From NCBI GenBank assembly GCA_034190085.1, contig JAXHTS010000038.1:1-46870 (forward strand): DNA of 46,870 bases, read 5' to 3'. Shown in pieces: positions 1 through 46,870 of the stretch. Both the position numbers and the translations under genes were made by a program. Each line of letters begins with the position of its first letter. Within the stretch, counting starts at the first letter, position 1. Source of the DNA: Spirochaetota bacterium. Its GTDB lineage: Bacteria; Spirochaetota; UBA4802; JAFGDQ01. Below the pieces are notes generated by a model, which was given only the letters and a program-made list of their open reading frames with translations, had not been told where the DNA came from and did no database searches.

Positions 1-1
1 G

Positions 2-61
2 CTAAGAGTAGTTGTTTCTGGTTCTGAAATACCTACACTCGAAGAGTATGTTGTCAGATAA
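2..61 (+). CDS. 3' end of an unidentified gene (partial)
   Basis: An open frame runs in from the left edge and stops with TAA at 59-61, giving 19 codons that end in EIPTLEEYVVR. A strong intrinsic terminator follows 30 bases later, which supports this being the true end of a gene. The fragment is too short to assign a family. Confidence 0.5.
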   Translation, partial: LRVVVSGSEIPTLEEYVVR

Positions 62-90
62 TCGATCGATCATATAAAACCACCATCGTT

Positions 91-120
91 AAACCGCAGC
101 TGGATTTTCCAGCTGCGGTT
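91..120 (+). terminator. Rho-independent terminator of the upstream gene
   Basis: A perfect 12-bp stem (AACCGCAGCTGG at 92-103 pairing with 109-120), extendable by an A-T pair, has a 5-base ATTTT loop and is followed by TCTTTACT. It sits just after the partial gene and closes that transcription unit before the kinase operon. Confidence 0.85.
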
Positions 121-288
121 TCTTTACTAGTGAAATTTAGTGCATACTTCTCAATAATGGGCGAGGGAAATGCCGTAATCCCAGAAACTGGAGGCAATTA
201 CCTGCTACCAATTTAAGAGATACAATAATTACATTAAATTTATAAGACAAACTTGACATCTTGAATTAAATATTAACAAATTTATCCT

Positions 289-2913
289 ATGGAAAAGAAA
301 AATACTAATCTATCTGACAAAATAGGTACATCAAATAAGCTCAACAATATGAGAAGGCTCGTTGAGATTACTAATATAATAAACTCTACCCTCGATATTA
401 ACAATCTCCTTATTACAATAATGGAGATGATCAAAGAGATTATGGAGACTGATACGAGCACCCTCTTTTTATATGAAGAAGAAACCGGCGATCTTGTCTT
501 CAAGGTTGTGCTTGCTAAGGCAGGACGGGAATTACAAGAGAAGAGCAGGGTGAAGATCGGGCAAGGGATTGCAGGTTGGGTAGCTAAGAATAAAAAGATT
601 ATCTATATTAACGATGTCTATAATGACGAAAGATTTGACCCCTCCTATGATAAACAGACTGGCTACATCTCAAAATCAATTCTATGCGCGCCACTCTTAT
701 ACAAGGATAAATTGTTGGGTGTAATCCAGGCTATAAATCCTATAAAAAAAGAATACTTTGATGATCAGGATGATATTGAACTATTTGAGGCTTTTGCAAA
801 TCAGGCTGCTATTGCCCTTGAGAATGCTTCGCTATATGCGAATCTGGAAAAAAAGGTAGCCGAGAGAACATCAGAACTGGCTGAGGCTAATAAAAAGCTG
901 AAGGATCTTGATATCGCAAAGACAAATTTTTTTGCTAATATTTCTCATGAACTAAGAACACCGCTTACCCTTATTCTATCACCCATAGAAGCGATCATAC
1001 AGGGTGATTATGGGAATAATCTAAAAAATGACGATGATATCCTTAACTCAGTATATGAAAATGGGATCAGGTTACTCAAACTTATCAATAATCTGCTTGA
1101 TTTCTCAAAGATCGAAGCTGGCAAGATGTCACTGAAGAGAAGGAAGTCAGATATTTCAAAACTTATTAGGCACTATAGCTCAAGCGTTATCTCAACAGCA
1201 GAGAATATAGGTCTTACAATAAAATTTGTAGATAATACTGATGGTGTAATTACATGGGTAGATCAAAATCTATTTGAGAAAGCTGTTTTTAATCTAATCT
1301 CAAACGCCTTAAAATTCACACCAGCCGGCGGCCTCATAGATGTGCAATTAGATGGAAATAAAGATAAGTTTAACATCTCTATAAAAGATACTGGGATTGG
1401 GATACCGAGGGATAAACTCAATACAATCTTCGAACGATTCAGTCAGGTTGATTCCTCTCTCTCTCGTCAATATAGCGGCACTGGAATAGGTCTATCATTT
1501 GCAAAGGAGATCATAGAACTACACAAAGGCACAATTGAAGTGGAGAGTGAACTCGGTAAGGGCTCAGTCTTTACCATTTCCATGCCTATATTGAATTCCC
1601 CAGACATAGACCATAATGATTCCTCTGATGGGAATGGCTCATTTATTTCCAACAATAACCACAATATAATTGGTGAGATAAATCCCTATCTGTGGGAGGA
1701 CAGGGGTGATGTGATGGGATCACCCTCTCTTATAAAAGATGACAAAGCATATCAACCGAAAAAAAAGAGAACAATTTTAATTGTTGATGACAGCCTAGAT
1801 ATGCTGAAATTTTTGCATACTCTACTTAACCGTGAATATAACGTTTTCAGCGCCATAAACGGAAAGGAAGCATTACAAAAGCTCTCCAAGGGAGATCTTA
1901 AACCTGATCTGGTTATAGCGGATATTATGATGCCTGAGATGGATGGTTATGAATTAACAGAGGCTATAAGATCCATATCCAGATTAGAGGGTCTGCCAAT
2001 AATTCTCCTTACAGCCAAGGCTGATATACCAATGAAAGTTAAGGGTATTAAGAAGGGCGCCAATGATTATATTGTTAAACCCTTTAATCCTAAGGAGCTT
2101 TTAGCCAGGGTCGATTCTCAGATAGAACTGAAAATTCTAAGAGACAGATTGATAGAGGCCAATAGGATACTAAAGCAAACATTAGAGGATTCATCAATTC
2201 TGGTTTCAAATTTCGGACATAAAATATTTCATGAATTATGGCCATTTGCAAAGATGATAATGGTGGGCAGTAGATTGATAGAAGAGATTGAGGTAAACAA
2301 TGTATTGATGGATAAAGATGATTTAGACTTTGCAAGGGAAACCATTGCAAAATGTGAGGGGAGCCTTGAGAGATTTGAGATAATGAAGGAAGAGATCAAA
2401 AGGAACTTTGGGAAACGGAGCGATAAAATCTATAATAAGATCAAATATATTCTTGAAGATATATTGAATGATTTTAAAGAAATATTCATTGATAATAATA
2501 TTACACTGGAGACCAACCTTGATCTCGACAGCACAAGGGAGATAAAAATAAATTCTGAGCAGATTCAAATAGCCTTGGAAAATTTATTAAATAATGCTGT
2601 CCATGCCCTTAACACTATAGGGGAAAATAAAAATGATAAGAAGATAATTATTAATGCATCATTTTCTGGGGAGGATTTATTATTAACCATTGAAGATAAC
2701 GGCCCTGGAATACCAGAAGAAGCAAGAAAGAAAATTTATGATATGTTCTATAGCCATAAGGATAATGGGAGCGATAAAGGAGTTGGTCTTGGGTTATTTA
2801 TAACACGATGGATAATTGAGGATTGCCATAAGGGAACAATTGAGGTAGATAGTAAAGTAGGTAAATTTACAAAATTTGCTATAACCTTACCTACAGATGG
2901 GGATTTTGTATGA
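289..2913 (+). CDS. Multi-domain hybrid histidine kinase (GAF-HisKA-HATPase-REC-second kinase module)
   Basis: Cytosolic sensor kinase of 874 aa with no membrane segment. Domains in order: GAF sensor (about 24-180), short coiled coil, HisKA with H-box ISHELRTPL (His220), HATPase (about 315-430; N-box NLISNALKF, G-boxes DTGIGI and GTGIGLS), and a receiver (about 493-615, Asp545 in ADIMMPEMDG, Lys in VKPF). A second dimerisation/H-box-like segment follows (FHELWPF, His648), then a second HATPase (NLLNNAVHAL, EDNGPGI, GVGLGL). Two complete kinase cores around one receiver is unusual and suggests an internal phosphorelay. The stop codon overlaps the ATG of the sigma-54 activator downstream, so the pair is translationally coupled and this is the likely cognate sensor. 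The ATG has no clear Shine-Dalgarno; Met21 at 349 is a possible alternative start. Ligand of the GAF domain unknown. Confidence 0.9.
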   Translation: MEKKNTNLSDKIGTSNKLNNMRRLVEITNIINSTLDINNLLITIMEMIKEIMETDTSTLFLYEEETGDLVFKVVLAKAGRELQEKSRVKIGQGIAGWVAKNKKIIYINDVYNDERFDPSYDKQTGYISKSILCAPLLYKDKLLGVIQAINPIKKEYFDDQDDIELFEAFANQAAIALENASLYANLEKKVAERTSELAEANKKLKDLDIAKTNFFANISHELRTPLTLILSPIEAIIQGDYGNNLKNDDDILNSVYENGIRLLKLINNLLDFSKIEAGKMSLKRRKSDISKLIRHYSSSVISTAENIGLTIKFVDNTDGVITWVDQNLFEKAVFNLISNALKFTPAGGLIDVQLDGNKDKFNISIKDTGIGIPRDKLNTIFERFSQVDSSLSRQYSGTGIGLSFAKEIIELHKGTIEVESELGKGSVFTISMPILNSPDIDHNDSSDGNGSFISNNNHNIIGEINPYLWEDRGDVMGSPSLIKDDKAYQPKKKRTILIVDDSLDMLKFLHTLLNREYNVFSAINGKEALQKLSKGDLKPDLVIADIMMPEMDGYELTEAIRSISRLEGLPIILLTAKADIPMKVKGIKKGANDYIVKPFNPKELLARVDSQIELKILRDRLIEANRILKQTLEDSSILVSNFGHKIFHELWPFAKMIMVGSRLIEEIEVNNVLMDKDDLDFARETIAKCEGSLERFEIMKEEIKRNFGKRSDKIYNKIKYILEDILNDFKEIFIDNNITLETNLDLDSTREIKINSEQIQIALENLLNNAVHALNTIGENKNDKKIIINASFSGEDLLLTIEDNGPGIPEEARKKIYDMFYSHKDNGSDKGVGLGLFITRWIIEDCHKGTIEVDSKVGKFTKFAITLPTDGDFV

Positions 2914-4745
2914 ATATATTGATATTTGATGATAGAAATGAATTTGCCTGTATGCTATCTGATTACATTAGAGAAAAACATGAAGTAATTATTGCTGATT
3001 CTTTAGTATTGACAAAGGAAAATATATTACGAAATGGCATTGATATAATAATAGCTTCCATAAGGGATAGTAATAATAACAATACGGGTATTGAATTACT
3101 TAAGATCATTAAGGCCTCTGCAATTGAAATTCCAGTAATTATGACCGGGACAAAAGAGGATATCACTCAAGCAGTTGATTGTTTTAGACTCGGCGCGCTG
3201 GATTGTGTTGATAAAACAGAAATTGATGATACCAAAATAAATAGCTTAATAGAGAAGGCAATAGATGCGAGGAGCAAAGAGGGTGAAAGAGATCAAAGCT
3301 CAAGGGTTGATTTTAACATCTTATTTATTGATGATAACATTGAATTTACTGATGCAATAAAGTTCCATTTTGGAAAGAGATACAGGATAGACGTATCGAA
3401 TGATTTTAATTTAGCAAGGGATATAATTGATAGCAATAAATATGATTGCATCTTTTTAGATATTCGAGATGAGATGAATAACGATGAACTTGCTGGTATT
3501 AAACTTCTAAAAGAATTGATGTCCAATGATGAAGATGTTCCTGTAATAATGCTCACCGGATGGGGGGAGATGTCAACAGCAATAGAATGTCTTAAACTCG
3601 GCGCTTATAACTTTTTGGAAAAATCCATAAAGATTTTTGATACCCTAGAGATGATTGCCAATGTGATTGAAGAGCTAATTCAAAAGAATATAAAGGATAA
3701 CAATATTCATAAAAAGTCATTTAGATACAGGGTTATTGATATCATTGGAGAATGCAGGTCCATAAGGGATATTCGAGAAGAGATAATTGAGGTTGCGGAT
3801 GAGGAAGTGCCTGTTCTAATATATGGAAAAACAGGAACAGGTAAAGAGGTTGTATCATCAGCAATCCATGTGGCAAGTTCACGCAGGGATTCCCCCTTTG
3901 TTGAGGTTGATTGTGGTTCCATACCGGAATCTATTTTTGAGAGTGAACTCTTTGGATATGTTAAGGGGGCATTTACAGGAGCAGTAGATCAGCGAAAAGG
4001 AAAGATTGAATTAGCAGACAAGGGCACACTATTTTTAGATGAAGTTGAGAACATCTCTCTGGAGCAGCAGGCGAAGCTGTTAAAGGTTCTGGAGGAAAAA
4101 AAGATATATCCTCTGGGAAGCAATAAAGAGAGAGAGGTGGACTTCAGATTGATATGCGCTACTAATGTTGATCTCTTTAAATTGGCTGAAGAGGGGAAAT
4201 TTCGTCAGGATCTATTGTATCGAATAAATGTATTTCAGATAGAATTGCCGCCATTAAGGGAGCGCGGTGAAATGGATATTGATCTTTTAATTAGACATTT
4301 TGTATCCTTAAAACAAAACAGCTTAATAGAAATAGAAAAATACGCCCTCCAGCTTTTAAAAAAATATGATTGGCCTGGAAATATTAGGGAGCTTAGAAAC
4401 ATCTTAACGAAACTTGAGATAATAGCAAGGAGGAACAATAATAATGTAATATCCGTTGACATTGTGAAAAGCGGTTTCATGAAATATAAAAAGGATAGGA
4501 TTAATGTTGATCATCTGCTAAAGGATTTAGTTGATTATTATAATGGAAATGTGCCGAACATGCTACGAGAATATGAGGATATGGCAGTTCTGGAAAGCTA
4601 TAAAAATTTTAATAAAAACATCTCAAAAATAGCCCAAAAGATATATAAGGAAACACCTGAAGATAATAAAAATTATCGAGGAAGGGTACGAAAGGTTTTG
4701 GAAAGGAATATGCATCTGTTGAATGATCCCTTATCGTTGGAGTGA
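2910..4745 (+). CDS. Sigma-54-dependent response regulator with two receiver domains
   Basis: NtrC-family transcription activator of 611 aa. The first receiver (about 1-120) has Ser50 where the phosphoacceptor Asp should be (IIIASIRDS), so it looks like a pseudo-receiver. The second (about 132-255) is canonical, with Asp184 in FLDIRDE and Lys in EKS. An AAA+ domain follows (about 280-500) with Walker A GKTGTGKE (306-313), the sigma-54-contacting GAFTGA loop (353-358), Walker B GTLFLDEV and an LRERGE segment. The C-terminus carries a Fis-like helix-turn-helix candidate (NISKIAQKIY). Its ATG overlaps the kinase stop as ATGA, so it is translated with that kinase. Its target promoter is not evident here; I found no convincing -24/-12 site between 4746 and 4955. 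Confidence 0.9.
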   Translation: MNILIFDDRNEFACMLSDYIREKHEVIIADSLVLTKENILRNGIDIIIASIRDSNNNNTGIELLKIIKASAIEIPVIMTGTKEDITQAVDCFRLGALDCVDKTEIDDTKINSLIEKAIDARSKEGERDQSSRVDFNILFIDDNIEFTDAIKFHFGKRYRIDVSNDFNLARDIIDSNKYDCIFLDIRDEMNNDELAGIKLLKELMSNDEDVPVIMLTGWGEMSTAIECLKLGAYNFLEKSIKIFDTLEMIANVIEELIQKNIKDNNIHKKSFRYRVIDIIGECRSIRDIREEIIEVADEEVPVLIYGKTGTGKEVVSSAIHVASSRRDSPFVEVDCGSIPESIFESELFGYVKGAFTGAVDQRKGKIELADKGTLFLDEVENISLEQQAKLLKVLEEKKIYPLGSNKEREVDFRLICATNVDLFKLAEEGKFRQDLLYRINVFQIELPPLRERGEMDIDLLIRHFVSLKQNSLIEIEKYALQLLKKYDWPGNIRELRNILTKLEIIARRNNNNVISVDIVKSGFMKYKKDRINVDHLLKDLVDYYNGNVPNMLREYEDMAVLESYKNFNKNISKIAQKIYKETPEDNKNYRGRVRKVLERNMHLLNDPLSLE

Positions 4746-4955
4746 TATCTTTTTTACTATGATATTTCATCTAACACCCTCCCAAACTATTTTAATCAAC
4801 ATATCCACCCATTCATGATCACTTTACGTTTATATTGAAGCAATCATAAGGAATGAATTGATCCAATAGCGACCGGCCATAAATCAACCTATCATAAATT
4901 GTAAGTTTGCTCCTTTATTTTATTATACAGGATTCCCCGAATCTCACCGATATTT

Positions 4956-6296
4956 GTGATAACAAATGTATATTCATGGTTATGCAAAACATCTATATTT
5001 TTTATGATATCGAAAATATTTAATAGAATTATAAACCTAATTGAGTATAGAACAATACGTCAGTTCATACATATCATAAGAGGAAATTTTGTATTTAAAC
5101 TTATTTATATAGGTTTTATTATTCTTCTAACCTTTTCTGTGGCCATATATTATATAGAAAAGGAATATATTACATATATAGTCGAAGATGGGCAAAGAAT
5201 AGAGGATGATGATAAATCTAGTAATATACGAACAATTCCTGATTCAATCTGGTGGGCTCTGGTTACATCCACTACTGTTGGATATGGAGACTACTTTCCA
5301 AAGTCCACTATTGGCAGGATTGTTGGCATACTCTTGATGTTTTTTGGCGTTGCCCTAGTCGGGGTTATAACAGGTAACATAGCATCCGTACTAGTCGAAA
5401 AACAGACAAAGGAAGGTAAAGGATTGAATGAATTAAAGCTAAAAAATCATTTTATCATCTGTGGTTGGAAGAGGGACATGGGTTCCTTTCTCAAGGATAT
5501 AATGGAGAAGAATAAATCCTACTTAGCAACTGATATTGTCTTAATAAATACTGCTGAACCAGAACTCATTGAAAATCTTAAAATGGATAGAGAACTAAAA
5601 TACATAAATTTCATATATGGTGATTATATTGATGAAAGGATTCTAGAACGAGCTAATTTGAAGAAAGCAAGGAGTGTGCTTGTTCTAGCAGACAGACTGA
5701 TTCAGGGATCGATTCAGGAGGTAGACTCAAGGACTGTTATGGCCATAATTACTATTAAATCTATATCTAAATCAATATATACATGCGCTGAGTTGATAGA
5801 TTCCAAGTTTGAAAGATATCTACGCTTCTCAAACTGTGACGAGGTTATTCTTTCGAGTGATTATAATAAATCTCTTATAGCCAATGCCTCAGCCGGTAGC
5901 GGCATCTCTCATGTAATCAGCGAACTTCTTAATGTAAATGCAGAGGTTACAATTAACACAATAGATATTCCTAAGGACTTCATAGGTAAATCATTCAGCG
6001 ATCTCTTCAATTATTATATTGGGAAGGATAGATCAATACTAATTGGAATTCTTGAAAATACAGGTAATTTCTTCATGAGAAAGAGGGAAGCGCTACAGGA
6101 AGCCCAGAAAACACCCGATATTTCAAAACTCGTTGATAATCTGAAAATGGTAAAGTCTCTCTTGCCAAATTTGCCTGTGATAAATCCTCAGGCTGATTAT
6201 CTAATTAAAAAATACTCTAAGGCTATTATTATTGATGGTAGAGATAAAAGCTATAAGAAATATAGTTCGGATGTAACTCAAGATGTCACAACCTAA
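4956..6296 (+). CDS. Two-TM potassium channel with RCK (TrkA-N) domain
   Basis: K+ channel subunit of 446 aa. A first TM helix (about 33-57), a pore helix with selectivity filter TTVGYGD (106-112, numbered from the GTG), and a second TM helix (about 121-145) are followed by a cytoplasmic RCK/TrkA-N Rossmann domain starting near LKNHFIICGWKRDMG. The rest is a longer C-terminal regulatory region. By family knowledge it should form a tetramer gated by a ligand or ion bound to the RCK domains. GTG at 4956 gives the longest frame; ATG at 5004 (MISKIFN) is an equally plausible start. The last 14 bases overlap a cyclic-nucleotide-binding gene in another frame, so the two proteins probably act together. 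No voltage-sensor helices are seen. Confidence 0.9.
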   Translation: MITNVYSWLCKTSIFFMISKIFNRIINLIEYRTIRQFIHIIRGNFVFKLIYIGFIILLTFSVAIYYIEKEYITYIVEDGQRIEDDDKSSNIRTIPDSIWWALVTSTTVGYGDYFPKSTIGRIVGILLMFFGVALVGVITGNIASVLVEKQTKEGKGLNELKLKNHFIICGWKRDMGSFLKDIMEKNKSYLATDIVLINTAEPELIENLKMDRELKYINFIYGDYIDERILERANLKKARSVLVLADRLIQGSIQEVDSRTVMAIITIKSISKSIYTCAELIDSKFERYLRFSNCDEVILSSDYNKSLIANASAGSGISHVISELLNVNAEVTINTIDIPKDFIGKSFSDLFNYYIGKDRSILIGILENTGNFFMRKREALQEAQKTPDISKLVDNLKMVKSLLPNLPVINPQADYLIKKYSKAIIIDGRDKSYKKYSSDVTQDVTT

Positions 6297-6804
6297 AGGA
6301 ATTATAGAAAACAGCATAATAAATAAACTTAAAGAAGTATCCTTTTTCAGGATATACTCTGAAGATGATGAAGTAATAAATATGATCGCCAAATTGTGCA
6401 CTAGGAGAAGGTTTAAAAAGGGCACCATTATTATAAAAGAGTCTGACTATGGCGATGAATTATTTATTATTTATAGAGGAGAGATCGACATTGTTAAGAG
6501 AACCCTTCAGAATGAAGAATACACAGTAACAACTCTGAATTCAGAGATGGAAGGGATATGTGTTGGAGAACTTGCCCTTATAGATAATGACAAAAGGTCT
6601 GCCACAGTCACTGCTAATACTGATTGTGAATGTCTTGTAATAAATAGGGATGCTTTTATCAAATTTGGCAATGAGCATCCTGAGATTGGGCTCAATATCA
6701 CAAGAGCAATTGCCGGTCAACTAAGTTCTAAACTGAGAAAGACCAATGCTGATGTAATAACCCTATTCTCAGCGCTTGTGGAGGAGATAGCAGGTTATGA
6801 ATAG
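6283..6804 (+). CDS. Stand-alone cyclic-nucleotide-binding domain protein
   Basis: Protein of 173 aa consisting essentially of one cNMP-binding beta-roll. The phosphate-binding cassette is recognisable as VGELALIDNDKRSATVTA, with the conserved Gly-Glu and Arg. No helix-turn-helix follows, so it is not a CRP-type transcription factor. The start lies inside the end of the K+ channel gene (14-base overlap, different frame), which implies coupled translation. I infer that it is a detached regulatory subunit of the channel, since many eukaryotic and bacterial channels carry this domain fused at the C-terminus. The domain family is certain; the ligand (cAMP, cGMP or other) is not shown. Confidence 0.85.
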   Translation: MSQPKGIIENSIINKLKEVSFFRIYSEDDEVINMIAKLCTRRRFKKGTIIIKESDYGDELFIIYRGEIDIVKRTLQNEEYTVTTLNSEMEGICVGELALIDNDKRSATVTANTDCECLVINRDAFIKFGNEHPEIGLNITRAIAGQLSSKLRKTNADVITLFSALVEEIAGYE

Positions 6805-6861
6805 AGTTAATCACCGACAATTGAAATAATGCCACGAATCATCATATTTCCCTAACATGCA

Positions 6862-7920
6862 TTAGGACATCCAGATACCCCATTCCCCACCCGCGCTTTT
6901 GGGAAAGTCAGGAAGCTTACCCATCTCCACGAGCTTATCCGCTGCATATGAATAGGCAAGGTGAAAGAGCATGCAAAGTATGTCAGGCCAGAAACATTGA
7001 GAGAAGGAACACATACTTACGAGAGATTTGAGTTCATTAATTCTATTAACAATATTGTTAAATATCTTTTCAGATACTTCTCGATTGAGTTGGATTATAT
7101 GCTTCATGTAAATATTAGATGTGCAAAAATTAGGAATTGCAAATCGGGGAGGGTCATCGGGCTTCAATATATTAACATCTATGAGAGATTCTACCACTTC
7201 CCCTGATATCTTTGAATACAGATACTCCCATGTTGCTGCATTGCCACTCGCTTCTATGATATTGAAAACTTCCTCAAGTATTTCCATGGCATTATGCTCA
7301 TTAAGAAGATCTTTAATCCTTTTACGATTAAGGTCGTGCGAACGTATCACATGAAGCATCAATCCACCCAAACTTCTATATGTGGTGAAGCCGAAAATCC
7401 TTCTGGGACCAGTGTCAAAGGCATAACCCCAAAAGAAGAAATTACCAGCAAAACCTCGCGATGGATAACTTCCTATCAATCCCTTTCGCAATAGGGAGAA
7501 TACCCCTGAGTCTAACGTTTGAGCGCATATTTGAATAGTCATTATGTTCTCTACATCCTGCTTTATTGATGATTTATCACCAGCCATTCTCAATGCCAAA
7601 GATTTGTATTCAGATATCCTATACAATATAGCATCACACATAGAGTCTGATATATCCCGAAACCAGGAATTGAGGATACCGATATCATCGTTTGTAATTA
7701 TAGGTCCAATAGGCACAATATTCTGATCATCTAAGCTAACTATATTCGACTGCTGCCATGAATTTATTAGACCGCGAAGTCGATCGTCGAACCAACTCAT
7801 AGGAACGCCGAGTGGATAAATTTCTGAATATAATTGTTGGGATGACTCATCTATAAACAGATCTTTCCAGCTTCCAGTACCTGCCATCCTGTAGCTAACC
7901 GCTGACATTGACCAACTCAT
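6862..7920 (-). CDS. Protein of unknown function (353 aa)
   Basis: I do not recognise this protein. It is soluble-looking, Trp/Ser/aromatic-rich at the N-terminus (MSWSMSAVSYRMAG), with a Gly/Phe-rich middle (GFAGNFFFWGYAFDTGPRR) and a helical C-terminal half containing scattered Cys, His and Trp. No signal peptide or clear motif is present. The frame can be extended to an ATG at 7938, but that stretch contains GAGGGGG about 8-9 bases ahead of the ATG at 7920, which makes 7920 the better start. It is convergent with the cNMP-binding gene and divergent from the 8092 operon. Codon use is like its neighbours. Confidence 0.65.
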   Translation of the reverse strand: MSWSMSAVSYRMAGTGSWKDLFIDESSQQLYSEIYPLGVPMSWFDDRLRGLINSWQQSNIVSLDDQNIVPIGPIITNDDIGILNSWFRDISDSMCDAILYRISEYKSLALRMAGDKSSIKQDVENIMTIQICAQTLDSGVFSLLRKGLIGSYPSRGFAGNFFFWGYAFDTGPRRIFGFTTYRSLGGLMLHVIRSHDLNRKRIKDLLNEHNAMEILEEVFNIIEASGNAATWEYLYSKISGEVVESLIDVNILKPDDPPRFAIPNFCTSNIYMKHIIQLNREVSEKIFNNIVNRINELKSLVSMCSFSQCFWPDILCMLFHLAYSYAADKLVEMGKLPDFPKSAGGEWGIWMS

Positions 7921-8003
7921 TATGCCATACCCCCTCATTAAGTTTTAATTAAATTGAAGGACAATTAAGACGATTATTTTAAGTAGAAGAATTTTTATAT
8001 TTC

Positions 8004-8033
8004 TTGACAAGCATTTTTGAACCGATTTGTATT
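8004..8033 (+). promoter_or_regulatory. Candidate sigma-70 type promoter for the 8092-10134 operon
   Basis: A perfect TTGACA (8004-8009) is followed after 18 bases by TGTATT (8028-8033), a 4/6 match to TATAAT. It lies in the divergent intergenic region about 60 bases before the first gene of the plus-strand operon. Confidence 0.4.
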
Positions 8034-8091
8034 TCTCAATAGATTCTAACTATACTCATTCACGATTATACAATACTTTATGGGGTTAATT

Positions 8092-8262
8092 ATGGATAAA
8101 TTATCAGAAACAATCATGAACCGATCGAAGAACGGTAAGATGACCTGCAAAGAGGCCTTTGAAATTGCAGAAAAAATGAATATTAAACCTATAGTTGTTG
8201 GTAAGACTCTTGACGAACTCAAGATCAAGATTACAGGTTGCCAACTTGGGTGCTTTAAATAG
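8092..8262 (+). CDS. Small protein ending in GCQLGCFK (56 aa)
   Basis: Small soluble helical protein beginning MDKLSETIMNRSKNGKMTC and ending KITGCQLGCFK, with three cysteines (one in TCKEAF, two in the tail). The layout, a short helix-turn-helix-like body followed by a CQLG-type tail, recalls small uncharacterised proteins of anaerobes, but I cannot name the family with certainty. The ATG at 8092 has a GGGG just ahead of it (8083-8086); an in-frame ATG at 8080 has none, so 8092 is preferred. It lies 5 bases ahead of the M50 protease gene and is its likely co-transcribed partner. Confidence 0.6.
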   Translation: MDKLSETIMNRSKNGKMTCKEAFEIAEKMNIKPIVVGKTLDELKIKITGCQLGCFK

Positions 8263-8267
8263 TTATT

Positions 8268-9200
8268 ATGATAAAAAAAATTATAGCATTTTTTTCTGCA
8301 TATCTATCATTGCTAAACATGAATCCTGAAGCCCTAGAATCGCGCAGGACTAGGCAGACGTCACATAAGGAGAGCAAAAATTCACCGCTCTCGATTCACA
8401 TCTTGCTCTTTATTATTACTATTGCGACAACTACTATAGCGGGTTCTCAGTCAGCCAACAACATCTGGGACATCATAGTATCAGGTCTGCCCTTCTCTAT
8501 TACCATAATGTTAATCCTTCTTTCCCATGAGATGGGCCATTATTTGGCAGCAAGGCATTTTGGAGTGAAAGCAACACTACCCTACTTCATTCCCTTCCCT
8601 TCTATTATTGGCACAATGGGCGCTGTAATAAAGATAAAATCACCAATTAAGGAAAAGAGGGCATTGCTATATATTGGGGCTCTTGGCCCTATTGTCGGCT
8701 TTATTTTGAGCATAGCCGCAACAGTAATCGGTATATATCTCTCCGATATCAAACCGCTTCCAGCAGTTGGAAACGGCTTAATTCCCATATTCGGTGATTC
8801 TATTCTATTCTCCTTTATTACTAGAATGATCCATGGAGAGATACCCGCTGGATACGACATATACCTCTCCTCCTATGCATGGGCAGGATGGATTGGTTTT
8901 TTGGTTACCAGTCTGAACCTGATGCCAATGGGACAACTGGATGGAAGTCACATCCTTTATGCGCTAATAGGGAGAAAACAACTATTCTTTGGATGGATAA
9001 CATTTTTTGGTCTTATTATTCTCAGCTTCATCTGGCCGGGTTGGATACTTTGGATAATCATATCCCTCTTTTTCCTGATGATTGGTCATCCGCCCATTGA
9101 GGATGATATGAGTTTATCCCTTGGAGAAAAGATTATCGGATGGGGTTGTATTGCAATTTTAATCACTACATTTATACCCGTTCCTGTTAAATTGATATAA
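8268..9200 (+). CDS. Site-2 protease family (M50) intramembrane metalloprotease
   Basis: Polytopic membrane protein of 310 aa. The zinc-binding HEMGH motif (His87, Glu88, His91) lies within a hydrophobic segment. The second conserved motif NLMPMGQLDGSH carries the third zinc ligand (Asp225). Six or so hydrophobic segments are visible, ending in IAILITTFIPVPVKLI. No PDZ domain is inserted, so it is of the simple, compact class rather than an RseP-type protease. By family it cleaves transmembrane substrates inside the bilayer, for example membrane-tethered regulators; the substrate is unknown. It follows the small 8092 protein by 5 bases and precedes the secreted protein gene by 16 bases. Confidence 0.88.
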   Translation: MIKKIIAFFSAYLSLLNMNPEALESRRTRQTSHKESKNSPLSIHILLFIITIATTTIAGSQSANNIWDIIVSGLPFSITIMLILLSHEMGHYLAARHFGVKATLPYFIPFPSIIGTMGAVIKIKSPIKEKRALLYIGALGPIVGFILSIAATVIGIYLSDIKPLPAVGNGLIPIFGDSILFSFITRMIHGEIPAGYDIYLSSYAWAGWIGFLVTSLNLMPMGQLDGSHILYALIGRKQLFFGWITFFGLIILSFIWPGWILWIIISLFFLMIGHPPIEDDMSLSLGEKIIGWGCIAILITTFIPVPVKLI

Positions 9201-9216
9201 CAGGAGAAAAAAGGTA

Positions 9217-10134
9217 TTGAAAAAAAATAACCCAATAATTCCTCTACTCATATTATTTTTCTTGTATCCACATTCATCACTCCTATCCAAGCAATTTATT
9301 ATTGAAATTGGAATTACTTATCCAATCAGGTTCAATTTCTCCAATAATAACCTTGAGCCATCTGGTATTACTATCAATAAAGGTAGAATTTTCTTTGTTA
9401 GCGATAACAGAGAAAATAGCGCTATCTATGAACTCGTCTTTAATGAGGGATTCTGTAATGCGCAAACCTATCTAATTATCAATCATAATGATATAATTTC
9501 AATCGAGAAGTGGCACAAACTCGATCTTGAGGGTATTGTTTCAATACATAACAGTTTTTATTGTATTGATGAAAGAGATAGGTTTATCTATAAGATCAAT
9601 TCAGATGGAAGGGTTGAACATATAACACACGACATCCATCAATATAACAAGAATAAGGGCATATCCTTCTCCAATGATGCGAACGCTGGATTTGAAGGAA
9701 TTGCATATGATCAAAAGAAAAAAGTATTCATAATTGCCAATGAGAGAGATGACTCTATCCTTTATCTCTTGCAAAGACATGGGAAGCGCTTAATTACGCA
9801 TTCTCACATATCAATGACACTTCAAACCGGCATATCTGATTTTGATATTTCAGACATTTGCTTCTATGATAGATATCTCTATCTTATACATAGAAAGGAC
9901 AAAAAGATTATTAAGATGAATCCTTACAATAAAAAAATTGATGATACTCTTGATTATTCGAATATAACTAAGGGACTCTACTCCTCAAGAAAGGGTTATG
10001 GTTTTGTTGAAGGTATTTGGATTAACAGCAAACAGATTCTCCTACTGCTCGATAGTAATGGGAAAAAGATCAGCGGCAAGGATTATGGAGAGAACGGGAT
10101 TCTCATTATTCTAAAACGCCCGCGCAACTTTTAA
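9217..10134 (+). CDS. Secreted phytase-esterase-like / SdiA-regulated-like beta-propeller protein
   Basis: Protein of 305 aa with an N-terminal signal sequence (hydrophobic residues about 7-22) and a repetitive beta-propeller-like body. Recurrent segments such as LEPSGITINKGRIFFVSDN, LEGIVSIHN, GFEGIAYDQKKKVFIIANE and DISDICFYDRYLYLIHRKD match the pattern of the esterase-like domain of the phytase family (SdiA-regulated type). It is probably periplasmic. Start is TTG at 9217, chosen because AGGAG at 9202-9206 stands 10 bases ahead and the signal peptide begins there (MKKNNPII). Last gene of the operon. Enzymatic activity is not demonstrated by any visible catalytic motif. Confidence 0.7.
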   Translation: MKKNNPIIPLLILFFLYPHSSLLSKQFIIEIGITYPIRFNFSNNNLEPSGITINKGRIFFVSDNRENSAIYELVFNEGFCNAQTYLIINHNDIISIEKWHKLDLEGIVSIHNSFYCIDERDRFIYKINSDGRVEHITHDIHQYNKNKGISFSNDANAGFEGIAYDQKKKVFIIANERDDSILYLLQRHGKRLITHSHISMTLQTGISDFDISDICFYDRYLYLIHRKDKKIIKMNPYNKKIDDTLDYSNITKGLYSSRKGYGFVEGIWINSKQILLLLDSNGKKISGKDYGENGILIILKRPRNF

Positions 10135-10301
10135 TTTACACTTTTCGCTAAATCCTTAAGGGATTGCGATAGGGAATCGCCTATTATTCATTTTTGTGAC
10201 GCTTGTAAAAAACCAGAGATTGATAGATATGTTGAATTATAAAAAAAATCTTTCATAATTGAATAATATACAACTTCACTATTATTGCAATAAGACCTCC
10301 C

Positions 10302-10786
10302 CTAATAATCATTGGTAATCATCTGTATCGCTCCCTTTGCCTGCTTGCGTACATATGGATTCTTATCATTCTTAGCTATCTTCTTCAACATAGGCACTGC
10401 CTTCATCGCCTGCCAGCCAAGATTGCCTAGGGCCTCAGACCATCCATAGCGCACAGCATGATGCTCGTGCCTTAGCCCCGTAATCAAGTGTGGAAGCGCC
10501 ACTATCCCTATCCTTCCTATAGCCTCTTTTGAATGAGAGGAAACTCCATTATTATAATCATGGAATGATTCGATCAGGCGCGTTATACCTTTGGGATCGC
10601 TATTCTGTAATCCTTATGGCCAGCCACAAACTCATTTATAATATCAGGAATGCTCCTTTGGGATGAATCTTCTGTTGACACAGACTTGCATGAACCCGAA
10701 GTAAAAATTATTAGCAGCATTATAAAAAATATAAATTCGTATACTCTCCTAAATATCTCCGCATAAAATCTGGACATCATATTCAT
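10302..10786 (-). pseudogene. HEAT-repeat lipoprotein-like gene broken by a frameshift
   Basis: Two frames make one gene. The first (10786 down to 10583) begins with a signal peptide and a loose lipobox (FTSGSC) and stops shortly after VAGHKDY. The second continues from GLQNSDPKGITRLIESF through two HEAT-like helical repeats (AIGRIG, ALPHLITGLRHEHHAVRYGWSEALGNLG and following) to the stop at 10302. The shift falls between about 10595 and 10618. Joined, the product would be about 160 aa, an exported helical-repeat protein. The downstream frame keeps intact coding character without an obvious start of its own, so a recent mutation, a sequencing error or recoding are all possible. Confidence 0.65.
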
Positions 10787-11089
10787 GGTAAACTACCTAG
10801 ATTAAGTATGGACATTATATTTCAGTTATAAAGTATTATTGCCTTACGAAACTCTATCCGACACGAACATCGACCGCGTGATGTTTTATACAGGCTCACC
10901 CAGAGTGATGCTAAAGGGGCATTTAGCACACAAATCCCGATCAGCATCAGAGTCCTAACCATACCTTTTATAGGGTGTACTTTGCATTACATGAGATTGG
11001 GGTAATTGTACAGCCATGCACGTAAGGCTCTTCAATCTCAACCCAATAAATATAATGAAAATATTCTAAATCAGATTAGTTAAGATCGA
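10787..11089. other. Non-coding stretch between the HEAT gene and the DUF4139 operon
   Basis: About 300 bases, somewhat more GC-rich than its surroundings. It holds an inverted repeat at 10992-11040 (described separately) and a 46-codon minus-strand open frame (10822-10962, MVRTLMLIGICVLN...) that lacks a well-placed ribosome binding site and is not convincing as a gene. Confidence 0.4.
10992..11040 (-). repeat. Nested inverted repeat downstream of the DUF4139 operon
   Basis: TGAGATTG (10992-10999) pairs with CAATCTCA (11033-11040); inside it AGCC (11012-11015) pairs with GGCT (11026-11029). On the minus strand this lies about 50 bases past the stop of the second DUF4139 gene. It could be a structured 3' end or processing site, but it lacks a T-tract. 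Confidence 0.35.
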
Positions 11090-12742
11090 CTATACTCTAT
11101 ACAATCCCGCGATCTCTTCATCTGCAGGATGCCTGACAGTGAATGAATATATGAATTCCATCTTTTCACCTGGCTTGATATCAAACTCCTTTTTTATAAT
11201 ACCCCATTCATCAGGTTCTTGGAAATCGTTTCCTTTGGTTACTTTTACTTCAATCTCTTTATTCTTGCTTACAGGAATCCGCTCAAAAAGCTTAATGGTT
11301 TCTTTTTCATCCTTAAAAGATTCTATTGTAATCTTATAGGTAAACTCTATGCTTGTATCCTTGCCAGTTAGTCCTTTTTTACCCTTTAGCTGGTTGACCA
11401 GTTCCCTTTTTACACGGATGCAGTCGTCAGTGCCCATATAGAGTTTTAACTTCTCACCAGGGACGATGGTCTTAATCTGTGAATCTCCTGTATAATCAAA
11501 ATCACGAAAAACCTTTACAGGTCCAGAAAGCAGGGGATAATCGCATGTGTTCTCCATAATGATCCGAAGATAGGCAGCCTCCTGGATTGCAGGCATGACG
11601 ATGTATTCATATTCAACTGGAAAGCGTTCCATGGTGATAAAGACCTTCCTGGCCGTGCCGTCGGTCGGAATATTCTGAGAAGCACCGCAGGCAAAGGTAA
11701 CGTTCAACCCTGATGTCTTTACCTTTGATACCGCGAAAGTCTTATCAGTAACCTCAGCGACCTCGCTGCTCATATCAGGTTCAGCCACCGACATCTCTGC
11801 TGCGTCTTCCATCATCTCTATCTCATCTTCATATTCCTCTTCAGGATATTTATCTTCATGTCTCTTTGACTTCTTTGATACGGATGCTGATCTCATTGCC
11901 GGCACCTGAATAGGAGGCGGCGATTCATACAAATTAATATACCATGGCTCAGGGTCAGGCAGATGTGCTCCTGAACTCGGGTTTGCTGTTGAAAGATCAA
12001 GCCCAACATTATCCCAGTCCTCGCCTGTCATCTGTGTAACCTCCGCGTAGCTCACAAGCTCAAATTGTCTCTCTTTATAGATAAGCCGCCCGTCGTAAAG
12101 CGGAGACCAGGATGCGCTGGGCACAACATATGAAAGACGAATATATGCGTCTCCTGATGACTTCATCCTGAAGCTGACACAACATTCAACAGATGTCCTG
12201 CCAGATGCTTCCTTGAGCTTGTCCGCATAATAATAGAGGTTTTTGCTCTTTTTTTTAAGTTCTCTTCTTTTAACCTCAAGAGCCAGCCTATCATTCCTAA
12301 ATGCCTTTGATTCTTTCCCGTAATATTCAATAAACTCCTGGTAATCTGCAGAACTGGCCTTTTCAAAATTTAAATCCTTAGGATCAGCGATATCCTCATT
12401 AAAATTAAGGCAGTTTAAATAGGATATAAGGATCTCTAACTTCTCAATTTCTCTGCTTACAAATTCCAACTCTCTCTCAATCCTGTATATCTCATTTTCA
12501 ATTCTATTAAGCTCTTCAATATTCGTGTCCCTGAGCGCGATATCGCAGAGATTATTATCAAGGAGCACCATCTCTCCGGCTCCCTTAACCCTTATTGAAT
12601 CTCTGAGCAGGGATGGTGTGAGGTCGCTAAAGCTGTAAGTCTGCTCTCCTGTAAGATTCTTTAGCTTCACTTCTCTTGTTATCATTGCCCTGTCTGAATA
12701 TACACAAACCCGCATTATTATGTTTTTGGTTTCAATGCTCAT
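11090..12742 (-). CDS. DUF4139 (mucoidy-inhibitor MuiA-like) protein, second copy
   Basis: Protein of 550 aa. An N-terminal DUF4140-like beta region (VCVYSDRAMITREVKLKNL) is followed by a helical coiled-coil segment (about 75-185), then the DUF4139 core recognised by SYVVPSASWSPLYDGRLIY, TGEDWDNVGLDLSTANPS and PLLSGPVKVFRDFDYTGDS. A strongly acidic low-complexity insert (about 300-340, EEEYEDEIEMMEDAAEM) interrupts the core; its paralog upstream is shorter there. No signal peptide. The molecular role of the family is not established; the name comes from a mucoidy phenotype of a homolog. Its ATG overlaps the stop of the upstream paralog by 4 bases. Confidence 0.85.
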   Translation of the reverse strand: MSIETKNIIMRVCVYSDRAMITREVKLKNLTGEQTYSFSDLTPSLLRDSIRVKGAGEMVLLDNNLCDIALRDTNIEELNRIENEIYRIERELEFVSREIEKLEILISYLNCLNFNEDIADPKDLNFEKASSADYQEFIEYYGKESKAFRNDRLALEVKRRELKKKSKNLYYYADKLKEASGRTSVECCVSFRMKSSGDAYIRLSYVVPSASWSPLYDGRLIYKERQFELVSYAEVTQMTGEDWDNVGLDLSTANPSSGAHLPDPEPWYINLYESPPPIQVPAMRSASVSKKSKRHEDKYPEEEYEDEIEMMEDAAEMSVAEPDMSSEVAEVTDKTFAVSKVKTSGLNVTFACGASQNIPTDGTARKVFITMERFPVEYEYIVMPAIQEAAYLRIIMENTCDYPLLSGPVKVFRDFDYTGDSQIKTIVPGEKLKLYMGTDDCIRVKRELVNQLKGKKGLTGKDTSIEFTYKITIESFKDEKETIKLFERIPVSKNKEIEVKVTKGNDFQEPDEWGIIKKEFDIKPGEKMEFIYSFTVRHPADEEIAGLYRV

Positions 12743-14280
12743 ATGTTAAGACCCACAATTGATTTGTCTACAGGATATTCCACGTAATATTCCAGGTTCA
12801 ATTTCTTCTTATCCTGCGAGTCAATATCTACATTCCAGATAAGCACTCCCTTGTAGTCAGGATTGATGCTATCCGTAACCTCTGTAAGCTGCACCTTCAA
12901 TTCCTTGTTTTGCGATATTGGTACCCTCTCCTCAATGGCAACCTTAACTTCTTCCTCTTTATAGTTCTCAAGGGTAATAGTATATCTAAAAATCGTGCGA
13001 GTTAATCCCTTCATAACGCCCTTTTGCTGAGTAAAATGCTTCAGCAATTCACGCTTAACCTTAATTGAATCATCAGATCCAAGTGAGAGCTTTGCTTTCT
13101 CCGATGGAACAGTAGTTTCCAGAAAACTATCTCCAATATAGTCCTGATTATGATAAACTTTGACAGATCCTGCCAGCAGGGGATATTCTGTTGTGTTCTC
13201 AAACATGCCGCGAATGAATACGGATTCTATCATTTCTGGGAAAGCGCGGTAATACAGCTCAACAGGGAAGCGCTGCTTAGCTATCAAGACCTTCTTTTCC
13301 GTGCCATCTGGAGGAAGTTTCTGGCTGTCCTTAATGCCGAATGTAACGCTAAGTCCCTTATTGAGCGATGCTGATATAATCTCCGATTCTTCTCCTATTG
13401 GCTCAGGAGCAGCAGCCCCATAGGGAGCGCTCTTTTGTACCCTGTCATCATAATCCATATATCCAAAGTCGATAAACCACGGCTTTAATTCAGGCAAAGT
13501 TGCTGATACCTCCGGCCGGGCTGTGGAGAGGAAGAGCTTCACATCCTCCCAATTCTCACCTGTAGATTGAGAGACACGGCCATAATAGAATATCTCAATC
13601 TCTTTTTCGGTAATATTAAGCCTGGCATCATAAACAGAAGACCAAGAAGCATTGCCAATAACATAGGTTAGGTAAAAAGAGAATTTACCGGGCTTCTTCA
13701 CATCAAGAGAGATATAGCAGTTCACTACTTCCTTGCTTCTCATGCTGCTCTTTCTGGACAATTCCGCTTTGGCCCTTGCTATTTCCTTTTCTATCTCAAA
13801 TTTTTTATCTTCCAAATCCATGATTGTCATATCAATTCTTTCAATATTAGATTTGATGAAGTTAAAAATGTTCGAAATATCACTCATGTCAGTCTTCCTA
13901 AAATAGAATTCTGTGGCAAAGCGCGAGGATGATAGATTCTGTACACCTTTTATAATCTCCTTCTCCATGTTAAAAGAATCAATGCTGGAATTTATCCATG
14001 AAAGTTTATCCTGAAGCTCCTCCAACTCCTTTTCCTGCTTGATTATCTCCTCATCCTTTAAGATTTCAAGGTATTCATCCCTGATATCAATGCCCTCTAT
14101 ACGGATCTCGGCATTGCCCTTGCCGGAAATTCTTATTGTGTTACGATATATACCTGAAGGCAGATTATCAAAAAGAATCTCCTTTGTATCAGGCGTTACC
14201 TGAATTTCTATCTCTCTACTAACGAGAGCCCTGTCTGGATAGACCGTAGCTTCAATTATATTACTTTTCTTCTCATTCAT
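12739..14280 (-). CDS. DUF4139 (mucoidy-inhibitor MuiA-like) protein, first copy
   Basis: Protein of 513 aa with the same layout as its downstream paralog: N-terminal DUF4140-like region (ATVYPDRALVSREIEI), central coiled coil (about 80-175) and DUF4139 core (LTYVIGNASWSSVYDARLNI, TGENWEDVKLFLSTARPE, PLLAGSVKVYHNQDYIGDS). It is first in a two-gene minus-strand operon joined by an ATGA overlap. The copies are clearly related but diverged at the protein level, so the duplication is old. Two tandem paralogs suggest a hetero-oligomer or diverged specificity; that is inference. No signal peptide, so cytoplasmic unless exported by another route. Confidence 0.85.
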   Translation of the reverse strand: MNEKKSNIIEATVYPDRALVSREIEIQVTPDTKEILFDNLPSGIYRNTIRISGKGNAEIRIEGIDIRDEYLEILKDEEIIKQEKELEELQDKLSWINSSIDSFNMEKEIIKGVQNLSSSRFATEFYFRKTDMSDISNIFNFIKSNIERIDMTIMDLEDKKFEIEKEIARAKAELSRKSSMRSKEVVNCYISLDVKKPGKFSFYLTYVIGNASWSSVYDARLNITEKEIEIFYYGRVSQSTGENWEDVKLFLSTARPEVSATLPELKPWFIDFGYMDYDDRVQKSAPYGAAAPEPIGEESEIISASLNKGLSVTFGIKDSQKLPPDGTEKKVLIAKQRFPVELYYRAFPEMIESVFIRGMFENTTEYPLLAGSVKVYHNQDYIGDSFLETTVPSEKAKLSLGSDDSIKVKRELLKHFTQQKGVMKGLTRTIFRYTITLENYKEEEVKVAIEERVPISQNKELKVQLTEVTDSINPDYKGVLIWNVDIDSQDKKKLNLEYYVEYPVDKSIVGLNI

Positions 14281-15031
14281 AATGATATGTATAAAAAAAT
14301 TTTCCTAAATTGCAAGTATTAAATGAATATCAGAATTTATTTATCAAATATTTTAATTTATATTCGCAGAAGGACAAATTTTCAGATTCATCTCCTAATT
14401 GTTAGTTCCTACCCCGGCAAAGCCGGAACCCAATATATACTGGATCTTCCGAAGTAAAGAAAAAAATAGACATCTATGATAAAAATCAATCTTAAAAATA
14501 AAGACATTATGGCTAAGATACTATATATTATAAATTAAATTATCAGTGATGCTGAAAAATTTGGAATGATACAATAAAATACCAATAGAAGTTATCAAAT
14601 CGAAATTCAGTTTTCAATGAACTGCCGTCAATTAAAGCATTAAAAATGCGAACATTGAGCTTTGAAGGTATTATCTAAAATTAGTATTTTATAGAAAGTA
14701 GCTTTATATATATTTTCTTCTAAGATATAATATATCCAATAATTTACAACCATTGATTATAACATAAAATACCTGGGTAAAAGTATATAAGTCAGGATAA
14801 AAAATTTACCAGAATTAGAGCAGGAAGGGAACGAAATACTCATCAAAACGGATTAGATATAATCTTAAGATAATAAATCAAATTGAAGGGACACAAACTG
14901 CTAAAAAATAATGCTGAGACCTAATTGGTATTTTGGTGTTGACAATTCAGATACAGTTCAGATTCAATATATATGTAATTTAATAAGAGTAGTGATCTAT
15001 ATAGCAGATATTTATATGAAGGTGATTTCAT
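14281..15031. other. 750-base AT-rich intergenic region upstream of the RegB-like kinase
   Basis: No gene is seen. It contains a compact GC-rich hairpin CCGGC-AAA-GCCGG at 14414-14426, of the kind often dispersed in genomes, and very AT-rich sequence beyond. Near the kinase gene TTGACA occurs at 14939-14944, but no good -10 stands at 17 bases (TTCAAT at 18, CAATAT at 20), so a promoter there is only a possibility. I do not find here the TGTATA-N6-TATACA palindromes present downstream of the regulator. Confidence 0.5.
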
Positions 15032-16411
15032 TTGAAAAACGAAAAACTATATACCGAATTGTCCTTTGAAGAATGGGAAATAAAGGATCGGGTAGACTGG
15101 TTCATCTTTCTACGATGGCTAGCAATATTTGGGGCTATATGCACGATCCTTTTCGCAACACAAATATTGAAAATAGAATTACCAGTTTTCAAGCTTTTTT
15201 TTATAATTTTTATAATGATTATCTATAATATAGTTTTTTCTCTGTATTCACTTCTTTTTTTTAAAAAAAGAATTGATACCATTGGAGTTAAAGCATCTAT
15301 TCGATTCGCAACTATTCAGATCATTGTTGATCTATTTATTCTTACTCTAATAATTCATTTTTCAGGTGGAGTAGAAAATCCATTTAGTTTTTATTATATT
15401 TTTCATATACTCATTTCCAGCATTCTCCTTTCAACTAAACAGGCCTATTATCAGGCAAGCATCGCTATAATTTTGTTTGCTACAAACACTGTTCTTGAAT
15501 CATATGAAATAATTCCTCATTTTTCTCTTGGTATAATAAATGAGGCCCCTCTTTATAAAAATAAATATTATTGCATAAGCATATTTTTTGTTTTTGCGAC
15601 TACTATGTATTTATCTGTCTATATGACAACATCAATAACCTCTAAGCTAAGAAAGAGAAGGAATGATATTATTGATTTGAAAAATGAGTTAGAACGGAAA
15701 AATGAAGAGTTAAAGGAAATACAGGAGAATTTAATCAAATCTGAAAAACTAGCTGCTGTTGGAAATCTGGCGACTGGTGTCGCTCATCAAATAAATAATC
15801 CTTTAACCACAATTTTAACATTTTCACTTCTTTCATTGAAAAAGACCACAGATGAAAACACAAAAAAGAAGCTTGAGGTGATTGTAAATGAAACAACCCG
15901 TTGTAGAAATATTATTAGAGACCTTCTGAACTTTGCAGGAATGAATGAACCCCAATTAAAAAGAAGTAATATTAATGGATTAATTGAAAAAGCATTATTG
16001 CATATACAACTATATGATTCGAAGATTGATATTCAAAAAAAAGTATCCGATGATCTACCTGAAATACTTATTGATTCAAATCAAATACTTGAGGTTATTA
16101 TTAATATTATTACCAATGCTATAGAGGCTATGCCGGATGGAGGAAGGCTTACCATTGTAACAAGGTTGACTGTAAATAGGAAGTATGTTGTAATTGAATT
16201 TATTGATAATGGATATGGAATTTCAGAAGAAAATATGGGAAAAATTTTCAATCCCTTTTTTACTACAAAAGATAAGGGAACTGGATTAGGTCTCGCTGTT
16301 GCACATGGCATTATTCAAAAGCATGATGGGATTATTGATGTTAATAGTGAAAAGGGTAAGGGGACCACATTTATAATAAAATTATTAGTGAACCATGAGG
16401 TTAATGATTAA
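15032..16411 (+). CDS. RegB/PrrB-like membrane histidine kinase with quinone-binding motif
   Basis: Sensor kinase of 459 aa. About six hydrophobic helices fill residues 25-205. Between them stands GGVENPF (112-118), a match to the GGxxNPF heptapeptide that binds quinone in RegB/PrrB redox kinases. A coiled coil (about 212-240) leads to HisKA with VAHQINNPL (His252) and HATPase (IITNAIEAMPDGG, DNGYGIS, FFTTKDKGTGLGLAV). The kinase core is of the NtrB/AtoS kind, matching the NtrC-type partner. Start is TTG at 15032, supported by AAGGTG at 15019-15024. Its TAA overlaps the regulator ATG by one base (TAATG). Inferred function: reports quinone-pool redox state to the sigma-54 activator that follows. 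Confidence 0.88.
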   Translation: MKNEKLYTELSFEEWEIKDRVDWFIFLRWLAIFGAICTILFATQILKIELPVFKLFFIIFIMIIYNIVFSLYSLLFFKKRIDTIGVKASIRFATIQIIVDLFILTLIIHFSGGVENPFSFYYIFHILISSILLSTKQAYYQASIAIILFATNTVLESYEIIPHFSLGIINEAPLYKNKYYCISIFFVFATTMYLSVYMTTSITSKLRKRRNDIIDLKNELERKNEELKEIQENLIKSEKLAAVGNLATGVAHQINNPLTTILTFSLLSLKKTTDENTKKKLEVIVNETTRCRNIIRDLLNFAGMNEPQLKRSNINGLIEKALLHIQLYDSKIDIQKKVSDDLPEILIDSNQILEVIINIITNAIEAMPDGGRLTIVTRLTVNRKYVVIEFIDNGYGISEENMGKIFNPFFTTKDKGTGLGLAVAHGIIQKHDGIIDVNSEKGKGTTFIIKLLVNHEVND

Positions 16412-17835
16412 TGTTTGTCGCAAAAATTATTGTAATTGATGATGAAGTACATATATGTGAGAGTTGTCAAGAGATACTTACAGATGATGGGCATTGTGTA
16501 AAAACTTTTACCGATCCAATCAATGCATTACAGCATATAAATAAGGAACATTGCGATATTGTACTTCTTGATTTGAAACTACCTCATATGGATGGATTAG
16601 AGGTATTAAAACAATTAAAGGAAAAATATCCTGAATTAATTGTAATTGTTATAACTGGTTTTGCTACAATAGACACTGCCGTGCAATCGATGAAGCTTGG
16701 TGCTTATGACTATGTTAGAAAACCATTTACACCTGATGAACTCAGTGAAGTCGTGAAAAGAGCTGTCGAAAATATTAAAATATTACTCGAGGTTAAATAC
16801 TTAAATGAAGAATTACAAAAGAGTTACGAGTTAGACACTATTGTTGGTGAAAGCGAAGCAATAAAAAGAGTTTTTGCACTTGTAGAAAAGGTCGCTCCAA
16901 CCGATACAGATGTATTAATATTTGGTGAAAGTGGAACCGGAAAGGAATTGATTGCCCGTGCAATATATAAGAGAAGTATACGGTCTGATAAAAAATTTGT
17001 TGTTATCGATTGTGCATCCCTTGCTCAATCACTTGTTGAAAGCGAGTTATTTGGTTATGTTAAAGGTGCGTTTACCGGTGCAGCAACTTCAAGGGAAGGG
17101 CTTTTTGAGATTGCAGATGGAGGCACAATTTTTCTTGATGAAATCACCAATATTTCGCTTGAAGTTCAGGCAAAATTACTCAGGATCCTTCAGGAAAGGG
17201 AATTTAAAAGGGTTGGTGATACGAAGAGTAAAAAACTGAATATTCGATTTATATCCGCAACGAACAGAGATCTGGAAGAATTGATAAAAGAGGGAAAGTT
17301 CAGAGAAGATCTCTATTATCGGCTTGATGTCTTTGCAATATTAATCCCATCCCTGAGGGAAAGAAAGGGGGATATTCCTCTTTTATGTGATTATTTTATC
17401 AAAAAATTTTCTCATAGAATGCATAAGGATATTAAGGGAATCAATGATGCTGCTCTAGAAATTCTCATTAACTATAGTTGGCCAGGAAATATACGGGAAT
17501 TGAAGAATATTATTGAAAGGCTTGTTATATTGTCAGGAACACAAATTATCAACGAACATGATGTTACATCTATTATGGGGGAGAAAACAGTTAATAACAT
17601 TTCAAATGTATATAAAATTGGAGATGTGGGTTTGACTATGCCTACGACATATAAGGAGTTAAAAAAATTAAAAAATAAGATTCAAGGTGAAATAATTGAT
17701 AATGTAGAAAAAAAATTTTTACTTAATGCCTTACATAAAACAGGATGGAATATAACAAAAGCTGCTGAAATAACAGGAATCCTTCGACCAAATCTCTACA
17801 CCTTGTTGAAGAAACATAATATTGTTAAAGAGTAA
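16411..17835 (+). CDS. NtrC-family sigma-54-dependent response regulator
   Basis: Enhancer-binding protein of 474 aa. A canonical receiver (about 5-120) has Asp54 in LLDLKLPHMDG and Lys in RKPF. The AAA+ domain (about 143-385) carries Walker A GESGTGKE (172-179), GAFTGA (219-224), Walker B GTIFLDE and LRERKGD. The C-terminal Fis-type helix-turn-helix is ALHKTGWNITKAAEITGI, with recognition helix near RPNLYTLLKK. It is coupled to the RegB-like kinase by a TAATG overlap and is therefore its likely partner. Tandem palindromes 195 bases downstream and a sigma-54 promoter 550 bases downstream make the 18452-20966 operon its obvious target. Confidence 0.93.
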   Translation: MFVAKIIVIDDEVHICESCQEILTDDGHCVKTFTDPINALQHINKEHCDIVLLDLKLPHMDGLEVLKQLKEKYPELIVIVITGFATIDTAVQSMKLGAYDYVRKPFTPDELSEVVKRAVENIKILLEVKYLNEELQKSYELDTIVGESEAIKRVFALVEKVAPTDTDVLIFGESGTGKELIARAIYKRSIRSDKKFVVIDCASLAQSLVESELFGYVKGAFTGAATSREGLFEIADGGTIFLDEITNISLEVQAKLLRILQEREFKRVGDTKSKKLNIRFISATNRDLEELIKEGKFREDLYYRLDVFAILIPSLRERKGDIPLLCDYFIKKFSHRMHKDIKGINDAALEILINYSWPGNIRELKNIIERLVILSGTQIINEHDVTSIMGEKTVNNISNVYKIGDVGLTMPTTYKELKKLKNKIQGEIIDNVEKKFLLNALHKTGWNITKAAEITGILRPNLYTLLKKHNIVKE

Positions 17836-18029
17836 ATCCCTAAACAGTTACTAATGAATAATTGAATGAAGTATAGAAATTAATACGAACTCCCATCAAT
17901 ATCATAAAAGAATTATGAATGATATAAGGATTTACTCTTACTCCCACATAAACACCTACATAGATTGAATCCTCAACTCAAGTTTTGAAGATCGTTAATT
18001 CATCATATTTATCTGGATTAGTGTTCAAG

Positions 18030-18067
18030 TGTATATCGACCTATACATCTGTATAATACACTATACA
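18030..18067 (+). promoter_or_regulatory. Two tandem TGTATA-N6-TATACA palindromes: candidate enhancer for the NtrC-type regulator
   Basis: TGTATA at 18030-18035 and TATACA at 18042-18047 form one 18-bp palindrome; TGTATA at 18050-18055 and TATACA at 18062-18067 form a second with a different 6-base centre. The centres are exactly 20 bp apart, two helical turns, so two dimers would bind on the same face. They lie about 330 bases upstream of the sigma-54 promoter, in range for DNA looping. Confidence 0.75.
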
Positions 18068-18136
18068 TTCCCAAGCCTAGAATAAATGCCATTTTCATCT
18101 ATACTGAGTAAAATTGAATTCATAATAATTTCCTAA

Positions 18137-18204
18137 GGGTGTTATTTTTATAAAATTGTAGCTTTTCAAACAGTTTCAGGCTAATTATTATTGAAATAAC
18201 ACCC
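18137..18204. repeat. 11-bp inverted repeat in the sigma-54 regulatory region
   Basis: GGGTGTTATTT at 18137-18147 pairs exactly with AAATAACACCC at 18194-18204 across 46 bases. It stands between the enhancer palindromes and the sigma-54 promoter. It could be a binding site for an auxiliary protein, a hairpin ending the upstream transcript, or a remnant of a small mobile element. Confidence 0.5.
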
Positions 18205-18383
18205 AACAAATCCTCACTAATGCTCCTTATTTTGCATGTAACGCAATATAATATCAAAATTCTTAACAAATTCCTCTATTTCAAACATTAAAATTTATAT
18301 ATAAAACTACCTTGATAATGCTGACCATATCTTAAATCAAATAAATCAACCATAGTAAAATAAATTACAAAAAAAATTACGAT

Positions 18384-18400
18384 TTGGCATATAGATTGCT
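18384..18400 (+). promoter_or_regulatory. Sigma-54 (-24/-12) promoter
   Basis: TTGGCATATAGATTGCT matches the sigma-54 consensus TTGGCAC-N5-TTGCW, with the invariant GG at 18386-18387 and GC at 18398-18399, exactly 12 bases apart. The start of transcription would fall near 18411, about 40 bases before the ATG at 18452. The upstream regulator gene and tandem palindromes strengthen the call. Confidence 0.8.
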
Positions 18401-18451
18401 ATATATATTGTCAGATGATTGATTCATCAAAAATTTTACAAGGAGGCTGCT

Positions 18452-18874
18452 ATGAAGGCAATAGGTTATGTAAAAGATATTTGTACATCAACAGGTGAAG
18501 TAATCACAAAAGAAGAGCAGAAGGAAAAAATAATCCAATATGCAAAATTAAATAATGTCAATCTCATTGGTATTCTTGAAGAAGATGACAGTATTCCAGA
18601 AGCTATTCTTGACAGAGCTGAAGTAAAAAAAATATTACAGATGGCTGGCGAAATTGATACAGTAATCGTTGAACGTGTATGGTGCTTCTCAAGAAAATAT
18701 GGAGAGGTAGTGACTTGTCTTGATGAACTCTATAAGATTGGAATAAAAATTGTATCTGCATTAACTATGTGGGACTGCACATCGCAAAAAGTGCGACATT
18801 ATTACTATAAAAGGAAGGACGAACAAATTGAATTGAATTTACCCATGAATAAAGTCTATAAGAAAGGTGCTTAG
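18452..18874 (+). CDS. Degenerate serine-recombinase (resolvase)-fold protein, DNA-binding domain absent
   Basis: Protein of 140 aa. Its plan follows the resolvase N-terminal domain: KAIGYVK, then QKEKIIQYAKLNNVNLIGILEED, then DTVIVERVWCFSR, then ELYKIGIKIVSALT. The catalytic serine expected right after the first strand (YxRVS) is replaced by YVKDICTST, although an Arg remains in FSRKYGE. No C-terminal helix-turn-helix or zinc domain follows, only a short basic tail, so recombinase activity is unlikely. Start at 18452 is fixed by AAGGAGG at 18440-18446; the frame could open at 18419 but without a ribosome site. It heads the sigma-54 operon with the Fe-S oxidoreductase; its role there is unknown. 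Confidence 0.75.
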   Translation: MKAIGYVKDICTSTGEVITKEEQKEKIIQYAKLNNVNLIGILEEDDSIPEAILDRAEVKKILQMAGEIDTVIVERVWCFSRKYGEVVTCLDELYKIGIKIVSALTMWDCTSQKVRHYYYKRKDEQIELNLPMNKVYKKGA

Positions 18875-18911
18875 GGGAAATGCAAGTTAATAAATCAACA
18901 TGGAGGCTATA

Positions 18912-20966
18912 ATGGATCATTCACTAACACTTCGCATTCCTACGCCAATGTATATAATTTTGATATGTACAGCAGTGTTTTTTATCTACAATATGTATAA
19001 AAACAACATATCACTATACATTGCAGGCAAGGAAGATAAATCAAGATTTAATAATATTTTTAAAAGAGTTAAATTGGTATTAGAGGAAATCTTTTTGTTA
19101 AAAAGAATGAGAGGGAATAAATATGCGACCATATTTCATGTTTTCATTCTATATTCCTTCATTCTGCTCGTGGGTACCAAGTTTATTGAAGCGATAAGCG
19201 CAAATACACCCATAAATGCAGAGGTAGGAATAATCGGTAAGATTATTCCCCCTATCCAATTTATTGCCGGTTTTTTTATGCTTTCAGGATTTGTCATTAT
19301 GCTAATAAGAAGATTTATCCTGAAACCAGCTTATCTCGAAAATACTGGCAATAAATTTGATATTTTATTTTTTGGATATGTGGGAATGATGGTTTTTATA
19401 AGCATACTCCTAAGCGGGATGAAAATATATTATGAGGGACATGGGGAATTTGTTTGGTATTCACCATTTGGATATTTAGCATCTTTTATGTTTTCCTCAA
19501 TCCCGAAGAGTAACATACAGTCAATATTCCAGGCATTATGGATTACAGAGATATTCGTGATGTCTGTAGGTTTGATGTTTGTTTATACCTATTCGCGATT
19601 AAAACATGCTTTTCTGATTCCTGCAAACATTTTCTTTTCATCCCTGAAACCAAAGGGATCCCTTTCAAGATTTGATATCGAAGAAAAATTTGAACAAATG
19701 GGGGATGATGAGGAATTCGAGATCGGCAACGCAACAACATCCGATTTTACATGGAAGCAGCGGCTTGACCTAGACGCATGTATCGAATGCGGAAGATGCG
19801 AGAGCCTCTGCCCATCCTATAATACAAATCAAATATTATCCCCCAAAAAAGTCATACGTTCCCTGCGGGAAGCAGTAAGAGAAAAAGATAGTAATGGAAA
19901 GGAATTAATCGGCTCTGCAATTACCGAAAATGATATTTGGCTCTGCAGAACATGCCGTGCATGTGAAGAAAATTGTCCTGCTTATATTGAACATATTGAT
20001 TTGTTTATGGAATTACGAAGAGCAGAAGTTGCAATGAAAGGCGCTCTTCCCGCGGATGCAGCTCGTGCTCTGAAGGATTTGCAAATGAGGGGTAATCCCT
20101 TTGGGCCGCAGGATGACAGGGTGCAATGGATGATATCCGAAAATATGCCCATTGTGCGTGAAGGGGATGAGGTGGATGTTTTATTATGGATAGGATGTTG
20201 CTGTGCATTTGATTCAACAAAGCATCAAGTTATACAGGATTTACGGCGGATACTCGAAACTGTCAACATGTCCTATGGCGTTTTGGGTGGAGATGAGAAA
20301 TGCTGTGGTGATCCTGCTCGGGTTCTAGGTGATGAAGCAACATTCCAGATGATTGTTAAGGAACAGATCGAATTAATCAATTCCAGAAAATTTAATAAAA
20401 TGCTTGTTATCTGTCCCCATTGCTACAACAATTTCAAAAATGAATATCCGCAGTTTGGTGCAAACTTCGATGTCGAGCATCACACAACATTTATATATAA
20501 TTTATTGCGTGATAAAAAAATTAATCTTGTTAACGAAATTGATGCCAAAGTTTCATATCACGATCCCTGTTATTTGGGACGATACAATGATATATATGAT
20601 GAGCCTAGAAAAGTATTATCATCAATTGATGGATTGAAGATAACAGAATTTAAGAATTCAAAGCAAAAAAGTTACTGTTGTGGTGGAGGTGGAGGTCATT
20701 TCTGGATGGATCTTGATATGGAAATAGGATCTAAGTCGCGTATAAATATTGAAAGGGTAAACGAAGCATATGATCATAATGTCGATACAATAGCCACCGC
20801 GTGTATATTTTGCAAACAAATGCTTGAGGACGCGGTAAAGATGAACGACCTTGATAATAATCTTAGCGTTGTCGATATCGCAACACTTGTTGTAACTGCA
20901 ATGGGAAAGGAGGAAGATGAGAAAATAATGCCAATGCCTTTGCCAGAAATAAAAAAAGTATCGTAA
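18912..20966 (+). CDS. Membrane Fe-S oxidoreductase, HdrD/EMO-like (ETF:quinone oxidoreductase type)
   Basis: Protein of 684 aa. Residues 1-255 hold five or six TM helices with His residues placed as in NarI-type heme b domains (for example FHVFIL and RLKHAFLIPANIFF). Two [4Fe-4S] motifs follow, CIECGRCESLCP (from about 290) and CRTCRACEENCP. Two CCG domains come next: WIGCCCAFDS, KCCGDPAR, CPHCYNNFK and then HDPCYLGRYND, YCCGGGGGHFW, ACIFCKQML. This is the layout of HdrDE-like proteins and of EMO, the ETF:(methyl)menaquinone oxidoreductase of anaerobic acid oxidisers. Inferred role: electrons from acyl-CoA dehydrogenases to the quinone pool, or the reverse. No etfAB is in the window. ATG at 18912 is preferred over 18900 because GGAGG (18902-18906) precedes it. 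Confidence 0.85.
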   Translation: MDHSLTLRIPTPMYIILICTAVFFIYNMYKNNISLYIAGKEDKSRFNNIFKRVKLVLEEIFLLKRMRGNKYATIFHVFILYSFILLVGTKFIEAISANTPINAEVGIIGKIIPPIQFIAGFFMLSGFVIMLIRRFILKPAYLENTGNKFDILFFGYVGMMVFISILLSGMKIYYEGHGEFVWYSPFGYLASFMFSSIPKSNIQSIFQALWITEIFVMSVGLMFVYTYSRLKHAFLIPANIFFSSLKPKGSLSRFDIEEKFEQMGDDEEFEIGNATTSDFTWKQRLDLDACIECGRCESLCPSYNTNQILSPKKVIRSLREAVREKDSNGKELIGSAITENDIWLCRTCRACEENCPAYIEHIDLFMELRRAEVAMKGALPADAARALKDLQMRGNPFGPQDDRVQWMISENMPIVREGDEVDVLLWIGCCCAFDSTKHQVIQDLRRILETVNMSYGVLGGDEKCCGDPARVLGDEATFQMIVKEQIELINSRKFNKMLVICPHCYNNFKNEYPQFGANFDVEHHTTFIYNLLRDKKINLVNEIDAKVSYHDPCYLGRYNDIYDEPRKVLSSIDGLKITEFKNSKQKSYCCGGGGGHFWMDLDMEIGSKSRINIERVNEAYDHNVDTIATACIFCKQMLEDAVKMNDLDNNLSVVDIATLVVTAMGKEEDEKIMPMPLPEIKKVS

Positions 20967-21044
20967 AAGTATAACCTCAATTGTTTAAAATTTTAGATGA
21001 TGAAGGTTAGATTATTGCTAATAAACGGATAAATAATCATTGAT

Positions 21045-21113
21045 GGGAATGTCCCATTCAATGATGGAAATTAGGTGGCATCTCCTAGCCTAATATTAGA
21101 TAATGAGCTAGGA
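21045..21113 (-). repeat. Isolated copy of the IS256-type element end seen at 45071-45138
   Basis: The sequence from GGGAATGTCCCATTCAATG onward matches the reverse complement of the region upstream of the transposase at 43852-45039 along about 70 bases with about a dozen differences. No transposase accompanies it. It contains the hairpin CTCCTAGC...GCTAGGAG. It is either a scar left by a departed element or a small dispersed repeat. It fills most of the 344-base gap between convergent genes; I see nothing else there. Confidence 0.7.
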
Positions 21114-21310
21114 GATAGTCACCTTATATAACGAATAAAAGTGGTAATTAAAGATTAAGCAAGTATTATTGATATTGAAAAAATAATAAATAATAAGATG
21201 ACGGATTCTATATTTAAATAGAAAAAATCATAACTTAAGGATTGTCACACTAATCAATGAGCCGAAATAATACCTAATAAGATATGAATTTAAAGATCAG
21301 GGAATAAGAA

Positions 21311-22213
21311 TCATCGAAATTTCATCCTTAAAAAACCCCAAAATCCTCTTAGGATGTATATTATCACTCTCCAGTGACCGAGTATTCGGGAGTAATTCCA
21401 TATAGATATTGGAAACATGAAGAAGTAGTAAAGGCTTGAACTAATTAGCTGTGGTTTAGTAAAGTGCTTTTCCATGCAGATAAACTGCCCTCTAGCAGCA
21501 TAATATATTGGCAAACCCATAAGCCTTTCTTTTTTGTCAGAAGGAGCAGTCTTATGCCAAATCTTAGAATCTGGGACGAAAATGATCTTGAAACCCTCTT
21601 TGTAGGCTCTGATGCAAAGATCCACATCCTCCCAACCAAAGAATAATCTCTTATCTAACATGCCCACCTTTTGTAATAAATCGGTGGAGATTAACATAAA
21701 ACATCCACAGATCCAATTGACTTCAGTACTTTCATCAAACTGACCATTGTCAATTTTCCCGCTGCCTCTAAGAAGGGTTTTGCCAGTCCAGTAGTTTATT
21801 TTGCCACCAGCAAACCATATCATTTTAGGAATTTCATAACTGTAAATCTTGCCACCAGCAATTCCAATCCTTCTATCGCTATGAGCAGCCTTAACAACCT
21901 CACTAAGAAAGTCGGGATCAACTATTGTATCATTGTTTAATAATACTATATATTCCGCTCCACAGTCTATAGCATCCCTTATCCCAATATTGCACCCTTC
22001 GGCAAAGCCATAATTCCTGTCATTAGCAATCAGCCTTATGTAATCACTAAACCGCTCCTTAAGAAACTTAGCATCATCTCCATCAGATCCATTATCAACC
22101 ATAACAATATTATAGTTTGAATAGTTTATCTGCTTGAGAGATTCCAGACATTCAGTTGTGTCTGAGAGGTTGTTCCAGTTTACAATAACAATAGATACTT
22201 TCGGTTCAGACAT
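21311..22213 (-). CDS. GT2 family glycosyltransferase
   Basis: Protein of 300 aa, GT-A fold. Recognised by VSIVIVNWNN at the N-terminus, VDNGSDGDD, the donor/metal site LLNNDTIVDPDF, GCFMLI and the GWEDVDLCIRAYKEGFKI motif typical of rhamnosyl- and related transferases. A short hydrophobic segment near the C-terminus (LYYFFMFPISIWNYS) suggests membrane association. The start is taken at ATG 22213, which overlaps the stop of the methyltransferase as TAATG; a TTG at 22222 is less likely. It forms a two-gene minus-strand operon with the methyltransferase, probably for a surface polysaccharide. Confidence 0.87.
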   Translation of the reverse strand: MSEPKVSIVIVNWNNLSDTTECLESLKQINYSNYNIVMVDNGSDGDDAKFLKERFSDYIRLIANDRNYGFAEGCNIGIRDAIDCGAEYIVLLNNDTIVDPDFLSEVVKAAHSDRRIGIAGGKIYSYEIPKMIWFAGGKINYWTGKTLLRGSGKIDNGQFDESTEVNWICGCFMLISTDLLQKVGMLDKRLFFGWEDVDLCIRAYKEGFKIIFVPDSKIWHKTAPSDKKERLMGLPIYYAARGQFICMEKHFTKPQLISSSLYYFFMFPISIWNYSRILGHWRVIIYILRGFWGFLRMKFR

Positions 22214-22869
22214 TAGGCACAACTCTTATTATTTGCAACTGCAATGATGTATGCTGGCGAAATCTGCTCATTATCTATAAAGTTATGCACTCCATATTCT
22301 CGCTCCACTTGATTATCTGCCAGTGTTACATCACACTGACCATAGAGTGTGATATCCATATAATACTGTTGAAGCAAATTATAAAACTCTTCAGACCAAA
22401 ACTCCTTTACGTGAAACGAGTTAGGTGGTTTTGCCTCATTTGGGGAAAATATTCTTTTATTGGGAGTTGAACAGATGAAAAGACCATCCTCTCGCAGAAC
22501 CCTTCTACATTCAATCAGGAATCTGTTATATTGCCTTATATGTTCAAGGGTTTCGAAGGATATAACTATATCAAATGTTTCATCAGCAAAGGGCAAGCTG
22601 ATCCCATCAGCGCATACAAAACTTTTCCCTTCCTTACTTCCAAATTTTTCATTAGCATAAAGCACAGATTCAATTGAGATATCAGCTCCAATGGTAATTT
22701 TAGTACCAAGCTTAGCTAAGTGTTCTACTCCATAACCAGTACCACACGCCACATCTAAAATATCCTTATTCCTGACAAAATCTGCCGCAAAGATATATCT
22801 ATCAATATGTTCACGATATATTTCATGTGGAGTTTTATCTGGTACTACACGTTCGCCGGTGAATTCCAT
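22213..22869 (-). CDS. Class I SAM-dependent methyltransferase
   Basis: Protein of 218 aa. Motif I ILDVACGTGYGVEHLA binds S-adenosylmethionine; GADIS is the acidic end of the second strand; VCADGISLPFADETFDIVISFETLEHI carries the Methyltransf_11 signature, followed by EDGLFICSTPNKRIFSPNE. The opening MEFTGERVVPD is common in methyltransferases located in polysaccharide clusters. The substrate is probably a sugar or lipid-linked glycan, judging from the coupled GT2 gene, but nothing in the sequence shows it directly. First gene of a minus-strand pair. Confidence 0.85.
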   Translation of the reverse strand: MEFTGERVVPDKTPHEIYREHIDRYIFAADFVRNKDILDVACGTGYGVEHLAKLGTKITIGADISIESVLYANEKFGSKEGKSFVCADGISLPFADETFDIVISFETLEHIRQYNRFLIECRRVLREDGLFICSTPNKRIFSPNEAKPPNSFHVKEFWSEEFYNLLQQYYMDITLYGQCDVTLADNQVEREYGVHNFIDNEQISPAYIIAVANNKSCA

Positions 22870-23289
22870 GACCTATAATTGTTTATTCTATCATTAAAAA
22901 TGATATATGCTTGTATCGCTTTCATAGATATCCAACATTATATTTTAAATCGATATCTATAATTATTCTTTTCTCCATCGATATAGGATATACAAATATA
23001 TTAATAGGATTGGCGATAAATAAACTGTTGTGTCAGAAAATCAAGTAAAAAATTAGCGAAAAAATAATTTTCAATATTAGCATGAGATGCATATATGGGA
23101 TTATTGTATATATATTTAAATCAGGGTGAGTTTATCTGTTATTTCTTGAAAGATGATACAAATTCAATAATTATGAGCTTTATAATAATGCTTGCTTTAT
23201 ATTAAGAGTGAATTATGTTAGCAATCATGCATTATTACAATGAAAAATGATTAGTTTTTAACATCATGCACCCTGACGGATATATGTAA
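22870..23289. other. AT-rich intergenic region between divergent units
   Basis: About 420 bases without a credible gene between the methyltransferase (minus) and the leader region described next. Strongly AT-rich; it must hold the promoters of both directions, but no match is good enough to name. Confidence 0.4.
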
Positions 23290-23305
23290 AGGAGGTGATA
23301 TATTA

Positions 23306-23344
23306 TTGTTTAAGTTAATTTTAATTGTGCTGCTAAATAAGTAG
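23306..23344 (+). CDS. Possible 12-residue leader peptide (MFKLILIVLLNK)
   Basis: An unusually complete ribosome binding site, AAAGGAGGTGAT (23288-23299), precedes a TTG codon at 23306, opening a 12-codon hydrophobic peptide that stops with TAG at 23342-23344. The coding sequence runs through the left arm and loop of the hairpin at 23318-23356. This arrangement suits an attenuation leader or a tiny membrane peptide. It lies about 110 bases upstream of the GlcG/HbpS-like gene. The start codon is uncertain. Confidence 0.3.
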   Translation: MFKLILIVLLNK

Positions 23345-23356
23345 CACAATTAAAAT
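23318..23356 (+). terminator. 14-bp perfect hairpin overlapping the leader ORF
   Basis: ATTTTAATTGTGCT (23318-23331) pairs with AGCACAATTAAAAT (23343-23356) around an 11-base loop, followed by ATTCTGC rather than a T-run. It could act as a bidirectional terminator, since its arm is A/T-ended on both sides, or as an attenuator for the gene at 23452. Confidence 0.5.
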
Positions 23357-23451
23357 ATTCTGCATTGGTATTACAATGAAATACATGAATGTTTTTCATT
23401 ATATGTATATCTATGTAGAATTAATACAATTTATTATTAAAGGAGATTATT

Positions 23452-24201
23452 TTGAAAACAGTAAAATATGCTATAGTAATTCTATTGTTTGCGATGCTTT
23501 TCGCAAGTACAGTTGTTGCTGAAAACTATCCAACTCATTCTCAACTAAAGGCAGCACTTCGAACAGTAGTAGTGGATAAAAATGGAGGATTTGGTTTTAA
23601 TATGTGGGCAACAATAGTAGACAGGGATGGTGTTGTAAAGGCAGTGGTCTTTTCAGGCGAAGACAGGGGAGATCAGTGGCCAGGCAGCCGTGTTATCTCC
23701 GCACAAAAAGCAAATACAGCCAATGCTTTCAGCCTGCCAGGTTTGGCATTATCAACAGCAAATCTCTTTTCAGCCGTTCAACCAGGTGGAAGTTTGTTTG
23801 GTTTGCAGTTTAGTAATCCCGTATCTACTAAGGTAGCCTATCGAGGGCCTTCAATTGCTATTGGAACAACGCTTGATCCAATGAAAGGTCGTAAAATTGG
23901 AGGGGTAAATGTATTTGGAGGTGGCTTGCCTCTTTATGATAATATAGGAAAGCTTATAGGTGCAATTGGTGTCAGTGGTGATAGCTCATGCGCAGATCAT
24001 AATATTGCATGGAAGGTGCGTCATCTATTAAATCTAGATAATGTACCAGCAGGTGTAAGCGCTACCGGGGATGATAATATAGTTAATGATATAATCGATG
24101 GAACCAGCGCAAGTGGTTGGGGACATCCTGTATGTTCCTCTGAAGCAGAAGCAATAGCAGCAGAGCTTCCCAATACACACCCGATTGGGCCAAATCCATA
24201 A
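23452..24201 (+). CDS. Exported GlcG/HbpS-family (DUF336) heme-binding-like protein
   Basis: Protein of 249 aa. Residues 1-24 form a signal peptide (hydrophobic core AIVILLFAMLFAST, likely cut after VVA). The body has the GlcG/HbpS pattern: LKAALRTVV, MWATIVDRDGVVKAVVFSG, VISAQKANTANAFS, then GGLPLYDNIGKLIGAIGVSGDSSCADHNIAW. The family includes extracellular heme-binding sensors and GlcG of glycolate operons; heme binding here is inferred. A C-terminal extension (about 205-249) is extra to the core. TTG at 23452 is the start, with AAAGGAG at 23439-23445. It precedes two CoA-transferase genes but a hairpin separates them. Confidence 0.8.
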   Translation: MKTVKYAIVILLFAMLFASTVVAENYPTHSQLKAALRTVVVDKNGGFGFNMWATIVDRDGVVKAVVFSGEDRGDQWPGSRVISAQKANTANAFSLPGLALSTANLFSAVQPGGSLFGLQFSNPVSTKVAYRGPSIAIGTTLDPMKGRKIGGVNVFGGGLPLYDNIGKLIGAIGVSGDSSCADHNIAWKVRHLLNLDNVPAGVSATGDDNIVNDIIDGTSASGWGHPVCSSEAEAIAAELPNTHPIGPNP

Positions 24202-24264
24202 ACTAATCTATTTAACTGAATACCAATATAATAACAGAATGATGAAATAAAATTGTTCAGTTAA

Positions 24265-24310
24265 CTGCGCTTCAATGGGATAATATAAGATTTTTCTTCA
24301 TGAAGCGCAG
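24265..24310 (+). terminator. Inverted repeat between the HbpS-like and CoA-transferase genes
   Basis: CTGCGCTTCA (24265-24274) pairs exactly with TGAAGCGCAG (24301-24310) across a 26-base AT-rich loop; CTTCTATTGCTTCTTG follows. The GC-rich stem in an AT-rich gap suggests a terminator or attenuator, though loop and tail are not classical. Confidence 0.45.
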
Positions 24311-24364
24311 CTTCTATTGCTTCTTGTGGGATAAATAAATAAAGAACTAAAAGGAGGTAAAACT

Positions 24365-25573
24365 ATGATAAAGCAAGCATTAGAGGGATTAAAGGTGTTA
24401 GAGTATTGTGATTTTGTATCTGGCCCTTATTGTAGCAAACTGCTTGGGGATATGGGAGCAGAGGTGATTAAGATCGAAAAGCCTGGTCTAGGGGATAAAG
24501 CGAGAAGGAGAGGACCATTCTTGAACAACATTCCACATCCTGAGAAGAGCGGACTCTTTCTATACCTCAACATCAATAAGCTGGGTATCACATTAAATCC
24601 AGAGACTCATACTGGCAAAAAGATATTAAAGGAGTTGGTAAAGGAAACAGATGTATTGATAGAGGATAGATCACCCAAGGAGATGAAGGATATGGGTTTA
24701 GATTATGAGAGTTTAAGAGAAATTAATCCTTCATTGATCATGACTTCCGTCACTCCTTTCGGACAAAATGGTACTCATAGGGATTATAAAGCCTATGATA
24801 TAAATATGTATTATGGAAGCGGAATGATATATAAACCATTGCCACCTGATGATGAAAATCATCAACCTATGAAAGGGGCTGGGCATTTTGGAGATTATAC
24901 AAGCGGTCTAACCGCTGCGATGGCCACATTATGCGCACAATATGTCCGTGAGAACACAGGAGGAGGACAATATATTGATATTTCAAAACAGGAAGCTCTA
25001 ATTGCACTTCTAAGAGTCACATCAGTTACATATCCAAACTATGGATTGAGTGATTTTTCATTAGCTTCAATCGCAGGCGCAATGGGAGGACTACAGAGAT
25101 GTAAGGATGGTTATGTAATGCTGACAACCGCTGAGGAACACCAATGGCAGGCTTTTATTAAATTAATGGGTGATCCTGAATGGGCAAAGGATCCCGATTT
25201 ACAAGATATCTTTTCTCGTGCCAACAACTATCACAAGTTTGAACCATATATAAAAAAATGGTTAATGAATCATACTAAAGATGAGATATATCAGGGTGGA
25301 CAGGCGCTTGGTTGCCCAGTCGCTACAATAAGCACAACTGAAGATATTGCAAATTCCAAACAGATGAAGGCCAGGGACTTTTTTGTTGAGATAGAGCATA
25401 AGGAAGCAGGAAGGTTAAAATATCCTCAAGCTCCTTATAGATTTTCCAAGTCCCCATGTGTTACACATCGCCCTGCGCCTCTTTTGGGTGAGCATAATGA
25501 AGAGATATATTGTAAACATCTCTGTTATTCGAAAGATGACTTGGTAAAGTTGGCAGAGTCTGGAATAATTTAA
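24365..25573 (+). CDS. Family III (CaiB/BaiF) CoA-transferase, first subunit or copy
   Basis: Protein of 402 aa transferring CoA between carboxylic acids. The N-terminal signature LEGLKVLEYCDFVSGPYCSKLLGDMGAEVIKIEKPG is diagnostic; GLDYESLREINPSLIMTSVTPFGQNG and GGGQYIDISKQEALIALL follow. In formyl-CoA transferase the residue before the Ala/Gly of the last motif is the catalytic Asp; here it reads Glu (KQEA). The ribosome site AAGGAGGT (24351-24358) is strong. It lies 20 bases ahead of a second family III gene, so the two may form a heteromer as BbsE/BbsF do. The acid substrate is unknown. Confidence 0.9.
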   Translation: MIKQALEGLKVLEYCDFVSGPYCSKLLGDMGAEVIKIEKPGLGDKARRRGPFLNNIPHPEKSGLFLYLNINKLGITLNPETHTGKKILKELVKETDVLIEDRSPKEMKDMGLDYESLREINPSLIMTSVTPFGQNGTHRDYKAYDINMYYGSGMIYKPLPPDDENHQPMKGAGHFGDYTSGLTAAMATLCAQYVRENTGGGQYIDISKQEALIALLRVTSVTYPNYGLSDFSLASIAGAMGGLQRCKDGYVMLTTAEEHQWQAFIKLMGDPEWAKDPDLQDIFSRANNYHKFEPYIKKWLMNHTKDEIYQGGQALGCPVATISTTEDIANSKQMKARDFFVEIEHKEAGRLKYPQAPYRFSKSPCVTHRPAPLLGEHNEEIYCKHLCYSKDDLVKLAESGII

Positions 25574-25593
25574 TAAACCAAAGGAGAATATAA

Positions 25594-26805
25594 ATGGATA
25601 AATTACCCTTGGAAGGTGTGAGAGTGTTAGATTTTACATTTGCTTGGGCAGGCCCATATGCAACGATGTTATTAGCGTTTATGGGAGCTGAAGTAATAAA
25701 GGTTGAGAGCAATACAAGATTGGATCACTCCAGAATGTTTTCTATAATTACACGTGAAATGTATGATGATGTAAATAAGTCAACAGTCTTTAATGATATG
25801 AATCTTAGCAAGTTAAGTGTTAATCTGAATTTAAAGGATTCCAGATCGATTGAAATTGCAAAGAGAATTATGAAGATTAGTGATATCGTTGCAGAGAATA
25901 TGCGTCCAGGTGTTATGGATAAGCTCGGATTGGGTTATGATGTCGCAAGGGAGGTAAATCCCAATATCATATATCTCTCTTCATCAGCTCGTGGATCAGA
26001 GGGGCCTGAGAGAAGTTACTCAGGCTATGCTCCAGGTTTTGGAGCTATGGGTGGACTGTCTAATATAATAGGCGATCCAGATGACCCTCCAAGCATGATG
26101 GGAGGGGAGATGGATCTCTTAAGTGGAACTGCTTCAGTGTTCGCTATACTAGCTGCGCTCAATTACCGACAAAAAACGGGTGAGGGGCAGTATATTGATC
26201 TATCATCCTCTGAAGCAGGGAGCGTCTGTATTGGGGAAGTATTCATGGACTATTTTATGAATGGCAAGGTGCAAACAAGAGAGGGGAATAAAGATGGTAT
26301 TATGGCTCCACATAATTGTTATCCATGTAAAGGGAATGACAGGTGGATAAGTATCGCTGTAGAGACTGATGAGGAATGGTCATCACTCTGCAATGCCATT
26401 GGGAATCCCGAATGGACAATCGATGAGAGGTTCTCTGATGCCTACAGTAGATGGAATAACCAGGAAGAATTGGATAAACTGATTGGTGAGTGGACAATAC
26501 ATTATGAAACCTTTGAAGTTATGGAAATCCTTCAAAAAGCGAAAGTAGCGGCCTTACCAAGCTATAACAGCCAAGATTTATTTTCAGATCCTCATCTTAA
26601 GGAACGAGAATTCGCTACCAAGGTTGAACATCCTTTAATTGGAGAAACAGTTGTGATTGCTCCTCCCTGGAAGACATCTACCCTTCCAGTACATGTTCAA
26701 TGCGGACCTCTCTTTGGGCAACATAATGATTATGTTTTTGGTGAATTATTGGGTATGTCTAAGGATGATATCTCAAAACTGGTTGAAGATAATGTGATCT
26801 TTTAG
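25594..26805 (+). CDS. Family III (CaiB/BaiF) CoA-transferase, second subunit or copy
   Basis: Protein of 403 aa with LEGVRVLDFTFAWAGPYATMLLAFMGAEVIKVES at the N-terminus, RPGVMDKLGLGYDVAREVNPNIIYLSSSARG, and GEGQYIDLSSSEAGSVCI, where again Glu takes the place expected for the catalytic Asp. AAGGAG at 25581-25586 precedes the ATG. It is co-transcribed with the first CoA-transferase (20-base gap) and belongs to the same family, but the two are well diverged from each other. An acyl-CoA ligase lies 2.5 kb further on, beyond IS remnants, and may have been adjacent before they inserted. Confidence 0.9.
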   Translation: MDKLPLEGVRVLDFTFAWAGPYATMLLAFMGAEVIKVESNTRLDHSRMFSIITREMYDDVNKSTVFNDMNLSKLSVNLNLKDSRSIEIAKRIMKISDIVAENMRPGVMDKLGLGYDVAREVNPNIIYLSSSARGSEGPERSYSGYAPGFGAMGGLSNIIGDPDDPPSMMGGEMDLLSGTASVFAILAALNYRQKTGEGQYIDLSSSEAGSVCIGEVFMDYFMNGKVQTREGNKDGIMAPHNCYPCKGNDRWISIAVETDEEWSSLCNAIGNPEWTIDERFSDAYSRWNNQEELDKLIGEWTIHYETFEVMEILQKAKVAALPSYNSQDLFSDPHLKEREFATKVEHPLIGETVVIAPPWKTSTLPVHVQCGPLFGQHNDYVFGELLGMSKDDISKLVEDNVIF

Positions 26806-26975
26806 AAATAATATACAATAGCTATATGCATATCATATTTAGTTAATGATAGACCATACATTCTAGTTAATAGAGCATATTTTTAGAGTATAAATTTCGA
26901 ATATTGAAACGAAATATTTATTCGTTAACGTCATTTTTGATCAGTGCTTCAATTCTTTGGCAATTATTATTTCTC

Positions 26976-27209
26976 CTACAGCTTTAACAAATAGATAATT
27001 GTAGCAATTGTTACTAATGCGAATATAGCAGTAAGAATGAATGGCATTGAGTTTTTCTTTCTATATTGATCACCTCGCATTGGATTCCAATCCGGTTCAG
27101 ACATTTTTGTAGGTGCATGTGGATTTGCAACTGGCTTACCACAATTAGAGCATTCAACAGCCCATTCTGAAACCTTCTGTCCGCAATGAATACATTTAAC
27201 TATAATCAT
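26976..27209 (-). CDS. Small zinc-ribbon, C-terminally membrane-anchored protein
   Basis: Protein of 77 aa. A zinc ribbon with Cys6, Cys9, Cys20 and Cys23 (KCIHCG ... ECSNCG) is followed by a polar linker and one C-terminal TM helix (about 54-75, PFILTAIFALVTIATIIYLL). The start is set at 27209 because GGAGA stands ahead of it on the minus strand; the open frame extends to 27263 but without a ribosome site. A tail-anchored, cytoplasm-facing topology is likely. Function unknown; convergent with the CoA-transferase operon. Confidence 0.75.
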   Translation of the reverse strand: MIIVKCIHCGQKVSEWAVECSNCGKPVANPHAPTKMSEPDWNPMRGDQYRKKNSMPFILTAIFALVTIATIIYLLKL

Positions 27210-27330
27210 ATTAATTCTCCTATAAATACTATTTCTTATATAAAAAATCATCCAATCTAACAAATTTAGAAAAAAAAGTAAAGAAAAAATTATTTAATTT
27301 CAATAGTAGTTAGCAAATTAAATTTTAGGT

Positions 27331-27519
27331 TCACGCCGCTAAAGCATGAATCTTGCCATACCCCCTGAGATAGTCATTTAAATTCATAGTATTCCAGAAA
27401 TTATGCCAATGGTCTTCGAAATATTTACATCGCAGCCCTGCCATTGCATTCGCATGCTGGAGAGTCCAGCGCATACCCGTCAATTTTAACCGTCTTGCAA
27501 CGATATATTCATTAGCTCT
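27331..27519 (-). pseudogene. C-terminal fragment of an ISKra4-like transposase
   Basis: On the minus strand, translating down from about 27519 gives RANEYIVARRLK, then LTGMRWTLQHANAMAGLR, then a Trp-rich tail ending in KIHALAA and a TGA at 27331-27333. The KLTGMRW...ANAMAGLR pattern resembles the C-terminal end of ISKra4-type transposases. Only about 60 codons survive, with no upstream transposase sequence; the stretch from 27520 to 27828 shows nothing further. Confidence 0.55.
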
Positions 27520-27828
27520 CTATTGTAATGGTTTAGATAATATCTGACACACCAATAATAAAACTGACATTTATTCCCTTATGGAAATATTATGGCTATC
27601 TCATGATTTGAGAGTTATCAAAAAGTGAAGGACTGATTTAAACTCTATAATTACTTAATAATACTAAAACCGATCTTCCTCAACTGATTAAATATACACA
27701 CCCTTATTTTATTATGAAAGAAAAAATGAATAAGAAATTATATTTTAATTGATGATTATTCGATTTTATGATTTTGATACAAATATAGTGTATTTCCTCC
27801 ACTCTAACTCTAATGGAACGGATATACT

Positions 27829-29188
27829 TTATTCAACTTGACTGACTTGTCAAGCAGCTACAAGCAGTTGAGATAGCTCTTTGAAAACTGAATTTTGAAT
27901 TGGTAACTCCTTTTAATATTGTACTATCTCATTCCAGACAATGCGTCGCAATATATTCTGAATATTTTTTATAGAAGTATGCGTTTTATTTATTATTTAC
28001 TTTTTCACATGTAACGTTAATAGCAATGCGGATCAGTAAAACATATGTAAAACAAACAGGGTACAGGTGTGTAACTATAGCCTTATATGGACGATTCTGA
28101 TAATGCCCTAACCCTAAAAGCTGTTTAGCATCTTTGAAAAATACTTCTATATTCCAGCAAGTATTATATGACCTGATTATATCCGTCGCTTTCATACTCG
28201 GATGATCAATCTATAACCCGAATATATTTCGCTCAGAATTTTTTCTGGAAAAAATTACGTGAACAGCAGACGATCTACTTACTTCGACTTGACCTATATC
28301 AATATAGTGAAAGGTCATAGCGCCATTTTCTTTAGAAAGCTTCATTTTTAACTTTTTTTTGATCTATAAAAAAAATGCGTTATAAGGACCTACTTCAAGC
28401 TTTTTACCTCTGTTTTTAAAATTTCTATTTGATTTAAAGCTGATATGAAATGGAATCCTTTCTCACGACACGCTTTTGTCACTGTTGGACAAAGGTAATA
28501 AGTATCAAAAAACTACAACTGGAATTCCTTTTGGTGCCGCAAATGACTGAATGAGTTCAGCCGCAAGCTCTGTTAGCTTTTTTAAATATAATATTGAGTT
28601 CTTCACAATTTTTATCTTTTATATATAATCTTATGCCGTACGGAATGGTGATGTCTCTAACTCGTAAGGTTGCTTTGACATACTCATGGCCCTATATAGA
28701 TTTTTAGATAAATGGATCGTGCACCCAGCCAAGGGCATCCATCTTTTTACATCGTTTGCCTTTTTTCGAATCATCAATTGTTAAAGATATAGCATCTTTT
28801 CTATTTAGCTTCAGCGAATCGAATAGATCATATGGTTTATGAGCTAATGCTGTCTCTGTATCCCATCGTGCTATATTCATGAAATTGTTATATCGTGTCC
28901 AATGAGGGAATTGCTTATTATCGAGATAGCCATGAAGCGATGTAATATTTCTTTCCTGGAAACAGCAATAAGAAGAACCAATTTTCGAAAATATTCGAAA
29001 GGGTCAAAACAAAATTCAGTTTTCAAAAAACAAAAAATTATCCAGCAAGGATGGGAAACAGACGATTTTGAACATAAAGGCAATAACTCCTAATGTATTT
29101 TGGTGTGGATACATCTTTCATCGGCTGTTTTGCCTTTTTTATTTGCCTTTTCCCTCCGTATGTTTTAAAAATCAGTCAAGTTGAATAA
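27829..29188. mobile_element. Decayed 1.36-kb insertion sequence with terminal inverted repeats
   Basis: TTATTCAACTTGACTGACTT at 27829-27848 is matched in inverted orientation at 29169-29188 with 19 of 20 bases identical. A second, internal 15-bp perfect inverted pair, GAAAACTGAATTTTG at 27883-27897 and its complement at 29010-29024, supports the boundaries. The interior is a transposase pseudogene. The element sits between the CoA-transferase operon and the acyl-CoA ligase. No clear target-site duplication was found. Confidence 0.75.
27986..29060 (-). pseudogene. Transposase pseudogene, IS4/IS701-like DDE type
   Basis: Read on the minus strand, pieces of one transposase follow in order. N-terminal NITSLHGYLDNKQFPHW and TRYNNFMNIARWD, then LAHKPYDLFDSLKLNRKDA, then SLTIDDSKKGKRCKKMDALG with the first catalytic Asp region, then stops near 28700, then GHEYVKATLRVRDITIPYG. 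The C-terminal part is WNIEVFFKDAKQLLGLGHY with the catalytic Glu. Several stop codons and frameshifts make it non-functional. The family call rests on the YR/W-x-IE-FFKDxKQxLGLxxYQ pattern of DDE transposases; IS701-like is the best guess. Confidence 0.75.
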
Positions 29189-29282
29189 ATTAATATTGGA
29201 AAGTATAGTAATTCATGAATAGATGCAAATTAAATAATCAATCGCTTTTACTAACAGACAGTAACAAAGGATTTTCGCTAAT

Positions 29283-30821
29283 ATGCAGCCTTCTTTAGAT
29301 ATAGGTGGAGACTTGATTAAACACTGGTCTCACCATCATCCAGATAAACCTGCTGTTATATATAGAGATCAATATTTAACTTGGTCTAAACTGTATGAAC
29401 GGAGTCATGCTTTAGCTCAAGCCCTTTACGGCATTGGTCTTCGACCTGGTGACAGAGCAGCTGTAATGATATACAATCTGCCAGAGTATTGGGAAATTTA
29501 TGTAGCTTTAATTATTCTCGGTGTAGGATTTATCCCTGTAGGGTATAAGTCAAAAGCACCGGAGATTGAATATATTGTGAATAACTCTGAATCTCGCTGC
29601 TTTTTATTCCATTCTGATTTTGCTCGTCGTATATTGACACACCGAGTAAGGTATAAGGAACTGTTTCAGGAAGGATTTATCTGCATTGGAGATACATCAT
29701 TAAAAGGTGCTACAAGCTATAATGCTATCATAGATCATCATCCAACAGTAGACCTGAGTCTTCTTCCAAAGCAAACAGGTGAGACCATGATCTACACTTC
29801 AGGCACTACAGGCAAACCAAAAGGCGCATCACGAAGCAATATTGAGAGCATGGGCGAAATGCTAAAAACCTACATAGAAGCATTTAATCTAACTCCAGAT
29901 GAAATACATCTTGCTTCCTGTCCACTTTATCATTCTGCTCCCCTTTGTTTTGCTGGAGCTAGTTTCCTTCTTGGAGGGACATTAATCCTCATGTCTCGAT
30001 TTAAGCCAAAGGAATTTCTAAAAAATATTGAACGACACCGAGTCACCTCCGCCTTTGTTGTACCCATAATACTTAATTCCTTACTCAAGTTGTCTGAGAA
30101 AGAGATCAGGGAAACAGATCTATCTAGCCTTCGAGCCCTGGTTTGTGGAGGCGCTACACTGTCTCCTAAAATAAAATTTGATATCCTTGACAAGATTGGT
30201 CCTGTGTTATACGAGTTTTATGGATCTACTGAAACCGGAATTAATACCATAATAACACCTGAAGAAATACGAGATAGGCCTAACAGTGTTGGGAAAGCCA
30301 TGCCATTCAATGAACTTGTCATATTAGATAAGGATGGCAATAAAGTATTAAATGGCAAACGTGGGGAGCTTTACATCTATAATCCCTTTTTGATTGATGG
30401 ATACTATAAGAATGAGCAGGCCACACAGGACTGTTTTCGTGGTAAGCATATAACAGTAGGTGACATTGCAATACGTGATGAAGACGGATATTATTACATC
30501 GTTGACCGAAAGAAGGATATGATAATTCGAGGTGGTGTAAATATTTATCCTGCTGAAATTGAAGAAGTGCTGAATGGGATGCCAGGCATATCAGATGTAG
30601 CAGTGATTGGCCTACCCAATTTAGATTGGGGTGAAACAGTAGCTGCAATTGTGGTATGCGAAAATGATACGAAGATTACAGAAGAATCGATAAAAACATA
30701 CTGCAAAGAGCGACTCGCACAATATAAAATACCTGAAAGCATTCACTTTCGAAAGCAGATTCTACGAAACCCTCAAGGGAAAATACTAAAACGAAGAATT
30801 AAAAAAGAATTATTATCTTAA
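29283..30821 (+). CDS. Acyl-CoA ligase (class I adenylate-forming enzyme)
   Basis: Protein of 512 aa that activates a carboxylic acid with ATP and CoA. The P-loop-like A3 motif MIYTSGTTGKPKGA, the A5 motif YEFYGSTETG, the hinge YYIVDRKKDMIIRGGVNIYPAEIEEVL and the C-terminal ILRNPQGKILKRRIKKEL, with the catalytic Lys, are all intact. Length and motifs fit medium- or long-chain fatty-acid or aryl-CoA ligases; the substrate cannot be told. AAAGGA stands rather far (about 13 bases) from the ATG. With the two CoA-transferases upstream and the EMO-like protein further away it suggests organic-acid catabolism. Confidence 0.9.
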   Translation: MQPSLDIGGDLIKHWSHHHPDKPAVIYRDQYLTWSKLYERSHALAQALYGIGLRPGDRAAVMIYNLPEYWEIYVALIILGVGFIPVGYKSKAPEIEYIVNNSESRCFLFHSDFARRILTHRVRYKELFQEGFICIGDTSLKGATSYNAIIDHHPTVDLSLLPKQTGETMIYTSGTTGKPKGASRSNIESMGEMLKTYIEAFNLTPDEIHLASCPLYHSAPLCFAGASFLLGGTLILMSRFKPKEFLKNIERHRVTSAFVVPIILNSLLKLSEKEIRETDLSSLRALVCGGATLSPKIKFDILDKIGPVLYEFYGSTETGINTIITPEEIRDRPNSVGKAMPFNELVILDKDGNKVLNGKRGELYIYNPFLIDGYYKNEQATQDCFRGKHITVGDIAIRDEDGYYYIVDRKKDMIIRGGVNIYPAEIEEVLNGMPGISDVAVIGLPNLDWGETVAAIVVCENDTKITEESIKTYCKERLAQYKIPESIHFRKQILRNPQGKILKRRIKKELLS

Positions 30822-30898
30822 ACTTACCAGAGGGAATTCATGCATTTTTTGATTTCTGAATACCCTATGAAAGTCAGTCGGGGATGACTAATTATAAA

Positions 30899-30928
30899 TT
30901 GACATATCATAACAAATATCAATCTATT
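30899..30928 (+). promoter_or_regulatory. Candidate sigma-70 type promoter of the MalT-BTAD gene
   Basis: TTGACA (30899-30904) with TCTATT (30923-30928) after 18 bases, about 40 bases before the ATG at 30970. The -10 is only a 4/6 match. Confidence 0.3.
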
Positions 30929-30969
30929 TAATTATAATCTACTTTCGCAGATTGTAAAGAAATTTTGAG

Positions 30970-33900
30970 ATGAGTGAAAGTATCAAAATCCTAAACTCAA
31001 AGCTCCATATTCCAAGCTCATTGGATATCATAAAAAGAGATAGAATATATCCTTTATTGATTGACATCACTAAGAAGAGACTCACTACAGTAATTGCAGG
31101 TGCAGGTTTCGGAAAGACAACACTGATTACAGAGGTATGTGAGTATTTAAACCTAGAAACAGTATGGTATCGTCTCGATAAATCCGATTCTGATTTCATA
31201 ACATTCATCAGTTACCTAATTGCTGGTATAAAGAAATATTTTTCAAAATTTGGGATAGAAACTCATCAAAGAATAGAAGAGACCCGAGTTTTAACTCAAG
31301 AACGCGATGCTGTTCTTACTGTTTTTTTAAGCGAGATTGACAAACTCATCAAAGGTGACCTTATAATTGTACTCGATGATTATCATCTTATACAAGATAG
31401 CCAGGAGATAAACGAATCACTGAAATTCCTTCTTGAACATCTTTCTCCCTTAGTTCATCTGATTATTATCAGTCGCACCGATATAGGGTTGCCGATATCT
31501 CGATTAAGAGCCCAGAGACAGGTCCTCGATATTAGAGAAGAAAACCTTATTTTTTCCATTCCCGAAATCGAAGATCTCTATTTTCAATTATTTAATATCA
31601 CTCTACCAAATGAAAGCCTTGTAACCCTCCAACAAAAGACAGACGGTTGGGTCTCTGGCCTTATCCTCTTCTATCACTCGTTAAAATGGAAAAGTCCAGA
31701 TAAAGTTGAAGAGCTTTTATTGAAACTAAAGGGTTCTCATCAAATGATTTCAGACTATCTGGCTGAAAATGTATATGATCTACAGCCGGATGTGATAAAG
31801 GACTTTCTGATTAAAACCTCGATCCTCTCTCGGGTTGGTGCTGAGTTTTGTAATCAGCTTTTGGGGATAAATAATTCCAAAGATATCTTAAGCTATCTTG
31901 AAAGGAATCATCTTTTCACATTTTCCTCGAGTGATGAAAGAAGATGGTATTATTATCACCATCTTTTTCAGGAATACCTAAATACTAAATTAGAGAGTGA
32001 GCTACATCGAGAAGACATTATAAAACTCCACAATGACGCAGCAATACTCTGGGAAAAAAGGAGTGAAGTTGAGGAGTCAATAAGGCATTACCTGACAGCG
32101 GAGCAATTAGGAGAGGCATGCAGGCTGTTAAAGAATATTGGAAGCAAATTGATCAATGAAGGACGCTTTCAACTGATTAGTTCATATCTTAAGCAAATAC
32201 CAGAGAGTTATATGAATAAAGAACCGTGGATTCAGTATATTCAGGCCCAGATACTGAGTATTTCCGGCAAACCGCAAGAGGCAATCCGAACCTACCAAAA
32301 GGCATATAAAACCTTTCGTAAATATGATTCCAGGGAGGGTACAGGTCTGTGCATGTATGCCTTAGGTTCCAGCTATTGTCGGTCAGGCGATTTTCCAAGA
32401 GCAGAAAGGAATCTTAAGAGATTGCACAATCAGGTTAAGGATAATAAACCCCTTTATATCGATATTCTGGGAACTCTGATATTTATTACATCCCATTTGG
32501 GAAAAATGACTGTTGCTGATCAATATTACAAAGAGGCTATTTCCTTATTGGATGGATCAGAAAACAAGGAGCTTCGCGCAATTCTTTACTTCACTCAGGG
32601 TTTTCGATATGTCTTTTCAGGGGACTGTATTAAAGCATTGGAGTTTGGAGAAAGGGCAAAAGAGATATCTCTGGAATTCGAATTTTGCCACTTGCTTGCT
32701 ATGAGTTATCATCTTATCTCCTGGACTTATTACTATCTAGGCTTTTTTTTAAAAGGCCTGGAAAACGCCCAAAAAGGATTAGACTTAGTTAGAGAAAGGG
32801 GAATTCGAGATAGCACATATGCCTGGCTCTTACTGGATTTAAGTCTTAATGCAGCAACTCTGGGAAGGATAACAGAGGCGATCAGTGATGGTAAAGAAAG
32901 TTTGAGAATGTTTCAGGAACTGGGATATGGCTGGGGTCAAGTGTATGCTTATTACGTACTTCATAATACATTTTTTAAATCAGGCAACCAGCTAGTTGCA
33001 GAGGAATATCTTATATCTGGTTTAGAACTGGTTGAAGGAATGACATTGCCTCTGACAGAGGGATTACTGAAAAGGAGCTTGGCAAATATTTTACTGGATA
33101 AAGGACAATGGGAAAAGGCTCGACCCCTACTGGAAGATGCAAAAAGACTCCTTAGAAATTCAAAATTAAATCTCAGTAGAGTATATCTCACCTATGCCCG
33201 ATTTTATTGGGAACAGAGACAAAGGGAAGATGCCATAAACATACTAATCTCAGCTCTCAAGCTTTGCAAAGCGAATCAATATGACATCTGGGTTGTTTCC
33301 GAAAAAAATTGGATAATCTCTCTCCTTGTTGAGCTTTTTGCCCTGAGTAAAATGAAGGACTATTTACAAAGAATTTTGGATAATATTGGCTTGTATGCTC
33401 GAGAGGAGTTAAGGCTCTTACAAAAAGATAAAAATCCACAGACTAGTAAAGCAGCCTCAATTCTATTGGATGAAATTAAGAAAGCACCTCCTCCGGGCCT
33501 TCGAGTCTACTGCCTTGGGACATTCAGGGTATTTCGGGGAGATGTTGAAATTCCGAATGAGAGATGGAAGAATAAAAATGCAAAGATGCTCTTTAAGTAT
33601 TTTATTTATGCGCGAAACAGGGGATATTTATCTAAGGAAGTATTGATGGAACTTTTATGGTCAGAGAGAGATCCGAAAAAGACAATTTATTCCCTCCATA
33701 ATGCTCTTACTTCAATAAGAAAAACACTGGAGCCAGAAATTAAAAGGGGAATATCATCTTCATATTTATTGAAAGAAGATGATTCGTACCTGCTTTATCT
33801 AGGAGAGGAAGGCTGGGTAGATGTTGATGAATTTTTGCAAGAATTGAAACTTGCCAAAGAGGAAAAAGATACTGAAAAGTCAATCTCACACTATCTAAAA

Positions 33901-34257
33901 GCTGAAGCAACTTATCGCAGCGATTTTTTGGAAGAAGATGTTTATGCAGAATGGTGCTTTGACCAGAGGGAGATGCTCAAAGGACAATACCTTGATCTAC
34001 TAATGAAACTAATGAAACACTTTGAGAGAAAGTGGGACTATTCAAAGTGTATTGAATATGCAAGGAAGTATTTAGGTGCTGATAAATATGCTGAACATAT
34101 CTATCAACAATTGATGAATTATTATTCCCTGACAGGGAATAAGACCATGCTTAACAAAACTTATGAAAGGTGTAAAGATAATATACTAAAGGAATTAGAT
34201 TTCCCCTTAAGTAAAGAAACAGAAGAATTATATGAAGAATTAGTATCATTAACATAA
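30970..34257 (+). CDS. MalT-like STAND ATPase regulator with C-terminal BTAD domain
   Basis: Large signal-integrating transcription regulator of 1095 aa. The N-terminal NTPase has Walker A GAGFGKTT (44-51) and Walker B LIIVLDDYHLI; the sequence then follows the MalT pattern (ISRTDIGLPISRLRAQRQVLDIR, LQQKTDGWVSGLIL, ERNHLFTFS, YYYHHLFQEYL). The middle (about 400-830) is TPR-like helical repeats. The C-terminus holds a winged helix (about 840-935, VYCLGTFRVFRGDVEIP) and a BTAD domain (about 945-1090). This is the reverse of classical MalT, which ends in a LuxR helix-turn-helix. It stands between the acyl-CoA ligase and the MMPL cluster and probably controls one of them. Inducer unknown. Confidence 0.9.
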   Translation: MSESIKILNSKLHIPSSLDIIKRDRIYPLLIDITKKRLTTVIAGAGFGKTTLITEVCEYLNLETVWYRLDKSDSDFITFISYLIAGIKKYFSKFGIETHQRIEETRVLTQERDAVLTVFLSEIDKLIKGDLIIVLDDYHLIQDSQEINESLKFLLEHLSPLVHLIIISRTDIGLPISRLRAQRQVLDIREENLIFSIPEIEDLYFQLFNITLPNESLVTLQQKTDGWVSGLILFYHSLKWKSPDKVEELLLKLKGSHQMISDYLAENVYDLQPDVIKDFLIKTSILSRVGAEFCNQLLGINNSKDILSYLERNHLFTFSSSDERRWYYYHHLFQEYLNTKLESELHREDIIKLHNDAAILWEKRSEVEESIRHYLTAEQLGEACRLLKNIGSKLINEGRFQLISSYLKQIPESYMNKEPWIQYIQAQILSISGKPQEAIRTYQKAYKTFRKYDSREGTGLCMYALGSSYCRSGDFPRAERNLKRLHNQVKDNKPLYIDILGTLIFITSHLGKMTVADQYYKEAISLLDGSENKELRAILYFTQGFRYVFSGDCIKALEFGERAKEISLEFEFCHLLAMSYHLISWTYYYLGFFLKGLENAQKGLDLVRERGIRDSTYAWLLLDLSLNAATLGRITEAISDGKESLRMFQELGYGWGQVYAYYVLHNTFFKSGNQLVAEEYLISGLELVEGMTLPLTEGLLKRSLANILLDKGQWEKARPLLEDAKRLLRNSKLNLSRVYLTYARFYWEQRQREDAINILISALKLCKANQYDIWVVSEKNWIISLLVELFALSKMKDYLQRILDNIGLYAREELRLLQKDKNPQTSKAASILLDEIKKAPPPGLRVYCLGTFRVFRGDVEIPNERWKNKNAKMLFKYFIYARNRGYLSKEVLMELLWSERDPKKTIYSLHNALTSIRKTLEPEIKRGISSSYLLKEDDSYLLYLGEEGWVDVDEFLQELKLAKEEKDTEKSISHYLKAEATYRSDFLEEDVYAEWCFDQREMLKGQYLDLLMKLMKHFERKWDYSKCIEYARKYLGADKYAEHIYQQLMNYYSLTGNKTMLNKTYERCKDNILKELDFPLSKETEELYEELVSLT

Positions 34258-34875
34258 GCCGATGAGTGTCTTGTTTGCTATTTAGGATTTTGTGATTGAT
34301 CCAAGATAAATTGATTCCGAATTCAATTCTAATTTAGTGAAAGATATGATAGACATCATAATTACTATTATTTATACTTCTTCATGAAATAGAAGCAGTA
34401 TATTGAGAAAGGCGGATCGTATGTTAAATAGAGTTGTAAAGATATTATCTAACCCTCCGATTATAATTTGACACTTATTCTCTCAAGGAGAATAAGTGTA
34501 AGACTTAATTCTGCTTAGTTAATAGGCAACTCCCATCCCTCAATTTTATTCCTAATCATTATTAATATTCCTCAATATTTTTACCAATTCCTGAATTTTT
34601 TTCTAAGTAATTATTAAGAAATTATTCTGGAATTATTGCTGTAGTGTATATTTATAACGATTTTGATTTTTCTTGGAATTTAGAAAAAGAATATTAACAT
34701 ATCAACAGTATAATCGACAGCAATGAACTCCATTGCATCATATGTAAAAACCTTCCTGGCATGTTTGAAGGAATTACCCAATGGAAATTCAATTGTCTAA
34801 GAAATAACGCGAATGTTAATTGCTGCTTAGAAAGTCAGTCAACTGGAGTAAATAGATTTCAAATATTATAAGCTT
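34258..34875. other. 618-base intergenic region before the MMPL cluster
   Basis: No gene is seen. It holds a perfect hairpin at 34471-34499 (separate entry) and a weaker inverted pair CTTCT...AGAAG near 34378-34395. The first MMPL gene has no obvious ribosome site, and no promoter here is good enough to name. Confidence 0.45.
34471..34499. repeat. Perfect 12-bp hairpin
   Basis: ACACTTATTCTC (34471-34482) pairs completely with GAGAATAAGTGT (34488-34499) around TCAAG. No T-run follows on the plus strand, so a classical terminator for the MalT-BTAD gene 210 bases upstream is doubtful; an operator-like dyad is an alternative. Confidence 0.6.
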
Positions 34876-37269
34876 ATGACTAATAATAATTACATAACTC
34901 GAATTAATGAGAGGTTGGCGTTATTAGTAGAATGGATACTCAGTTATCGATTGCTATTCATCATTTTATGCATCATCTTTTTTATTGGAGGGGCTTACTT
35001 AACACTATCACTACGGGTTGATAATTCCATAACAGTCTATTTTAAGGATAATGACCCCTCCCTTCAATTTTATCAAAAATTCAAAGAAGAATACGGCAAT
35101 GATGAGTTTTTATATATTGTATACCGAATTAAGAAGGGGGTATTTAATCTGGATTCCCTAAAAATAACTGAAAAGCTAGTAGAAGAACTCGAAGGAATAG
35201 AATATGTTAAAAAAGTAAAAACCATTACCAATATTGAGTTAATTGAAGGCAATAGAAATGGCGATTTGAATATTTACAATATCAGGGATAAGTTCCCATC
35301 TACTCAGCTTGATGCAGATCTTTATATGCATAGGCTTCAAGATAAGCCGCTATATGCAAATGCCTTTATCTCCGAGAACGCAGAGTTCGCAGCAATTCTC
35401 TGTGAGATTGGAGACACACCAAAGGGCGATCCAGGCTATCAGTCAGAAATAGGTTCAGGTTTACAGCGGATATTATCCAAACAAGAGTTCAGTGATTTTG
35501 AATTCTGGCCAACTGGACAGCCTGTAATCGTTTCAGCAATTAACGATGCAGTTATAAAGGACGTTATGCTCTTTACACTTATTTGTGTTATCGTCCTTAC
35601 AGCGCTACTCTTTCTTTTCTTCCGCAAAGTTAAAGAGATTCTTGCATTTAATATAATATATCTACTCGGTCTGATTTCTGTTATTATATTGCTGTGGATG
35701 AATGACTACCCAATTACTACCTTTACCTGCATAGCGCTACCCCTGTTATTTGCCATTTCTACAGCAGACGGAGTTCATATTATCCATGAGTATCAGACAT
35801 ATCTTAAAGCTGGGAATCCCAATAGGGAATCTATTCTTAAAACAATTAAACTGGTAGGATTCCCCTGCTTGTTCACAACACTCACAACAGTAGCAGGATT
35901 TGCTTCCCTTACTATCTCACCTATTCCTTGCATTCATGAATTTGGATTGACTATCGCAGTTGGAGTATTGGCTGTCTTTATTTTCAGTTTTACACTCTTG
36001 ACAATATTCCTTTCTTTTGGAGGGGAAAAGAGTGAAAGGTTATATCATTCATACCAACAATTTGAAAGAGATAAGGAGAAAAGAGATTATGAATACATCC
36101 ATAAATATATGGATGTAATGCTACAAAGAATAACAGATTGGGATAAAAGATACTATAAAAGAATATTAACTTTAGCTGTAATAGTATGTATGATTGCTTT
36201 TTATGGAATTAGCAAAATCAAGACTGATGCATCATGGTTAGCTGTACTCGGCGAGAAGATGAAGGTATTTCAGGATTATAAATTCGTTGACTCAACCATG
36301 GCAGGGTCTGGGAATTTTGAGATATTATTGGACACAAAAAAGAGAGACGGAGTTAAAACATTACAATCAGTTCAAACCCTTGAAAAAATTCAAAACTTTG
36401 CTAATAGTCAGGATTATCTGGTTAAAAAGACATTTTCAGTAGTTGATATTATCAAAGATATTAATTGCGCACTGCATAACAATGATCGTGAATATTATAG
36501 GCTTCCTTCTTCGGATGAGGAGGTATCCCAGTACATCCTGCTCTATGAAGTTACCGGAGGAGAGGAACTGGAAAAACAAATATCAGCAGACGTTTCAAGT
36601 GCAAGACTTACAATCTATGTAAAAAACACTAACACAACAATCTCAAAGCGCTTCTATGATGACCTGGTAGCTTTTATTGAATCTGTTAAACCGGCTGATT
36701 ATACATATACAATAACAGGTTTATCTTTTATGGTACTTGAGTCTTTGCGCACCATGCAAGAGACTCTGATACTATCTATTATGCTTGCCCTGGCCATTAT
36801 TTCAATTATGATGATATTTGTTTTCCGTTCACTAAAGATTGGGCTCATTTCTATGCTCCCTAATATCTTCCCAATTATTATTACCTTAGGAATTATGGGG
36901 CTATTTGATATTAGTCTGGATTTTTCAAGAACTCTACTTGGGTGTATTGGAATAGGTCTTGCTGTTGATGACACCATACATCTTATTTCGAGATATCGGC
37001 TTGAATTTGATCGACTTGGAAATTACAGGAAGGCGCTTGACGCAGCGATTATTGGGGTTGGTCATGCAATTACAAGGACCACTATCATATTGATCATTGG
37101 ATTTGGCGCTTGTCTCTTTTCCAATTTTGAAGCTTTGGTTAGTTTCGGAATGATAACAGCGATATGCGTCTTTACCGCTCTGATAGCTGATTACTTTATC
37201 GCTCCTGCACTTATACTTGTTTTCAAACCCTTTGGGAAAGAATTTGATACAGGGAAGGTAGTAGAATGA
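34876..37269 (+). CDS. RND superfamily (MMPL-type) exporter, intact
   Basis: Membrane protein of 797 aa with the two-fold RND layout. There is a TM helix at about 25-45, a large periplasmic loop, five or six TM helices (about 225-375), then the same pattern repeated (about 435-790). Conserved TM4-type signatures STADGVHIIHEY and GLAVDDTIHLISRYR occur once in each half. Proteins of this group move lipids, hopanoids or other hydrophobic molecules across the inner membrane using the proton gradient; substrate unknown. It is more diverged than the two copies that follow. Its TGA overlaps the ATG of the next copy (ATGA), indicating an operon. Confidence 0.88.
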   Translation: MTNNNYITRINERLALLVEWILSYRLLFIILCIIFFIGGAYLTLSLRVDNSITVYFKDNDPSLQFYQKFKEEYGNDEFLYIVYRIKKGVFNLDSLKITEKLVEELEGIEYVKKVKTITNIELIEGNRNGDLNIYNIRDKFPSTQLDADLYMHRLQDKPLYANAFISENAEFAAILCEIGDTPKGDPGYQSEIGSGLQRILSKQEFSDFEFWPTGQPVIVSAINDAVIKDVMLFTLICVIVLTALLFLFFRKVKEILAFNIIYLLGLISVIILLWMNDYPITTFTCIALPLLFAISTADGVHIIHEYQTYLKAGNPNRESILKTIKLVGFPCLFTTLTTVAGFASLTISPIPCIHEFGLTIAVGVLAVFIFSFTLLTIFLSFGGEKSERLYHSYQQFERDKEKRDYEYIHKYMDVMLQRITDWDKRYYKRILTLAVIVCMIAFYGISKIKTDASWLAVLGEKMKVFQDYKFVDSTMAGSGNFEILLDTKKRDGVKTLQSVQTLEKIQNFANSQDYLVKKTFSVVDIIKDINCALHNNDREYYRLPSSDEEVSQYILLYEVTGGEELEKQISADVSSARLTIYVKNTNTTISKRFYDDLVAFIESVKPADYTYTITGLSFMVLESLRTMQETLILSIMLALAIISIMMIFVFRSLKIGLISMLPNIFPIIITLGIMGLFDISLDFSRTLLGCIGIGLAVDDTIHLISRYRLEFDRLGNYRKALDAAIIGVGHAITRTTIILIIGFGACLFSNFEALVSFGMITAICVFTALIADYFIAPALILVFKPFGKEFDTGKVVE

Positions 37270-39556
37270 ATAAGCTTATTGAATTCACTTTTAAATATTG
37301 GAAATGGATCCTAGGGATAAATGTACTTTTGACTCTTATTCTTGGTTACTTCATTTTAGGAATAAAGGTAGATAATTCCATCGAAACCATGTCCGTAGAT
37401 GGCGATCCAGAGCTTCTCTTGCTGCAGAAGACGGAGAAAGAGTATGGGGGAAATGAATTTGTTGTGGTTTCGTTCAAGGGAGATGATATCTTCACTACTC
37501 CTGTTCTTGCTATGATTGAGAGGATAACTACCAGGATAGAGGATGTTAAAAATGTGGAAAGGGTATTAAGCCTTACAAATTCTTCGACTATTGAAGGCGA
37601 CTCAGAGGGATTTGGCGTCTATCCTTTACTTAAAGAATCATCTCTGCAATTGAAGAAACCAGAGGAGCTTAGAAAGGAGGTAATTAATAACAGGATATAT
37701 AAAAGATGGCTCTATTCTGAAGACGGAAAATCAACATCTATAATTGCTTGGATAGTTCCAATGGGAAAAGATGATGCAGCAAGATGGAGGGTTGTAGATG
37801 CAATTAAGAATATAATTGATGAGGAAAAAGACAATAGAAAGTTTTATCTATATGGCATGCCTGTGTATCAAAAAGCCATTATGGATGCTATGATCAGGGA
37901 TCAATTTCATCTCACCCCTATCGTACCTTTTCTAATGGGTCTCTTGTTATTCTTTTTCTTTCGTGATATAAAATTGTTAACCATTCCATTTATATTAATT
38001 GGAATATGCGCCCTTTGGGCATTCGGGCTTCTGACTCTATCCAGTAATACGTTAAATTATGTCACTAACATACTTCCTATCGTTTTGCTTATTGTCTGTA
38101 TATGCGACTCAGTTCATATTATGACTCATTATAAAGAGATTAATAAAGATTATATACACAGAAAAGATGCCTTAAAGGATGTTATCATACGCATTGGTAT
38201 TCCCATAATGTTAACCAGCATTACAACCGGGGTAGGATTCTTCTCCCTGGGAGCAGTGGTATTAAGCCAGTAAGGATTTTTGGTATTTTTACTGGTCTTG
38301 GCATCCTTTTTGCGTTTACAGTCTCCATTACGCTTCTCCCATTGATTATGTCAATTATGAACTTCAAAGAAGAAAAGTCTGGAGAAGATAGAAGCTTTAA
38401 GGCATTGGAGAGAATTCTTAATAGAACAGGAGGGTTAGTATACAGGAGAAAGGGCTTAATTCTAATAAGTATTGCCATTGTTCTGATATCGTTAATCGGC
38501 ATGTTTAAAATTGAAGTAAGGCAGGATATCATTGCTATGCTTAAAGATAGTACTGAAATAGATGAGGCCCGTGCTTTCATAGATGTTGAGCTTGGAGGTT
38601 CATGCGAGCTTATTACGCTGTTTGAGGGCAAGGGAGAAAATTCAGTTATTGAGCCGCAAAATCTAAAACGAATAGAAAGGATACAGCATAGACTAATAAC
38701 AGAAGTTCCAGAAATACGAAAGAGTATCTCTATCGTTGATTTTCTTAAAGAGATGAATCAAGCCGTTAACGGGGATGATCCGGATCACTATACACTACCT
38801 ACGACTAAAGAACTCGCTTCACAACTGCTCTTACTATATTCCTTTGATGAAGATCAGGCAAACCTTCAATCGCTTATAAACAATGATTATAGCCAGGCAA
38901 GGATTAGAATGTTTAGTCTTAGCGCTGATGATTCAATAATTTCAAGGGCAGCCTTTGATAAAGCTGAAAGAATCATATTAGAGGAATCAAAAGGGACTAA
39001 CTTAAAGATAAATCGCACAGGAAGACCAAAGATTTTTTTCAATATGGTGGATATATTGATTACAGCTATGGTGAAGAGTTTTTCCTACGCCTTTGTAGTA
39101 ATCTTTATCATGATGGTTATAGTTTTTCGTTCTTTTAAGCTGGGCTTGTTAAGCATGATCATAAATATCATACCTGCTATAATAACATTCGGGATTATGG
39201 GGTGGCTGGGTATCCCACTTAATTTGATGACAGCAATGGTACCAAGTATTGCCATTGGGATTGCAGTTGACGATACGATTCATCTTATATGGAGAATAAA
39301 AAAAGAAATTGGTATTGATGGAAATTATAGAGAAGCTATTTTCCGCAGTTTAAGGAGTGTGGGAAAACCTATAATTACAACATCAGTTTTAATTTCAGTT
39401 GGATTCGCTGTCTTTTACTTTTCTGAGATAGTACTACTGACCGAGTTTGCATTTCTTACAATTGCCACTGTTGTTGGTGCACTTATTACTGATCTCTTTT
39501 TAGGCCCGGTATTGGTTTTAATATTTAAGCCAATTAAGATCCCAAAGGGAGAATGA
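37266..39556 (+). pseudogene. RND/MMPL exporter with a one-base frameshift
   Basis: The first frame (37266-38273, 335 aa) matches the 39696 gene closely, then ends SLGAVVLSQ-stop. The second frame resumes at once with IKPVRIFGIFTGLG and runs to 39556, including the IAVDDTIHLIWR motif. Aligning with the intact paralog, one base is missing near 38251-38262 (five bases where the paralog has six). Without it the product would be about 763 aa, a normal length. Its DNA is very similar to 39739-42020, so it belongs to a tandem duplication about 2.44 kb long. The change could be a real mutation or a sequencing error. Confidence 0.85.
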
Positions 39557-39603
39557 TGAATTGTAACGGAGTGGTGTTTGCTGTGTTCGGCGTTATTAGC
39601 TTA

Positions 39604-39695
39604 TTATTTATGGGTATATGAGTAAAGTCTGAATGAAAAAAGAGGAAAGTTATGAAGAAAATACTTTATAAACTTCTCAAATATCTTTTAATAAT
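39604..39695 (+). pseudogene. Scar of a duplicated LolA-like gene start between MMPL copies
   Basis: GGTATATGAGTAAAGTC and the following bases, with ATGAAGAAAATAC at 39652, match the sequence just before and at the start of the LolA-like gene (42022-42087) at an offset of about 2.42 kb. The copy breaks off after some 10 codons and runs into the next MMPL gene. It is a remnant of an MMPL-LolA duplication followed by deletion. Confidence 0.6.
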
Positions 39696-42020
39696 GTGGG
39701 AAATATCACTATTAAGAAACTAATTGAACTCACCTTCAAATATTGGAAATGGATCATAGGGATAAATGTCCTTTTGACTCTTATTTTTGGTTACTTCATT
39801 TTAGGAATAAAAGTAGATAATTCCCTCGAGACTATGACAATAGACAACGACCCGGAGCTTTTATTGATGCAGCAGATGGACAAAGAGTATGGTGGAGAGG
39901 AGTTCGTTGTGATAGCATTCAAAGGAGAAGATATCTTCTCTCCCCGGATTCTATCTATGATTGATAGAATGACCAGAAGGATAGAGGATGTTAAGAATGT
40001 AGGAAGGGTACTCAGCCTTACAAATGCCTACACGATTAAAGGCACCTCAGGAGGATTTGGAACCACCCCTTTGCTACCCAAGACCTCAATACAACCTGAA
40101 GAACTAAAAGAAAAAGTCACTGCAAATAAGATATATAAAAGGTGGCTCTTTTCTGATGATGGAAAATCAACCTCCATAATCGCATGGATGGTTCCACTGG
40201 GAAGCGATGATGCTCTCAGATCGGAGGTCGTAAGTGAAATTCAAAGAATAATTGACAAGGAAAAAGACAATAGAAGGTTTTATTTATATGGTATGTCAGT
40301 AATATACAAAACCGTCTTCGATGCTATGGATAGGGATCAGTTGCATCTTACACCTATTGTGTTTGCTCTTGTGGGGTTGATATTATTCTTTATCTTTCGT
40401 AACCTTCGGTTTATTATTATTCCGTTCATAGTTATTACTATATGTGTGGTCTGGGTCGTCGGACTTTTGGTTGCAAGTGGTAATACTCTGAACTGGGTGA
40501 CCAGCATAATTCCAATAGTCGTGCTCATCGTATGCATTTGTGATTCCATCCATATTATTACTCAATATAAAGAAACAATTGGGGAATACCCGAACAACAA
40601 AGATGCCTTAAAGGAGGCTATCATTCGTATCGGTATTCCGATCTTGTTGACCAGCGTAACTACTGCGGTCGGATTTTTCTCTTTGGGGCTCAACAAGATT
40701 AAGCCAGTTAGGGATTTTGGCATTTACACAGGGATGGGAGTCATCTTTGCCCTTACTACCTCTATCACGCTTCTTCCAATTATACTGTCATTTTTAAAAC
40801 TCAAAAAGGAGAAATCCAGGGATGATAAGAGCTTTAAGGCAATGGAAAGTATACTGACGGGAATAGGAAAGTTCATTATCAGGAGAAAGGGCTTAATATT
40901 GACACTTAGTGTAGTAATTGTATTATTATCATTAATTGGTATTTCCAGAATAGAGGCGAGACAGGATTCCTTTGATATACTTAAAGATTCTACTGAATTG
41001 GTCGAAGCCAATAAATTCATCGATGTTGAATTAGGCGGTTCATGCGAGGTTGATGTGTTGTTTGACGGAAAGGCAGAGAACACCGTCATAGAACCGATAA
41101 GCCTGAAACAGATCGAGAGGATTCAACATCGGTTAGAAAACGAGGTGCCTGAGATACTTAAGGCAAACTCGGTCGTTGATTTCCTGAAGGAGATGAATCA
41201 AGCTATAAATGGAGATGACCCTGATTATTATTCTCTGCCTTCTACTAAAGAACAGGCCTCGCAATTGCTCTTGCTCTATTCCTTTGATGAAGATCAGGCA
41301 AATCTCCAATCACTTATTAACAACGATTATAGCCAAGCCAGGATAAGGACATTTACTATAAGCGCTGATGATTCAATAGCCACTAGAAAAGCCATAAATA
41401 AAATGAAACAAATTATTTCAGAGGAATTAAATACCGACTTAAAAATTGTTTTCACCGGAAGACCACTTATATGGTGCAATATGGTGGATTACCTGATAAC
41501 GGGTTTGATGGAAAGTTTTTCCATCGCCTTTGTAGTAATTTCAATAATGATGATTGTAGTATTCCGTTCTATAGGGTTGGGGCTTTTAAGCATGATAATA
41601 AATGTTATTCCGGTAATAATCACCTTTGGGATTATGGGATTTTTGAATATCCCATTGAATATGACAACGGTCATGGTACCAAGCGTGGCTATTGGGATTG
41701 CCGTGGACGATACGATCCATCTCATGTGGAGGATGGTAAAAGAAATAAGTATTGATGGGAACTACGAAGGGGCGATGTTTCGTACCCTAAAGAGTGTGGG
41801 GAAGCCTATCATCACCACCTCCTTGATCCTCTGTGTCGGATTTTCAGGCTTTTACTTTTCCGAGTTAAGGCTACTTACCCAATTTGGATTTATAACCTTT
41901 GTCACCGTGTTTGTAGCGTTAATCGCTGATCTCTTTCTGGCGCCGGTATTGTTGTTAGTTATTAAGCCAATAAAAATTAAAAAAGGAATGCCTTCTATAG
42001 CCCTATTGAGAAAGGGATGA
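39696..42020 (+). CDS. RND superfamily (MMPL-type) exporter, intact duplicate
   Basis: Protein of 774 aa, the intact partner of the frameshifted gene before it. Both RND halves are complete: an N-terminal TM helix, periplasmic loop, TM bundle with CICDSIHIITQYKE, a charged linker, a second loop and second bundle with GIAVDDTIHLMWR. Start is GTG at 39696; from KKLIEL onward it aligns with MNKLIEF of the first copy, so the first half dozen residues come from the duplication junction. It is followed by the LolA-like and barrel genes, the usual partners of such exporters. Likely role: lipid or outer-membrane component export, inferred from the neighbourhood. Confidence 0.88.
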   Translation: MGNITIKKLIELTFKYWKWIIGINVLLTLIFGYFILGIKVDNSLETMTIDNDPELLLMQQMDKEYGGEEFVVIAFKGEDIFSPRILSMIDRMTRRIEDVKNVGRVLSLTNAYTIKGTSGGFGTTPLLPKTSIQPEELKEKVTANKIYKRWLFSDDGKSTSIIAWMVPLGSDDALRSEVVSEIQRIIDKEKDNRRFYLYGMSVIYKTVFDAMDRDQLHLTPIVFALVGLILFFIFRNLRFIIIPFIVITICVVWVVGLLVASGNTLNWVTSIIPIVVLIVCICDSIHIITQYKETIGEYPNNKDALKEAIIRIGIPILLTSVTTAVGFFSLGLNKIKPVRDFGIYTGMGVIFALTTSITLLPIILSFLKLKKEKSRDDKSFKAMESILTGIGKFIIRRKGLILTLSVVIVLLSLIGISRIEARQDSFDILKDSTELVEANKFIDVELGGSCEVDVLFDGKAENTVIEPISLKQIERIQHRLENEVPEILKANSVVDFLKEMNQAINGDDPDYYSLPSTKEQASQLLLLYSFDEDQANLQSLINNDYSQARIRTFTISADDSIATRKAINKMKQIISEELNTDLKIVFTGRPLIWCNMVDYLITGLMESFSIAFVVISIMMIVVFRSIGLGLLSMIINVIPVIITFGIMGFLNIPLNMTTVMVPSVAIGIAVDDTIHLMWRMVKEISIDGNYEGAMFRTLKSVGKPIITTSLILCVGFSGFYFSELRLLTQFGFITFVTVFVALIADLFLAPVLLLVIKPIKIKKGMPSIALLRKG

Positions 42021-42074
42021 GAAAGGGATATGAGTGAAGTCAGAATTAAAATTGTTAAAGGAAATAGGAGAACT

Positions 42075-42917
42075 ATGAAGAAAATATTTTTAGCACACAG
42101 CACCAAAATAGTCCATGGTGGGACTATTTTATCATGCTTAATAATATTGGTGGTCTGTTTGTGTATAGCCATTCCAGTTTTCAGTGAGGATGGCTACCAG
42201 ATCATGCTGAAAAACTACAATATGGATGAGGGCAAGGATCAGAAAGCAGATCTTACGATGGAACTCATCAAGAAGAACGGCAAAAAAAGGGTACGCGAAG
42301 TGACCTATTGAAAGCTTGAGAGGGGGGACGAAGACAAAAGCCTCATGTACTTTCGCAAGCCAAAGGCTGATAAAGGAACCGCATTCCTTACATGGGAACA
42401 CAAGGATAAGGACGACGACCAGTGGCTTTATCTGCCTGCATTAAAGCGGGTAAGGAGAATATCTGCCACGGAAAAGCATAAGTCCTTCATGGGCACTGAC
42501 TTCTCTTATAATGATATGGCACCTCCACATCCGGATGAATTTGTACATAGACTTATAGGAGAAGAAAAGGTTGATGAGAAAGATTGCTATTTGGTGGAGA
42601 GCATGCACAAGACCTACTCTGGTGATGCAGCCTATAAGAATAAGAAGAAATATCAATACTCTAAAATGATATCGTATATCTGTAAAGATACTTACATGCT
42701 AATCAAGGGCAAATTTTTCGACAATAAAGGGAGGGAAAGCAAAAAATATCACGCGCGGGATATAAGGAATATTGATGGGATATGGACTGCCATGATATTG
42801 GAGATGGAAAAGCTCAAAACAGGTCATCGAACTGTGCTCACAGTAAGTGATATAAGATACAATACAGGCTTGAAGGACAGTTTCTTTAGCCAGAGGGAAT
42901 TGAAAAAATCCCGGTAG
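42075..42917 (+). pseudogene. LolA-like outer-membrane lipoprotein-sorting protein with in-frame TGA
   Basis: Reading through, the product is about 280 aa. It has a signal anchor (about 10-36, ILSCLIILVVCLCIAIPVFS), then the sorting-protein family pattern YFRKPKADKGTAFLTWEHKD, DDQWLYLPALKRVRRIS and SFMGTDFSYNDM. A TGA at 42309-42311 interrupts it in frame (REVTY-stop-KLERGDEDK), where the family commonly has Trp, so TGG to TGA is the likely change. The second part (from 42345) still has undamaged coding sequence. Start at 42075 is chosen over 42030 for its signal peptide and the AGGAG ahead of it. By family a periplasmic lipid carrier working with the MMPL exporters. Confidence 0.8.
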
Positions 42918-42928
42918 GGAGAAACTAG

Positions 42929-43810
42929 ATGCTACAGAGATTATTATTTTTAATCTTGGGCTTAAGTGTAGGCATGCTTCCCTACTATTTGTATGCAGAA
43001 TATGACATATCGGGGAAAATACTTCACGACTCGCGCGTGCTGACCCGTAGGGGAATATACGAGGATAACAGCAAGGGGGAGTTCATTAAGTCCATATCAC
43101 GTGTAGAGCTTAAGTTAAAAAGAACTGATGAGAGCGATTTTAGCCTCTTTGGTGAGTTGTGGGCCACTTATGACCATCTTGATTCACATCTTGAGCAGTA
43201 TAACGGTAATACTGATGAAAAAAAGAGAATAGATTACGATGAGTTTTATATTCGGGAGGCTTATGCAAGCGCCAGTCTTGGGCCCATGGAGTTCAGGATA
43301 GGGAAGATTCTTCTCAACTGGGGAAGAGCGGATGAGATAAATCCTGTTGATATAGTAAATCCGGAGGATTTCAGCGAGTTTTACACCATAGACAAGGATG
43401 AGCGTGGTATTCCTATCCTGCTTTTCGATGGCCTTCTTTATATGGGCAACTTTATCCTGGAAGCAGTCTGGATACCCTTTTTTGAACCGACGAAAGTGCC
43501 CACAAAAGGGCCCTGGGCACAGAGGACGTTTATAGAATAACGAGAGTTGCTTGGCAATGAACAATTCGCATTGCTCGATTTCAGCGCAAAAGAGAACGAA
43601 GGCAAGCGAGATATTCTCAATTCCGAGACAGCGGCCCGCTTCTCCGGTCTATTGGGCTCCTTCGATTTTGGTCTGGTATTCTTCTACGGATTCAACGATC
43701 TCCCTGGCTTAAAAACAGAGGTAGACGATCTAGGCCAGCCTGCGCTTATAGTTACATATCGTCGCTTTCATGGATACGGTTTTGACTTTGCCTACTCTAT
43801 TGCGGATTAT
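42929..43810 (+). pseudogene. DUF1302-like outer-membrane barrel protein, with in-frame stop and truncated
   Basis: The frame opens with a signal peptide (LLFLILGLSVGMLPYYLYA) and beta-strand-rich sequence, including RIGKILLNWGRADEINPVDIVNPEDFS, characteristic of DUF1302-type porin-like proteins. A TAA at 43538-43540 stops it after WAQRTFIE. The same frame continues as RELLGNEQFALLDFSAKEN to YSIADYV near 43810, where an IS481-type end abuts. The family is usually 450-600 aa, so the 3' half is gone. GGGAGAAA precedes the ATG. Last member of the MMPL-LolA-barrel cluster. Confidence 0.8.
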
Positions 43811-43875
43811 GTTGGATAATAAATTACAAACAACAAAAGAAAACGAAAGTGTCAGATTAAATGCTGGATAGTACA
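43811..43875 (+). mobile_element. 65-bp residual end of an IS481-type element
   Basis: From GGATAATAAATTACA to the terminal TAGTACA at 43869-43875 this repeats, in inverted orientation, the end of the IS481-type element at 46674-46737 with only a few mismatches. The body of the element is missing; the fragment joins the cut DUF1302-like gene to the cut IS256-type transposase gene. Confidence 0.75.
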
Positions 43876-45039
43876 GTTCTTCTCACTTTCTATAATTCCA
43901 GTCCATGCCCAACGGATCACCATGTCAGAATTTCTCCATCTTTTCACACGCCTCGTTATATTTCGAATACCGGCATTAAGATTCTCAATCGGATTTGTTG
44001 TACATAAACTCTTTCTTATCTCTTTATGTGCCTCTAACTTATGTAAAGTCAAAGTTTCCTCTAATCCTTCCTCCAATGATCTCGCAGCCTGAGGATAATC
44101 CTTACCTAATTTACTCTTAATATTTAGAAGCAGTCTCTTAGCTGTTTCATAGCTATCTGCATTATATGCTTCACTCATTGCATTTCGAATTGTCAATCTC
44201 ATATGCTCTGGAACATAATCTGTAACATTCTTCTTCTTATGGATCTGGCATCTCTGAATAAGAAATCCTTTTCCAAATACATCATTCAACGCTTTCCTTG
44301 TTGCTTTGCCACCATCAATAACTGCTAATTTTAATCCTGATAAATCAAATCCTCGTTCTATAAGATTATGTAAAAGATCAGTGCAAACCCTGCTGTTCTC
44401 AGTAGAACTCTCCCAGGCTTCTAATGCAGACTTTTTACCTTCTTTATCTATGCCTAATACTACTATTACTGTAGTTTTCTTAAAAACAATGCCATCAATC
44501 ATTAAAATCAAATATTCTTGTCTAATCGGTTCATTCCTCCATGCCACAAGCTTTGCCTCTGTCATAGCTATGAAGTTTCTGCTTACAGAACTCTTTGATT
44601 TACAATTTGTTCTCAGACCTAATGAACCCGTCTCAAGTGATCTCTTGTATTTCCGTGTAGATACTCCAATAATCATCTGTTCCATCTGCCTTCGGCTCAA
44701 TATCTCACTATCTTTATATTTCTTGACCGTCTTAAGGTCTTTCTCTCTTTTATCTCTTATATTCCTCACTCGAGGATGTAATAATTTAACTTTCCTACCT
44801 CCAAATATCGTAGATGTCTCAGTCACACTCCATCTGCTAAATTCTCTATCTCTTATATGTTTATATCTTTCCCCACATATCTCTGTTATCTCATCTTCTA
44901 TGAGTTCCGTGTAAGATTTTATCCCTAATGATATTATCTGATTAAATAAAGAATCCTCTACCTCTTTATTTAATACTTCTTCTTTAATATCAATAATACT
45001 TGCTTGATCTTTAATTACTCCTTTTTTATTGTTATCCAT
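43852..45039 (-). CDS. IS256-family (mutator-type) transposase, C-terminus truncated
   Basis: Transposase of 395 aa. The DDE residues are recognisable in YLILMIDGIVF (first Asp), LKLAVIDGGKA (second Asp) and TTNPIENLNAGIR (Glu); IQRCQIHKKKNV is the conserved Cys/His block. The protein ends ...RWAWTGIIESEKN followed by CTIQHLI, the last residues being encoded by the IS481-type end at 43811-43875. The usual C-terminal tail of the family is lost, so activity is doubtful. An upstream hairpin-bearing element end lies at 45071-45138, and a solitary copy of that end is at 21045-21113. Confidence 0.85.
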   Translation of the reverse strand: MDNNKKGVIKDQASIIDIKEEVLNKEVEDSLFNQIISLGIKSYTELIEDEITEICGERYKHIRDREFSRWSVTETSTIFGGRKVKLLHPRVRNIRDKREKDLKTVKKYKDSEILSRRQMEQMIIGVSTRKYKRSLETGSLGLRTNCKSKSSVSRNFIAMTEAKLVAWRNEPIRQEYLILMIDGIVFKKTTVIVVLGIDKEGKKSALEAWESSTENSRVCTDLLHNLIERGFDLSGLKLAVIDGGKATRKALNDVFGKGFLIQRCQIHKKKNVTDYVPEHMRLTIRNAMSEAYNADSYETAKRLLLNIKSKLGKDYPQAARSLEEGLEETLTLHKLEAHKEIRKSLCTTNPIENLNAGIRNITRRVKRWRNSDMVIRWAWTGIIESEKNCTIQHLI

Positions 45040-45070
45040 GGTGGCTATCTCATTTTAATTATATTTTTAA

Positions 45071-45138
45071 CTTAGCCCATTATCTAATAATGGGCTTGGA
45101 GACGCCACCTAATTTACAACATTGAATGGGACATTCCC
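45071..45138 (-). repeat. Transposase-proximal end of the IS256-type element with perfect hairpin
   Basis: AGCCCATTA (45074-45082) pairs with TAATGGGCT (45088-45096) around TCTAA. Farther out GGGACATTCCC (45128-45138) is probably near the element terminus. The whole stretch is repeated at 21045-21113. A hairpin ahead of a transposase gene is often used to block read-through from outside; that role is inferred here. Confidence 0.7.
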
Positions 45139-45183
45139 TCTGAATTATTTAGAGAGAAATTGAAAACATATAAAATGGTTTAG

Positions 45184-45411
45184 AGCATGAGTAGAAAGAG
45201 AGATTGCTGGGATAATGCATGTGCTGAAAGTTTCTTCTCAACATTAAAGATGGAAGAAGTCTATAAAAGAAATTATAAAACCACAAAAGAAGTACAGGAA
45301 TCTATTTTTGAATATATTGAGGTCTTTTATAATTAACAGAGGATTCATTCTTATCTTGACTATATGAGTTCTGAAAAGTATAAAGAATTACAGCTGAAAA
45401 ATATAGCGTAG
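45184..45411 (+). pseudogene. C-terminal fragment of an IS3-family (IS150-like) transposase
   Basis: The translation [18 protein letters not shown], then [20 protein letters not shown], then [11 protein letters not shown] is the end of an IS3-family OrfB. The catalytic Glu is in AESFFS. A TAA follows FYN where the family has Arg (FYNRQRxHS), then QRIHSYLDYMSSEKYKELQ continues to a TAG. No upstream part of the gene is present, so it is a broken remnant. Confidence 0.8.
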
Positions 45412-45556
45412 TAATGTATTCAGAAAAATGATATAAGCCTACTTTTGAAAAATATAATTAAAAAAAAGTTTTACATTTGGGATTGCTGATATAACAATTG
45501 ATAATTGTTATCATTTTGAGTAAGTAAAACCAGTAGATTAGCCAAAGGGGTGTTTT

Positions 45557-46681
45557 TTGAAGATTGGAGTTGATGCATATTATCTGTATTCCAGGATAAA
45601 TACCGGGGTAGGCAACTATGTGCATAGGCTTTTTTATGAATTATCTAAGCTAGATTGTGAAAATGAATATTATCTTTACATGCCTTTCCTTAAAAATGCG
45701 GACCTGACAGAGGACATGTTTTCCAATCCGAATTTTAACCTGCGTGAGATCAAAGGGGTATTCATGAATAATCGCAGGTTATGGCTGCAAAGCCCATCTT
45801 TGAGAAAACAAATAAAAACAGACGGGATACAGCTATTCTTCGGAGGAGGGGAATACTTCCCTCTATTTTTACCTAGGAAGATTAAGGTGGCTGTAACGAT
45901 ACATGATGTTGTATTCAAGTTGTTTCCTGATACTATTACGATTGGGAATAAGCTATTCTATAATCTATTTTTTCCTTTTTTTATTAAAAAGGCAAACTGG
46001 TTTTTTACAGGCACAGAAACTTCCAGGAGTGAGTTGAAACAATACCTGAGGATTGATAAAGAAATTTTTGTTATATATAATGGTCTTGATAAGTCAAAGT
46101 ATATACCGCCTGATGATATTGAGAAGGATGATTATATACTCTTTGTTGGAACTCTTCAACCCCGTAAAAACTTAAAAGGATTGATTCAGGCATACAACAT
46201 TATTTCGAATAAGATAAAAGAAAGGCTTGTAATTGTCGGCGCGTCAGGATGGAAGAACAGTTCACTGAATACGCTGATAGGAAATCTTCCCGAGTCAACC
46301 CTAAAAAAAATTGATTTTAAGGGATATGTTTCCGGAGATGAGTTGATTTCATTATATCAAAGGGCAAAAATATTTGCTGCTCCCTCTTTACATGAAGGAT
46401 TTGGTCTTATAATTCTTGAAGCGATGTCCTCTAAAACGCCGGTAATGTCAACAAGAAGGGGATCAATTCCGGAAGTATTCGGAGATGCAGTATTATATGC
46501 AGATCCTTTGTCACCTGAAGACATCGCTCAAAAGATACTGAATCTTATTCATGATGAAGCAGGAAGAGAGTCTTTAGTCAGAAAGGGGTTGATTTTAGCG
46601 GAGAAATATAGTATCAGGAATCAGGCTTTGGGGTATATATATATATTTAAATATATTTCTATTAATATACCAATGTACTAG
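45557..46681 (+). CDS. GT4 family glycosyltransferase
   Basis: Protein of 374 aa, GT-B fold. The N-terminal acceptor motif is VDAYYLYSRINTGVGNYVHRL; the hinge/donor region begins ILFVGTLQPRKNLKGLIQAY; the nucleotide-sugar EX7E motif is APSLHEGFGLIILEA. Start is TTG at 45557 with AAAGGGG seven bases ahead. The last two codons, with the TAG, fall in the terminus of the IS481-type element at 46674, so the very C-terminus is replaced, but the length is near the family norm and the enzyme may be active. It stands alone among IS remnants, away from the GT2/methyltransferase pair. Confidence 0.87.
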   Translation: MKIGVDAYYLYSRINTGVGNYVHRLFYELSKLDCENEYYLYMPFLKNADLTEDMFSNPNFNLREIKGVFMNNRRLWLQSPSLRKQIKTDGIQLFFGGGEYFPLFLPRKIKVAVTIHDVVFKLFPDTITIGNKLFYNLFFPFFIKKANWFFTGTETSRSELKQYLRIDKEIFVIYNGLDKSKYIPPDDIEKDDYILFVGTLQPRKNLKGLIQAYNIISNKIKERLVIVGASGWKNSSLNTLIGNLPESTLKKIDFKGYVSGDELISLYQRAKIFAAPSLHEGFGLIILEAMSSKTPVMSTRRGSIPEVFGDAVLYADPLSPEDIAQKILNLIHDEAGRESLVRKGLILAEKYSIRNQALGYIYIFKYISINIPMY

Positions 46682-46870
46682 CCAGCATTTAATCTGACAC
46701 TCTCGTTTTCTTTTGTTGTCTGTAATTTATTATCCAGCATTTTTTATAGAGCAATATTCTTCGAATCTAGAAATGTTTGCATGGGCGTTTTTCCGTAACA
46801 ATACTTGCCAGTATGAGTCCTCTCAACATTATATTCTTTTATCCAATCGTCAAGATCTTCTTGTAACTCC
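46674..46870 (-). mobile_element. IS481-type insertion sequence, one end inside the window
   Basis: The terminus starts at TGTACTA (46674-46680), consistent with the 5'-TGT ends of this family, and is repeated in inverted orientation at 43811-43875. The transposase end lies inward and the rest runs beyond the right edge. Confidence 0.75.
46744..46870 (-). CDS. IS481-family transposase, C-terminal end (partial)
   Basis: On the minus strand the frame from the right edge reads ELQEDLDDWIKEYN, VERTHTGKYCYGKTPMQTF, LDSKNIAL and stops with TAA at 46744-46746. The YNxERTHxGKYCxGKTPMQTFL pattern is the conserved end of the IS481 integrase core. The remainder is outside the window. Confidence 0.85.
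   Translation of the reverse strand, partial: ELQEDLDDWIKEYNVERTHTGKYCYGKTPMQTFLDSKNIAL

Follow-up and report, generated by a model that had tools for sequence, protein, structure and literature searches.

Two palindromes with identical arms, TGTATA-N6-TATACA, lie in tandem between an NtrC-type regulator gene and a sigma-54 promoter in a Spirochaetota bacterium. The pair probably serves the promoter at 18385 as an enhancer (upstream activating sequence), where two dimers of the regulator encoded at 16411-17835 would bind and activate the operon at 18452-20966. Binding, the identity of the binder, looping, and activation are what we infer from the arrangement of sites and genes in the window, i.e. 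the whole stretch of 46,870 nucleotides that was analyzed. The switch that it would form for one neighboring operon is most likely real but of an ordinary kind. Through it, an otherwise unassigned two-component system can be linked with one specific promoter and operon of a genome that is little known, and an exact, testable candidate binding site is provided. The general picture is unchanged, since tandem TGT...ACA palindromes before sigma-54 promoters are already well-known enhancer sites.

Two palindromes with identical arms share nearly one DNA face

The two palindromes are the following:

18030-18047: palindrome 1, arms TGTATA and TATACA, spacer TCGACC (TGTATATCGACCTATACA); predicted activator dimer site
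18050-18067: palindrome 2, arms TGTATA and TATACA, spacer ATACAC (TGTATAATACACTATACA); likewise a predicted activator dimer site, starting 20 bp after palindrome 1 does

Both match TGTATA-N6-TATACA with zero mismatches, and a repeat search gave a start-to-start distance of 20 bp, exactly as an earlier note on this DNA had described (two copies with different centers and 20-bp spacing). The same note had placed them exactly two helical turns apart, which was too strong. At 10.5 bp per turn, 20 bp is 1.9 turns, or about 36 degrees less than two full turns; the two palindromes are on nearly the same DNA face, not exactly in register.

The copies differ at five positions (7-11), all within the 6-bp spacer, and at none in the arms. 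If changes were spread evenly over the 18 positions, differences confined to the spacer would have P = 7e-4. Since the arms are identical and the spacer has diverged, selection appears to have acted on the arms and not on the spacer, the pattern of a protein-binding site. Such arm-only conservation would be expected of protein-binding sites rather than of plain duplication. A function as RNA hairpins was rejected because the stems are weak (-2.4 and -2.6 kcal/mol).

The setting between an NtrC-type gene and a sigma-54 promoter was also borne out. The pair begins 195 bp past the stop of the regulator gene (at 17835) and is 328-348 bp upstream of the GG of the -24 element. The intergenic region that holds both the pair and the promoter is 616 bp long and 27% G+C. 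It also has a 17-nt direct repeat (17989/18413), which was set aside since such repeats occur at shuffle level.

The pairing, not the single word, exceeds chance

According to the earlier note, the chance of finding two such palindromes was very low. This stood for the pair and did not stand for the single word. Three perfect copies of TGTATA-N6-TATACA were found in the 4.27-Mb genome versus 3 for a reversed-pattern control, and 39 one-mismatch copies versus 34. The word is neither rarer nor commoner than background; it is the pairing that exceeds chance. The pair is the only one in the window with identical 6-bp-arm palindromes and an equal gap within 60 bp. When identical-arm, equal-gap pairs within 60 bp were sought in 60 third-order Markov sequences of the window's length, none was found, and a first-order model with the AT-rich intergenic composition gave about 0.00025 identical palindrome pairs per 616 bp. 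Although the single word is at background frequency, this expectation (for any identical palindrome pair) and the arm-only conservation make chance pairing in AT-rich intergenic DNA barely credible.

A genome-wide scan for the motif, put forward earlier as a way to define a regulon, did not yield one. No second tandem pair was found, the tandem 38-mer pattern having a single occurrence in its own genome. Two of the three perfect copies are the pair itself, and the third, on contig C83, is within a long coding frame with a repeated VTGYTEG motif. The one-mismatch copies were mostly coding, and none was accompanied by a strong sigma-54 site that is clearly a promoter, so a regulon defined by genome scan was rejected. 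Also, no site with fewer than three mismatches was found upstream of the kinase gene at 15032, where autoregulation of the kinase and regulator genes would place one.

Outside this genome, the tandem pattern had few matches in 59 related genomes and 393 genomes of the phylum, all with 2-3 mismatches and mostly simple repeats. Two of these matches were examined in context and adjoin unrelated genes; conservation of the tandem element elsewhere was rejected.

A full-consensus sigma-54 promoter precedes a presumed two-gene operon

The promoter and the presumed target operon are as follows:

18385-18400, + strand: sigma-54 (-24/-12) promoter, TGGCAT-N5-TTGCT (TGGCATATAGATTGCT), 11/11 consensus positions
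18452-18874, + strand: first gene of the presumed target operon, 140 aa, serine-recombinase N-terminal-domain-like (Pfam Resolvase, E 5e-7)
18900-20966, + strand: second gene of the presumed target operon, membrane-anchored Fe-S oxidoreductase

Scored against the consensus TGGCAY-N5-TTGCW, 18385-18400 is the best match in the window and the only one to reach 11/11. Across the genome, the strict consensus was found at 14 sites versus 1 in the control, and the sigma-54 gene itself (rpoN) is encoded on contig C83.

The 140-aa protein has no recognizable DNA-binding domain and its N-terminal motif is atypical. No relative of it was found in the 393 phylum genomes or in plasmids; its nearest matches are phage serine integrases, at about 32%. 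The product of 18900-20966 has a TM region, a 4Fe-4S dicluster, and two cysteine-rich CCG domains, and is heterodisulfide-reductase/TfrB-like. The gene after 20966 is on the opposite strand.

Further along the window, 34876-42020 holds several MMPL/RND-like transporter genes in a row, some apparently duplicated (37266-38273/38342-39556 and 39696-42020); the pair 37266-38273/38342-39556 looks like a single gene split into two frames.

The adjacent genes encode a kinase and an NtrC-family regulator

Upstream of the pair are two genes in the same direction, their frames overlapping by one base (16411):

15032-16411, + strand: sensor histidine kinase (Pfam 6TM_PilS, HisKA, HATPase_c)
16411-17835, + strand: NtrC-family response regulator / sigma-54 activator (Pfam Response_reg, Sigma54_activat, HTH_8)

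The kinase has a PilS-like membrane domain, an H-box (HQINNP), and the N, G1, and G2 motifs, and is likely the partner of the regulator. The regulator carries the three parts of a group I (response-regulator) enhancer-binding protein. Its receiver (PF00072, 1.2e-29) has DDE and LLDLKLP motifs and a D54-type phospho-acceptor Asp. Its AAA+ domain (PF00158, 2.9e-70) has Walker A (GESGTGKE), Walker B (GTIFLDE), and GAFTGA, and its C-terminus is a Fis-type helix-turn-helix (PF02954 HTH_8, 1.7e-7, residues 430-468). NtrC-family relatives of the protein are present in PDB. The best family scores were those of AtoC, NtrC, and the PEP-CTERM regulator, each under its equivalog cut-off (437 of 714 bits for AtoC), and the regulator is therefore none of these named regulators.

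In the genomes searched, no ortholog of the regulator closer than about 52% was found. Since neither the regulator nor the first gene of the operon has a close ortholog there, no phylogenetic footprint was possible. The closest paralog in the genome, on contig C55 (49%), differs in its recognition helix, and no such palindromes lie near it.

Two other parts of the window upstream of the kinase gene were noted. The gene at 2910-4745 encodes a sigma-54-activator-like protein with two receiver-like N-terminal regions in tandem and adjoins a hybrid histidine kinase gene (289-2913), and the two adjacent related genes at 11090-14280 (550 and 513 aa) resemble a tandem duplication.

The pair as a probable enhancer

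In the mechanism that we propose, the kinase would phosphorylate the regulator, and two regulator dimers would dock side by side on the palindromes, on almost the same side of the helix. The bound dimers would form an AAA+ oligomer, the DNA would loop across the roughly 330-350 bp between palindromes and promoter, and the GAFTGA loop would touch the sigma-54 RNA polymerase, leading to promoter opening. The operon at 18452-20966 would thereby be switched on.

Several findings support the pair as an enhancer. It is beyond chance and unique in the genome, its arms are constrained, and the motifs of the regulator are intact. The 11/11 sigma-54 site is within the same 616-bp intergenic region, so that the features of a sigma-54 promoter with an enhancer are found together: a -24/-12 element, rpoN in the genome, and tandem same-face palindromes upstream. 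Against an enhancer, the distance of 328-348 bp from the -24 GG is longer than usual, and no clear consensus match to an IHF bend site was found between the palindromes and the promoter.

Loci of homologous regulators were also informative. At about 110 of them, 6 tandem palindromes were found in 64 kb of intergenic DNA versus 0 in shuffles, and 1 of the 6 adjoins a sigma-54 site. Tandem palindromes near homologous regulators indicate that the architecture is ordinary, though the motif differs between regulators. In a Thermodesulfovibrionales MAG, a homologous-regulator locus (near 1195) has a tandem TGACA-N5-TGTCA, 35 bp apart, beside a sigma-54-type site, and this pair is likely a comparable activator site.

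Another contig carries a palindrome with the same arms

A palindrome with TGTATA/TATACA arms and a spacer of 7 is present at C27:9623-9641, where the arms are perfect over 10 bp (AAAGTGTATA-TAATTAT-TATACACTTT). The sigma-54 promoter downstream of it, at a distance of 306 bp, scores 11/11 (C27:9311-9326) and precedes a response-regulator gene and genes that look NADH-dehydrogenase-like (NuoE/NuoF-type, a naming from sequence features alone). No enhancer-binding protein was found among its neighbors in the 7 kb examined (C27:6000-13000). This palindrome may mark a second target, which we take as a weak lead.

A more unusual redox switch can be imagined from these parts. In it, the two-component system would act through an enhancer about 340 bp away, with a strongly folding spacer between, to turn on a membrane Fe-S oxidoreductase and a resolvase-fold ex-recombinase, and the C27 promoter would share the site at a variant spacing. 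We consider this combination quite improbable.

Alternative explanations

The pair could be an enhancer of the same sigma-54 promoter and yet be bound by another enhancer-binding protein, such as that of 2910-4745 or one from elsewhere in the genome. At least 27 matches to this regulator's class are present, so a different regulator could bind, and the one at 16411-17835 is a candidate binder. The C27 palindrome, with its 11/11 promoter and no enhancer-binding protein in the 7 kb around it, also fits another binder. However, the kinase and regulator genes are directly adjacent and co-directional, and in the one genome for which a detailed map exists, regulators commonly neighbor their targets (PMC4641369). 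Another binder is therefore conceivable but unlikely.

Between the pair and the promoter is a second structured element:

18137-18204: strong imperfect inverted repeat / hairpin, with 17-nt arms at 18137-18153 and 18188-18204 (repeat search and fold)

Its predicted fold is -21.6 kcal/mol (z -5.15), and no shuffle was as good. It matched no Rfam family, and the genome holds no further copy. It may be a transcript, a DNA structure that shortens the loop, or a relic of another element. Just downstream of the pair, it could be part of an unrecognized transcript, which would suit a different explanation: that an unrelated dimeric factor (a repressor of the TetR, MarR, or LacI type, or another factor) uses the pair as its operator and controls an unrecognized promoter or small RNA in the 616-bp region. 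Repressors also use tandem 18-bp palindromes. This explanation is rather improbable, since no gene for such a regulator is adjacent, sigma-70-type matches there are about as many as chance would give (9 vs 8.4), and the Rfam search gave no family.

Resolvase res sites contain inverted half-sites, and the 140-aa protein of 18452 matches a resolvase N-terminal domain; its lack of a recognizable DNA-binding domain, its atypical motif, the single occurrence of the motif pair in the genome, and the absence from the genome of the second copy of the region that a mobile element would leave make a recombination site very improbable. A mobile-element copy of the intergenic region was likewise rejected.

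Comparison with known systems

The enhancer proposed here resembles several characterized sites. The TyrR box of E. coli is TGTAAA-N6-TTTACA, and the GcsR sites of P. aeruginosa are three tandem 18-bp repeats of TGTAACG-N4-CGTTCCG, where GcsR binds the tandem copies at a sigma-54 promoter beside its own gene (PMC4894688). The TyrR box is an 18-bp palindrome like the present sites, with the TGT...ACA ends 12 bp apart in both, and TyrR and GcsR have the same AAA+ domain as the regulator at 16411-17835. However, the arms TGTATA have one change per arm compared to TGTAAA, and the TyrR model covers only residues 132-384 of the regulator (236 of 576 bits). The regulator is a phosphorylation-type response regulator with a receiver domain and is not TyrR-like. 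Also, GcsR has three sites, whereas the present locus has two, at about 340 bp from the promoter. Regulators of the NtrC, AtoC, and ZraR type share with the present one the receiver, the AAA+ domain with GAFTGA, and the Fis-type helix-turn-helix.

In Desulfovibrio, groups of enhancer-binding-protein motifs have TGT and ACA half-sites 9, 11, or 12 bp apart, the regulator genes in many cases adjoin the target promoter, and most regulons comprise 1-4 operons (PMC4641369). In D. vulgaris, the largest group of promoters is within 100 nt of its sites, and a distance of more than 300 bp is reported for only four. The two-component enhancer-binding proteins of D. vulgaris are like the present locus in their TGT/ACA half-sites and, often, in having the regulator beside its sigma-54 promoter; the organism and the target differ, and most of their sites are closer to the promoter than the present ones. 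TGT-N12-ACA in tandem is a documented geometry of enhancer-binding proteins, known from TyrR, GcsR, and several Desulfovibrio regulators.
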